Below are positions 1 to 64,000 of a stretch of 64,000 bases of DNA, in pieces. This stretch comes from Scedosporium boydii (Eukaryota > Ascomycota > Sordariomycetes > Microascales > Microascaceae). The position numbers and the translations under genes are program-made. The stretch is taken from assembly GCA_002221725.1 (NCBI GenBank), contig NJFT01000058.1, positions 62,001 through 126,000 of the forward strand, written 5' to 3'. Below the pieces are notes generated by a model, which saw only the letters and a program-made list of their open reading frames with translations, did not search any database and was not told the origin of the DNA. Every line of letters starts with the position of its first letter. Within the stretch, counting starts at the first letter, position 1.

Positions 1-598
1 GTCTGACCATGGCATTCTCCAGCGTACACTTCGTTGACTGCCTCTTTGACAAAGCAGCTCGGCGGGCATTGTACTCGGCGAGTTTGGGCATGCTGGCATC
101 CTGAAGCTGGTCGAGGAGATCGGCAGGGAATGTTCGGGTGTAGGTCGGGGCGGGAGCAGCCGAAGTGGTGGACTCTTCAACGTCTGTTTCGGCGGGTGCT
201 TCAGACGAGGAAGCCGTCTCGATAGCAGACTCAGACTCCGTGACCGTGGGAGTTACCTCGGCATTGGGTGTTTCGGTATACGCAGCGGTTGACTCAACAT
301 CGGTCCTGGAGATGTCCGGGATGTCGGTAGACTGCTCTTCATTGGTCTCGGCGGTGCTAGAGGGGGTTGGCTCTGCGTCATCCTCCGAAACCGTGCTGGT
401 AAAGACGATGATGCTACTCTCCGCCGTGGGAAGGGCGTAGCTCGAAGAAATAGCCGTGGTGGGATGCGGCTTATTCCCAAGATGAGAACCGTGACTACGG
501 GAGTGCCCATGATGAGGTGGCCTGTGAGGTTTGCCGCAGGCCCTGGCGCTGGCAACAGCTATAATAGCCGCGCCAATGAGAGATTGAGAGAGACGCAT
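1..598 (-). CDS. Secreted Ser/Thr-rich protein, probable tyrosinase-like N-terminus (partial)
   Basis: Reading leftward from an ATG at 598, the frame is open for 199 codons to the window edge, so the 3' part is missing. Residues 1-20 form a typical signal peptide (MRLSQSLIGAAIIAVASARA), followed by a His/Pro/Gly-rich stretch and about 100 residues rich in Ser, Thr, Glu and Pro, as in an O-glycosylated extracellular linker. The last visible residues read KRQSTKCTLENAMVR. KR is a Kex2-type processing site, and the Cys-x-x-x-NAxVR pattern resembles the start of secreted fungal tyrosinases, where a tryptophan and a 'lsxaEk' motif normally follow. The copper-binding histidines would lie outside the window, so the enzyme assignment is inference from this short stretch; secretion is better supported. 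No intron is seen in the visible part. Confidence 0.5.
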   Translation of the reverse strand, partial: MRLSQSLIGAAIIAVASARACGKPHRPPHHGHSRSHGSHLGNKPHPTTAISSSYALPTAESSIIVFTSTVSEDDAEPTPSSTAETNEEQSTDIPDISRTDVESTAAYTETPNAEVTPTVTESESAIETASSSEAPAETDVEESTTSAAPAPTYTRTFPADLLDQLQDASMPKLAEYNARRAALSKRQSTKCTLENAMVR

Positions 599-2399
599 TA
601 TGGAGCTTTTCTCCAGTATTAACGTCCAAGTGAAAAAGGATTGGAGACAAAAAAAGGCTATAAAATGAGCGTGGGAAAGCAAGTTGATAGAAACGAACGT
701 CTTATCCAAGGAGGATACGTCTAAAAGGAACGGCTGATGAAAATGTTCATCACACGAATAACAAAACGACTGACAAGCCTAGTAGTACGGCTCTGAAGTT
801 TGGAGGTTTTCACCATCAGTCGAGTCGCGTGCGTTGTGCTGCCGACTAAATACCTTCACAGCCGGCTCGCTCCCGCTGCCCAGTATGGCGTTCGGCAAGA
901 CTAAGGGGTCCGGTCTTGGCAACCTTGGTTGAGCCATTGGCTCAGCTTAATCCGATTCTGCTCGTGCGTAGGCTTAGAGTACAAAAAGAAAAAACTTCAT
1001 TTCGCCTTGTTGGCTTGATCCAGTATTTGTCGGAGCCAGGGGGTAATCAACGGAGGAAGATGACTCCGAGAAAAATATGCTGGCACTTGATGGACTTTGC
1101 AGCAAGCGTTTCGCTCCTGGTCCCTTGCATGCTTTTTGGTCCCTGGACGAGCTTCTATTCGTAACTATCTCCCCGCTTGTGCTTGCCTGGGACACACTTC
1201 TTTCTTAGCTCCTTCGTTGTCCCAGTCCGGGGTGCAATGTCAAGTCGCGATAACGGGTAAGGCGGCGCCACGCTAACATTCTAGGATGTAAGCCTGCGTT
1301 TCTCCACATCTTGAGCCATCAGCGTGGTGAGTCTCACGACCCCCTTTTTCCAGTTCGCGCCGCGCTCTTTTCCTCTTCCCATGCCAGGACCTTCCGCCAC
1401 GCGTCTCATTTCTTCGTTGCTAGCATTCCCTGGGCGACTCCTACGAAGTACAAGCCACACAGGGGCGTTTTATTATGGTTCCGGGGGTCAGGTTTTGCGG
1501 GAAGGGGAGGGAAGGGGTTGGTCACCCTACTACTTCCTGGCAATAAGAGAGGCTATAAATAGCACCGATACCCAGGTACGGTTGTCGAGAACATGGTTAA
1601 GGATTGCTTTCCCACCGGTATTGTTCTTCGCCCTGGCCCCCGCTTTTTTGCCGCCCTATCGCTCAGTAGGGCTCGCCGGGTGTAGTCTGGACTCTGGAAC
1701 ATATCAATTGATCTAAATTATGGGGGTTGTCCCAAGCCGGGTCCACGCCCACAATACAGCACTAAAGTAAGCGGGCAGATTGGGCAGGCTACTTCTCACT
1801 GTTCTTACGTACAAAAAGTATTTCACCGCCGGCCCAAGCTGTCTTGGGGCCGTGGTCGTCATTTACTTTATATTGGGGAGAAACCGAGTCACGGGAGAGA
1901 AAGCGGCATAACGGATGTCAAATATTAACGCAATAATACTTGTCTGGAGTCGAGGAAGGAATAGTGACGCTTAGGCATGCTTGATCAAATGTTGATATTT
2001 CTCTCCTATGTGATGGAGTTTGTTAGTAATAAGGATATCGTTGAGGACTGGAGTTGAGCTGGTTGAACCTAAGTGCTTCTGTCGTCCGGTTTGCAGTGAC
2101 GCAGCAGTGCGGGACGAGACGCTCCTTCCCATGCTGTGCAGAACGCGTCCGATATTGCTGCCACGTCAATGATACGGCAGGTGCTACTTACTCAACCCGC
2201 GAGTCTAAACCTCGTGTCAAGACTCGGCCGCTCACCGGTGACTCCTGCCGTAGTTTGCTTCATATCACATGATTGCCGACGCGCTCAGCTCCGTTATTCA
2301 TCATCACAATCACAAAAACAGCCCTGAACTTTGGATTTGGAACCTTCCCACCAATCTCCTTGCCATCTCATCTCCAGCATCTGGCCCCCGAGTTTGACA
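599..2399. other. Intergenic region, no gene supported
   Basis: About 1.8 kb between two divergently oriented genes. Short open frames exist but have no recognisable domain, no matched splice structure and biased composition, so I see no gene. The stretch should hold both promoters. Confidence 0.5.
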
Positions 2400-3660
2400 A
2401 TGGCGACGACTCGATTGATCAAGGGTGAATATCCCATTCCACCCATTACCATTCCGCAGGAAAGCAACCCTTTGATCGAATTCCACCACCCCGCGTATCC
2501 TGTGCGATACTCGACATTCCTCAGCCTTGCGAGGGTGGATCCTGCACCCCACGGCGGAAACGGTCCAAAGAGTGGTGTCTCTCACAGTGTGGCCCTACTC
2601 GCATGCCAGCTCATCGCCGACAACAGGTTTGGAGGCAGGCTGTTTCTGGATCGGGAGGGGCGAGAAGGGGTGGGGGTTGGGGCGGAGGGCATCTTGCTGG
2701 CTGATCATTACTATTTCATCGCTGACACGAACAACCGTATTGCACCTTTCGCCCTGCCCTACGTATGACAATGTGAACTCTGCTAACTGGTAACCCCACT
2801 CAGCAAAATCGAAGTACCCCATCGTCCCCGCGTTTCGCGATTGGCAATTTCCCCATGGCCAGGTCCCTGCATCGTGGCCCGGGCCATCCGCAACCAGCGC
2901 CCCCAGGTCGGCAGCTGATGGACAATCCAGGTGCTCTTTAAGTAATCATTGCATGGGACTTAAGAGCGCCCACTTGGTTCCAAAAGAAGAGGCGGATTGG
3001 GCTACTAGAGAGTCGATGGGACAATACGGCGCGCACCCCATCACCAATATACACAATCGGTCGAAGAACACCCTTCCTCTGCGGGCGGATATCCACAAAT
3101 GCTTCGACCTCCGGCGCGAGTTTGCCATAGTGCCTAAAAGGGAGATATACGGCCCTGCAGCCCAGAACTCACAGCGCCGTTATGTGGTCCACTGCCTGGG
3201 AAAAGATAGCCCCGAGTTTTGGGGTCTGTACCAAAACGTCCCCTTGCAATATATCGGGCATCTCAGCAAGGAAGCGCTCTTGGCCCGATTTGCCTGGGCA
3301 GTTATTCTGGATGTCAAACCCTTCCTCTTGCAAGGACCGGCCCGAAACATCGTCAGATGCAATGTTGATGGACAGCAGGAGGTCAGGGAGATGACAATCA
3401 CCGAGTTGACGGAGCTTTACGGAGGGGGAGGCAGCATGGCAGCTACTCGGCTGCCTTCGCGCGAGAGGAAGCGACCTAGAGTGGAAGGCGAAGGAGCTGA
3501 TAATTTCGGAGATTCGGAAGTTATGTTCGAGGGCGAAAGTGATACAGAGCAAGAGCAAGAGCGAGAACTGAGGGGAAGGCGGGGATTCTCTAAGCAGTTG
3601 GAGGACAAGCTGCTCTCTGCTGCATCTGAGCGTGGAGAGCTGACGGACTTGAATTATTAG
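2400..3660 (+). CDS. HNH-endonuclease-domain protein
   Basis: Two exons fit: 2400-2736 and 2804-3660 (397 residues), with a 67-nt intron holding the branch point TGCTAAC; a donor at 2763 looks better locally but shifts the frame. After the junction the protein reads KYPIVPAFRDWQFPHG, which fits this fungal family. The HNH core follows: a Cys-containing strand (RCSLSNHCMGLK), SAHLVPKEEADW with the conserved His, an Asn in the middle (NRSKNTLPLRADIH) and a final His before CFDLRREFAIVPK. This is the HNH_2-type fold common in fungal proteins of unknown role, often in variable immunity-type loci. The C-terminal 70 residues are charged and include RERKRPR, a possible nuclear signal. A metal-dependent DNA nuclease is predicted from the fold, not proven. 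It converges with the acetyltransferase-like gene on the other strand. Confidence 0.75.
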
Positions 3661-4075
3661 TTCCGCGATTATCCTTCCGAGCACTTCCCGTTCCCATCTC
3701 ATCAACGACGTATACCGATGGCTTTAAACCTCTCATTTGTCAATTTACCGCACCACCGACATCTATACAATCTCCTACCTTGCCAACCCCACGGCACCCC
3801 CGCGTCTCACGCATCCGGATCCTACCCAAAGCTTCCTCCAACTCTTCCATCCCTCGCCGACGGTAGTACACCTGCGATGTCTACTCAACCAATCAACTAC
3901 GGGAAGATATCAAGACAAGCTCGGGATGCGCCCATGGTGAGAGTTTGGAACAATGGGATACTGGAATTAAACTCCGAACTCTAGACTTCTATCGACATTA
4001 AAAAGGGCAAAGGAAAAGAAAGAAGACAAGATCTGGAAAGAGAAAGAAGTATTAGGGAAACAAAAGAGGGAGTTA

Positions 4076-5546
4076 TTAGGCTTGATCCCTTCCAAGGTAG
4101 ACCAGCCACCTCTCCATATTTGCCACAAACTGTTCGCCCAAGGCAGTTGTGACAACACCCTCCTGCCAACCAATCTCCACGACCAACTCCCCGCCCTTGA
4201 CCGCGATGGTGGAGATGCGAATGGCCGCGCTCGTCACGTCTGCACTGAGCGAGAACTGAGATCGGTCTATTTCCCAGCTCTTGCCCTCCTCCCCGCTCGA
4301 GGCCGGTGATCCGTCGATAACACCGAGGTTGGTGACGAGCCACGCGAAATTCCTCGGCTTCTTGACCAGGCTTCTGTGGTAGTCTCGCCAGTCGCCTACA
4401 AATCCCATGACTCCGATGTTGTTGTTCTTTAAACCGAGATCCACGGCTTTGCGGATTTCGCCCTTGACTGTAGCCGAAACGGACCAGATCAACTTCTCTA
4501 CGCCGGCGTCGTCGGACTTTCGGATTTGTGCAACGACGTCGCGGTTGAATTGATGGTCGACAATGGCCACAATGTTGCTAATAATTTTACTCGGATCCCA
4601 TTTTGGACTGGCGGGGGTAGAAGGCCTCATGTTCCGTGCCGTGATGGAGGTGAAGCCGCGCGCCTCTTTCTCCGTGAGTTGGCTGGAGAGACATGCGAGA
4701 GTGATCCCGTGGAAGAGTCCAGTCAGCGTGGTTTTGTTCTCGCGTGACGCAACAACGAGCCGCTGTAGCGTTCCATCGTCGATGCAGACGCGGCGGAAGT
4801 TCGTAGCGTAGGGTGTTGCCGAAACGGGGGCCCAGGATGCCAGATAGGCGGAGTCCTTGGCCGAGGGGGCGATGACCTCGTGCCACAAGGTTTTAGCGAC
4901 GTAGTCCAAGCTGGCTTTGTAGCGGCCTAAATCCTCCTGCTTGGGCGGGAACGACTCTTTATCCCAGGTGATGAGGAGGGTGAGGATGTGGTCCTTTATC
5001 GGCATCGAGTCTTTGTCCAGTGTATCTAGAGCGAAGAGGTTTCGCAACAGCTGCTCGTGGAAGATCTTGGCGCCCATTCCATCCGTAAAGCTGTGGTGCC
5101 AGGAAAACATAATGTCAAGGAAGTTTCCAGTTTGATTTTCGAGAACCGTTATTCTCCATCCAGGTTGACTCTCAATGTTTGTAAAACGCTTGTCCAACTG
5201 TACTTGCAGGGTAGCATTGTAAACGTCGTCGTAATCCTCGGAAAGAGGCTTCGTCCACTGGATGTGGCGGGTGAGATCAAGCTGTTTGTAGCGCGACGTA
5301 ACCTGGGTTCTTGGTGCTGTCTCCATAAAGCCCGACCTGCAGAAGCGGGTTGTCGAGCACGGTCTTCGCCACGGCGAGCTCTACAGCTTTCTCGACGTCA
5401 CTGTCTGGAGAGTTTGTCAACTCGGGCGGGGGTGTGTATCGGCAGGTGATGACTGTTGCAGAATAAAAAGACAGGGAGTGGACGGCTGCGTGATATAATT
5501 CCCTGTCGATAGGTTTATGGTGAGCTCTGAAGCTCACACCGATCAT
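4076..5546 (-). pseudogene. Alcohol O-acetyltransferase-like gene with a frameshift
   Basis: The long frame (to 5326) carries the AATase/condensation-like fold: SWHHSFTDGMG holds the catalytic HxxxD, and a later RNMRPSTPASPKW stretch and a C-terminal Rossmann-like half fit the fungal alcohol acetyltransferase family (acyl-CoA plus alcohol to ester). The family N-terminus (RELYHAAVHSLSFYS... to LDNPLLQVGLYG) is present, but in another frame that ends in TGA at 5277-5279. Both frames align with the family up to and after a short AAA run near 5285-5287; one extra A there explains the shift, and no intron can bridge it. So this is either a recently broken gene or a single-base assembly error. The likely start is the ATG at 5546. 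The rest of the coding sequence is intact, which suggests recent loss if the shift is real. Confidence 0.6.
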
Positions 5547-5562
5547 GCTAGGAGTGAACTTA

Positions 5563-7305
5563 CATCGCACGAGGTCGCCCGGTTTCGCAATGGCAGGGGC
5601 AAGGCCCATGCAGTGATCGGTGCCTAGGAACAGGATAGGATCGGCGGCCGCTAGGGGTCGCTACGGTTCTCCCGGGTCTAGATCCTAGGCCTCGTCAGCC
5701 AAGGACACTGGATTTGTCCCCTCCAGAATAGACCACACAGAGGATTTCGAACTGTTCAACGCGCAAATACGGTCCAAGTCCTCGGCGGAATAATAGAGGA
5801 TGTCGACTTCATAGGAATCCTGCATACGGCGCAGTGTCTCGAGATCTATGGGAGATGAAGAGTGCTGGCATAGGGAATGCGCCCATTCCCTCTGCGCTTG
5901 GTAGGAACCAACATACTGAGAGTAATGAGGGCCAAGCGCGAGAATCGCACCTGCTACATAGCCCATTGCCGTGATGAATGGGGTGTCGCTCAAACCCGTA
6001 AATGGCCTTGCGAATTTTAATTCATGCTCGACATTGCCCTCAAGCGCCCGCTGGACTACACCTGAAAATCGGACAACCTTCGTCCAACCCTCGTTCTCCT
6101 GCTCTTCGCGCGCTGCTTCCGTTCCTAACGGAGTGGTACTGTTCGCGTACATGAAGCGCACGAGATCATGCCATATGCCGTAAAATGAGCGCTCATAATC
6201 GATCTCGATGAAACCTAGTTGAGAGTGTGAATGTTACTGAGACATGGACGAGTCATCCAATCGTGGCGGTTCCTCCGACTCGGCGACTCGAGCGAAAAAA
6301 GCGTTCACATTGTTAGCGAGGCCGACTAGTTTAAACACGCGATCCCGTATCTCTTGACACCCACAGTCCGAAAATTGCTCTACGAGCGCCTCCAGACGCA
6401 TCCTACCGCCAAACCTTCCTTCCCTCGCAAACCGGAGACGCCGGATTTCAGACAGGGATGATTCAGCGATGACATCCGGCCTCAGCGACTCCATTTCTTT
6501 AGCGGCTTCCCATATAACCGACTCCGTCCAGATGGCTCCGCCGCACATGAAGGCCAGGTGGCGCGGCAAGCAAACTTCCTGGACGATCCACAGACGATTC
6601 CAGTACGAGTTCGTCGAGATGTGCCTCCGGTGGTGTTGTGATTTGATGGACCTTTGGTTGATCCATTCCCAACCGAAGGGTTTGGCTGGCCCGCCGTGCT
6701 TGGGCCGGTTTGTCACCGCTCTGGCGAACTCAGGTCCGATGTTCTGCGTGTTACCGTATATCCATTCATCTATCATCTTGCGGTCGGCCCACCCCGCGCG
6801 GAGGATGAAGCTTGGGATGCCGAGCCAGGAGATGACAGCCGCTGCGCGCGAGTAGATGAAGGCCATTAGCGCGACTTGTTGATTCCGCTCCGTGATGGAG
6901 TTTTGGTTAATACAAATCGCGTCTATCCATAATGGGACCGGAGCCTTCGTCGAGCGAAGGAAACGTAGGGCCTGGGTCACATTCACGCCAATTTCAATTC
7001 ATGACTGTTTAAGCGGATCACAGCAAGTTTCTGCCAACTAAAGCTTGGGTCCGCACTAGAAGGTGATTTGGCTCCCTCGTGGGAATATGAATCAGCCCAG
7101 GTGTAGGAAAGCGCAATGTATCTCGGTTTGGCCGAGAAAGGGATCGACACGAGAGTTCCTTCCAGGTCGTCAAAAAATCTCCGGCCGGTTTTAAAGTGAG
7201 AAGCCGAAGACCATCTGCTGTTAGAAGTTCTGGATATGGAAAGGGAGGTACCACACTAGAATCGTCAGCGTCTGTTTCTGCTACTACCCCTGTCATGCTC
7301 GCCAT
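5563..7305 (-). pseudogene. Heterokaryon-incompatibility (HET) domain gene, decayed
   Basis: Pieces of one HET protein lie in order. An N-terminal segment starts at 7305 (GLRLLTLKPAGDF). The signature YIALSYTW comes next, in a different frame: there is a 2-nt gain near 7132-7140. LWIDAICINQNS then follows after a second shift near 6990. The central part (SYWNRLWIVQEV, then DRVFKLVGLAN) is open to a TAA at 6234-6236, after which the same frame continues with IEIDYERSFYGIWHDL. Two further in-frame TAG codons sit at 5685-5687 and 5661-5663 before a typical HET tail (CMGLAPAIAKPGDLVRC). With two frameshifts and three stops, intron models do not rescue it; candidate introns were too short or out of frame. 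HET proteins trigger incompatibility cell death, and such genes are often lost. Its 3' end runs directly into the 5' end of the acetyltransferase-like gene. Confidence 0.75.
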
Positions 7306-7718
7306 GCTGCTCTTGATACTGTCCGTGTCGAGGCGAAGTTTGTCTTTTCATCTAGAGTGGATTTCTCATCTCATTTTTCAGTCGCCCAGTCGTCTGCAGG
7401 ACGATCGGGCAGTGCTGCAGGAGGCAATGGCTTGGCGACCAACTGACGCTGACGTGGCACAAGCTCCAAAGATGATTGATCAATTGTTAAGACAAACGAC
7501 TGAGTAAATAGGATTCGAGAACAAGAAAACTGCCGTTGAAGGCTCAAGTAATTAAGCCAGGAAGACAGCAAACGACTCGCTACCCCCTGAGCTTTTGCAA
7601 AAGCGACCCAAACACTCGAGGCAGTAACTTTCCCCTCCCGCATGGCACCATAAAAATGAATTATCAGTAGCACGGCATTTACTAGATGCTACTTAGGAGA
7701 AAGGGTCAATCGTATCAT

Positions 7719-8449
7719 CTATAAACAGTCAAGATTTGACATCATCGCCTCGTAGTCCATGTCAACAAGCAACTCAGTTTCAGCCGAAGGGGCCAGTTGA
7801 TTCCAATTAATGCGTAGCTGTTCCATAATCCTGGTTTCCGGGACGTCAATAAAAACGGAGTCGTCTGAGCAATTTGTATCATTAGCTTCTTGCGAACCGC
7901 AAATTATAGATTAAAATGTAAGTGTTTTAACTTACCCAGTACCTCAAATTCAGCGTTCTCGCCGAGCTGTGTCTGGCTCCGGTGATTTGATTCCCCGGTC
8001 TGTTCGTCTTCGCCTTGATCCCGCTCTTTCTCTATCCTTAGTTGCGCCGCGTATTCTCTCGGTGTAACACCAACAATCTTCTTAAACACGCCATGAAAAT
8101 ACCGCGACGACAACCCGGCCTCCCCCGCCAGAGTTTCTAATGTCATTGTCTTCCCATTAGCAGCACGCAACGCCTCACACGCCCTCTTTACCGCCTCCTC
8201 ATGTGCCCTTCGGAAAGCCTCTTCCGGCTTGCACCGTTTGCACGCTCGGAACCCTGCTGATAGGGCATCCGACACCGTATCGAAGAAGACGACGTTTGCG
8301 CGCCGGGCGAGGCGAGCGGGGCATGTTGGTCGGCAGAAGATGCGTGTTGTCGTGACGCCGTATATGAAAGCTAGGGCAGCTGCCGGTTCCCGCTTCCGGA
8401 GGGCGTCCCAGCGGTCGTTTTCGGTAGCGAAACGGCGATTCCGTGCCAT
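7719..8449 (-). CDS. Ada-like methyl-phosphotriester regulator (Ada Zn-binding plus AraC-type HTH)
   Basis: Two exons, 7936-8449 and 7719-7864, with a 71-nt GTAAGT..CAG intron carrying GCTAATG as branch point; about 219 residues. Residues 1-70 form the Ada metal-binding domain: FCRPTCPAR and FRACKRCKPE give the four zinc cysteines, one of which in bacterial Ada accepts the methyl group from DNA phosphotriesters. An AraC-type helix-turn-helix follows (AGLSSRYFHGVFKKIVGVTPREYAAQLR in shorter pieces). The exon-2 tail is acidic (ELLVDMDYEAMM), like an activation region. The methyltransferase (Ogt) domain of bacterial Ada is absent, as in other fungal members. It probably senses alkylation damage and regulates transcription. 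It shares a 593-bp divergent promoter with the reductase at 9043. Confidence 0.85.
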
Positions 8450-9042
8450 GATTACAAGGGATCGGGAACTGTTGAAGGCTGCTTGTTGCTAGGCTTGAAT
8501 GGGCGAGATTGGAAATTGGCAGTGTCTGGGCGACTCTGGGGTACTGTGGGGTTTGCTGCCTGGTCGCATGCTTTTAAAGTGACCAATGGCTTTAAGCGTC
8601 ACTGAAAGGGCGCGAAATGGACAATCATCAAGTCCGGGCACAATCTGTTCCTGCGTCTTCTGTTCCTAACTTGGGAACGACCATGCGGGGCCATAACCGT
8701 GCCATTGGTCATATTGCCAGCAAGCTCACAAATCAATAAAGCTGCGAACGGGAGCAGATGGGGATCATCCATGACGATGAGCCGTGGATTGCGAATGAGC
8801 CTGGGTCACTCATCTCGTCCTCCGGAGAATAATTGGCCACTTTGAGAGCAAGATGATAAATCAAAGGGAGTCGTGCGGCGTTTGCCCTGGATATCAATGC
8901 TGGGGGATGGCTTGAGCGAAGCATCGTTGAGAGACATTTCCTGGATATAAGATCCTCATTCGAACCGCTCAACGACCAGGACTCGAAACGATACTGTCCA
9001 ACAAATTCTATCTCGCAAAACGAACAAGGATTTTTCATCACG
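8450..9042. promoter_or_regulatory. Shared divergent promoter (Ada-like gene and reductase)
   Basis: 593 bp between two divergent start codons. A TTTTAAAG run near 8572-8580 could serve the leftward gene and GGATATAAG near 8942-8950 the rightward one, about 95 bp before its ATG. No operator can be named. Confidence 0.4.
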
Positions 9043-10269
9043 ATGGCTCCCATTTACGAATCTGCATTGGCACCCGGCTCGGTCGTTCTACTCACAGGAG
9101 TCAGCGGCTTCATCGCCAGCCACATTGCTGACCAGCTCCTGGCTGCAGGGTATTCCGTACGAGGAACTACGCGAAATGCGGACGGATTATCGTGGATGAC
9201 TTCCCTATTCAACAAGAAATATGGCGAAGGAAACTTTGAAATCGTTACCATCGCCGACTTTACAAAGCCAGGGGCTTTTGACTCCGCGCTCCAAGGTAAG
9301 GTATTCTCCCTGATGGCATGGTACGGTTAATCTCTGACAACTCATCTTTCCCCTGTAGGAGTCTCGGGCGTCATTCACGCGGCAGCCGATACATCCATGG
9401 GCCCGGATCCGCACAAAGTCATCACGCCTGCAGTCGCTGGAACCATTGAATTGCTCAAGGCTGCCTCAGAGAATGCTGATGTGAGGCGGGTGGTTCTTAC
9501 GTCTTCTTGTGCGGCGGCAGCGAATCCCGGAACAGCTCGTAAGATCGACGGCAATACCTGGAACGAGGAAGCCATCGCGGCCGCCTGGGCCCCTCCGCCC
9601 TATGAACCAAGCCGTGGGTTTCCCGTGTACGCTGCGAGCAAGGCACAATGCGAGCAGGAGGCGTGGAAATGGTACGGCGAGAAGAAGCCCAGATTTGTCC
9701 TCAACGCAGGTGAGTCATTGAGTGGTGTGCCACCTTAATTTGGGGGCTGTATATATGCTCACTAGACATCGTCTAGTCCTTCCGGCCGCCAATTTCGGAA
9801 AAAGCCTTGATCCGGTGGCTCAAGGCCACCCATCCACATCATCTCTCGTCCAAGCCCTTTTCAATGGTGACACTGATACCGTCATCGGCGCACCACAGTG
9901 TACGTACCACTCTATTCCATGCCTTGCACCTCTCCTTCGTTAACTTTTTGTACTAATCCTTTTCTATTAGACTTCTTCGTGGATGTCCAAGATAATGCCC
10001 GCTTGCACGTCGCAGCGCTCACGCACCCGGATATCCGCGAGAAGCGCATTTTCGCCTACGCCGCGCCCTACACTTGGAGGGCCGTGCAGCGAGTGCTTCA
10101 GGATCTGTACCCTGGAAGAACATTTGGAGCTGATATTTCCGATGCGGAGCTTGATGGCAGTGAGATCGTTCTCGCTGGCGCCGCCGAGGGATGGCTGACG
10201 GATTTGGGACAGCCTGGTTGGACGAGCTTGGAAGAGTGCATTAAGTTGAACACTGAAGATCTAGTTTGA
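9043..10269 (+). CDS. NAD(P)-dependent aldehyde/ketone reductase (extended SDR, Gre2/dihydroflavonol-reductase type)
   Basis: Four exons fit in frame: 9043-9295, 9359-9709, 9777-9899 and 9971-10269 (341 residues), all with GT..AG introns of 63-71 nt. The N-terminus has the Rossmann motif VLLTGVSGFIASH (TGxxGFxxxH) that binds NAD(P)H. HAAADTS and VVLTSSCAAA follow, and the catalytic Tyr and Lys are in VYAASKAQCE (YxxxK). Later conserved pieces are ANFGKSL and FVDVQDNARLHV, typical of the fungal reductase group that acts on ketones or aldehydes such as methylglyoxal. The substrate cannot be told. It is transcribed away from the Ada-like regulator, which suggests, without proving, a shared response to electrophiles. 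Confidence 0.88.
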
Positions 10270-11661
10270 TGACTTAAGTCGTCAAGTTCTTTGGTCCTAG
10301 CTGCGGGCATCAACGTATTTACGTCTCTTCTCTTTTATCAGAAAAGATGGCAAGGCTCGCATAGTTAATGCTCTCCTACGGATTGGTCAGATCTCGACCC
10401 TCGGAAGATACAGTTGCCTGTGATTGTTTTCCGTTATGTCGATGAGTGGACACGGCCCAGCGCCGTCAAGATGGGAGGGGATAAATTTAAACGCATAGTT
10501 AATACTTGCTAAGACGACATCATTGACCAACCTCACTGCCGAGCGTGGCCAAATTGCGCCCTGAATCCTGTTAGTAGACGTGAAAACCAAAGTCTATGGG
10601 TATCGATGGGAGGAACTTCCAAGTTGTGGCACTGCTATAGCAATCCACTACACCTTTGCAGCTCCTGTTGCATCCATTCCGGTTCCTCACACCGTCTTAA
10701 TTAGGCAATTAACTTCTCTGACCCAAGGATAATATCACCTGATGGCGCACATGTCGTCTGTTTATTCTCGAACATCAGCAACAGGTCAATATCGAGAGGT
10801 GAGATGGAGGATAATCCCCCCGAAGAAGCGAGTAAGTTCTCTTCCGCGGTTCCGTTCCACTGGAAATGTTTCCGCTATCCAAATGATCCGACCTTCTCCC
10901 CCATGCCAACCCCTCCGTGGAGGCGAATAGTGTGGGCGACAGACGGGTAAAGGACTGGGGCGCCTATTGAGTAACTGCAGAAGAGTAGCGGCGGAAGAAG
11001 TTACCTTCCTGTTCTAGGTTAGGGAGAGCCGAGAAAGCCATGCAACATGGACTGAGCCTCCGAACAATTCCCCGAACTTGACCAAGCCAATTATCCTATA
11101 ACAGCGAGCTATGCTGCACCGAGGCGAAGTGAAAGGCGTGACATCATACAATATTCCTACGGCCCGACTTTCGACCACGCTGCAAACATGGCAATTAGTC
11201 TAGTTGTATCCGGCCCTTTATATGGGTCTTCCTGCTGGGAGCCTTTGTGTTAATTAGCCCGTAGCGAGGAATCAATACGGATTAAACGGAACCCCGCATA
11301 TGCATACTCCGCATTTTAGTCCGGGGATTGTGAAGATCATTGTGAAATATGCTTGTGAATCGGCACAACTTTGCCTACGGGAGTGGTATCGTGCGAGACA
11401 GCATGTCCGGTTCTTTTCTCGGCCGTACCGTTGCGAAATGCTTTCTAATTCCCACTCGCGGCCCCATTCGAGCCTGATGCGACGACGACCTTGAAGCCGG
11501 AGCGACGAACGTGAGGGGCATCGAGGAAATCCGACGACGACTTCCGGTCCCATCGAGGGATACGGCAAGTTATATAAGGCGATGAACAGCACCTGACTCG
11601 TGCTATTTGAAATCGAGCAGTTAAGCCTCTCTCTCCGGGTTTCCCCAAGCCTCAATTAACA
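10270..11661. other. Intergenic region with alpha-glucosidase promoter
   Basis: No gene is supported. A clear TATA element (TTATATAAGG, 11570-11579) sits about 90 bp before the alpha-glucosidase ATG. CCG triplets cluster around 11293-11330, but none has the 8-nt spacing of an AmyR site (CGG-N8-CGG). Confidence 0.5.
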
Positions 11662-14600
11662 ATGCGCCTTCAGAAGCTGCTCACGTCGGCTATAGCCCTC
11701 AGTGGCTCCGTCTTTGCACAGAGCAAAGAAGGCGTCGATCCCCTCGATGATTCCGGCAATGACCTTTACGACAAAGACCTCTCTAAATGCCCGGGATACA
11801 AGGTTACGAAGTCCTGGAAGACTCGGTCTGGTTTTAATGCCCACCTGTCTCTCGCTGGGCAGGCATGCAATGTCTTTGGGACTGACCTCCCAGACTTGAA
11901 GCTGGAAGTCGAATATCAGACTGACGATCGACTGCACGTCAAGATCCTGGATACGAATAACACTGTTTACCAGGTTCCAGACGACGTCTTCCCGCGCCCG
12001 GGTTTCGGTCAATGGTGTTCTCCAAAGGACTCCAAGCTCAAGTTCAACTTTAATGCCGACCCTTTCTCGTTCACGGTATCCAGGACCGACACCGGCGAAG
12101 TGCTCTTCGATACCACCGGCAACAAGCTAGTGTTCGAAAGCCAATACGTCTACCTAAAGACACACCTTCCGCAAAACCCTCATCTGTACGGACTTGGGGA
12201 GCATAACGACCCGTTCATGCTGAATTCCACAAACTACACGAGAACCATCTATACCCGGGATGCTTACTCGACACCTGAAGGTGAAAATCTGTACGGAGCT
12301 CACCCGGTCTACTTCGACCATAGGAGTACCGGTACCCATGGAGTGTTCCTGCTCAACTCCAACGGCATGGACATCTTCATCGACAATAAGGCTGGTCAGC
12401 AGTACCTCGAGTATAACATCCTCGGTGGCGTTCTCGATTTCTACTTTGTTGCTGGCCCCTCTCCACGGGAGGTTGCCATGCAGTACGGTGAAATCACTCA
12501 GTTCCCGCTCATGGTGCCGTATTGGGGGCTCGGCTTCCATCAATGCAAATACGGCTACCGCGACGTCTATGAAGTTGCCGCCATTACTGCTAACTACTCA
12601 GTCAACAACATCCCTCTAGAAACTATATGGACGGATATTGATTACATGGATCGTCGGCGCACTTTCACAATCGATCCGGAGAGGTTTCCGGCCCATCTGT
12701 ACAAAGATCTCGTAGACACCATTCATGCGAGGGATCAGCACTACATCGTCATGGTCGATCCTGCCGTGTATTACAAGGAGTCAAACCCGGCGCTTGACGC
12801 GGGCCTAGAGCACGACATCTTCATGAAGGAAAACAACGGCTCTTTATACCAAGTTGTGGTTTGGGCCGGGCCGAGCTACTTCCCTGATTGGTTCCACCCC
12901 GAGTCTCAGAAATATTGGAATGAGCAGTTCCTGGAATTCTTCGACGGAACGAATGGTCCGGACATTGACGGATTGTGGATCGACATGAACGAGCCTGCAA
13001 ACTTTTACAACCGCCCTTACCCTGGCAATAACACTACCCCGGAGCACTTCGCCGAGGTGGACGGCGACCCGCCGAAGCCCCCGCCGGTCAGAGATGGCCC
13101 GGACGCTCCTATCCCTGGCTTCCCTGATAGCCTCCAGCCGAACTTTGCTTCCGGAAACACTGCGGGCCTTGAGCACCGGGACGTTGTAGCCAAGGCCCGT
13201 CGCAGCTCGTCCCGCTCCAAGTCTAACAGAGGTGCGGGCCGCTGGCGTTCCGGCAGGCGTGAGTGGGGGCAAGGCGGCCGTGGGCGTCCTGGTAAGGGCT
13301 GGCAGCACGGCAAGAAAACCGGCTCTGGCTGTGGACCTAACGAGTGCAAGGGTCTCCCGAACCGCGAGCTGATTCGACCGCCGTACATGATCCAGAACGG
13401 CGCAGGACCCACGCTTGCTGATAGCACGGCCGACACGGATGTGGTACAGAGCGGCGGATACGTTCAATATGACACGCACAATCTTTATGGTGCCATGATG
13501 TCTACTCATTCTCATAATGCCATGCGCGCTAGGCGTCCGGATGACCGCGCTTTGGTCATCACGAGGAGCACCTTTGCCGGCTCTGGTAAAGATGTCTCCC
13601 ACTGGCTTGGAGGTAAGGATTCTTCTGTCTACCAACCTGGATTTTAACAATAGCAGTAGTAGGAGCTAACAGCAGGGTAGATAACATATCCGGGTGGAGT
13701 TGGTACCGCCGGTCCATCAGTCAGATCCTGCAGTTCGCATCCTTGTACCAGATCCCAGTCGTCGGTCCGGATGTCTGCGGCTTTGGCGGTAACGCAACCG
13801 AGACTCTCTGTGCTAGGTAAGGAGAGACTGAATCATTTTCAGAATAGTGGTTGTGGCTGCAGCTAATAATCTCTCTAGGTGGGCATCTCTTGGATCTTTC
13901 TACACCTTCTTCCGCAACCACGCCGAGATCTCCGCAAATCCGCAAGAGTTCTACCGCTGGCCGAAGGTGGCTGAAGCGGCGCGCAAGGCAATCTCCATCA
14001 GATACACCCTCCGTAAGTTCTCAATCCGCGCATCGCCCTCCCTAAGGCGAGAAAATGGTTTCCCTTCTGACAATAACTCCCAGTTGATTACATCTACACC
14101 GCCCTCTACAAGCAGAACCAGACTGGCACCCCGACGCTCAACCCTCTCTTCTTCAACTACCCGAATGACCCCAACACGTACCCCATCGACCTGCAGTTCT
14201 TTTACGGCGATGGCATCCTCGTGAGCCCTGTCACAGACGACGACCACACGACGGTCAATTTCTACCTCCCCGACGACATTTTCTACGAATGGGGCACGGG
14301 CAGGCCGGTCCGCGGACACGGCGACTACGTGTCTGCTGAAGTCGACGTTACGGACATCACCCTTCATTACAAGGGCGGCATCATTTACCCTCAGCGAGTC
14401 GAAAGCGCCAATACCACCACTGCATTGCGTAGGAACGGTTTCAACATCGTCGTGGCGCCCGGCCTGGATGGTTCTGCGGAGGGTTCTCTGTACCTCGACG
14501 ACGGCGAGTCGGTTGTGCAGGATGCCGTGTCAGAGATTGACTTTAAGTATGCGGACGGACGGTTCTCTATGACCGGCTCTTTTGACTTCGATGCTGGTGT

Positions 14601-14742
14601 TAATATTGAGGCAATCACTATTCTCGGTGTAGAGCAAGAGCCGAATGGGGTTGAGGATGCGGACTACGATGCTGAGAACAGGAAGTTGGTGCTGTATGTC
14701 AATGTGCCATTGACGAAGAGTTACGAAATAGCCATAGCATAA
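11662..14742 (+). CDS. Secreted GH31 alpha-glucosidase
   Basis: Four exons, 11662-13612, 13681-13816, 13879-14012 and 14084-14742, give exactly 959 residues. A signal peptide covers about residues 1-19 (to VFAQS). An N-terminal beta domain ([12 protein letters not shown]) and the catalytic barrel follow: [31 protein letters not shown], then [13 protein letters not shown], whose Asp441 is the nucleophile. The acid/base region is in HWLGDNISGW, formed across the first intron, and [13 protein letters not shown] and [15 protein letters not shown] are also conserved. The enzyme should release glucose from the non-reducing ends of malto-oligosaccharides outside the cell. Many N-glycosylation sequons fit secretion. 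Oddity: residues about 509-557 (13190-13335) form a very basic Arg/Gly/Ser-rich loop, longer and more basic than the usual variable loop there; the frame stays open through it. Confidence 0.93.
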
Positions 14743-14861
14743 GTTAGGACAAGGATCATAATTATGGGTGTCCTTGCCAAACCTGACTCCCCACGTATAC
14801 GAAAAAGCATTTTACGAGAATTGATTTTCGGTTGGCGAGTTACTAGCTACCTCCTGTTTAT

Positions 14862-16495
14862 TTACCCAAGGAGGCCATTGTTCCCACAGCTGAATGGCCC
14901 CCCAAATCCTGCGCCTTTGTAGCCCTGGACGATGCTGTCGACGGAAGCGTACGTGCCAACAGTCAAAAAAAAGATACCAATAAGAATCAAGATAATGTTG
15001 AAGACAAAGCCAAGCCAGCTGCGGAACCCACGAGCCTCCCAGAACCTAGCGCCATAGGTAGCGCGGCGCATGCGGAGATAAGCCACCCCCCAGAAGATGA
15101 AGCCGAAGAAGCTGTCGAAGAGCGAACTCATGAGGGCTAGCAGATCGGCAAAGAAGGGGATGACCTCGGAGATAATGAAGGCAAGAACCCAGGTGACACC
15201 TAAGATGCCCGCCCAGGCGGACCATCCGATGACGGTGTTTTCGCCCATGTGGCGCGTGCCGGCGAAGAGGCGGAAAAAGATGAAGCGGGCGGATACGGAC
15301 GCGTACAAGACGCCGAGGAAGATGATGGTGGGAATCATGAAGCTGAAGCTGACCTTGAGATACGTGATGTTACCCAGAGACCCAAAGGCTGGGGCCGTGT
15401 TGTAATTGGTACCGGTGTAGGCATAGATGATGGAGCCGACCAGGGAAAAGACGATGACCTCGGCGATGGTGATGGCCCAGAGCGCCTTAGGGAAATCCTT
15501 GGGCTCTTTCATCTCGGCGATAAATGAGGGAAGGACGATCTGGCCGATGAAGGTGTAGCTGATGTTCATAAAGGCGTTGAGACCCATGACGAACGTCGTG
15601 CCCGGTGGCGGCCGCGTGTAGAAGACGGTAGGGTCACCCAGGGAAGGCCAGCCAGCGCCCGGATGATCTTCGACGGCAGCGAAGATGGTCGCCAGCATGA
15701 CTGACACGAAAGTGAACAAGGCAGAAAAGGTGGCGATGTGAGCTAAAGTGCCAAATGTCCGGGGTAGCGAGCATACCCAGGATACCACGGCGGTGATGGC
15801 GCTGAACCCGACGGTACATACGGCGCTGTGGCCGTTGGTCATAGTGTTAAGATACTTTGCTCCGGTGAGGCAGTGGAAGCCTTGGATGAAAGTGTTGTTC
15901 AACAAGAACATGACTGCCGTGAAGTACCAGGCCCATTTCTTGTTCCAGAAGAGTAATTGACCAATGTCACAGACATCTTTGACTTCTGGGTGGCGCATGC
16001 AAAATTCCCTACGTGTGATGATTTATTAGCGTATGTGTCCTGCTCAATGCGTGAGTGAGAACAGGTTGACTGGACTTACCAGACGATCAAGGAAGTGTAT
16101 AACACCAGACCGGCGACTACGACCGTCAAGATCAAGCCTGGGACGAGACCAAGAGTGGCGTAGGAGTAAGGGAAGGACATGATGGCCAAGCAGATGTACT
16201 CGGAAAAGAGGAGCGCGGCCGTCTTTTTCCAGCCGCACGTTCGGTAGCGGATGGCATTGTCAGCCTCTAGCTCTATTTGCTTGCCGATCCAAACACTCGC
16301 ATCGGAGGCGGTATCTCCGGTGACGGCGCCTCCGTCTGCTTGGGAAACAGCCTTAATGATGGGTTTGCCAATGCGGGCCATCTTCCGCACTTCCCACGAG
16401 TCCGGCGTGGTTTGGGATTCTGGGTCTTCTGGCGAGAGGCCATCGGTGACGTCGGCCTTGACAGCCTTCTCCTCGCTAAGGAACCCTATCGCCAT
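14862..16495 (-). CDS. Neutral amino-acid permease (Aa_trans family)
   Basis: Exons 16080-16495 and 14862-16008 flank a 71-nt GTAAGT..TAG intron; 520 residues. About 90 hydrophilic N-terminal residues precede roughly 11 membrane segments (AALLFSEYICLAIMSFPYSY, then LILTVVVAGLVLYTSLIVW and so on). The pattern near the first helices (a polar turn after SFPYSYATLGLVPG) and the loops PTVFYTRPPPGTTFVMGLNA and FPKALWAITIAEV match fungal neutral amino-acid permeases such as Neurospora Mtr. It probably carries out proton-coupled uptake at the plasma membrane. The ATG at 16495 is the first in frame after a stop-free leader. It converges with the alpha-glucosidase gene; only 119 bp separate them. Confidence 0.85.
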
Positions 16496-18173
16496 GCTGC
16501 AAACTAACAAACTAACGATAACAATAGGTTAAGAAGGTAACACACATTGAAGTAAGGTGTGACAATAGAAATATTGATAGGTAAGAATAGTTTGTTAGTA
16601 GCTAGTAGCGTAATCGGAGCTGCATCGATTAGACAATCCGGAGAATAGATGCCGCGAGGAGAGCCGTGTTGTTATACAATATACGAATACACTCATCGTG
16701 ACAAAATACCCTAAATGGGGGGTATCGCACATCAGTAATCCGGAGTAAACGAGAAAGGCTATTGCGCCATGCAAACTCAAAGTTGTGCAATTCAATGTCG
16801 TGCGCAGGAGATGCAACGTTAGAACGGAAGATCGGCACCGCAGTCGCGTGTTACATATAAAGGACTGTCAGAATGTCAGACTGGCGTGGGGGGGATCCCG
16901 TTGTGTCGGGCCCACGCAAAGTGGGTATGGAATCTACGATGTCACGTAGAGAACATTCGAATGGAAAAGGAGAGGCGGCGGTGCTTCCGGGTGACGCCAG
17001 GATGGGGATTGTATGTTTCGAAATAGAGAGCCACTAGGGCAAAAATAGACTTTAAACCGAGCTTACTCGTGGACCTTGCTCTTCCTCTGAATCCTAATTC
17101 GACAGTAGACTTTGCTAGGACAGATTTAGCTCCAAATTATGGACTCCTTCCACTACAGAGTGACCTGCTCGTTCACTTTTTGACATGCGGAGCAAAAAGT
17201 GACATGCGGAGTGGCTAAATCTTACATCACCGAAATCCAACCAGGATCGGCTCGGGGTGAAAACAAAGTGGATGTACAGTCTTCAAAGAAGCTAGGGGGA
17301 AGGGAGTGCAGAATTCCGAGGGGTCATTATGCCCGCGGAGCTGCGTACGCTTATATTAACGCATTAACAGAAGCTGAAAGTTTTCAGGCAGTCCTGGCTC
17401 TGGAGAGACCCAAAAGCCTGCTAGTCGGGGACGCGAGGAAAATCCTTTCCTTTAATGGTCTGCGGATCGGGGATCGGGGACGCCGCCGACATGCAGATAT
17501 GCATGCCTGCGGTCAAGTCCGATGGAGTGAAGAAATCCCAAGGACAGGGATTGGAACGCAAAAGAGTGTGCTCGGGAAGTAGTTTAAATGAAAGAGAGTA
17601 ACCACCCCTCTGCAGCTGGAGCGAAGCTACGGACATCCCCTTTATACTTATTGCATTGGTATGCTGAGCATGGCCAAGGAATGTGTTGCTACGTATCAGT
17701 AGAAGGCGAGTCGTGGATCCTAGTCACGAAGCTAGTCTAGGCGACTTTAAAATATAAGCCGGCGACAGGACCGGATCGGCCTCCAATTCTCCGAAGTTAA
17801 TATTCGGAGGAAAACATGGACGACTGTCAGATTTCAGGCGAAACATACTACTAACGACGAATCGGAAAATATATCAGTTAATCGACGCCACAATGAGAAA
17901 GCTAACCGTGGAAAGCCTAGGCTTGGCAAAGGCTTGTTTTGGCTAGCCCTTGCAGCCACCGACCCAGATTCGGATTGACAAAGACATGGCACGGAATGAT
18001 GCTGCCAAGAAATAAAGAGCAATATGGCGTGGGCTAGTCTGCCCTACTAAATAGAAAAGATCCAGCTATCCGGGGAAATATGGTCGTTGTCTGGTAGGAA
18101 TGCTGTCTACTCTGCATCTCTAAACAGGACCACACATCAATGAACTCTCGGGGCGCTTGCTGCTCTATAAATT
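16496..18173. other. Intergenic region, no gene supported
   Basis: About 1.7 kb upstream of two divergent genes. It holds a short direct repeat of TGACATGCGGAG at 17181-17192 and 17200-17211 (19-bp spacing). A 127-codon frame at 17199-17582 has no recognisable domain and irregular composition, so I do not call it. Confidence 0.5.
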
Positions 18174-19943
18174 ATGGCAACAGTCTCCAATCCTGCTTGC
18201 TTCTTGCAGCCTCTTGCCTCACCATCCTTGCCTCCTATTCCAAAAACAAGCACTTTCCACTCTATACCAATGGCGGACAGGCAGGCCATTACGGCTCCCA
18301 TCGAGCAACTGGGCCTAGGGTTGGACCTCGCGGTAGATTCCCTAGATCTTAGTGAGGTGTATCGAAAGCTGCGCCGGATAGATGAGCTCGAGCGAGGAAT
18401 CATTCCTCGGACCAACAAGTTGGTATGCCTGTCTGTGAGTATCGAAAACGAGGATGAGACTTCTGAAAAGGGCGAGGGGGATGTTTCTATAGAGGACGAG
18501 CGCGATATCCTCCGGCGTATAGACTCCGTACGCAACTCCCTCCGCGAAAGAGCAGCCTGCCTCTCAAAAGGAAAAATCAGGCCCCAAAAGGTGTCTGATC
18601 TTCCCCTCGACATCCTGCGGCACATCTTTGACTTTCTTGGATACAGAGAGTACCCCATCCCCAAACTCTGGTCCCACCCGCACTGGATGAAGTACTCATT
18701 TCGTTTCGACCAGCATAGGAGGCGGTGCGTCCAAAACGCCCGGCTGACCTGTCGCCTCTTCAATAATCTAGCTTCCCCGCTCCTCTTCCCGTTTCTCCAG
18801 GTCACCCTGGATAAAGAGTCTCTGGAGATCTTCGACGAGATTTCCAAAAGGCCTTGCCTCGCGTCGGGAGTCTACGGCGTCGAGGTGCAGTTCAGGAACC
18901 AATATTCCGACAGCAGTACATTCCCGACCGATAGCTCTGACATCGGTCACCGAAATCAACGAGAATTTGACGCTCTCATCGCCAACTTATCTTTTTCCAG
19001 CAGCTTAGCAAGGGCGATGGCTCGAATGCCGCACGCCCATGTTCTCAGCCTGAAGGATGAAATTCCTGGTTGGGAAACCCCGCCGCCGCCCCGGGACCGA
19101 CGCCTGATCCTCCGGGCTATTCCTGAAGCGGTACAGCAGTTCGTATCGTCCCCGTTGCAGTGGGGCGCCATCCACTCACTGCCGAGTGCCGCGGAATTGA
19201 AGCCTATACTGCTCTGGGAGATTCCTATCGCCCTGGCCAAGGCTGGAGTTCAGGTGCGCTCGTTCCAGCTTGAATGCTTCCCCTTAAGAGGCGGCTTTCC
19301 CATGCTTCTAACAAGCGTAAGTGGCGCCCATCCAACCGTTTCTCCATGGGGTGAGCTACAGGCCGCCTTCAGCCAGGTCCAGCATTTTAGTATCAACAGC
19401 GAAACGTCGTACCCCGTACGGGAGAGCTCGCTCGCACCGAACGACAAACTTTACGCCCATAACTATCTCACTGCTGTGCTTTCAAGTCCTCACCTTGAGG
19501 GATTCAAAGTGCAGTTCACCTCCGAGTACATACCGCGCATCGACATCGATGGCGACGAGGAGTTGGACGAGGAGAGGTATACTACGATGTATAATGTCAC
19601 TTCACTGCTCAGGCCATCCATACTTACGCGCGTGTCGTCCCTGAAATACGCCGCTATAATCGGCGTAGTCGTAGACCAGGCCGCGCTCGAGGCGTTCTGT
19701 CGGTCGCTTGGCCCTGGGTTGGCCCAGCTGACCTTGTCCCGAGTCCACCTAGCCGAGGGAAGTTGGGCGGAGGTCCGACAGATACTCCGGGCCAAGTTCT
19801 TGGACGAGTTCTTGGCGGAAAGGTGTATGATTTATATTCACGCGTTGACCGGAGGCGAATATGGGTTCAAGGAGTTTGGGGAGATGTTTTTCAACCCCAA
19901 GTTGACGTTGAAATTTCTAGGCTCGGAAGGTGCCTCGCGCTAA
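18174..19943 (+). CDS. F-box protein
   Basis: Single-exon frame of 589 residues. A coiled region rich in charged residues (about 60-130: VYRKLRRIDELERG, DERDILRRIDSVRNSL) precedes an F-box at about residues 141-155 (KVSDLPLDILRHIFDFLG). The following NARLTCRLFNNLASPLLFP is the usual second half of fungal F-box domains. The rest is leucine-rich and presumably a substrate-recognition region, without recognisable repeats. Such proteins act as SCF ubiquitin-ligase adaptors, but the target is unknown. The first 32 residues look like leader sequence, so the ATG at 18270 (MADRQAIT) is an equally good start. Confidence 0.8.
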   Translation: MATVSNPACFLQPLASPSLPPIPKTSTFHSIPMADRQAITAPIEQLGLGLDLAVDSLDLSEVYRKLRRIDELERGIIPRTNKLVCLSVSIENEDETSEKGEGDVSIEDERDILRRIDSVRNSLRERAACLSKGKIRPQKVSDLPLDILRHIFDFLGYREYPIPKLWSHPHWMKYSFRFDQHRRRCVQNARLTCRLFNNLASPLLFPFLQVTLDKESLEIFDEISKRPCLASGVYGVEVQFRNQYSDSSTFPTDSSDIGHRNQREFDALIANLSFSSSLARAMARMPHAHVLSLKDEIPGWETPPPPRDRRLILRAIPEAVQQFVSSPLQWGAIHSLPSAAELKPILLWEIPIALAKAGVQVRSFQLECFPLRGGFPMLLTSVSGAHPTVSPWGELQAAFSQVQHFSINSETSYPVRESSLAPNDKLYAHNYLTAVLSSPHLEGFKVQFTSEYIPRIDIDGDEELDEERYTTMYNVTSLLRPSILTRVSSLKYAAIIGVVVDQAALEAFCRSLGPGLAQLTLSRVHLAEGSWAEVRQILRAKFLDEFLAERCMIYIHALTGGEYGFKEFGEMFFNPKLTLKFLGSEGASR

Positions 19944-20098
19944 GGCATTATATAAATTGTGGACAAGTTCCAAGTGCCATGGACATTGCAGGACTACCAA
20001 CTCCTGTTCGTGAAATATGGCGATGTGCAGCCTAGTGCTGTAGTATAGCCACTTGTGCCGCGAGCATTTATCAAGGTCGTCACAGCTCGGTAGAATAG

Positions 20099-20100
<2 letters not shown>

Positions 20101-20131
<31 letters not shown>

Positions 20132-20141
20132 TTTTTTTTTT
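20101..20141. repeat. Long T homopolymer
   Basis: 29 T, one A, then 11 T. Simple sequence downstream of the F-box gene. It could be replication slippage or the tail of an old retroposed copy; no flanking target duplication is visible. Confidence 0.85.
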
Positions 20142-20249
20142 AAGTACGGATTATCGACGAAGCGGAAAGTGCAGAATACTGAAGAAGAAACGGTATAATA
20201 CCGTCCGGTGTTTGTTCCCTGGAGTAAACTGCGTCCTCTTTGGTTCAAT

Positions 20250-20729
20250 TCAGGCTGGGAAGTGCTGGCGATAAACCCTTGTTCCATCAAGCCTCTCAAT
20301 CTTCCTGCGGTAGTAAGAACTGTTTCGAAGTATCGAAGAATAGTACTTGGCCAGTTCTTTAGCGCAAGCTGTTAATTCAACATCACTCATGCCCTTCTCG
20401 TACCCAGCCGTTCCTGTTTGCTCTATGAGGTAGTCGAAGTATGGGTTCGGTGAGGTTGCCGGATCTCTCATAATGCTTCCTTCTGGGTATAAGAAGGCGA
20501 ACTTCTCATCGCCTACGCGGACATTGACATGAGAGTGCCTTTCCGAGTTATAATCGCATCGCACCTCCCAGTAGTCGCCGCGCTTGATCTTGACAACAAT
20601 CTCTTCTGATTCGTTTCCGTCCGGGATGGCGACAACGCCCTCAGCTGCAACAGTAGAGCGCCCTCGAAGGCCCGTCACTTGTTCTTTGTCGAAACTAAGA
20701 TTGAGGTATTGATAAGCATTAGATCTCAA
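20250..20729 (-). CDS. Uncharacterised protein, 3' part; 5' end unresolved
   Basis: A frame of about 160 codons with balanced, protein-like composition (NAYQYLNLSFDKEQV, HSHVNVRVGDEKFAFLYPEG, AKELAKYYSSILRN). I do not recognise the family. The frame continues upstream without an ATG to a stop near 20765, so it starts either at an upstream exon I cannot place or is the remainder of a degraded gene. The middle looks strand-rich and the C-terminus helical and basic. Confidence 0.4.
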   Translation of the reverse strand: MRSNAYQYLNLSFDKEQVTGLRGRSTVAAEGVVAIPDGNESEEIVVKIKRGDYWEVRCDYNSERHSHVNVRVGDEKFAFLYPEGSIMRDPATSPNPYFDYLIEQTGTAGYEKGMSDVELTACAKELAKYYSSILRNSSYYRRKIERLDGTRVYRQHFPA

Positions 20730-20811
20730 ATGGGCTTTCAGAGCCGGGTGTGGCGATGGAGATCGGAGTCAGATGGCAACTCCGTAAAGAGAATCAATCT
20801 CACCTCGTCCA

Positions 20812-21090
20812 TTGCCGATTTGTTCCTCTCTCAGTTTTTGGTTTGAGGGGAAACTGGCTGAGTACAATCTTCATATCTTCAGCATATTCGATAACGTCCG
20901 GGCTGCCCAGGGCCTGGAGAGCGTCGCTCAACAGATTTTTGGTCGGGATGAGATATTCAAACATGCTGGTTTGGCGTTTTTGGAGACTCTGATCAGGAGG
21001 GGGGCCTGGAAATTGGATGACGCGGACGAGATATTACACCAGTATGGACGGAAGGATGGACAATATGCCCCTTTATGGTCTTCCGGATAG
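20812..21090 (+). CDS. Short unrecognised coding-like frame
   Basis: A 92-codon frame whose second half has normal protein composition and amphipathic helices (AAQGLESVAQQIFG, HAGLAFLETLIRRGAW, DADEILHQYG). No family recognised and no upstream exon identified. It may be a relic or a small gene; weakly supported. Confidence 0.22.
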   Translation: MPICSSLSFWFEGKLAEYNLHIFSIFDNVRAAQGLESVAQQIFGRDEIFKHAGLAFLETLIRRGAWKLDDADEILHQYGRKDGQYAPLWSSG

Positions 21091-21861
21091 CCCTCATGGC
21101 CTGCACAACCTAATCTTACACAATTGCCCAAGGCAGGCATCAAATAGATGCGGGTTCAGGTCAGGGATGAGTGCATCTCACCGAAGCAACATGTGAACGA
21201 TTATTGAGTGGCACACAGTCTTTGTATCTCGCCACGAAACTCGAAAATTACATCCGAAGGTAGTACTGTCCTCGGAAGCCCGCCTGTCGTTCGACCTTTG
21301 AGGAGCCCCGTGCCTGATTTGTGTCACAAGAAACGGGATGAGAATTTTAGTTATTGGAAGGTTATAGAGGCAAGCCGTCACTGGTTTCATTCAGTCTGAT
21401 ACCCTGCCATCAATTGACCGACCGCAGCTGTTCTGGGACAACACCAGTCTTTCCCAGAGCTTTTTTGCCCGGTTAACAGAATAAAAAGGAAAAAAAAAAA
21501 ATCAGAAATTAGAAATAATATCAGGGACGTATTTATGTTTCCGTAGCGAGAAGAAAGAACTCGACATCGGCATAGATGCCAGACAGAGTGCACGTTCTAC
21601 TGCTCGAACTCTGTACTATTGGGATTTCTTGGTTCGTATATCGCTACCATATGTCCCCCTTTCCGTTTTCCAGTCCCCGACATTCATAGACAAGTGCCTT
21701 GATTAACTCTGCATATAATTTATATTGTGCCATATCTATAGGACAAGTGGAACACAAGGCCCGCTGCGATGGCAGAAGCATCCCTTGGCACTTCGCCCAA
21801 TCATCCGACCCTCCCAGATAGCAATCGCTCTGGCACCGGGCGACAGTATTGGATTGAACCT

Positions 21862-22263
21862 CTACAGCTTCGCGCTGGACGCACCAGCCGACTTGCCCTT
21901 AATAAAGATAGGCTTAGCCGTAGTGAAGTTCGCCACATCGGCAATGACTTCCTGGGTGACCGGGTTGGCCGATGCCGCCTCAAACGCCTCGGTAGACTTC
22001 CATCTTGTGATTGCTTGCACCTGGTATTGCTGACCCTCGTCGAATTGAAGAACTTCCCAGCTGAGCAATCCGAGGGGTCCCCACTTCCTACCAGCGGGGC
22101 GAATGCTGTAAGTAACAAGAAAAAAAAGGGAGAACAATGGAATTAGCGGTAGGAAAGGGAGGTATATCACTCACTCGTCAACAATTGCGAAATGCTTGGT
22201 CACATAGTAGTCAATATCGAACTTCGCCCCGGATTCGTATAAGATGGTAACGGTGGTCGTCAT
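21862..22263 (-). CDS. EthD-domain small protein
   Basis: Exons 22175-22263 and 21862-22105, joined over a 69-nt GTGAGT..CAG intron, give 110 residues starting MTTTVTILYESG. The pattern is that of EthD-like dimeric alpha-beta barrel proteins: a first strand, FDIDYYVTKHFAIVD with the conserved Tyr and His, a Gly-rich turn (GPLGLLSWEV), then YQVQAITRWKSTEAFEAA and a final strand with the conserved KPIFIKG. Fungal members are about 100-110 residues and are often linked to degradation or secondary metabolism, but the reaction is generally unknown. It stands alone, without an obvious partner gene next to it. Confidence 0.8.
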
Positions 22264-22821
22264 CGCGGCGGTTGTAGTAGTTGATTCTTGAACCTGGAAT
22301 GTAATCTTTGGCAGAAAGGTGAAAGTTGGCGTACATAGATGTCTGGTTTAAGGGCTGCGATGCGAAAGTTGAGCTGAAATGACTCCTCTCTTGCCTGTAG
22401 AGATCCCCGCACCTGAGCTGCAGATTGCCGAGGCACACGCCATCGGGAGGGGAGAGACCAAATCGAGCGGGCATCCGAAAAGATCAATTGTGATTTATAA
22501 TCGGAAAAACACTGAATATTATTGACGCGCTAGTAGCGTCCTCTTTACTCACGCCTCAACGGATGAAACGGCCCCACGCTGGTGGTACTGGAAGTAGAGA
22601 TCCAGTTCGTCCCAGGGGAGCGACTAGTGCGCCAATATAGATCTCATCAACGCGCTAACGACCGCGTCTTCAACGCTAGATGGATTTTGATGTGGAAGAC
22701 TGAGACACGGAGTTCCCCGGTCAATAAAGTCCTCGTTGTGGCTTAATGTCTCCCGAAGCACCCTAGATCTACGAAGTTGAGGGAGACACCAGACTCTCGT
22801 TACCCCATCGATCACTCGTAT
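22264..22821. other. Intergenic region, no gene supported
   Basis: Between the EthD-like gene and the 3' end of the peptidase gene, both on the minus strand. No conserved frame seen; it presumably holds the EthD-like gene's promoter. Confidence 0.4.
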
Positions 22822-25236
22822 CTATACATCCCTTTCTGCCCAGGACTGGATAATCCCCGCGTTGCTCTCCTCGTACACTTTCAGCTCCACCTCACCATCT
22901 TTGATGAACGTGTTTGCCTGTACAAACTTCCATCGAGGCTCCGGTTTTGAGCACACGATTTGCCTCCACTCCTCGTATACACCCGAGACGGCAGAAAGAT
23001 CCTCGTACAACGCTCGGCAGGAGTCGACGTCGGCGATGCAACGCCAGACGTGCAGGCGGCAGAGGAGTCTTCCCAGGGCGGGTTTCCCGTGCGATATAAT
23101 CTTGGAGCGATCAACGTGGACAATAAGGTTCTGGGCATTGCCGTCCTGCTCGATAGTTAGCACGCCGCCTCCGTCGATCACGAGGTGCTTGAGAATGACG
23201 AAATGGCCCTAAGGTAATTATGTTAACATGGGAGAGGTGGGGAAAAAAGAGGTATTGGGCTTGAGATGAATATTATGACTTACCCTTTTGTGAGCCTCGC
23301 CCCACGTCTGGTCTTTCACATTAAAGTGCTCAAGTGCCTGGAGGCCTTCAACTCCTATCTGGATATACGTGTTATAAGTGACTACACGAGATCAGTAAGA
23401 AACTAGAATATGACCGCGGTTACAACACTAATACGGCCAGGGGCGAGTTACTGACGATCGTCCGCGGTGACGCTGCTGTTTTCGTCGTAACCGAAGATGG
23501 ATAAAAGTTCTTTGCTGTCCATGAGGTACTCCGAAATCAAGGTCGCGCGGCATTCCTCTACAGAGGGCGCAATGTCTTGGAACACACTCGTCCAGGTCTG
23601 GCCAGGTCGGTACCACGATCGGATCGGTTCGTTGGTGAGAGGGTTGAGCGGCGGATTATTGCTGTCAAAATTGAATTGTCCAGGCGCACTCTCGCTCAGG
23701 AGCTTTCCAGCACCGTGTCCAATCAACTCGTGGACGGCGGTGGTGATGAACCTCACAATATGGGCGCAGGTCCTGAAGCTCTCGACCTCTCGGGGATCGA
23801 CATAGTGGCAAGGGCTCGTTGGGCTGTGGTTGGTGCTCATACGGTTGGCAATTACGACATTTTTAAAGCCTCTCGTCTCTCGAATGTCATTGTACTACCA
23901 TTGAAGGTCAGTTGGCGGTTGCAACATTTCAATCAGGGGTTTTCTAGACTCACATTGGGTAGATTTGCTGCCTCCCAAACCACGCTCGCGCAGAATGCGA
24001 GAGCTGCTAGCGTTAGGGGTTTAAAATAACACTGATACCTTAACCAACATACCGTGAACACTCGTAAACTCAGGGGCCTCGAACAGAGCCTTCTCAAATG
24101 GCCCTTTGCCCTTGTTGTCCCCATCAACGGCCCAAGGGAGCAAGCGGATGAAGGTGGAGGACTTTTCCACAAACTCCCTCAGTTGCACTGTCTCACCCGG
24201 ATCGGAAATACAGACGACGCCTTCCCATTCGGCACGGACCCCGTAGGGATCGCGGTACGGCTCAACAAAACCAATCATATTTTCAACAGTCGGGGATCTG
24301 TCGGCCACCCACGCCTTTTGGGACTCGCGGAACGCTTGAAGACTCCCGGTTCGAAAGCTCCTAATGTAATCGTCAAGTACTTGGATTTGTCGGTCGTTAG
24401 CTGCGTAGTTCCTGGCTTCCTCCAGCTCGAAGCACACTTTGGAGAGTTCCTGGGAATGGTCTCCTTGCACCACTCGTACGACACCGTCTAGGTCGCCAGA
24501 GCGTTTCAATTCGAATACGCCGTCGGCATCTCCCGAAGCTTGAAGGATATGATATGCGAATTTTCCGTTGTCAACAATTTTTCTGAGCCTGGTATTCTCC
24601 GGCTCGAGGGAGTGACTGCTCATGACGCTAGACACCAGGGTAATCTCCTGCCGGGTAATGCGCTCACTTCCCGGGTAGTAGCTCGAGATGGTATCATTGC
24701 CGGGAAATCCTAGACTATAGGGTGGCGTGGAGAATATCGCGTCGACGGTATCCGAAAGAAGATTCGTAGCTGCCGCAGAAATAGCGGCAATCTTCCATAG
24801 GCTCTCTCGGGAGAGTTCGGGCACGATCTTTTGATTACCTTCGCCCTGGCACCGCCCACAAGCATCAGCAGACCTGTCACAATCAGGCGGTATGAAATGC
24901 TCGAACCGTAAGAGGAAGACCTACGTAATAGTTGCCAAGGTCGCAAAGGAATAACGCAGCATATTCTAAGAAGGCCTCCAGCTCGTCTTCGGTAATGCCG
25001 CAACGGTCAGTCAATGAGTGCCATTGCCCTTCGCAAGATCTGTGGATCTGCAAAATCAGCTCAAATATCGAGATGGATTCCGGTGACGTTTGCCGCATGA
25101 TTATTCTGCTGCCATGCCAGGCCGCCCGGGATAAGTGATGCGCGTAGAGCTTGTCCCGACTTGAGAGGCGGTGAAAAGTTGCCTCAATTTCCAGTTGATG
25201 TACGGCCGCTCTAGGCCGAGAGCTGTCCCTCTTCAT
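22822..25236 (-). CDS. Dipeptidyl peptidase III (M49 metallopeptidase)
   Basis: Six exons fit exactly: 24925-25236, 24053-24845, 23954-24003, 23456-23894, 23284-23381 and 22822-23208, giving 692 residues, the normal size of the family. The zinc site is complete: HELIGHG at about residues 440-446 supplies two His ligands, and EECRA near 498 supplies the Glu. The conserved order of blocks around it is kept (WEAANLPNYNDIRE, ARFVIL-like HFVILKHL, and SxxNSSVTADD before the last domain). DPP III removes dipeptides from the N-terminus of oligopeptides in the cytosol. No signal peptide is present, which fits. The splice junction after exon 4 uses a less common GTCAGT donor. No cluster partner is evident. 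Confidence 0.93.
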
Positions 25237-26437
25237 GGCAGTTTTTTTTTTGGCACTGCGGCTGAGGGATGGTTTGCCTGGCGGGGTCAGGATGGTAACG
25301 GGATGGGGGTTCGTGGTTTGTAGGAGTTAAGATCTACTGCCAACATTGAAGTATTGCCATGAAGACTCGACGAGCCAGCAGAACTGTGAAAAGCATTCCT
25401 TATGTCACGTGCATTTCTCAATGGACCTTCCCGAAGTAATAGAGCCAAGGGAAGGAACGGGCCTGGAGGAAAGCCTTGCTACACATCGAAATGTCTAGGG
25501 GAGGGCGATCAGATAGAAGTACATGCCTACCGAGTATACTTCTAGAAGGAGGGCGAACACAATGTCCGATGACCCAATAGATACCTACTTAAGAGGCATG
25601 AAGGGCTTCGGTTGTCTCGGATTCAGGGTTCGAAATGGGGGGGAAGGAAGATCAAAGTGATGTGCTTGCAGAGAGCAACTAAGGAGGAAGTGGTATATCT
25701 TGGGACTTTAGGGATGGCGGGCGGGCAGTCGGTGCACCTCCCGAAATCCTACCCCTATTATTCGACCAAATGCTTCAATAAAGAAATAGACCGGTCCGTA
25801 GGTTCCTTTGAACAGAGTCAGGGAATACGAGCGTCGAGTGACCACATCATAGAGCCTCATTTACAAGAAGTAGCCGAGTACTATGGTCAGATCAGGCTGT
25901 GGCACTGGCACCCGCGACGCGTGAGAGACGCGTGATACATCAACCTGTGCTGCAGGACACAATCTGTTGCACGACTGTCAAAGCCAATGATGTTACAGAT
26001 AAATAGAGGCGACCGGTCTGCACGGCCCCGTAATTCGTGCGTGTCCTCCGGGTTCTGTAATTATTAGACAATCCATGTACCGTCGACGGGATGGGTACTT
26101 CAAAATTGCGTCTTAGCTGTCTCATTAACACAGATTTAGGCAACTTTTCACTTTCACCACTCTGGACTGAAAGGTAGCCCAAGACAATTTCTTCTTCTTC
26201 TTCTTCTTCAGTGATATTGACGGCTACCTAATCGAATGACAAAATGAGTGTTCCTCCAAGGCAATGTCTTCTTGCTTGTAGCCAGCCTTCGGGCACCTAA
26301 AATAATAATATCCTCACAAGGAGTCTTGATCGAGGCGGTGCTCCGGGGTAGCTCAAGTTTTCAAGAACGCGGGCTACAGCATAGTAAGCATATTAACCGA
26401 TTAGTGAAGGTGAGGCATGGGTGAATGTAGTGATCTC
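25237..26437. other. Intergenic region with a TTC microsatellite
   Basis: No gene supported. A run of about seven TTC units sits near 26188-26209. The region upstream of the peptidase start at 25236 is its likely promoter; a T-rich run is at 25243-25251. Confidence 0.45.
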
Positions 26438-26659
26438 TTACCGGACTGGTCTTTCTTTCTCTTGGCCCAAATTGACATCTGCGCGAGGATACAGGGCCAC
26501 GGTACCGTGTGTACTCTTACCCGGTCCAGTACCATCGCCCTCATCATCACCCTTATTACTGCAAAAGATTGCAGATGTAGAGCTGCGGTTGGCATCGAGC
26601 TTATCAGCCCAGTATTTCCATGGCTGTTTTAGGTTCTGCTGTTCAGCTTCACTTGGCAT
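26438..26659 (-). CDS. Small unrecognised protein (tentative)
   Basis: From the ATG at 26659 the frame reads MPSEAEQQNLKQPWKYWADK and continues hydrophilic for about 73 codons. The composition is protein-like, and a GTAAGAG donor directly follows GTCCG near 26442, so a second exon to the left is possible. I do not recognise the family. Confidence 0.3.
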   Translation of the reverse strand: MPSEAEQQNLKQPWKYWADKLDANRSSTSAIFCSNKGDDEGDGTGPGKSTHGTVALYPRADVNLGQEKERPVR

Positions 26660-27205
26660 CTTGTTTATCGAGCAACGAGACCTGGTCTGTATTCCGTATT
26701 TCACAGTGTTGCTGTAAGTGTATGGGGACGAAGGGCGTGTGTGAGACAGCGGAGCGGGACTCAGACGAGATGAGCAAGACCAAGGGGGAAGGGGAGAAGG
26801 GCTGATTAAGTAGTATTTTGGAATCTGCCTGCCCAATTTTGCACAGGCCGACTTTGGTTCCAATCTATGAGTTGGTCTAGGGCAAGTACTCACAATCAGG
26901 ATCGTGGAAGAGTGGGTGGGGGAGCATGGAATAAGACTGGCTGTGTGCGATATCCTGAGGCATTTTAGACGTATTCGGTGAGGCGCCTGTCAATAATGTG
27001 ATTGATGCATCATTCATGTTCGTATGAAGCAACGCCGCAGGCTGTACCAATACCGGGTAGGTAGCGAGGTGGCCCCGTGGTCCGATCTAAACTGAATATC
27101 CTACCCCTCCTAACAACTAGCCACTCCTGCTCCGAATTGATGTTCAGCCAGGGCTGGACTCCTCTCCTCCTTTTGATTACACCAAATACGCTTTCATTTG
27201 CAGCC

Positions 27206-28234
27206 ATGGAGACGACAATGCATTACATCGCCCGAAGCCTCATCTTCGAGACTGAGAAGGCATTTGATACAGACTTTCCGGTGGACAACATAGAAGGCGC
27301 CCGCGGCACCAATCACACGACTGACGCCCGCACAGTCATCGTTCACCCTATCCAAGATCCCACTTACTGGGACCTCGACATTCATGGGTTTTGCATCCTC
27401 AAGGAAAGGACACACCTCGATTCCCAGGACGCATTTTCAAGAAAACGAGAGGTCCAGAAAGACTATTGGTTTGAAATCGAGGCCATCCTCCATGAGGCGT
27501 TCCCTCGGTACTCAAGGATAGAGAGCTATGATTGCACTGTCTGTTCATATGATTTCTGTTCCATCTATTTTCTTGTTGACTTTGTCCTGTTCTTCCTGCT
27601 AAGAAGGCAAAATCCATAGATTCGTAAACGAGACGCGGACTTTCCCAAGATAACACGACTTTACGTTGATTATGAACAGCCAGCAACAAGACCTCACAGC
27701 GACTGTTCTCACAGAGGTGCTTACATGAACCTTGAGCACGCTTTTCCGCGGCAGAACCAGTTCTGGGAGGGCAAGGATTTTGATATCTTGAAGTTCGTAT
27801 ATGCTTTGCCAATGGAGAAGCCAATCTCTACTGACTTGTAACCTCAGCGTTTGGCGTCCCTTGGTTGGACCTTGTGATGACTGGCCTCTCGCATTGTGTG
27901 ACTGGACAACCATCGATACCGAAGCCGACATCCTGCTGAACGACGCCTTGAGACGCGACCGAGTCGACGAGAACTCTCTGCTTCACTTCAACCCGGCCCA
28001 TAGATGGCATTACATTGACAAGCAGGGTGCGGATGACCTCCTTGTCTTTCGAAACGCGGATTCCACGGGAAAGCGGGCCCGTAAGTGTCAAGGTGGCCCT
28101 GTCTGAGGCGGTTACTTTCTTCCTGCTCACGAGTGAAATAACCACCAGGCGGCTTTCATTGCTCGGTGCCCAATCCAAACGCGACCTCTCAGCCACGGCA
28201 GAGCGTCGAGGTCAGGCTCGTTGCGTTCTACTGA
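27206..28234 (+). CDS. CmcJ/NvfI/AsaB-type enzyme (GA4-desaturase-like family)
   Basis: Four exons, 27206-27538, 27620-27792, 27848-28080 and 28149-28234, give exactly 274 residues. The family order is clear: an N-terminal block ending in DTDFPVDNIEGARGTN, then DIHGFCILKERTH, RIESYDCTIRKRDADFP, YVDYEQPATRPHSD with the conserved His/Asp, ILNVWRPLVGPCDDWPLALCDW, an acidic stretch, WHYIDKQGADDLLVFRNADS, GFHCSVPNP and a C-terminal SVEVRLVAFY. Members are small enzymes related to the isomerase NvfI, Aspergillus AsaB and the CmcJ methyltransferase partner, often found in secondary-metabolite clusters. The Fe-binding His-x-Asp arrangement suggests an oxygenase- or isomerase-like active site, but the reaction here is unknown. 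No other pathway gene is adjacent. Confidence 0.85.
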
Positions 28235-28690
28235 TTTGGGTAAAATACCGACGGCCATTCGAGATCTGACAATGACATTTTTTTCCCCTTCGTGTCTTTC
28301 ATTAATCTCGACTTCGCTTTCACGCATGTACCTGAGAACAGTCCAGAACACCTGCCATTGATGTGCTTTGATCTGATTGTTCCTGGAGAGGCAAGTAGCA
28401 GAAACAAGTGTCAGTTTAACCCGGATGGAAGTGACTCTGAAGTGGTTCGTGTAATACCGAGTTGCGGTTAGATGAAGTTGTTTTTCTTCATATACTAGGG
28501 CTGTCAGTCTGGCAGGTGATTAAGATCGCCCCTAAGTAGCAAGGTCCGGTTAAGTCTAAACTACACCAATCATCCCACGGGGCATGTTACTCTAAGTCTA
28601 AGCCGACAAGTACTTTGCGCTCTAAAATGAAATATCCTCGATGGATCTCGTCTGTCTAAACTCCTGGGTTGCCTGGCCTGGGATGTATCA

Positions 28691-30351
28691 CTATTGTCTG
28701 GTGTATCCGGCCCCTGGACTAGCATAAAATAGCTGACCGGCGGCCAAACCCACTTGAACAGCGGAGAGTATGAGGGACAATCCGCCCACGCATAAAACAG
28801 CCCAAAAGGTATACCATTGGAGAGGATTCCTCCGATCGCGCCAGAGGTCCCGCACCCGGCTTGGCTGTTGCCTCAAGCTATAGCGCTGAAGGACCAGCAG
28901 TCGATTGCCAAAGACTGGAAAGTCATGTCGAGCAGAATAGGTGTCGGATTCCGAGATGGAACCGTCAACGTCGAGAATGTACGGGGGAAATATACTCGGC
29001 GGCAAGCTGCTGCTTCGACTGTCAAACTTGAAGAAGCGCTGCCAAACGCTACGCGACAGGTTGGCCGTGCAAATTGCATACAGGAAAGGATCATCCTCTC
29101 CCTTCTTTCCAGCCTCGGCCAGCAGCACTCTGGCAAGGTCCCTCGATCGGGACGATTGGCCGAAAAGCAAACGGTAGGACAGGAGTACCTCGCGATGTAC
29201 TGTTGCAGGGTCGTCTCGTGGGCTGTCAGCAAATACGTCCCCAGGAACAGGGAATAATTCCTTCGTAATTCTGCGGAGAGAGAAAAGAGTTAATATGGGT
29301 TCTCGTATCAGGTCGGTATAAAGCGACGAAAGCACTTACTCCCTCAATAGCCGTTGATATGCCCCACGGCCTATGATGGTCGCGACGCAAAAAGTAGGCA
29401 AACGGAAAACGTGAAGAATGCGTGCGGACCGATCAAAGCGTAGATGGTCGATGAGCGTGTTCACCCACTCGATTCGAACGTGGCCAATCTTGTGCAGCGT
29501 AAAGTAGTTCAAGCTCGACTCATACAGAACATCCTGGTCCGCGGGACCGTAATGTGACGTCGCATCAGCTTCCCGTGATTGGGGTTGCGGTCTAAAGTCG
29601 CGGAACATTTTGGCGACAGGTCTTCTTCCGCCTTGAGACGACCGCTCTACCGTACCGACCTGAGCAGAGAAGGAGGGCTGCATGTTCGCCTGTGTGGTAT
29701 TAGAAGCGCCCTGGGCAATGGTTGGTCTCAAGACCATAGATGTCCAGCAGAGTGAAGCGAATATGCAAGTGATGACTTGGTGCTTCTCCGAAGGATCTAC
29801 TTCTCCTAGCCGAGAGTGTCTCACGAGCATTTGATAGATCTTTTCGAGACTGACGTCACCCTCTTGAAGCTCCCCAACAGCCCTAATAACAGCTATGCAA
29901 AACTGCCAGCAGTTATCTCGACTATCAGGAACCAGACGATTGATAACACCGAGGCCCGGTGCGTCATCACCTGAAACCAATTCACGAAACGATTCCTCCA
30001 TTTGGTCGCACACGGCATAAAGACCCGGCCACCCTGAAATCGCCTCATCAGACAGGCCAAATAATGATCGAATCATCTCGTCACGAAAATTTGTTGTATC
30101 GTCGTCTGTATCCCGCAAGTCCCTCCCGCGGATGCTGAGAGAGTGCCACGTTCTTCGTCTCTGTACCATATGTCCCTATTATATGTGACGTGAGACGAAG
30201 TAGACCAAAGCTCGACCCTTCAAGAATAGAAAATAAGGTGCGTGCATAAAGCTGGAAGAGAGTGTCTTACCTCACCTGCATTATTTGTTGGCCGGGTTGA
30301 ACCTCTCCGGCCTTGGCGTTCCAGGCCAGTTTCCACGTCGATTTCATTCAT
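28691..30351 (-). CDS. Conserved fungal membrane protein of unknown function
   Basis: Three exons, 30271-30351, 29340-30175 and 28691-29270 (introns 95 and 69 nt), give 498 residues. I recognise the pattern from many ascomycete proteins without known function: LNYFTLHKIGHVRIEWV with a following EFDRS-like block, ITKELFPVPGDVF, VLLSYRLLFGQ, DFPVFGNRLLVLQRY, and DLWRDRRNPLQWYTFWAVL leading into one strong membrane helix (VGGLSLILSAVQVGLAAGQ) near the C-terminus. The bulk is hydrophilic and helical, so the topology is probably a large soluble part anchored by a tail. These proteins occur in variable, lineage-specific regions. The start at 30351 comes from a short first exon joined in frame. Confidence 0.7.
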
Positions 30352-30657
30352 CTGGAACTCTGGATTCAAGCGAGCTGTTGGTGGTGGAATTCTGTCTTAG
30401 CTTTACTAGAAGGGAGAATAAATGTCTCGATTTAAAAAGATTCAACACTCCTCCCCAATGAAATAGATGCCCGACAACACATCAGTAGGCGTGGTTCGCC
30501 TGTGAGAAGTGATGGCAGGATTTACTTGTATTCTCTGGATCTAGGGCCTGCGGATGTACCTTCGTGTAAAAGTGACAAGCGAAAGCACCGAGACATGGCT
30601 TGGCTGTTGCATATTCGAAGGTAGGGCGTGGCGGACTTTGCTAATTACTACTGCACT

Positions 30658-30722
30658 TGTCCATTCCATATCCATCCCATGTCCATCCACTATCCATCCA
30701 TGCCTGGCCATGTCCATCCAAT
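30658..30722. repeat. Imperfect CCAT-rich tandem repeat
   Basis: Repeated TCCATC/CCATG units (for example CCATCCCATGTCCATCCAC) in the intergenic stretch between two divergent genes. Simple-sequence expansion; it may be length-variable. Confidence 0.6.
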
Positions 30723-31055
30723 CAGGCCGGTTCCCCAGGTGCTGGTGCCACGACCTTCGCCGATTAAGGGGTGTCCGGAAGCCTCTTTGAAAGTGCTCCT
30801 TAAAAGTGCAGAATAATAAAAGGCAGTGCATCTCAGCAAAAGGCAAGCCCCGCATCTCTGGCCATCTCTTTTCTATATACCTCAATCTCTCTAGCTTGAA
30901 TTGCATCTGTCCCCCTTCCAACCGCTTAGTATCTAATTCGTTATAAACGTAAAAACGGTTCCATATATACGAATATCAAATGATACGCCAAGGGAAGTAA
31001 CCTCTGGTTCCTTACGCGGAGTAGGCTACTTACGAACTCCCACTTGGTAGACAAC

Positions 31056-34000
31056 ATGAATACCGATGAATTGTAAGCTCAAGACTCTGGATTCTTAATT
31101 CTATGTTCTCACGCTTTATAGGGAAGGATATTTCCTAGGGCACTGGGAGGAAATAGTTGGAAAGTGCATGAGGTCACCTGGTCTTGATCCCGATGATCGG
31201 GAGCGTATTCTCAATGGCAGCGACTGGAAAGATCTCCACGCCAACCTTTCTTCCTGCGGCGATTATGCAGCATCACTGCCTCCCCACATAATCCTTCAAA
31301 TTAAGCCGGAGCTAGAGCATATCAGCACCTTCGCCAAGTTCTTCGAAAGTCGCTTAGCCCCTAACCTAGATTCCGGCTTCCTACGGGGCATTATCGGGAT
31401 CCTAATACAGGTCAGAAGATGGCTAACGTATATGATGATCTCACAAGCGGCTAACTTGGATTGCCAGACGACATTTGGCAATGAGGAGGCGGGGGTGCGA
31501 ATTCCTCGCATGATCCGGTCGATTGCCTACAAGGCAGAAACCTTCAATTCGTTATGTGAACAGTTCAGTCCGTCACAAGAGTTGGCCAACTCGGTCAAGG
31601 AAGCGTGTTTTAAGATGCAGGTTCAAATTATGGAATTCTTCGTCGAGGCAATTGAAATCATCCGTGGCGAGCACTTGAAGTGCAAAGAGGAAGGTGAGTA
31701 CTAGTCCGCAAGACGTAACGTTAACCGCGTTTCTAAATATTAGGAGCTAGGTGTAAATACGGATGACCTGTGGGCAATTCTTGAAATGCGGTATACCGAA
31801 ATGAATCAAGAACTATTGGAGAATCTTCGACGTGTAGAGAGGAGGGTCGAAACCGACGCGTTACTGCGAAGCCAAGTCCTATCCCCTGGAGACGACCTGC
31901 AGTCTCCTGCGCAGGCTTTCCGCTGCTTGCTGCTACCGAAGGCCAAGACGCCCTTGTTTGATCGTGTTGATGTTTTCAAAAAGATAGATGAGGCCTTAGG
32001 AAAAGCGGACTCGCTGTTTTCGTCGGTGGCTTTATACGGCCTTGCTGGAGTTGGTAAGAGTGCGGTCGCTTCTACCTATGTCGAAAGGATGGCGGAAGAA
32101 AACCAGGTCGATGTAGTTCTTTGGGCACACTCCGAAACAAGTGAAGCTCTCAGGCAGAGTTTCACGGATATTGCAATGAAATTAAAGCTTCCGGAGGCCA
32201 AGCCGCAAGAACCAGACAACAACCTACTACTTGTTCACGATTGGTTTCTGACAACCGGTAAGTTGATCGTTTCGGGAACCAGATTCGTCTTCTCGTTAAC
32301 CATCTTGAGTTTTCATGTAGACTCGCGGTGGATCGTCGTATTCGACAATGCCGAATCGGAAAAGCTACTGGCCCCGTACTGGCCAGGCGCAAGCCATGGA
32401 AAAGCCATCATCACGACCAGAAACCACAAGCTGGCGTTTAGACCCGCCAGCCAAGGCTTCGAAATCCGTTCTTGGGATTCGCCTGATGGTGCGAACTTTC
32501 TTTTGTTCCTTTTGAAGCAGAATATCGGCCGTGATACTGAAGCAGAGATTAAATCCGCCATGCAACTCTCGGAGATATTGAGCGGGCACGCACTGGCCAT
32601 TCAACACATGGCTGGGCTCATCCACGGTCGATCATTCTCAATCGCCGACTTCATGAATCACTATCTGAAGAACCCCAGGCGCATTCATAAACCGGGCGAG
32701 AAGAACCCTGCCAGGAGATCCGAACTCGAAATGCTGTGGGAGTACTCATTTGAGTCGCTCAGAAATAGAAGTGGCTTCTTACTACTTGGTATAATGTCTT
32801 ATTTAATGCCCGATAACATACCACAATTCATCTTCGAGATAGAGCCAACTCAAGATGGCAGCCTTGCTCATCTGGACTTTCTTTTTGACGAGTTTGAGTA
32901 TGCCCTCTCGATATCTACCATGAAATCCGCCTCACTAACTTGGACAAACAGCCTGGCCGACGCTGTTGAGAGTTTGCTTTCTTTGTCGCTGGTTCACAAA
33001 AATCGTGACACGCGCGTCTTTTCAATACACCGCATGGTGCAACAGTACTTTAGGTACCATCTCACTGCGGCAGAACGACAGACCACTTTCGATGATGCGG
33101 TGGCAATTGTGTATCAGGCGTTCCCGAAACAGGATAACATGAAAGCCCAACTATACGAACAATGGACACAATGCAATAGATATGTCCAACACGTTCTTTA
33201 TTTGAAGAGCCATTTCCGCCTTGAGCGGAAGTTGAACCCGGACTTCAAAGCGACATGGCGATTCTGCGAATTACTCAAAGAGTGCCAAAGGTATAACTTG
33301 ACGACTACTCCTTGGCTCAGACTCTTTCCCTCTTTACCTCTCTCTCTTGTTTTCTTCTTTCTTTCTTTTTTCTTTCATTTTCTCCAACGCTCACGAGAAC
33401 ATCCTAGGTACATGTACGAATCGAATGCGTTACAAGATCTCCGAGAGCTTTGCGAGTGTAATCTGATTGCTGCCAACGCACTGGGCGATGGGGATAGGAC
33501 GACTGACCTGGTTGCAGTGATTTATTCGCACCAAGCGAACTTGGAAGAGAGCCTAGGCAACCCACTAAAGGCAATTGAGCTAAATAAGAAAGGTTACGAG
33601 ATGCGACTCTGCGAAACTGAATTAAAGCAGGGCCTCCTTGCCGGCTTCGAGAGCAACCTGGGCTATAATTACAACACCGCTAATGACCACATGTCTGCGC
33701 TCCAGTGGTTTCACAAGGCCCGTGATCGGTGGTATCAGTGGATGGCCGACCAGGGCAAAGAGCCGGATTGGCCAACTCACATGAAGGCAAACACAGCGCG
33801 CTGTTTCGTCTATCTTGACAACCTCGCAGAGGCACGTCGGATTCTTGATGTATGCATCCCTGAGTTCAAGGTGGCAGCGCCGCTAAACTGGGGCATGCTG
33901 GCCTAGTGAGTTTACATCGAATGTTTACTGTGCTTCAACAGGTCATTTGAGCTCCCTACTAATTCGGCAAAGTGCCTACCACATTCTCGGTACATTAGAA

Positions 34001-34513
34001 AGACGCGAGTCGAAGGCCCATGGCAGGAGTGGCAACGCCAAACTAAGCGTGCAAAAGCTCGAGTTGGCCGAGGCCCATTTCATGGAGGCCCAGAATATCT
34101 GGCTCAAAGGAGACAATTCTCGCCACCACCCATTTAACGGAGGGTGCATGCACGGAATAGGCATATGCTGCCTGGAGCAGGGGAAGATCGAAGCTGCCAT
34201 GTGAGTCCAGGGTTCTCTCAACTTGCCTCGTCTGATCTGATTCTTGATATCGTCTAATACGTCCTATTTCCCCAGCAAACACTTGCGTGACTCGTGCGAA
34301 ATTACAAAGCGTTACAGCGATACCATGCCTATAGAGCACGGGCGTTGTCTGTTCAAGCTGTCCGAGGCCCTGCTTCAAAGTGAGCAAGACGATGATGAAG
34401 AGGCCAGACGGCTGAGATCTGAAGCCGAAGAGCTTCTGAAGAGGAGAAGATCGGACACAAGCCACATAGTAGATGCTTCGTTCGATGATCTGATTCCTAT
34501 ATTTTGGAGGTAG
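31056..34513 (+). CDS. Fungal NLR: helical N-domain, NB-ARC, TPR
   Basis: Seven exons (31056-31072, 31122-31693, 31751-32257, 32321-33290, 33408-33905, 33973-34200, 34276-34513) give exactly 1009 residues. Residues 1-240 are helical and unrecognised, the position of a signalling domain in fungal STAND proteins. The nucleotide-binding part has a P-loop (GLAGVGKSAVA), a Walker B (WIVVFDNAE), the ITTRNHK sensor motif and a GHALAIQHMAG block like the GLPLA region. A winged-helix-like part (FSIHRMVQQYFRY) follows. The C-terminal 350 residues carry TPR-like repeats (LEESLGNPLKAIELNKKGYEM, ALQWFHKARDRWYQ, LAEAHFMEAQNIW), typical NLR recognition arrays. Such proteins control non-self recognition and cell death. 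The 63-nt intron between P-loop and Walker B is in frame with no stop, so retention would insert 21 residues. Confidence 0.88.
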
Positions 34514-34894
34514 TCTTCAATAGGAACGACACTTGACGTCATGGCTCAGGTAAAGTTTATTGAACGAGGTGATACTAAATGATTTCCTCTAATAGGGGCC
34601 TGGACTATGAGTCTAAACTGGAGGAGCTTCCATAGTATAGCGGAGTATCACCACCGGGAGAGCGCCAAATAGAGTGGGCATCAGAAATATGTGATTTACA
34701 ACCCAGAACATTGATACTATGTGTTCGCCAGTCCTGTTCGTATCACTTGACGCCTCGTCGGATCGAGAGGAAACACAAATCGAACGGAACTTCTACTACA
34801 ATGAGAAATGAGTCTTGAAATCTTCCCTGCCCTCTAAATAGTGTGCTACGCTAGCTCACGTCATCTTTCAGAGCGGGAGTTGCTTCTCATAATA

Positions 34895-37800
34895 TTAAAT
34901 AGTCCTGCTTTCTCGGGGCCCTTTCTCGAGGTCGCGTGGTGTTGCTTTCGAAGGCGAGGGGTCAAGGGTTGCCCGACGAGTAACCTTAGACGCCAGCAGA
35001 GACTCCTTTCCAACCCCAGAAGTTTGAGTAGTCCAGGTCGACTCCCGAGGGGCCCTATACCCTCCAGGATTCGGCGGACGACGGTTGGCGTCTCGCGCCA
35101 CGGCTGCATCCCACAGCTTCTGGCTTCGAGCCCGTTGTGCCTGTACTTGCATCTCCCAGATTTCCCCTTCTACTCTTTCCACGATGTCGTCGAGAGTCGG
35201 AAAGTTGAGGTCGGGGGTGTAGAATCGCCACGTAGCTCGTATCTTTTCCCTGGTGTATCGTATTGCGATCCAGACGAGCGTCCTAAATCGCCGGCTGAAG
35301 CCTGGGAAGAAGATGAAGGGCAGGATGCAAATGGATGTTGTGACTAGTACCACGAGGAGGATGGTTAGTTTGACTTGGTTAATTTGCTTCAAGGATGGAG
35401 TTATGGTGGCTCACAAATAATCCAGAGCTGTCTCCGGATGGTAATTGGATAAAAATCTTGGATACGATCCAATCCTCGCTTCCGCATAGCGCTTCTAAGA
35501 TCGAGAGCAGCGGCATCGCTGGGATCGGTATCGAACTCGAATTCCAACGCATTCATCCCAAACAAGCTTGACATGAAGGAAAGGGGGAGCTAGACCCGCT
35601 ATCCGTTAATCACAAACGATCGTGGGGTAGGTATTGCTTCCGGCATAGACTCACGAAGATAATAGTCATGACCGTAAACAGCATAATAGCTTGCCCCTGC
35701 TTCACAGTCTCATCTCCCTGCACTATGGCCTGGTATGCCTGGACAACGCTGGCTTGCTGCTGCTTCAAATCCAACAGGTCCTTGACGTTCTGCGCCACAC
35801 CCTCGGCGCTTTGCCTGAGGCTCTGCAGCTCATCCATCCTGCGGTCGACCTTCCGAGTGAGCTTCTCGACTTTGTCCTGGAAGGAAAGCTGGGCATAGTT
35901 GGGGACGTTGACGCCATTATCATCGCTCTCTCGTCCGCCGTCGGTATCAGCCCCTCTCCAAGAACCGTTATCAAAACCTTCGTCTTGGAATATGTCACTC
36001 GTTTGATCGATGAATGTTTCGATCACTTCTCTTTGCTCCCTTATGACGTGGATCATCATGTCGAGTTCGTCGATGGTATCGCGGATCTCTTGTTGGAGAT
36101 GGCCCTCTTTTGTTACGTCAAGCAGAGGTAGGATTAGTTTGTCGACGTTTTGCTCGGTTCGGAAGAGGCCGGAATTCAGCTTATTGGAAAGGCCGTCAGA
36201 GAGCTGCCAGAGATGACGGAGAGCAATTGCCTGTTGGTTGGACTATTGAGAGTTGTCAGTACTAGGAGAAAGAGCGTGGGAGTGATAACAGGGAAGAAGT
36301 GCCAAGGAGCTTGTATCTCCGAAGTCATGTACATACGATGTTGCCAATGGATTCACTAAAGATGTCCAGTACCTGCGGTCGTCGATCAGTCGTGATGGTG
36401 CGGTCGAAAAAGGAATCAAAGCAGGCATCCAGGATAATCACAGCTAGATCCCAAGCCGAAAATATGGATGTCTCCCCAGGAGGTGTGAGCCTACGAGCGA
36501 TGACGTTATGGACTTCCGATGGGTCCTCTTTGCCCGAACCATAGCGTTGCGGGAAGCACGTCAGGATCGTATCATCGTCCAAGACCCACATCCATAGTTG
36601 ATCGACCATGACGGACCTTGCAACCGCGAGACTATCCTCCCAGCACTCGTAGCATCCGTCTTTCTCGGCGTCGCCGTGGTCGATCCAGGCGAGAGGGTGT
36701 GGTTCTTTCAAATTCCCGATGCAATCATTACCCATCGGCTCGAGCAGGCGGGAAGGGAGGCCGCCTGGGTTACTCGGCATGGGCTGGAACTTGTGCGGTA
36801 TACGCGGCTTCGTGTATCGGTAGACGACTTGGTCCCTGTCCCTCCGACGTGTCGAGTTCAGTCGCCACAGGTATGACTGGTCAAGCGAACGGCGGGGATG
36901 AACGGGCGGATTGGCAAAGAGGTATTTATCGAATAGCTTGAACTCCGGATAGTGCGACATGGTCTCGAAGAGCCTAGCCGCATCGAGAAGATATTGTGCC
37001 AGCGCTTTCTTAGGCCCGCGTGGGATGAAACGGCGCCACTCATCAATCCGTATGCCAGTGAAGACCTTGCTCGCCTCTTGCTGCTTTTCGTTCTTTTTCC
37101 AATGGGCTGTCCTAACTTCCTGCCAAAGAACGTCCTCGAGGTTCTTGGTGATGGCGTTGGCGTAGTATCTGGATTTTTCTCTCTCTTCTCTCTCCTGCTC
37201 CTCGGGCGTTAGAAGCTCTTTGGATGCTGGCCTGCTTCGAGCCGCGAGGTCGGCAGGCTCTCGGAGTTGGCCCCATTTCCTCCTTTGCATTTTGCGGATT
37301 TCATGGACATAGTCCCTGAACTTTCCAATCTCTTTGTCGTTGTGGCGTCTCGTGTATCTCTCGATCATATCGCCTACCTTAACACGAGCACGGTCGGTTT
37401 CCCAGTGGAGATAGGGCATCTGCGAGGGAGATAATTGTTTGTCAGATATGCATCGGCAGACGGTGGAAGGCTAAAAGCATACAAAAAGAACAATGTTAGA
37501 GAGAGCCGAGTCCTCAACAGTTACCCACTTCTCCTTATCGTGGAATTCGGAAACATCGCCGGTCCAGGTAGGGAATCGGTCACAGAACGGCCTCAAGTGG
37601 CGCGTGTGGACTGTAGTGTCGTTGGAGCCGTGAACTTGACCGAGCCAGCGCGAGTGCTGCATCACCGGCAGGTCCATGACGTCGCGCCTAACGGCTTCCC
37701 GAAGCGCTCGGCCTTTTAGGTTGGGATATCGCTGCGGTAAGCGGTAATAGGTGGCCAGAACATCCTTGAAGCAGAGATTTTAATAGGTTTCGTACGGCTG

Positions 37801-38845
37801 AAAGAGAGACGAAGAAGTCTTTGAAGCGTAGGGTAGTCTCTTCTTACCTGCACCCACTGTGACCCTTAGAGTTAGCGTCGTCGCATAACGAGATTCGGGT
37901 CCATGCACATACCGACATGTTGTTGCATGGAATGTGATAATGCGTTAGAGTCTCATCCTTGGATTCACACTTTTCAGAATGCTTCTTCCTGGAGAACTTG
38001 CCATCGCCCCCAACACAGTAGCAGAAGGCGATTTGCTGATCAGGAAACACGCCCTTGAAGGGCTTGTCTTCGGGGGAATTTGGCACGCCGGAAAAGCGCT
38101 GCTGTCCGCCGTCCCTGATTCTGGTGAAGCGAAGAACTCGAGCCTTTACGTCCCTCTCAATCCTATATCGAGGAGTGTCCTGGTCTTCAGTCGTCCCATG
38201 GTCGGCCCCAGCTCCCCCGGGGCTAGAAATGACCGTTGGCGGGACTGTCGCTTTCTCTGTAGATGCCGGCAAAACTTGGTCTTTTGTCGCTTCACCAATC
38301 TCGTCTGCGACATTCGTGCCTTCCTTGCCCTGCTTCCCTGCATCTCCAAACCCGAGGATGTCTGCTCCACGTTCCTCTCGATTTTCAGAAATTTCCCTCA
38401 GCAACACGCGGACGTTCGGCCATCCGTCGGCTGTCTCACGTTCCGGCGCGCCGCTGGCCAAAAACCGCTTCTTCGACTTCCAGGCTTCCCTGCTAGTATC
38501 GATATTCACAATGAAATGCTTGAACATTTCGTCTTCACGAATAGCCTTTCGCAAAATATCGGTACGCGTGAGCGTCTCGTAAAGCGAGTCGCAGACATCC
38601 CTTCGCATTTCCTCCTTTCGTATCGTCTCGCGCAACCGCTCGTCGGCAGACGAAACAGGCCTCCATTCCCGTCCATCTCGCGCTATGTATTCCCAAAAGG
38701 GGTTATCTTTCCGCAGGAAGTCAACCCTGTCGCCTATTGAAATGCATCCGAAGAAATGTCTCTGAACATCATTCATGTCTTCGAGGTCGTGTTCCAGAGG
38801 GGAGAGACACTCGGGACGGCGAAACTCAAAGACTCGACGCGCCAT
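34895..38845 (-). CDS. Fungal CorA-like membrane protein (GMN motif)
   Basis: Seven exons fit: 37913-38845, 37848-37856 (a 9-nt micro-exon), 37483-37764, 36337-37419, 35655-36242, 35415-35589 and 34895-35343; exactly 1172 residues. Landmarks: MPYLHWETD, a signature of this fungal family, then VDQLWMWVLDDDTILTCFPQR, a long coiled region with IDELDMMIHVIREQ, a first membrane helix (AIMLFTVMTIIF), the CorA-type motif in LFGMNALEF, and a second helix after the last intron (TSICILPFIFF). CorA proteins conduct Mg2+ as pentamers; these large fungal relatives have long extra N-terminal regions and their substrate is unproven. The C-terminal tail is basic and disordered. It converges with the NLR gene (381 bp apart), a combination that could be chance. 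Confidence 0.82.
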
Positions 38846-39767
38846 TCGCGCATACTATCTCAAGGCACGATCGCCTAAAGCTTTAACAGAGACGGTGCTA
38901 GAGCGAGAGTGCCGTCGAAATGAGAAAGACGCGCTTCTTGCGGGGGTTCCGCAGGATGATCAGCTGCGCTGAGGCTGAGCTGTGACTGTGACTCGTGAGC
39001 ATCGAGCCATGCTTAAATTGGGCTTACCTAAAAATATCAATAGAATCGCGACAGGTCAGATTGAGGCGCGTAAAACCAACCTTGGCAAGCGAATGACATG
39101 CCAAGGTTGGCCTGCATATTGCGCCCCAATATTGAGACTGCCGGGAAGCACTAGCGAAAATGAAACCAGAAATAGAGAAAAATAGGAAAGGAGCAGGAAA
39201 AGGAGCAAAGATTATCCCAAGTATGGCTGAGGACAGCTCCCATTCAATGCATAGACACTCGTGAATTTCTATATTATGCCTCAAAGCGCTTCAAGGATCG
39301 CAACCACTAGGCGGAGAATTTTCTTCTCCGGATCGACATTACCGTGAATGTCTAGGGGCTGCTCACACTTCTAGGTATGGCCTTGCCTGAGAAAGAATAG
39401 AGGGGCTAAAGGGGGGAAAGCCGGCATGGAAGCTGGATTCGACTAGAAGATCGTTCTGATTAATTTGCTGAACGTGATGGAATATCGAAAACCTCGCCCT
39501 GTCCCTCCCTTGAAGGCTAACAATCATGTCCTTACCTCCGACATGTCGGAGCAAGCTCAGGGTGGTTGAGATCTGGCTGTCGATTCCTTACGAAGTTATG
39601 TGAACTGGCAAGGCATGGCGAAGAGGAAAACCGAACAAAACTGCGCGGAAGTATATGACGGAAGAACTTCCTATGGCATGAAGCTATGGATATGTACCCT
39701 TCAATGAATGCCATGCTTCCCAACGCACTTATTCGGTGCATGTTGTAAGGGAAATATATATCCTTCC
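38846..39767. other. Intergenic region containing a perfect inverted repeat
   Basis: No gene supported. It holds the likely promoter of the CorA-like gene and the hairpin listed separately. Confidence 0.4.
39076..39110. repeat. 12-bp perfect inverted repeat
   Basis: CCAACCTTGGCA (39076-39087) and TGCCAAGGTTGG (39099-39110), separated by 11 nt. It could form a hairpin or bind a dimeric factor. It lies about 230 bp upstream of the CorA-like gene's start. Confidence 0.7.
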
Positions 39768-40410
39768 TTACAATACTCCGTTCTTATCGTCTTCGGCCCA
39801 TTGAGCCAGTTTTCCCTCGAGCTTCCAGCCTCTAATAAGGCGAATGGAATCGTTGCACATATTCTTCGCGAGCGCTCTATAGTTTGTCCTAATATCTTCG
39901 GCCTCCTTGCTTCCCGGCGCTGGTGATTTTTCTCCCATTCTGAGCTCGTAAAATACGGTGAGGTAGGGCTCGTCTTCCTCCTGGGCTGTCTCCGTTTTCC
40001 CGCCGTATGATACAATGATGGTGCTCTTCGCTCCGGTATCTTGTGTCGTGGCAGCCACCTAATTGAGAAATTACCATGTTATTAGCACGTCTAACGTTGG
40101 AGGAGGTTGAGCGGATATAAAAGGAATCTAGACATGCATATAGATCATCCTGGATGAACACGTCTTGGACGATCTTTTCGCCATCGCCCGTGTGCACGGC
40201 GCCGTCGCCAATGACCAGCTCTCTTACAAACTCGGTGCGGCCGCCGGAGAGGACCTCACAGCTCCGGACGAAGGTGGCGAACTCGTCGGGATGTCGACCA
40301 CCCCGCTTGACACCCTGCCATAGTTCGGCGTGGGTGAGGCGTTCTTCTGGCTTCGCGCCTTCGTTGGCGGCGGCAGTGTAGGAGATATTGCAGCAAAATT
40401 CTTGCGTCAT
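39768..40410 (-). CDS. DUF1857-like (SRPBCC-fold) small protein
   Basis: The first exon starts at 40410 (MTQEFCCNISYTAAANEGAK) and shows the family's LTHAELWQGVKRGGRHPDEFATFVRSCEVL. The second ends with EDEPYLTVFYELRM and DSIRLIRGWKLEGKL, matching the C-terminal half of these roughly 160-residue proteins. The junction is awkward. Family alignment wants QDDLYA to run into AATTQDTGAKS; a canonical GT donor in the right phase is not available there, but a GC..AG intron starting near 40139 and ending at TTAG before 40061 fits in phase and length (79 nt). A GTTAGA donor near 40100 would also keep the frame but makes a 41-nt intron and adds 13 odd residues. Function unknown; the fold suggests binding of a small hydrophobic ligand. 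Confidence 0.7.
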
Positions 40411-41364
40411 GTTGTCGGTCTCGGGGCAGGTCGATTGTAATCCTAGCGCGATGAAATATTGTGTTCGGAAGTTATAGAAGGAATCCCGAAGGTGTCCAAG
40501 ATATTAATATACTCGACGTATAAACGGTAGTGCAAAGTAGGACTTGGCAGAGCCCGAACCTGTTCGTGACGAAAACGGCTCGGCGAGCGGGCGGTCCCGG
40601 CAGCTGGACAGCGGGCCGAGCAGTTGACCCACCATGCCTCATGCAGCTCATACTGTCCGAAGTGGCTAGATAACAGGAATATAAAGTGAGTCTTTCCAAT
40701 TCTTCTCAATTCATCGTAGAAAGCGATTCGCAGTTAACTCCCCTCTCCAAAGGCTCTATGAGGGGAGCCGTTCCGACAATTCCGGAATACCGCCAGTTCG
40801 TTAGGACATTGGGCTGTTTCCTTCTACAAATCGGGCCGGATCGAGAACCCTCAGAGGCATGATTGCCGCCTGTGCCGACAAAACTTTTTCACAGTTTGCA
40901 TCTGGCCATGTCGGTCCGACAAGCTCACAGAGAAACCCCGCCGTGCACCGCCCAACTTGCTTCCCGCAAGGCCTCAAAGGAGGACGGCGCGACTGAGCAA
41001 GAAGTTGAGCTATAATTACTAGCCAAGTCGAGGTCTCATCCTGCAACTCGGGCGCCTACAAGCATGTGAAGTTAATTCTAATGTGGTATAGCCGGTGGTG
41101 GTGCCGTGTAGAGTACGTATTACCAGACGCAGATAGGCACGATTAGCTGAAGAGTCAAACCTATTTATGTTGATCAATATTCGACCTCAGTGGGGTTTTA
41201 GGACCAAAACCCGAAAGCAGGTTGATCCAAATACTACGTTTCATCCTGTGCCATCTTAAGTTGGCTAGACACTGGGGCCCTCCAAGAAAGAGCATTCACG
41301 AAGTACACGGTCTACTAGCGAAGCCTTCATCACCTTACGAACAGAAATTTTCATTCCATATAAC
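40411..41364. other. Intergenic region, no gene supported
   Basis: About 950 bp between two leftward-transcribed genes; short frames only, none with recognisable features. Confidence 0.45.
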
Positions 41365-42648
41365 CTACACGTCTTGGACGGGTTCGAGCCCGTTTTTAAC
41401 AAGGTAGTCATTCACCGTGGCGAGTGTGTTCTGCCATAAACCCCGTACTTGCCTCTCATCCTTCGTGACGGCATGCGTTGGGCTAACCTCTCCAAACGGC
41501 AGCAAGTACTTCCCCCCGTACATATCCTCATTTTCCCGGACGACCTTGGCCGTGGCGGCAAACAGCGATGTGACAGCTCCCTGATCGGTCGTTATTGAAT
41601 TTAGCCAAATAAAAGGCTTAACCAAGTTAGTGAAGACGGCCATGGCACCTTCAGTGCCGACTCCGCCCGGGTGCAGCGACATTGATAAGATCGGGATGCC
41701 CTTGGCGTCGAGAAGGCGCTGTAGCTCCTGAGCGAAGAGTACGTTGGCGGTCTTCGCCATGGCATAGCGTGGCATGTCGACTTTAACCACGAGTTTACTC
41801 AATATCCGCCATTGTAGCGACGTGAAGGTCTTGTGATCGGTGAGAAAAGTAGGGGAGTCGAAACCGAAATCGAAATCTAGAGGGACCAGAGCCGTTGTAA
41901 TTATGGAAGATACCTGAATATATTAGTGACCTCATCTGCCCAAATCATAAGCTTCACTACCTACCGTTACAACACGAACATCTGCGTTCTTTTCGCATGT
42001 TGCCTTCTTAAGTAGAGGGAGGAGGCCGAGTGTGAGGACAAAATGGCCGACATGGCTGAGATAGGTTAGCCCATTACAGTGGAAATGGTAGACAGAGAGG
42101 AGAGGCAAGGGCGAGAGCATAAGGATTGAACTACCACACAGCCATGACCATTTCCCAGCCGGCGTCATTCACGTGGAAGTTACTTGACCCGATCCCGGCA
42201 TTATTAACTTCGAAGACACATTAGGTCTCTTCCGGCCCAGAAAGATTGCCAGATGGGAGAGGCAGGGGATCTTACTGAGAATATCTAGCTTCTCTTCTTT
42301 TCTTTTCATCTCATCGACGGCTTTGATAACGGCCTTCGGGTCACTCAAGTCAAGCAGCAGCCATACAATCTGATCGCTCCTGATGGCGGGATTTTCAGTG
42401 CAAAGACGCTCGATGGCCGCCATTGCCCTCGATTCGGATCGTGCCGCGAGGTAGACTTTGGCGCCGCCAAGGGCAAGGAATTTGACTGTTGCATAGCCGA
42501 TGCCGGCACTATGAATCGTTATCCATTAGTTTCGGGATTTGCTTCAGGTATAGAGTAGATTATGGTAGACACACTTCCCGCCCGTGACGAGGGCAATTTT
42601 GCCTTGTAGATCTGGCATATCAGCCAGGGGATCCCAGATTTTGGACAT
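41365..42648 (-). CDS. Short-chain dehydrogenase/reductase (retinol-dehydrogenase-like)
   Basis: Five exons, about 42575-42648, 42276-42508, 42135-42207, 41965-42055 and 41365-41913, give 339 residues. The coenzyme motif KIALVTGGNAGIGYATV (TGxxxGxG) forms across the first intron; VYLAARSESRA suggests NADP preference. LDILINNAGIGSS holds the NNAG motif, and PRYAMAKTANVLFAQ the catalytic Tyr and Lys (YxxxK). SLHPGGVGTEG follows, as in the WW-oxidoreductase/retinol-dehydrogenase-like fungal SDRs. The substrate is unknown. It lies about 6 kb from the thiol-metabolite cluster and is separated from it by a tRNA and a transporter, so membership is doubtful. Confidence 0.88.
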
Positions 42649-43366
42649 GTTGCCTAGGTCGAATTGTCCACACCGCAGGAGGCGCCGCGTCGAGGAGGAG
42701 GGAGCAGTGACGTTGGCTGGTCTCAAAGGGAATCCGGACGATCAGAGCGACCAACGACTTCGAAAAGTGAAAAACCCTTAGTAACAAAACTGTGTGAATG
42801 ATCGAATCCCCAGTTCAGCCTGTCCATCAACGCTAATGTGTTCTGTGAGCTGGCCCCCTGCGATTTCGTATCTCCATTTTCAGCGGCCCGACCGGTGCTG
42901 ATTCGGCTGCCGAGCTGTGGCCCCGGACGCAAGCCCGGAAATTTCACGTCCCATGGCTAAGATACTCGGAGCCATTTTTAAAAATGTGTAGGGAGAAGCA
43001 CGATAAAACATTGTGCGAAGAACTCCCCGTCGATTACTCCGTTGGCGGATGTGTGTCGGCGATATAAGCCCTTCATCAATCGAACAAGCGTTGATGTTAT
43101 CGGACCGCTGCTCTGGCGAACTGGTATGGATCTCTTCCCACGGAGCCTGCATGATTGTAATCTAATAGTAGGCGTAGGGTCGTCGGAAGGGGCCCAAGAG
43201 CGGGCATGGATATCTGGTTTGATTTTAATTCTGTTTCTTTGAATCTTTTTTACTGTCTCCGTCAACGGTGTATGAGATATCTACTACAAAGAGGATGTAG
43301 GGAGCGTAAGCCAAGAATGCCGTTTTGGATGTGAAACAGGATATCATAACACAATGTGCTTGGTTC
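42649..43366. other. Intergenic region, no gene supported
   Basis: Upstream of the SDR and of tRNA-Met; no supported frame. Confidence 0.4.
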
Positions 43367-43468
43367 GTCTTCTTAGCTCAGTCGGTGGAGCGCTGGTCTC
43401 ATAATATGACCCGGAAGGGACACTACCGGGAGATCCAGAGGTCGAGGGTTCGATCCCCTCAGAGGGCA
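43367..43468 (+). tRNA. tRNA-Met(CAU), elongator, with 29-nt intron
   Basis: The acceptor arms GTCTTCT and AGAGGGC pair (with two G-U), followed by discriminator A. The D-arm is GCTC..GAGC and the T-arm GAGGG-TTCGATC-CCCTC. The anticodon loop CTCATAA has CAU at 43400-43402. The anticodon stem CTGGT/TCCAG has the U-U pair also found in yeast elongator tRNA-Met. The intron is 43404-43432, one base after the anticodon, and the mature length is 73 nt. The loop sequence and T-arm indicate elongator rather than initiator. Confidence 0.95.
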
Positions 43469-43505
43469 ACACTTTTGTCGCTTTTTTTTTTTTTCGTTTT
43501 TTTTT
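43469..43505 (+). terminator. RNA polymerase III T-rich terminator of tRNA-Met
   Basis: CTTTTG directly after the tRNA, then a run of more than ten T from about 43482. Confidence 0.8.
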
Positions 43506-43767
43506 CAAAACCCTCTCAGCGGCCGAGCTCGATGAAATTTCTGGTCTGTATTTACCGTCGCCGTCAACTCCCAGTTCTTATAATAATACGGACGACTACT
43601 GGTGACCTGGGTAAAGGCTTTGAATACATCAATTTGTTAAAATGTAAAAGAGTATAGTAAATACATTGCACCATCGAGAAAGATAACGGTCTAAACGAAG
43701 TGAATCTCGGGTATCTAGAATAAATCTCCCACCCCCTGTCACGATCTTCCGCCCTTTTTCTTCCACC

Positions 43768-45552
43768 TCAGTTCTTCTCCGACTTGTGAACTTCGAGCGA
43801 TGGCTCCGTATGGTGGGGGGAAACGCCGTCTTTGGCCAGTGTTTGCTCCTCATTGAGGACGGGGTTCCTGATCACAGCGGCAAATCCGATCACGGGGAAA
43901 CACAAGCCAAGGCCAGTTGCGCACAAGAGTTTCTGGACATGCTGGTAGCTCTCAACGATTGCTGTGCGAGTCGCCGTGCCAACTGGATTCTTCGCGGCGA
44001 TGGCGAACGGGTTCGCATAGACCTGCATGGCCAAGGCCTGATCACCGAGCTTGGAGGCGAGGGTCTTGGGAAGAACCTGGTTCCAGATGGCGCCAGAAAC
44101 ACTGCTGCCCATGCCGTTCCCGATGTTGTGTGCGGCCAGATAGAGCGCGATCATAACGGCAACGTGCTGGTGTTTCAAGGTAACCTGCATTCCCACAGAG
44201 GCGGAGTACGAGAAAAGACCGCCTCCAAATCCGAGGAGGACTTGGCCAGCAATGATACCGGCCTTCTCTGGAGTGCCACTGCCACCGCGGAAGCGGAGCA
44301 GTAAGCCGAAGCCGACGGTGAAAATGATGACACCGGAAAGCATGAAAGGTCGTAGACGACGGAAGCGGTACACAGCAAGGCCGGTGATGGGCCCAATGAC
44401 GAATGCCATGAATCCGTACACGGTACTGATGCGCGTCGCAGCTGTGACGGAAAAGTCAAACGCGACAACGAGTACCGTGTAGAGGTATCCTCGCTGCAGC
44501 GCGGCGGCGAAGTTCCAAAACACGGCGACGCCGAGGGCGCCCCATACGGACCGGTCGCGGATGCGTTGGAACGGTATCATGGGGTGCGGCGCGCGAAGTT
44601 CCCAGAAGATGAAGGCGGGAATGCACAGGAAGCCGATGACGATGGGGGCGATGATGTTTGCGCTTTTCCATTTGGTAGAGACACCACCGGCAAGACTAAG
44701 GGGCGTGAGGATAAGTGCCAGGGTAGCGACCAGCAAGACCAGGCCAGGTACATCGATCTGCCAGAAGGCCTTTTGAAGAATCCTCTTGTAATCGGATTTG
44801 ATGACCGGAGCTCCGTTCTTGCGAGCGTGACGCTCTGCAAGCATCATGGATGTGATGAACGGCACCATGCACGCGACGTACACGATGGTCCACATGCCGA
44901 TGCCCCATCTCCACGTTGAATGCGAGAGCATAGACGACGTTATGTTACCCGAGACCCAGATGGTAGCGATGAAGTGTAGGTTGGGCACAGTATAGAAGAA
45001 CAGACGGCTGCGAGTCGAGCTGAGGTCTGCGATGATGACTTCCATCATGACCTGCGTAGTCGAGAGACCGATCTGATTCAAGACGGCTCCCGCCACGAAA
45101 GTCGCCACATTGTTCGAAGATGCCTCCACGATCAAGCCCACCACGTAGAATGTCGCGCACAGGTAGATGACTTCGAAGCGTCCGATCACATCGGTCAATT
45201 TAGCTGCCACGGGTTGCGCGGCCACGGCGAAGACGGTACGGAGGGTGTTGGATGTCGCAAGGAGTGAGTGAGACTTGTAGCTGGCGGTTGCGTAGCTCTG
45301 GTAGACGTTGACGAGGGTCGTGGCAAGGCCATAGGCGAATCCGACGAAAAAGATGGAGACGAAAATGGAGATGCGGTAAGGGAGTGTGAGGTGCTGAGAT
45401 ACAGCGGCGATCTTGGCCACTCCGGGAGGGATGTCAGAGTCCTCCGTGACGTTGCATGCCACAGCCTTTGAAGAGGCCCGGTCGAGGTCCACTGCGTGAT
45501 CTCCAATACCCGTTGGCATTGGAGGTGATGGGGCTGATTTTTCGTCTGCCAT
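43768..45552 (-). CDS. Siderophore-iron-type MFS transporter
   Basis: An intronless frame from MADEKSAPSPP at 45552 gives 594 residues. An ATG at 45666 would add 38 residues unlike the family. About 14 hydrophobic segments are visible. The first helices and loop (FVGFAYGLATTLVNVYQSYA, then AKLTDVIGR as the MFS loop 2-3 motif) and the later AALQRGYLYTVLVVAF, GFGGGLFSYSASVGMQV and HNIGNGMGSSVSGAIWNQ are those of the SIT/ARN siderophore transporter family (proton symport of ferric siderophores). No siderophore synthesis gene is adjacent. ATCGATAAC, a GATA-type sequence, is at about 45638-45646, inside the longer possible reading frame. It may be unrelated to the nearby thiol-metabolite cluster or may have been recruited to it as an exporter. 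Confidence 0.88.
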   Translation of the reverse strand: MADEKSAPSPPMPTGIGDHAVDLDRASSKAVACNVTEDSDIPPGVAKIAAVSQHLTLPYRISIFVSIFFVGFAYGLATTLVNVYQSYATASYKSHSLLATSNTLRTVFAVAAQPVAAKLTDVIGRFEVIYLCATFYVVGLIVEASSNNVATFVAGAVLNQIGLSTTQVMMEVIIADLSSTRSRLFFYTVPNLHFIATIWVSGNITSSMLSHSTWRWGIGMWTIVYVACMVPFITSMMLAERHARKNGAPVIKSDYKRILQKAFWQIDVPGLVLLVATLALILTPLSLAGGVSTKWKSANIIAPIVIGFLCIPAFIFWELRAPHPMIPFQRIRDRSVWGALGVAVFWNFAAALQRGYLYTVLVVAFDFSVTAATRISTVYGFMAFVIGPITGLAVYRFRRLRPFMLSGVIIFTVGFGLLLRFRGGSGTPEKAGIIAGQVLLGFGGGLFSYSASVGMQVTLKHQHVAVMIALYLAAHNIGNGMGSSVSGAIWNQVLPKTLASKLGDQALAMQVYANPFAIAAKNPVGTATRTAIVESYQHVQKLLCATGLGLCFPVIGFAAVIRNPVLNEEQTLAKDGVSPHHTEPSLEVHKSEKN

Positions 45553-47400
45553 CACGATGCGCGTTATGACTCTGGTCTTCTTACCCTTTTTAAAATTGAA
45601 AAGAAGGTGAATTAAGGACTGAAGCTTCAACAGAATCAAATCCATCGATAACTCATAGCAGCACATGCACCAGAACCTATATATAAATTCTCAGAATCTC
45701 CTCTAGACCCTTACAACACCCCATCTCAGCAATTATGAACTAGATGTGACCAGTATTGGCCTTGTTCAACCAGTTCACATCTCCATAGTACGCCGGTGGA
45801 GCAAAAGGATTGAAGCGCAGGGTGTAAGCAGGTATGAGCAATATTGAGCACATTAGGACTCGAGGTCAGCCGCACAGTTTTGCCTGCTCTGGCCTTGCGG
45901 TTGGTGAACCCACACGCCCTAGTGTAACGACATCAGCAGTTGCCCAGTCGCTAGTCGTTATTCCCTGTGGGATCAGGCAACGCGGAAAGATGTTCTCTTC
46001 CCAGACCCACGCTGTTGGCGACCCCCATGCCTGGGAGGCATCTCAAAGAGGAAAATATCGAAAGTTGGGACTTGATACATCACCTGAAAACGGGCAGCGT
46101 CCGCAACCCAACGCGTGGGCGTTCTTTCTGGGACCCGAGGTATTGGTCAAGGCTTTTCTTTTCGTTCCGCTGGAGTAATTTAACACTGCTTTCTCGATCT
46201 TACGAGTACGGGGGGCCACTCCTCCGCGCATCCCTCGTGTGAGCAGAATTGTAACATGGCCCACGACTTTCGCAAGTTCTCGATAGGCACCGATTTCCTC
46301 CGTCGAATGAGAGTTTACCGTTACTTGACGTCCGGTGCCGTCCACATGCCTCGGGCCGCCATTTTTGGCAGCGTCCATCAAGGTTGAGGTCGTTATTACT
46401 ATTACGTCGTTGTCGATTGGTAGGGGCAAGCGAGCTGCAGGTGCCTTAACCTTGGCCCCGGTTTGACGACCTCTCTACTCGTGTCCGGTTACTACTGAAC
46501 CAAATAGTTGACGCAAGGAGTTTTAGCCTTCCAGTGGCATTCTAACGGGGGCATTCTCGGAACTTAGGCCGCGGTGAGCTGCGCAACACAGATGTTGTCC
46601 TGACAAGAGCGGAAAAGAGCAAGTTGACGGTCAGCCAACAATCCCGGCTACATCCACATCCCCAGTACATCTCATGTGCTCACGAAGCGAATGTGTCGGG
46701 ATGAATTTAAGGTGGGGACCGGTTCTGTCTCCCTCCGCAAGACGACCCTGTACGTAGTACTCCGAAGGCAAGGCTGCTCTCGCCTCGACTTCGATATCGT
46801 CGAATCTATGTTTTTCACTAAAATCTCTTCCTGTAGAGACTCATGCCGTGACAAGTCAAAGGGAAGGAGCACCTCTCAGTCCTCATACACATCCCGCTCC
46901 TTCCTCGAGACATCTCCGCTCCCCGTAGCCCTGGCGTGTGCTTCATGTACGAGTCCATGGGAAGAACTGCTAACCGAGCAGCTCAAGCACCAACACTGCG
47001 ACCAAATGGCCTAGCGCTCAGAAAGTTAGGAAAAAGGGTATTTTTCGTAGCTACCTGTCCAGCGGGGAATTGCTTCGTTCGAAGTCCAGCCAGGGCAGCG
47101 CATGCGATCTTTTTGTAATTTTTTTTTTTTTTTTTCATTTTTATTTTTCATCTTTCATTGAATTATTTGATGCTCGGATTCCAACATCTTCTCAGTTGTG
47201 GCGGGTTTTCCTAATATTGCCTTGAGATTTTGGAAAGATGGCCGCGTTCAGACGGAGGAGGGAGTGGTTAATATTGAAGTTCTGGAGGGGCGAGCATCGT
47301 ACGTCTACTCAATAGGAGCGGGATGCGGCGATACGGTGATAAGTCCCCTCAATTCAAACATAGATCCCTACTCGTGTTTACTCTATGCTTCTGATTCCAA
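45553..47400. other. Intergenic region between transporter and the ETP-like cluster
   Basis: About 1.85 kb with no supported gene; short frames on both strands lack conserved motifs. A T-rich run is at 47118-47151. It is a plausible left border of the cluster that follows. Confidence 0.5.
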
Positions 47401-48391
47401 CTACAGGTCATGGCCGATCTTCGGTGCCCTGTCCAAAACCAACTTGACCGCTGGGCGTGAGAGCATGTCCTGTGACCATTTGTCGATGTGAGGCCAGTCT
47501 TCGATGTTGACTTCAAACAACTTGAACATATACGGCATCGAGAAGGGCAAGTACGAAAGATCGGCAATAGTCGGGCGGTCCTTAAGAGCGATGTAGTTTT
47601 GTCCTGGTTCCGCAAGTCGCTTTTCTAGGATATCCCATTGTCGGAGGGTATCCTTGAGAAGCCTGTCCGAGGATTGTAATCCTCCATGATTAGTCTTTCC
47701 GTAGCCTGAGAGCTGATTGCTATAGACATTTGGACTCACTGTTCAACGGTTCTTGGTAACTGCACGGGATTCTGCCTGTTTGGGTAGCCACGGAGGAAGT
47801 ATAACCAGTACTTTGCGGTTGGCCTGCCAAGATTGCGCCCGTCCATCATAAGTGAATATTCTTCCTCAATCTTCAAGTATTTGACGGGTTCATTTGCGTC
47901 CCGGTAGATAAAACTCGGGGGGGATACTACTCACCCAAGTGCTGCGGTTTGGTACGCAGTCCAAGCGAACACACTCCCCTTTTCTGCGGCTGTCCTACCC
48001 ACCCAAGTACCCTGCTCATCGAAGCGTTCGCAAAGGTACTGCAGGCATGCGGTAGACTCGAATACGATGACTTCCTCGCCTGTGACAGGGTCTTTGTCTT
48101 TCAAGGCCGGCACCATCCTCTGCGGGTGTATCTTGAAGTACCACTCATCCTTCGTGTCGATGACAGACAGCACATGCGGAGCCCCGAGCTCGACGGCCAG
48201 GATCAGCGGTTTGATGTAGTTGATGTAAGAGGTTTGGTCCGCTAGAACCTGTCAGTAAGCCAGTCGGACGAAAACGAGAAACAAATCAAGTCGTGATATT
48301 CCACGGATGAAGACTAACCTTTGATGACGTACAACACCACATTCCGCCCATCCGACTCGATGTCTCTTTGAATGACCTTTCCCAGTCCCAT
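47401..48391 (-). CDS. Glutathione S-transferase, GliG-like
   Basis: Four exons, 48319-48391, 47935-48241, 47740-47823 and 47401-47662, give 241 residues. The N-terminal thioredoxin-like part has YFKIHPQRMVPALKD (the NPxxxVPxL glutathione site) and EVIVFESTACLQYLCERF (ES motif). The C-terminal helical part reads PTAKYWLYFLRGYPNR, RQWDILEKRLAEPGQ, ALKDRPTIADLSYLPFSMPYMFKLF and RPAVKLVLDR, which fits the fungal GST group that includes GliG. GliG adds two glutathiones to the oxidised diketopiperazine, bringing in the sulfurs of ETP metabolites. Identification as GliG-like rests on the family pattern plus neighbours. It is in tandem with the O-methyltransferase (217 bp apart). Confidence 0.85.
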
Positions 48392-48596
48392 GATGTCGGA
48401 CGTACTTTGGACCAGCGCAACGGATCTAGATCAACAATCGATAAGCACGACATGAAGAGGAGGAAATTAGGTTCTCTATTTACATTAATTAAAGTTACTT
48501 CATGTTCGATCCCAGCAAGGATGATATGGAGAGTTTGATGGATACGAACAAAAAGAAAATGTGAAAAGTACATAATATTGATTGATAAAATAAATA

Positions 48597-48605
48597 TCGG
48601 TCCGA
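48597..48605. promoter_or_regulatory. Palindromic TCGG-T-CCGA, possible Zn2Cys6 site
   Basis: About 206 bp upstream of the GST start and just after the O-methyltransferase stop. It resembles the TCGG-N3-CCGA site known for GliZ-type regulators, but with a 1-nt spacer, so it is only a candidate. Confidence 0.25.
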
Positions 48606-48608
48606 AGA

Positions 48609-50202
48609 TTAACGGGGCACTTCGCCACTGGCCCCATTGTGTCCGCCCGGGATGCCGGGCTTTTTACTCTCTGCTCCGGCCTGGACTTCATGAATGTCGA
48701 CAGGCTTGTCGTTTTCGACCTTAATTTTCTCACTTGCATTTTCAGACTGCTCGTTTTCCTCCTTGATGACCTGAACGCTGGCGGACTGGGTGGTCTCGGC
48801 ATCTGCATCCTGGTTCACCATTTCGGTCCTCTTGGTGCCCCCACAACAAACACCTTTCGGCGAGGGCGCAGGCCTCAGATCAATCGCCTGAACCCACGCA
48901 TTTCGCAACGGATGAATGCTGTGCGTCACCCATCCCGACTCAGCTGCCAAAGCCCTCCACTGCTTCTCCGTCCGCTCCTGCCCGTTGGCCGTCATCATCA
49001 TGTTAATGTCGCCGTACACAGAGAGCCTGCCGCTCCTACGGTCCGAAAGAACCGATTCGAGAATCACGAGCCGGCTTCGCGGACCTTCTTTGATGGCCGC
49101 CCTGATATTGCAAAGGATCTTCTCCGCGTCCGCGTCGTTCCAGTCGTGCAGTACCCACTTGATCGTGTAGGCAGTAAAAGATGGTATTTCCTCCAGGAAG
49201 TTCCCGGGGATTAGATGTGTGACGCGGGAACCGACGTCGCCGAACTGCCCTTCGGGCTTGAAGAACGGCCTAACGTGGTCGATGACGGCTGGCAGGTCGA
49301 ATATCGCACCGCGCATCGTGGAGTGGGCTCGCAGGAGCGAAGCGGTCAGCGCGCCTCCGCCACCTCCGATGTCCAACACGGTGGTATCGGCGAGTTCCTG
49401 CCACGGGTAATCCGACAATATTCCCGGTGCCATGGCCTTGGCACCGCCTCCGAGAGTCCGATGGAGTCGCGGCACCCAACCCTGCCGCTGGAAATAGGTG
49501 AACATGTCTTCGTCGGTGTCGAAGACTATCTGCGCCGCGGAACGGGTAGGCTTTTCTCCATCAGCTTTTACGGCTTCCGGAATGCCTCTGGCGATCTTGT
49601 AAAACTCGTTGCCATACAAGTCCACCCAGTTGCGCCACTGTGTCCAGTGGTCGCTCCGCAGGAGCTGCGAGACGTGGTTATTCGCGTAATGGTCGGTCGT
49701 CTCATTGTAGGTAAATATGTTGTTGGTGTACAAAGACCGCAGGATCTGTTTCAACCTGTCCGGTTTGGCATGAGCCAGTGCAGCCAAGTCGTCGAGCTTT
49801 AAGGGTTCTTGTCTCAAGTGGTCGGCGATGTTCAGATTAACCGCCGCAACTAAGCACTTTGTCGTCGTATATCCTGGACATGACTCTTAGAATCTACTTC
49901 GTACTCGACCTGCGAGTTCCCAATACGGCAGCTTCTTAGAACCCACCTAGAAAGTGATCCGCGAGTCGTAGAGGGGCCGGTTCAAGGAGATGCTCAATCG
50001 AACCAAGGAGGTCCACGACCTTCTCGGCTGCTGCTGAAACCTCTTTGTTTGGGAGACCGGTGTCATCGTGCAGGGATTTGAAGAGCTCTTCTTTTGTCGT
50101 TGGCTCGGTGAGAAGACCGTGGAATGCCTGCAGAGAGGCCTCGAGACCACGAAGTATGTGACCGAGTCTGGACGCAGACGTAGCCGCTGACGTTGGAGAC
50201 AT
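48609..50202 (-). CDS. SAM-dependent O-methyltransferase, GliM-like
   Basis: Exons 49947-50202 and 48609-49873 (73-nt intron) give 506 residues. An N-terminal helical dimerisation part (LADHFLGYTTTKCLVAAV, NIADHLRQEPLKLDDLAA) is followed by the SAM-binding motif TTVLDIGGGGGALTASLL, the AIFDLPAVIDHVRPFF block, and KWVLHDWNDADAEKIL, whose His is the usual catalytic base. This is the plant-type/fungal O-methyltransferase class that includes GliM of gliotoxin clusters. The neighbours (GST and CxxC oxidoreductase) support that role. Oddity: after NAWVQAIDLRPAP the protein continues for about 85 residues, acidic and low in complexity, with IKEE and IKVE (SUMO-like motifs). It is divergent from the oxidoreductase gene. 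Confidence 0.88.
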
Positions 50203-50610
50203 GATGGGAGCTGAGCGAGGAAAATCCCGTTATTCTGATTGGAAAATAATTAATTAATTTCGACAGGATGACTCCTATGATATAAGATATTATGATACTA
50301 ACGAAATACCAACACTATGTCGTAAGCCGCCCGCGAGTCTGCGTTCTCGGAGCCCGGAGACTTACGGGCAATCCAAAAGTCTCCGGGCCCAACATATCTG
50401 CGGGCCGTCTTGTCTGGACATCGGCCATTTCTGGGTCGCAAAATAAAAGGCCGCGTAAAAAGTGTATGCCCTTCTTCTATTCTCCCTGGTTTTCTTCCCC
50501 TCCAATTTTCGTTCCGTAGATTGGTCTTCATGCTGTCTCTATCTTCCCACTTCAATCCTCGCCCAGGACGCCTCTAATCAAAATAAGCACCCCAAACCGA
50601 CACGACCATC
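50203..50610. promoter_or_regulatory. Divergent promoter with 12-bp inverted repeat and CGG-N3-CCG
   Basis: 408 bp between the O-methyltransferase and oxidoreductase starts. GCCCGGAGACTT (50352-50363) and AAGTCTCCGGGC (50377-50388) are a perfect inverted repeat with a 13-nt spacer. TCGG-AGC-CCGG (50347-50357) overlaps it and differs by one base from the GliZ-type consensus TCGG-N3-CCGA. TAATTAATTAAT near 50248-50259 could act as an AT-rich core element for the leftward gene. Confidence 0.5.
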
Positions 50611-51661
50611 ATGTCCATCACCCCTCTTTTCGACGTCATCATCGTCGGTGGCGGAGCCGCCGGCCTGGCGACGGCAACAGGCCTTGCCCGCCAGCTCTAC
50701 AACACGGTGGTCTTCACCAATGACAATTACCGCAACGCCAGGGCCTCGCACATGCACAACTTCCCTACCTGGGACCACCAGCCACCGAGTGCCTTCCGCG
50801 CCAAGGCCAAGGAGGACCTGCTGGCTCGCTACAAGACGGTCCAGTTCGAGAGCACGGACATCACCAAGGTTCGGAAGACCGATGCCGGACACTTTGAAGC
50901 TACGGATGCGCAGGGCCGCTCGTGGACGGCTAGGAAGCTTGTCCTAGCTCACGGATCAGTAGACTCGTTCCCCGACATTCCGGGCTACACAGATTGCTGG
51001 GCGTATGGAATGTGAGTGAATATAAGTCGCGAAAAGAAAACACACAAATTCCGGCAAAAACAATGCTGATCCGTCATTCTAAAAACGTAGCTATCATTGT
51101 CTCTTCTGCCATGGGTACGAAGAACGCGGCCTCCCGTCATCGGGCGTCCTCTGTATCGGGCCACACTCCGGAGTCCCAGCGATGGCCCTCCACCAGTCTC
51201 GTATGGCCCGGCGGTTAACCGAGAACGTCACCATGTACACGAACGGAAACGCCGACCTCGCGGCTCAACTCAAGGAGCTTCTCGAGCAGGATAAAGATGC
51301 CAAGAGTGGCAGGATTCACGTCGTGGATCGCAAGATTGCCAAGTTTGCGCGGGGGACCAGCGAGGGGTCGGAAGTCGTTGTCACCTTCGAAGACGGAGAA
51401 AGCGTCACGGAGGGCTTCTTGGTACACCAGCCTAGCAGCCAGGCGAAGGACCCGTTCCCTCAGCAGTTAGGCTTGGAACTCACTCCTTCCGGTGACATCC
51501 AGACAACGCAGCCGTTTGGGGAGGCATCTGTGCCGGGCGTGTTTGCCGTAGGAGACTGTGCGACGCCGATCAAGGCCGTCGCGCAGGCGGTGGCAATGGG
51601 TGTTTTAGCTGCTGGGGGGCTTGCGTTCCAACTTGGAGCGGAGTTGGCTAAGGTCGAATAG
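50611..51661 (+). CDS. CxxC flavoprotein dithiol oxidase / thioredoxin-reductase-like, GliT-like
   Basis: Exons 50611-51011 and 51091-51661 (79-nt GTGAGT..TAG intron) give 323 residues, the size of GliT. The FAD-binding motif VIIVGGGAAGLATA is at residues 10-22. Exon 2 opens with IYHCLFCHGYEERG, so Cys137 and Cys140 form the redox CxxC pair; the codon before it is completed across the intron. SGVLCIGPHSG marks the second nucleotide-binding-like part, where NADPH residues are reduced in the dithiol-oxidase subgroup. GVFAVGDCATPIKAVAQAV is the C-terminal FAD motif. In ETP pathways this enzyme closes the disulfide bridge using oxygen and protects the producer. It is divergent from the GliM-like gene. 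Confidence 0.9.
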
Positions 51662-52120
51662 ATTTAATCGAGGTTACTTGCATGAAATATGATTCGTTTC
51701 TCCATGAAAAAAAGATATTTAAGTGATGGATGTGGTCCTGTGGACCGCTGTATCTACGCAAGGTTGCAGCGTTGCACTACTGTGAGGAAAAAATGACAAG
51801 GGAAATATGGTAAAAGAAAGGAGTGTTGCAATCGTCAATCCGCCTAGGCGCCTACCTATGCGGGCTTCTTGTTGCCTGGTCTTCCTCTTCCCATTCTCTC
51901 GCGTGGCTCCCAGGGGTATCTTTTGAAGGGACCCTGTCGCTCTCTCCAAGGCCTAGAATGCCCTCCCGCTCCTCAGCACCGTCTTATTCGTCTCCTTCGA
52001 TTTCGTCCTTTATGCAGGGCGTTTCTGCCCTCATGGGGTCCAGAACTCAACAGTGTACTTCTCGTCCGCGGTGCTCCCGTCTTTCCGGGGCCGAAAAAAT
52101 GTGAGGGAAAAAAGTAGGCG

Positions 52121-52131
52121 AAAAGAAAAAA
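52121..52131 (-). terminator. Pol III terminator of tRNA-Asp
   Basis: TTTTTTCTTTT on the minus strand immediately after the tRNA 3' end. Confidence 0.75.
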
Positions 52132-52213
52132 CTCTCCCTCGGGGAATCGAACCCCGGCCACCTGCGAATTGCTCCATGACAAGCAGGTATCCTGACCACT
52201 AGACCAAGGAAGA
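52132..52213 (-). tRNA. tRNA-Asp(GUC) with about 10-nt intron
   Basis: On the minus strand: acceptor TCTTCCT pairs with AGGGAGA, discriminator G. The D-arm region is GTCTAGTGGTCAGGAT, the anticodon stem CCTGC/GCAGG, and the loop TTGTCA-C carries GUC. The T-arm is CGGGG-TTCGATT-CCCCG. The extra 10 nt (52167-52176) after position 37 fit a tRNA intron, unusually short. Mature length is 72 nt. It sits inside the metabolite cluster, between oxidoreductase and aminotransferase. Confidence 0.93.
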
Positions 52214-52300
52214 TGTTATTTGATAGGATCCATTCCAGCACAAACTGAGCTGATGACACTAACAGATAAGACGCGATCTTCAGTTTTGCTTTATTTCCGT

Positions 52301-53900
52301 CTAGAACCCTAATGCCAGTTCGATCTTCTGAAGCCCATCCCAGAACATGTCTCGCGGCACTGCCACGGTGACTCTTGCCCAGAAACCGCCGTCTCCATCG
52401 CACCAACTAGATCCGCCAAAACTGCCTCCCGGAGCGACCATAACCCCTACTTGCCTCAATTTCTGAAGAATGTCACTCTTATCCTCCTTTCTGCCCAGTC
52501 GCACAAGCACGAACGGCCCCGCGTCGGGGGTGATGAAGGGAGTGCCCCACCGCTGGAATCGCGCAGCCGCCATCTCATGGGCTTTGGCGAGTCGAGCAGA
52601 CAGTTGGGAAATGAGATTCGGGAATTGAGGGGAGCGCAGAAGGTGTGTTGTGGCCAGCGAACTTAGTGAGGAGAGGTGCATGCTAGAAAGCAGGGCGACC
52701 GATTTTAAAATTAAGCGAGATTGTGGCGACTGGCTCACCAGAGCAGCCTACGAGGCGGTGTTTTCAAGTTAGAATGAATAATGCTTCATTTGGTTGGGCG
52801 GTCTCAGTGATGACTGATATTTATGAACTCACCATGCGAAGTCCGCTCGAGCATAGGTCTTTGCTGGTGCTCCATATGACATGCACCATGGCAGCATCTT
52901 CCATATCATCTTCCTCGTTTTTCTCCTTCCCCGGGGCGGTGCCGTTCAGTCTGCAGGGTCTCATTCTTTTCTTTGCCGGTGGCAGCTCCATTCCGGCCGC
53001 AGTTAGTGGTCGCTTCTTGCTACTTCCAACATTGCCGCTGTCAGTGACATCTTCGATCGGTAGCCTGTAGCCGTTCGTGCTTTCCTTCGTCGGGTCTAGA
53101 CTTAGGGCCGAAACGAACGGATTCCTGCCAATTTGACTTATGGCATACAGCTCATCCGAGATGTAGTGGAGGCACCTTTCCCTGCAGAACTCAATACATT
53201 CTCGGAGGACATGGGCAGGATAGCATTGCCCGAAGGGATTGTGTGGGTTAGTGATGACTAGGGCTTTAACCTTGGCCTTGTCTGGCACGGTATCGAGGGC
53301 CGAGAGTAGAGCTGGGAGGAGGCTTTGGCTTAAAGGACGTGAATGCTCGTCGAAACAGCCATTGTCCCAGCCTAGGTGCACCGGAACCACATTCACGCGA
53401 GGTCGGAGTTGGAAATGCAGGTTGAACCCATTCCAATACGGCACAGGAATCAGAACACTGTCATCTTCATTGCAAATGGTCGTAAGTAGCGCATCTAGAC
53501 AGTGGGTTGCGCCGGGTGTTGCCACAACATCATGGGGCCGAACCAGTTGGTGGGGATGGAAGTACTTGGTGAAGAACTCTGACAAGGAGTCGCGCAATTC
53601 TGCATCTCCACCAAGACCATGTGAGTATGAAAGGCTCTATGGTTGGATTGTCAGATTAAAATGTTGCCATTTCGGGAGAAGAGGAGAGTCCGTTGCGTGG
53701 TCGAAATGAATTACCTTAGACGAAATCCCTTTTTGAATGGCAGTCTTGTAGATTTCTTCAAGTTCCGGTCGGAGAAGCCAATTCTCAGCCGTGGCTAGGT
53801 CAATGCGGGACGACTTGTCCGAGAGAGCTATGTCAATTTTAGGAACGATGGAGGCAATCGTATCCCTCATCCGAGACGAAAGTTGGCTAAGATCCCCCAT
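52301..53900 (-). CDS. PLP-dependent aminotransferase class I, ACC-synthase-like, GliI-like
   Basis: Three exons, 53715-53900, 52833-53636 and 52301-52747, give exactly 478 residues. Family blocks in order: RIDLATAENWLLRPEL, SLSYSHGLGGDAELRD, ATPGATHCLDALLTTIC, PVPYWNGFNLHFQLRP, VITNPHNPFGQCYP (conserved Asn), HYISDELYAIS (Asp and Tyr of the PLP site), and STSKDLCSSGLRM with the Schiff-base lysine, about residue 321. GARV-like FWARVTVAVP holds the carboxylate-binding Arg. In gliotoxin synthesis GliI is a C-S lyase that frees the thiols after peptidase trimming. Oddity: residues about 244-312 are an extra low-complexity, charged insertion just before the lysine motif, with GSSKKRP and PPAKKRMRP clusters. 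The start ATG at 53900 follows an in-frame non-ATG leader. Confidence 0.88.
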
Positions 53901-54868
53901 GATGACGACCAAAAATCCACCTTGGAAACAAGCACTCTCCTGTGCGGTTCTCTAGTATCGGATCATTCGAGACGGTGAATACGAAGAAAAGTATCGCTTA
54001 ACACCACCCGATGCGCAAGACAACTGAGTATGTCGCTTCTATGTTTTACGTTGGGATCTCTGCAAACAAGACCCGCTTGCAGATCTAACGAAAGCCATCC
54101 AAACTGCAGGTTGAGTTTCCGGGAAAATTAATCGGGCCTAGCTGATGATCGGTGTGGCTCACCGCGACGAGCTCGGGATTCGGTGATTAGTTTGTGCCCA
54201 AAGACGTCAATTGATGATATTAGGGGAGCAAACATATCTTGGGAAATCCCCCAACCGAGTGTCGCGGGCATATCGGCGTTTGCTCATTAACTAGCTAAGC
54301 AGTATTCCGAAATTCGTTGAAAGTTCCGTCTGTACGTAATACCGGTCGCCTAGAGTGTAGGGCCGGCCGGGATTCATTCGGACAGGCACGCTCCGCCCAA
54401 CTACTACTACATTGGTGGCCGACTAGCCTTGACGGTCGCCGCATACCCACTCGGTCCGCTTTATGATATTGCTATTTCTTTAAGGAAGACTTCGAAGACG
54501 AGAGATCTTCGGTAACCGCACTGTGCTCGATGTTGCATCAAATCTTCGACCAGCATCCAGCCTCTTTTTCGGCCCAGATCCTTGAGAAGTTTGAAGACAA
54601 AGGAGACAGACTGCTACGCCATGATCTGCGCTTGGATCTTACCTAGTTTCCGTTTATGTGGCTTACTGGGCATCTCTGACTTGGTTGTCGTGTTGTAGTG
54701 GTATATCCCCTCAGTGGCGGCGTTCAATTTCATTACGAGGGAGCTGAGATGTCAACTCCTTGAAATGGTCAACACGGGCTATACAGCGGTCTGGTGGATA
54801 GTGGACAAGTCCGATGAAAGTAGATGTCTTGTCTCTCTAGTTCTTTTTCCATCCCCACTAAACCAGCA
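53901..54868. other. Intergenic region, no gene supported
   Basis: Between the aminotransferase start and the HET gene's 3' end. CGGTG-TGGCT-CACCG (54150-54164) is a small inverted repeat that could be a regulator site. No frame resembling a P450 or other cluster gene was seen. Confidence 0.45.
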
Positions 54869-56596
54869 TTAGTGAAGTGAGAATTGTTGCCAGACCTTCG
54901 GGTATCTCATGCCTTCTCCATCCATTAAACCATGGACGTAACATTCGCCTTTGAATAGGTAGTAAGAGCTCTCTTCACGTAGAATAAAAGGAACATGACC
55001 ACCGTGCAGTATACAGATTTTGTCTCCTTCTATCACGTCGAACCGGGCTAAACCCATGTATCCTTCACTTGAAAGAAACATACCTCGACCATTAAGTGCC
55101 ATGTGAATGAAGGTATCTGAAACGGCAGACTTATCCGCATTGCCCAGATCATGTCGAATAGGCCACGACGCGGCAAAGCCGCGTGCAGATCGTCCTTCAC
55201 GGATCTGGATGTCTGCTACCAGAGTATGAAGAAATGCTTCCTCTATGGATTCTCCTGTGTGGTATGTACTTCCAAGCTGCTCACCGACCCACGAATACCA
55301 AGCTTGAATGTTTGATACACTGAGCAGGTCGGCGAAATTTTCACCAAGTTTTGAAACTGTATCAAATACAGAACCCCGAAGGACCAAAACCTCTAGGTCA
55401 TTAGCTAGTTGAACCGATGGAAGAAAATTGCCACTTGCGTGGTACATTTTCTTTGAGCGAACATCGCTCGGTAATTCATACTTGATGAACGGTGTTGTTT
55501 CCAGCATCATCGACCAGTTGGGAGCCCAAGAAGGAGTGATTCGCTTGGATTCATAAGTAGGCGTAGGAGTTTTGAAGGACGACCAAAACCTCGAATCAGG
55601 GAGGGCTTCCTGACAATGTCCTAAGATATTTAACGTTCCGTCTGCTTCGATGAAGTTCTTTGTGAATTTTGCGTATACTTCATGCGGCGGGATTGAGTAA
55701 TCAGGATACATAGCCTCTCTGTGCGTTCGGATTGCCAGCCCTGCTAATGCAAAGATCTTGTCCCTCGGGTCTGATGCTCCGCATGCACGTGAGTTATCAA
55801 GGAGCTCGAGCAAATTTGAGCCGTGAGCCGAAGAGCTTCTTCGGGTCTTCAGCTGATCTAGAGCTATGGCTCTGTGGAGGTGCTGAATAATATCAGGAGT
55901 GTTGAAGTTTTGCTGCATGGCTTGTTGGATGATGGGTCGCGCAAGAAATTTCGCCATTGCTACAAGTCCAAGGAAGTCGGTCTTGTCTTTGCCACACCAC
56001 ACATAGGTGTTGTTGGCACATGTTGCTTCTTGGATAATCCAGACTCGATTCCACCAAGGACGTTGAAAAAGATGGTGTATAGCTATGGTAGATCTGTGGT
56101 CCAAATTCGGAGCTAAAAATTGACGGTCCGCAGCCGATAGGGAGGCTCTCGCCCAACGTCGGTCAACCTGACCGATTGCGCCCATTGCATAGCCGCTGTC
56201 CTCGGCCTCTTCACCAAGCCATACGATAACTTGCTTTGATTTCTCATAGATTTCCTTCATTCTCCGCACTTGGGTGCTTTTCTCAACGTCGTCTTGTTGA
56301 TTGATGCAGATTGCGTCGATCCAGACTAGAATATCTTCTCCGTCCTCTGTCTCTTCACACAGGCGATGAAGGGCTTTAGAAAGATTTTTCCCGATCGGAA
56401 ACTGGCAGCCATCAAGCATGATTGGAGTACCGTGCTGATTTCCCCAAGTGTATGAGAGAGCCGTGTAAGTGACACCCTCTTCGAAAGGAACATGTCGAAG
56501 AGTATATTTGACTTTGTCCGATTTAGGATCCCGCGAAATCTGCAGAATCCGAATTTCTTGCGGACCTAATTCTTCGTATTTGTAATGTTCAACCAT
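54869..56596 (-). CDS. Heterokaryon-incompatibility (HET) domain protein, intact
   Basis: An open frame of 575 residues runs from MVEHYKYEELGPQEIRILQI; a further in-frame ATG at 56707 would add 37 residues less like the family. HET blocks are complete: YTALSYTWGNQ, LHRLCEETEDGEDILVWIDAICINQQD, VRRMKEIYEKSKQVIVWLGEE, WWNRVWIIQEATCANN, ASDPRDKIFALAGLA. The tail GYMGLARFDVIEGDKICILHGG and PFILRE is the typical C-terminal end. HET proteins mediate allorecognition and incompatibility cell death. In contrast to the decayed copy at 5.6-7.3 kb, no stop or shift is seen. It sits between the aminotransferase and the NRPS of the ETP-like cluster, on the same strand as both; no catalytic role in the pathway is expected. 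Confidence 0.85.
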   Translation of the reverse strand: MVEHYKYEELGPQEIRILQISRDPKSDKVKYTLRHVPFEEGVTYTALSYTWGNQHGTPIMLDGCQFPIGKNLSKALHRLCEETEDGEDILVWIDAICINQQDDVEKSTQVRRMKEIYEKSKQVIVWLGEEAEDSGYAMGAIGQVDRRWARASLSAADRQFLAPNLDHRSTIAIHHLFQRPWWNRVWIIQEATCANNTYVWCGKDKTDFLGLVAMAKFLARPIIQQAMQQNFNTPDIIQHLHRAIALDQLKTRRSSSAHGSNLLELLDNSRACGASDPRDKIFALAGLAIRTHREAMYPDYSIPPHEVYAKFTKNFIEADGTLNILGHCQEALPDSRFWSSFKTPTPTYESKRITPSWAPNWSMMLETTPFIKYELPSDVRSKKMYHASGNFLPSVQLANDLEVLVLRGSVFDTVSKLGENFADLLSVSNIQAWYSWVGEQLGSTYHTGESIEEAFLHTLVADIQIREGRSARGFAASWPIRHDLGNADKSAVSDTFIHMALNGRGMFLSSEGYMGLARFDVIEGDKICILHGGHVPFILREESSYYLFKGECYVHGLMDGEGMRYPKVWQQFSLH

Positions 56597-56707
56597 GCTC
56601 GCAGCAGTGACATAGTATATGACGACGTCGGATTTCGTATTAGATGTTTTGACTCTGAAACTGGCCGAGTCTAGTAATGTAGCAATTTGCAAAATACAAG
56701 TTTTCAT

Positions 56708-58021
56708 TCAAGAATAAGTTTTGGTGCAGATCTTGCGTGGGTCGATGATGCGGATGCACAGGAATAGGAAGCAATGTGGAGACTCGAGCTCCTCTGAGAC
56801 GACGGGGTTCAATGTGTTTCTTATTACGCTGCTAGATTTAGGCAGCCTCTATTATATCTGCATTCCTCAAGCTATCACGTCCGTCAGTTTGGGGGTCCGC
56901 CTTAAAGATCCGCCTTGATTATTTGTCTACTGAATAATATAACCCTTGCATTTCTCCAACAAGGTCGACAATGGTGCTGTGATTGGGTTTGATGCCTAAA
57001 AGGACGACATCTTGGACGGGTCCTGACCTCGTAAACTTGCCCCAGGGCTTCAATCTGTCTGTATTTATTGGATTATAGTAGGGCGTCTGCGTAGGTGGTG
57101 CGTAACACGGCATTCGGCTGGCTGGAGATACAGCAAATGAAACTTCGCCAAGTGGCTGGCAAACCGAGACGGGAAGGAATTTAATAGCCAGACATGGAAA
57201 AACAACGCGGCGGGAATGGTCAACCTGTCCGGAAACCCACCGTCAGACTCAGGGAAACGCTGCCAGGTTCGCCTCACCCTTTGCACCTGCTTATCGACCA
57301 ACCGTATGGTTTTTTGCATTCCCACCAGTACCAGACCGGCGTCACGCCTGGATCCCGGCTTGGGCATGAAGGCGTTACCCCCTTCGTCCCCGCCGCCCCA
57401 TCTGTATATCTTTTCGAACTAGTTATTCGACCTGCCCACATGCCTGACCCTGGATGGCCCATTGGCTACATCTGCACCCTAACCACCAAGTTGGTCCAGT
57501 CGAGGGCTATCATCGAGTGATAGGCTGAGCAAGTCCGACGCCAGGCGACGCAACGGTCGACCTCACCGAGTGCCGCTAGCATTACGAGGGGAACGGGGTA
57601 AAGAGGAGAATGCGGTACGAAGTACACTACGTGGTGATTGCCTCGCCTAATATGACGACGCCGTCCGTCGTGCGGCGCAGACTAGAACCAGAAACATCGT
57701 CCTTTGCTTCGAGACGGAGGTCGACCTGGTGAAAAATTCATGGTCAGGAGTCAGGACCACTGTACGAAGTAGTCCGGGGGTCCACGCTTTTTTTTTTTTC
57801 TTTTTTTTTTTTTTTTCTTCCCGACCCCGCCTGGTAAATCAGTTCGCAACCAGGCACCACTAGGATTTCTTGATCAGCAGCAACCTCCTGCTCCGCGTTT
57901 TGATTTCCGATTTCCGACCTCACAGTAGAACATAGACCCCAAGCCGAGAATGTTTATCATTTAAATCCATTGCTTATTTTATCTAACATTTTTAACGAAA
58001 AATTGAAACAATATGACGCAG
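56708..58021. other. Intergenic region with poly-T tracts
   Basis: About 1.3 kb with no supported gene. Two T-rich runs lie at 57788-57816. Nothing resembles a thiolation domain or a P450 downstream of the NRPS. Confidence 0.5.
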
Positions 58022-61000
58022 TTAGCCCAACTCTGCCAAAGGTCTACCCAGAACCCACTCCTCGTCAAGCACAGATCCGTTGCACTGCTTGTCAACCTCA
58101 TCCAAGGCTACGTCATCATCCAGAACCGACCCTCCTGCGAGAAGCTTCATCCAGGTTGAAACGCGTTGTAGAAAATCTGTAATGTCCTTCGCCGAAAGGC
58201 ATATGTTATCGTACTCGATCCTCAGCACGATGCTCCTCGCGGACAATGCCATGAACTCGCACATCAGCTTAAACTTGGCCCCTGAAGACCATGTGAAGCA
58301 GGGTTCGATTCCAGGAATGTCCATGCACAGCTCTCTCAACATTTGTGACTCGTGGAAAGTCACCATCACATCGAATAGTGGATGGTCAGGATAGTCAGGC
58401 GTGATGGACATTAGATCAAGTAGCTGATGCCACGGGAGGCCGTGAGCGAGGGCGGACTGGGTCGACTTTCGTACGGTGGCGAGGAACGCCTCTCTGTTAT
58501 CCGTGGGCCGCCAGTCGTGCTTGATGCGCACTGGGAGAGGTTGGAGGAATAGGCCAACTGTGTCGGCGTGCTCCGCGGACTCTCGGTTCATGAAGGGGAC
58601 GCCGAGAACTACGTCCAACCGACCATGGGGATCACTGGGGTTCGAGTGTCCGTCAAGGGCTAGCGCCAATGCGACGGCAGCCAAGGCTAGCTGCTGCAGG
58701 CTGATGTTTCCGGCGGACCCATACCGTAATATTGTCCTACTTGTGTCTTCATCGAACCGGAAGATGGTGGAGGTGCCCTGGTAACTGGTTCTCCGCTCTA
58801 CATTTCGTAAAAGCCTCGGCTGTTGAGGCAGCTCCTCGAGGTATTGACGCCAGAAGTTGCGTTGATCTTCGGACAAAGTTGCGCCCCATAAGGTAGGATC
58901 TGGGTAAACCGCTCGAGGAGGGCAGAGATGGTGCCCGTGATAAGCCAAGGATACTTCACGAAGAATCAGAGCCATGGTGGTATAATCTGCGACGATGTGA
59001 CTCATAACCACAAGGACCTCCTTCCCAGTGATGAGAACGCGAATGGGCTGCTCATGGTCCAACTTATGCGGGCGATTGAGCTCAGTCCAAATGTTGATCG
59101 CCGCCAGGTACTGAGCTCTAGGGCAGTGCCCGGTAAGTCTGCGACAGTGTTTCGCCCGGCTAGTAGGCCGATTAGGATGGTATAAACTGCGGAGGACTTC
59201 ATGCCTCCGTAGTACCACGTTGAAGGCATCCTCGAGTAGGCGGCTGTTCACCTGATCCGACTTCATTCGCCCGAGGAACGCCACGTTGAAGCATGAGGTA
59301 CCAGCGCCTACCCAGGACTTCTCCAACCATTCTTGTTCAATGGGCGCCACATCAGCAAGAGTCGCTGGACCAAGGTCAAAAGGTTGAGGCTTCTTAACCT
59401 CAATAATCTCATCGATGGCGCGCCCCAATGCCTCAATCGTAGAATTTGAGATAACTGTCTTGAGGGGAACTGGAACACCGAGCTTCTTCGTGAGGTATCT
59501 GGCCAGTTTGGTTTGCTCTAGAGAGTGACCTCCCATTTCAGCAAGGCTTTGCTGCCTATTCACTGTGATATCTGAAGGTGTTTTCTGGAGAACGGCCAAG
59601 AACGCCGATGCAACAGCCCTCTCGGTATCAGTAGCAAGAGCGAGGCCCCCAACGAAGTTCTTCGACACGTCCGCAGACGCGATGGCTTTGTAGTCAATCT
59701 TCCCCGCAGAGGTGGTGGGTATCCGATCCACGGCAATGAGCTGACTTGGAATTGCATATCTCGGAAGTGTATCAGCAATTTTGACGCGTAGTTCGACGAG
59801 GTCTACATCCGCCGGTTGGACCATGGCCACGAGTTCATCGCCAGATTCGCCACGGCATGTAATAGCCACAGCCTGGACCTCGGGGATATCCCTCGCGATT
59901 CTGATCTCCAAGTCATTGAGGTCGAGTCGGTACCCTCGAAGCTTGACTTGGCGATCGTTTCTCCCGACGTACACAATTTCGCCCTCTTCGCTCCAGTAGC
60001 CCAGATCACCTGAGTCATACATTCTCTCTCCGTTGCCCATTATTGTGTCAGGCAAGAATCGTTCTTCTGTCTGCAGCGGCATTCCGAGATAGCCCTGGGA
60101 GACTTGCACGCCCGCAAGGTGGATACGCCCGATCATGCCCGGCTGTGCTAACGTCCGGCTCGCGTTGAGGATGTAAAGACGGGTTGTGGGGTTCGGGACG
60201 CCAATGGTCACTGGCAGACCCGGCAAAAGTCTTTTGATGGTGGCACCGCATGTCGCCTCGGTTGGCCCGTACATGTTGTAGAGCGTTTTGGAAGCCGACC
60301 ACTTATCAGCGACGCTCTGCGGAACGGGCTCCCCGACGAGGTAGACCTGAATGAGCCACGGTTGTTAGCTGCGAACTTGCACGAGCCGAAGAATAAAATG
60401 TGGACACTTACCCATTCAAGTTTGGGAAAATCACCCGGATCCAAGGCACGCGCAACCGAAGGCGTGAGGATCGCCGAGTCAGCCCTATTGAGCGGTTCCA
60501 GAGAGTCTGCTCCGGCAGGAAGAACCAGCGTGGCGCCGTAAGTGAGCGCCGAGAATATCTCGTGGATACTACCGTCGAACGCAACCGACATTATCTGCGA
60601 GATGCGCACCCCTGGTTTGGCATTCAAGCGCACAGTCAGATCGCTTTGGAACGCGACCAAGCCGGCATGTATGCACAAGACGGGTTTGGGAACTCCAGTA
60701 GATCCAGACGTGAAACAGACGTACGCGGCACTCCACGGTTGCGGGGAGGTTCGTCGCGCAAATGTGGTCGGTTCGCTTCGAGAGGCAGACTCGACTGAGA
60801 AACTTGACTCCTCTTTGCATGCTGGCGAGTTGCGAAATATAAGACGCTGTTCATCCGTACTTGTGATTATTGCTGTAGCACCAGCTGAACAAATCATATT
60901 GTCTCGGAGCTTTGCTGGGAGGAAAGGATCGAGAGGGCAATATGCACATCCAGCTCTCAGAACACCCCAGATAGCACCAATCCAGTTCAAGGATTTGTCC

Positions 61001-62994
61001 GCATGTACGCAAACCACGTCACCGGGAGACGTCATCGAGGAGAGTTTGTGAGCGACTTGATTGGATATGATATCAAGCTCACAGTAGGAGAGCGTAGCGT
61101 CACCCTTTTCCACCGCCGTGACATTGGGGTGAGAATCTGCAATTCCCTCGAATAGTATCACTAAATCTTGCGTGACAGAAGGTCTTGTGGTGAGACCAGA
61201 AATGCAGTTGCCCCATTTCATCAGCCGGGCATGGGAAGGACAGGAGAGGAGACTCTTCATGACATTCCCGACTGTTGCCTGCGGGTTCATCAGGAGCGAA
61301 AGGGCCTGCTCATAACAATTCACTACCAAAACCATATCACGTCGGTTGAATCGATCAGAGTGGAAGTCAAGCTTAGCCGTCCTGAATCCCTTAACCGTGA
61401 TACTGATGGGGACTTGAGACCGCTGTGTTGTATGGATTTCGGTCGGACTGAACGGGTTGCGTTCCAGCTCAGCAGGCTCCGGCATCTCCACGGATAGAGC
61501 AGAGTCATATTCCCGAGTGAATCCGTTGTCGGTGGTGGTCCAGCAATGCGTCTCTAATTCCACCAAGTCGCGGAACAAACTTGTCAGAAATTCCCCTACG
61601 CTGGTGTGCCTAGCAAGCTTGACGTGAAGAGGCAGCACATTGATGAGCGGACCGATGGTCTCAAGTGACCCGGGGATGGTAAGATTGCGGCCGTTCAGAA
61701 CTGCACCAAATACGGCGTCATCTGAGTCGGAAAATGTGGCAACGACGAGAGCCCATGCAGCGTAAAAGAAGGCGGTGGGGGTGACATTGGCTAGCCTTGC
61801 CGTTGACATCAACTCGTCCGCGAAGTCTTGAATATCGAAATTCAGGGTTTCAATTCCCAGACCCTCCTCTTCCCGGTTGGATTCAGTTGAAGTAGTCGTC
61901 GGGTCAGGAAGTAAAAATTCCCCTTTCGCTTCTGGATGCTGGCCCAGGGTTTTGCGCCAAAAGGCATCACCATCGGCCTTGTTCGTCCGCTGATAATGTC
62001 GAAGCTCCGAGGCCCAGTCCCAGAATGAAGGGCCCGGCTCGACTATCAATCCACTGGCGAGAGCTCTCACTTTGGCCATGAAGCCCTGGAGAGAGCACGC
62101 ATCGATGAAAGCGTGATGAACCCTCCAGGTAATTTTCGACATGGGTTTATCGTCCTTGCCGGTGTCACAGGTCGTGACCTCGAGCGAGAAGCCCATCGCC
62201 GCTGCATTTCCCTGAGCTTCTGGGAGACCATTCGGTAATGTTTGCTTTGTTGGGACTCCCCTCCTCGAGGAATCTCTAGGCTGTGTTGACACCAAATCCC
62301 TGAACCAAGAACCGTGAAAGATGGATTCGAACTCCAGAGCTGCGTTCCACGCCGAAAGGAGAGCTGAGATATTCTCTGAGGGGTGATATTCGACATATGT
62401 AATCATATTGGCGCTCGAATGAGTGAAACTTCCGTGAATCAGAGAAAGCTGCATCTCTGTAAGAAGGTCGGCAGTCTGATGGGAGGCCGGGATCGTCTTA
62501 GTTTCAGCCATTGGAGCATGGCCGTTGGCTGCAAGTTCCATTCGATGTGGTGGAAGTGGGAACTTCTCAGTGATAGCCCTGGTAGGCAGAGCTGGGACGC
62601 CATTGCGCGTCATGATATCTTTTAGTGGTGGGGAGATGACAGATGGGTGTAAAGCCGTGGGTAGAGTATACCTAGGCGAGGTCGAGTGCGGTCGGTCATC
62701 TTTCGTTCCCTGAACTCTGGGAGACTTGAGTTTGATATCACGGAGCAAACTACTCAGGCACGGGCTGGTAAGTATCCCCTCCCGTGTCACGTCGTATCCC
62801 CGTGCCGCAAGAGACGATCTTAAGATGATGGCCTTGATTGAGTCTCCGCCATTCGCGATAAAACTGGACTTGACGTCAATCTCATCGACACATCGCGCCA
62901 AGGCTACCGACACATAGTCGAGGATCTCGGGGTTGATGGAGGATTCCGCCATGACGTTAGCCATTCTAGGAGCATCTATAACTTTCACGCGCAT
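58022..62994 (-). CDS. Non-ribosomal peptide synthetase, T-C-A-T-C (GliP-like, lacking first A and last T)
   Basis: Exons 60412-62994 and 58022-60346 (65-nt GTAAGT..CAG intron) give exactly 1635 residues. Order: T1 with FIANGGDSIKA (Ser about 52); C1 with VHHAFIDAC (about 292-300); A with FTSGSTGVPKP, FDGS (the Asp that anchors the substrate amino group), MYGPTEATCG, YDSGDLGYW, GRNDRQVKLRGYRLD and SAGKIDYKA (catalytic Lys about 1077); T2 with MGGHSLEQ (Ser about 1136); C2 with MSHIVADY (about 1310-1316). GliP-type synthetases are A-T-C-A-T-C-T. Here the first adenylation and the last thiolation domains are absent, and no released thioesterase domain is seen. The first ATG in frame is at 62994. 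Only about 670 bp separate it from the divergent dipeptidase gene, so a roughly 1.5-kb A domain cannot be upstream. The family role is to join two amino acids into a cyclic dipeptide. Confidence 0.9.
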
Positions 62995-63665
62995 GATGGG
63001 AAGGGCTAGACGCCAGAGCAACAGCGCATAGGCTGCAGCTGGAGATGGTAATTTATGACTGGGGTAAGATGAAATTGGTGCTTTGGATCTTTTACCGTTT
63101 GCAGACTTGAACTCCTAGCAGGGATTTATACATAGCACTATCCACGAGGCCGCCGATGCATCGGTTACAGCTCATATGCACCAGTTAGAAAACGACGCAA
63201 CCTGACTCCCGTGCCGGTAACACAGGCCGGCTTGCTAGAGATAGAGGGAGAAGGGAAAGAAGAGGCCAGGGCCTTAGTGGATCTACCTGGCTAGCTTAAC
63301 GGCAGCCACAGAAGGAGACAGGCCGGAAAGAGCTTGAAGTGGATAGGTCGGATTTCAAGCAACTGCAGCCCCTACTAGTCCACTTCAACGGACCGTAACT
63401 AGGCCGATGCTGAAATGGAAATCCGGGAGACACGCTCGAAGCTCAGGGTCATATTACGGTTCTGTTCGTAATAGTAAGTATCCCCAGTGCCCCTTCTTGT
63501 GAAAAGCGAGGTTGCATAAGATACTTCATTGCGTCTCTATGCAGACTTTTCAGTTTCGTTTTGTACAATGCCAATTCCGAGACATACCGCATCATAATCC
63601 ATTAATGATTGTTTCCTTGTTCGGCCGGTGCCCCAATCCCATCTAGCTACGTCCAATGGTGAACT
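62995..63665. promoter_or_regulatory. Divergent NRPS/dipeptidase promoter with 12-bp palindrome
   Basis: 671 bp between divergent starts. CCGATGCATCGG (63153-63164) is a perfect palindrome with everted CCG..CGG half-sites, as Zn2Cys6 regulators often bind; GGCCGATGC recurs at 63412-63420. TCGGCCGG is at 63621-63628. On the NRPS strand the frame stays open for some codons above 62994 without an ATG. Confidence 0.45.
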
Positions 63666-64000
63666 ATGAACTCTAACAACAACACCTCTAACGACCAGAT
63701 GATGCCGGATATCGACCAGATCCTGCGCAGCGTCCCACTAGCAGGTCCGTGAGAAGACAAGATTGCGTTTAGCCATGAGAGAGCCCCTACCAAATGACGC
63801 AAGAGACCATGGCTGACTGCTCCATGCTTTGAATAGACGGCCACAATGACTTTGCATGGATGATTCGAGGCTGGCTGCAAAACCAGCTTGACCCTCTCAG
63901 CGCAAAGGACTTAGAGGATATGCCAATCGGTCAGACTGATCTACGGCGGCTGAAGAAGAGTCGGATCGGCTGCCAATTCTGGAGTGCCTTTGTCCCATGG
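63666..64000 (+). CDS. Membrane-dipeptidase-type metallopeptidase, GliJ-like (partial)
   Basis: Exon 1 (63666-63744) starts [19 protein letters not shown]; a 92-nt GTCCGT..TAG intron leads to exon 2 at 63837, which runs off the window. The junction reads [23 protein letters not shown] carries the His-x-Asp zinc ligands of renal-dipeptidase-type enzymes, and [25 protein letters not shown] matches the next conserved block (TDxxRLxxGxVGxQFWS). In gliotoxin biosynthesis GliJ trims cysteinyl-glycine from the bis-glutathione adduct. It is divergent from the NRPS, as expected for a co-regulated pair. No signal peptide is seen, unlike secreted animal dipeptidases and like GliJ. The remaining three-quarters of the gene lie to the right. 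Confidence 0.88.

What the first reader, a model, noticed from the sequence alone, without database searches (positions are those of the whole stretch)
47401..64000. Epipolythiodioxopiperazine (ETP)-type gene cluster
Six families that together define the sulfur chemistry of gliotoxin-type pathways lie within 16.6 kb: GST, O-methyltransferase, CxxC dithiol oxidase (CLFC), ACC-synthase-like aminotransferase, NRPS and zinc dipeptidase. What is seen: the motifs and gene order. What is known: GliP, GliG, GliJ, GliI, GliT and GliM act in sequence in gliotoxin synthesis. Inference: this locus makes, or once made, a disulfide-bridged or S-modified cyclic dipeptide. P450, GliK, N-methyltransferase and a Zn2Cys6 regulator are not in the window.
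Basis: partly seen in the sequence, partly recalled or inferred. Interest (0 to 1): 0.88.

Follow-up and report, generated by a model that had tools for sequence, protein, structure and literature searches.

The report
Already published boydine gene cluster

Summary
The GST, oxidoreductase and dipeptidase are nearest to GliG, GliT and GliJ among solved structures. The NRPS is T-C-A-T-C with one adenylation domain, unlike two-A GliP.

The genome is Scedosporium boydii IHEM 23826: contig C86 is exactly 151,073 bases, the published N50, and C1 is 520 kb, the published maximum. PMC12881047 Table 1 puts the boydine cluster on contig 58 of that assembly at 101,768-167,415; the window is C58:62,001-126,000. 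By family, order matches S. apiospermum for 15 of 15 genes and orientation for 14 of 15. So it is already known. Small additions: the A domain and the PKS cMT and KR domains, absent from that paper's S. boydii row, are present; a HET gene, a chitinase and a LysM gene lie inside the interval.

The parts
43768..45690 (-). MFS transporter ORF (stop to stop); position and orientation match SAPIO_CDS1833 of the published boydine cluster
   Evidence: Pfam MFS_1 5.5e-17; Table 2 of PMC12881047
47401..48391 (-). GliG-type glutathione S-transferase (BoyG), exons 48391-48319, 48241-47935, 47823-47740, 47719-47401; 260 aa
   Evidence: splice model; best PDB match GliG 5.5e-55; Pfam GST_N_2 3.4e-8 and GST_C 6.7e-6
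48609..50202 (-). O-methyltransferase (BoyM), exons 50202-49947 and 49885-48609; 510 aa with a low-complexity C-terminal tail
   Evidence: Pfam Methyltransf_2 1e-32 and Dimerisation 4.7e-12
50611..51661 (+). GliT-type dithiol oxidase (TrxR of the boydine cluster), exons 50611-51011 and 51091-51661; 323 aa, CLFC redox motif
   Evidence: best PDB match GliT 4ntc 2e-101; tree
52301..53900 (-). ACC-synthase-like aminotransferase / C-S lyase (BoyI), exons 53900-53715, 53636-52833, 52747-52301; 478 aa in this model
   Evidence: Pfam Aminotran_1_2; 58% identical to an I. caudata and 57% to a P. oryzae protein, 31% to A. clavatus GliI
58022..62994 (-). NRPS (BoyP), T-C-A-T-C, one 65-base intron at 60411-60347; 1635 aa in this model
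   Evidence: Pfam Condensation, AMP-binding, PP-binding (the first T domain was seen by its GGDS motif); motifs and ten-residue pocket code
63666..64000 (+). M19 zinc dipeptidase (BoyJ), 5' part; continues to window-frame position 65236 in L009. Further right in the same frame: GGCT-like 65777-66692 (-), P450 67296-68844 (+), Zn2Cys6 about 70700-72154 (+), methyltransferase from about 73241 (+), P450 74669-76450 (-), MBOAT about 77144-78471 (+), DUF7136 85208-86266 (+), PKS from 88540 to beyond 96545 (-, 5' end not placed)

Best explanation
This is the boydine biosynthetic cluster of Scedosporium boydii IHEM 23826. Steps: the single A domain of the NRPS loads the same amino acid, published as phenylalanine, onto both T domains; C1 forms the peptide bond and the terminal C domain releases cyclo(Phe-Phe). 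A P450 hydroxylates the ring, the GliG-type GST adds two glutathiones, GGCT and the dipeptidase trim them, the PLP lyase frees the thiols, and the CxxC oxidase can close the disulfide. A second P450 and methyltransferases tailor the molecule, and the PKS plus MBOAT acyltransferase supply the acyl chain of boydines B-D. Shown here: gene content, order, domains, motifs and kinship. Inferred from published families: every catalytic step and the product.
For: Assembly identity: C86 is 151,073 bases and C1 520,229, equal to the N50 and maximum published for IHEM 23826. PMC12881047 Table 1 puts the cluster on contig 58 (NJFT01000058.1) at 101,768-167,415; the window is C58:62001-126000. By family, gene order equals the S. 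apiospermum table for 15 of 15 genes and orientation for 14 of 15. The NRPS layout is T-C-A-T-C, and 10 of its 11 best relatives are 1528-1713 aa long and match 96-99% of it; the eleventh, 1962 aa, is fused to an aminotransferase. The ten-residue code DGHIYVMCGK is identical in 10 of 14 aligned relatives, DGHVYVMCGK in 3, and different in 1. GliT, GliG and GliJ are the best PDB matches. PKS pieces carry KS, AT, DH, MT, ER, KR and ACP domains. PMC6737921 section 13 states that boydin A and related compounds were described from S. boydii.
Against: No expression, knockout or metabolite data are available here. The DUF7136 gene lies in the opposite orientation to the published one, and a chitinase, a LysM gene and a HET gene lie inside the interval, although the paper calls synteny in S. 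boydii rigorously conserved. The GGCT-like protein is below the Pfam cut-offs. The paper notes that the aranotin-related compounds found in Scedosporium carry no disulfide, so the role of the oxidase is not shown. No Scedosporium name appears among the listed homologues, so identity to the S. apiospermum proteins was not measured.
Confidence: 0.93

Rival explanations
1. A gliotoxin-type cluster making a Phe-Ser ETP, as the comparison with Gli genes suggests.
For: GliT, GliG and GliJ are the nearest solved relatives of three of its enzymes, and all six Gli-type families are present.
Against: The NRPS has one A domain, not two, and no terminal T domain was found. The 671 bases between its start at 62994 and the dipeptidase start at 63666 are too few for a further A domain. 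Ten of its 11 best relatives are 1528-1713 aa long, and in the eight printed the first T motif lies within the first 51 residues, so the one-A layout is not peculiar to this genome. A PKS is present.
Confidence: 0.02
2. A decayed or non-functional copy: the NRPS lost its first A domain and a HET gene broke into the cluster, so that nothing is made.
For: No first A domain; HET gene between aminotransferase and NRPS; published antiSMASH calls for this strain lack the A domain and two PKS domains.
Against: The one-A layout is shared by relatives. The NRPS motifs looked at are present, the gene models made for GST, OMT, oxidase, aminotransferase, NRPS and GGCT read without internal stops, and the A, cMT and KR domains are present in the DNA. 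The exact splicing of both P450s, the dipeptidase, the second methyltransferase, the MBOAT gene and the PKS was not worked out.
Confidence: 0.04
3. An acetylaranotin or aspirochlorine cluster proper, as antiSMASH predicts for Scedosporium genomes.
For: Same T-C-A-T-C NRPS layout as AtaP (from the paper); antiSMASH predicted aspirochlorine for S. boydii.
Against: Oxidase and P450, and aminotransferase, methyltransferase and GST, are separate genes here, whereas the papers describe fused AtaTC and AtaIMG; both GliT-like loci found in the genome are CxxC (CLFC, CLYC), not the CxxH/CxxQ type that aspirochlorine needs per the paper; a PKS is present.
Confidence: 0.01

Closest known systems
Boydine cluster of Scedosporium apiospermum IHEM 14462 (SAPIO_CDS1819-1833; PMC12881047)
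   Same: By family, 15 of 15 genes in the same order and 14 of 15 in the same orientation, one-A-domain NRPS, PKS with the same domains, CxxC oxidase, 277-aa GGCT-like protein in both
   Different: DUF7136 gene in the other orientation; larger gaps holding a HET gene, a GH18 chitinase and a LysM gene (4121 bases between aminotransferase and NRPS, against 2,885 computed from Table 2)
Boydine cluster listed for S. boydii IHEM 23826, contig 58 (PMC12881047, Table 1)
   Same: Same assembly and contig as the window
   Different: The paper's automatic calls lack the NRPS A domain and the PKS cMT and KR domains; all three are found here by Pfam
Acetylaranotin cluster (ata) of Aspergillus terreus
   Same: One-A T-C-A-T-C NRPS and the same set of sulfur enzymes, according to the papers
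   Different: No PKS there; AtaIMG and AtaTC are fused proteins there; the AtaY function is unclustered in Scedosporium (all from the papers)
Gliotoxin cluster (gli) of Aspergillus fumigatus
   Same: GliG, GliJ and GliT are the closest solved structures; GliK- and GliZ-type genes present
   Different: GliP has two A domains and a third T domain; different dipeptide; absence of a PKS there is recalled

Membership tests
ETP (epidithiodioxopiperazine) cluster | Diketopiperazine-forming NRPS with a terminal condensation domain | tested here: met
   T-C-A-T-C; terminal C motif SHIVADY, S/H-HxxxD in all 15 aligned rows
ETP (epidithiodioxopiperazine) cluster | GliT-type dithiol oxidase with CxxC | tested here: met
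   CLFC motif; best PDB match GliT 2e-101
ETP (epidithiodioxopiperazine) cluster | GliG-type GST | tested here: met
   Best PDB match GliG 5.5e-55, next other protein 7.5e-13
ETP (epidithiodioxopiperazine) cluster | GliJ-type dipeptidase | tested here: met
   Best PDB matches are GliJ entries, 2.9e-43 for the second part of the protein
ETP (epidithiodioxopiperazine) cluster | GliK-type GGCT | tested here: inconclusive
   Weak in Pfam, AIG2_2 8.6e-4 and GGACT 8.2e-3, both under the cut-off; no NCBIfam hit; length 277 aa and position equal the published S. apiospermum gene
ETP (epidithiodioxopiperazine) cluster | GliI-type C-S lyase | tested here: met
   Aminotran_1_2; relatives include two named GliI proteins at 31 and 32% identity
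ETP (epidithiodioxopiperazine) cluster | Product carries a di- or polysulfide bridge | not testable with these tools
   Needs chemistry; the paper says known Scedosporium compounds of this kind lack a disulfide
Boydine cluster | 15 genes SAPIO_CDS1819-1833 in order | tested here: met
   By family, 15 of 15 in order, 14 of 15 in orientation; orthology by sequence to the S. apiospermum proteins not tested
Boydine cluster | Single A domain of the Phe-predicted group | tested here: met
   One A domain; pocket code shared with T. curvatum, I. caudata and S. implicatum, species the paper puts next to the S. apiospermum NRPS. Phe specificity itself is from the papers
Boydine cluster | PKS with KS-AT-DH-cMT-ER-KR-ACP | tested here: met
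   Each domain found by Pfam in separate open frames, ER as zinc-binding dehydrogenase
Gliotoxin cluster | A-T-C-A-T-C-T NRPS | tested here: not met
   One A domain and no terminal T domain found
Acetylaranotin cluster | Fused AtaIMG and AtaTC proteins, no PKS | tested here: not met
   Five separate genes and a PKS
Aspirochlorine cluster | Second oxidoreductase with CxxH/CxxQ, plus halogenase | tested here: not met
   Two GliT-like loci found in the genome, CLFC and CLYC, one on another contig; the halogenase was not searched for

The most novel reading that the evidence does not exclude
The native end product in S. boydii is a disulfide-bridged aranotin-polyketide hybrid that has not been isolated: the CLFC oxidase and the sulfur genes look intact, while the described compounds lack the bridge. 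The paper already raises opening of the bridge during extraction, and methylation of the thiols, as a speculation.
Probability: 0.25. Interest if true: 0.35.

Novelty: already known. Interest (0 to 1): 0.13.

Why it matters
The modest gain is a correction: the published automatic domain calls for S. boydii (no A domain; PKS without cMT and KR) look like gene-model artefacts, so this species, from which boydines were described, appears to have the full architecture.

Tried and rejected
Truncation of the NRPS was considered first, because the first A domain is missing, and rejected: 10 of its 11 best relatives are 1528-1713 aa and match 96-99% of it, and the motifs recur. A gliotoxin product was rejected on the domain layout. 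The loop with KKR-type basic stretches in the aminotransferase looked like a nuclear signal; basic loops are also seen in I. caudata and C. caudatum and less so in P. oryzae, and the published S. apiospermum protein is shorter (442 aa, three introns). In-frame candidate introns of 114 and 126 bases with a weak donor would remove the loop, so I make no claim. A CxxC tally by pattern over the 120 listed oxidase relatives matched 77 of 120; the other 43 did not fit the pattern, which was too strict, so the tally is not used. NCBIfam gave nothing useful: no hit shown reached its cut-off (25 of 50 shown for the oxidase, 2 for the MFS, none for the GGCT). The tree used 29 of the 120 listed relatives (621 found), chosen by me by name; I left out two short ones that I had first picked (P0008, P0110). 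No tree was made for the GST or aminotransferase. The O-methyltransferase had only general structural relatives among the 60 of 90 shown. PMC10694956 (passages only) and a text search for the contig accession (listing) gave no second source for the contig.
Full report
What is there. The window is C58:62001-126000 of a 42.9 Mb genome in 442 contigs. The nearest solved relatives by sequence are GliT for the oxidoreductase, GliG for the GST and GliJ for the dipeptidase (only its second part was given). The aminotransferase finds plant ACC synthases in the PDB (only its middle exon was given; that they are plant enzymes is recalled) and GliI-named proteins among public sequences. The O-methyltransferase has only general structural relatives.

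To the right. The adjacent contig pieces hold, in order: the rest of the dipeptidase, a 277-aa GGCT-like protein (GliK type; Pfam scores below the cut-off), a P450, a Zn2Cys6 regulator with spacing Cx2Cx6Cx6Cx2Cx6C, a class I methyltransferase, a second P450, an MBOAT protein, a GH18 chitinase with a chitin-binding domain, a DUF7136 gene, a LysM gene and a reducing PKS. Of the PKS open frames listed, eight were scanned; together these show KS, AT, DH, methyltransferase, ER (as zinc-binding dehydrogenase), KR and ACP. The frame L012:1095-1553 was not given, and the 5' end of the gene was not placed. The first P450 is weak in its first part (22.7 bits, just under the cut-off of 22.8) and clear in its second. 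For the second P450, the methyltransferase and the MBOAT protein one of the two parts scanned had no Pfam match. Exact splicing of both P450s, the dipeptidase, the second methyltransferase, the MBOAT gene and the PKS was not worked out.

Which genome. PMC5597752 (whole text read) gives the S. boydii IHEM 23826 assembly as 43.3 Mb, 587 contigs from 0.5 to 520 kb, N50 151,073. Here C86 is exactly 151,073 bases, C1 is 520,229 and C442 is 10,021, so small contigs seem not to be held. PMC12881047 (outline, abstract, passages, part 1 of sections 4, 10 and 15, and sections 9, 11, 12 and 13 read) lists the boydine cluster of this strain on contig 58, NJFT01000058.1, 101,768-167,415. The features described here span C58 from 105,768 (MFS) to beyond 158,545 (PKS).

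Comparison. Against Table 2 of that paper (S. apiospermum), all 15 genes occur here, judged by family, in the same order and 14 of 15 in the same orientation; the DUF7136 gene is reversed. The gap between aminotransferase and NRPS is 4121 bases against 2,885 computed from Table 2, and holds a HET gene here. The paper calls synteny in S. boydii rigorously conserved, so these differences are either not in its figure or were not counted. An earlier paper, PMC6737921 (passages and section 13 read), had already described the S. apiospermum cluster, the T-C-A-T-C layout of AtaP, a Stachelhaus prediction of Phe, and the description of boydin A and relatives from S. boydii.

NRPS. One A domain, two T and two C domains. 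The A domain aligns over its length with bacterial A domains of known structure. The motifs GGDS, HHxxxD, FTSGSTG, NMYGPTE, YDSGDL, AGKIDYK, GGHS and SHxxxD are present. In C1 the glycine that usually follows HHxxxD is alanine; the six closest relatives also lack it (A or S), the other eight keep it. With pocket positions placed by motif from recall of the GrsA numbering, the code reads DGHIYVMCGK: identical in 10 of 14 aligned relatives, DGHVYVMCGK in 3 (P. oryzae, C. musicola, C. caudatum) and DGHMYALIGK in 1 (Phyllosticta). A 65-base intron splits the A domain, which may explain why the paper's antiSMASH row for S. boydii shows none. Likewise the KR domain is split by a short stretch with intron-like borders, and that row lacks KR and cMT.

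Tree. With 29 chosen relatives, the oxidase forms a clade of 7 rows (support 100/98) with C. musicola, T. curvatum, I. caudata, S. implicatum, P. oryzae and C. caudatum, then T. virens (97/91). The paper names the first six species as having the proteins closest to the S. apiospermum NRPS. Against a simple story of one shared cluster, the two oxidases of Ramularia collo-cygni and the one of Zymoseptoria tritici in this tree fall outside the clade, although the paper counts clusters of these species as boydine clusters; I did not check that these three proteins are the cluster members.

Second cluster. C322 carries a second GliT-like gene (45 and 44% identical in two exons) beside a two-A NRPS, an aminotransferase, an aromatic prenyltransferase, a P450-like frame, a GST and an MFS transporter (the aminotransferase and P450 there are read by eye). 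This resembles the ETP10275 cluster described for S. apiospermum.

Verdict. The finding is correct and already known. Catalytic steps and product are inferred from the published families; nothing here measures them.

Noticed in passing
window 54869-56707 (-): HET-domain gene (open frame of 612 aa) between the aminotransferase and NRPS genes; the published S. apiospermum table has consecutive gene numbers and a shorter gap there, so it may be an insertion in S. boydii.
   Followed up: partly
L010:7818-9998 (-), continuing into L011, and L011:3541-4170 (+): GH18 chitinase with chitin-binding domain and a two-LysM gene lie between MBOAT and PKS, flanking the DUF7136 gene, which is reversed relative to S. 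apiospermum.
   Followed up: partly
G000:C322, L018 and L019: Second ETP-type cluster with a two-A-domain NRPS, CLYC oxidoreductase, aromatic prenyltransferase, GST and MFS; resembles the published ETP10275 (clapurine-like) cluster.
   Followed up: partly
window 52833-53636 (-): Aminotransferase loop with KKR-type basic stretches, variable among relatives; may be protein or partly an unspliced intron.
   Followed up: partly
window 48391-48609: Only 217 bases separate the methyltransferase stop from the GST start; the genes are reported as fused (BoyMG) in other strains and species, but read as two here.
   Followed up: no
P0039, P0040, P0065 (public relatives): Oxidases of Ramularia collo-cygni and Zymoseptoria tritici fall outside the supported clade of this oxidase, although the paper counts clusters of these species as boydine clusters; cluster membership of these three was not checked.
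   Followed up: partly
NRPS C1 domain, about window 62100: HHxxxD is followed by A or S instead of G in the query and its six closest relatives, and by G in the other eight aligned.
   Followed up: no
window 52132-52213 (-): A tRNA-Asp (GTC) gene sits between the oxidase and the aminotransferase.
   Followed up: no
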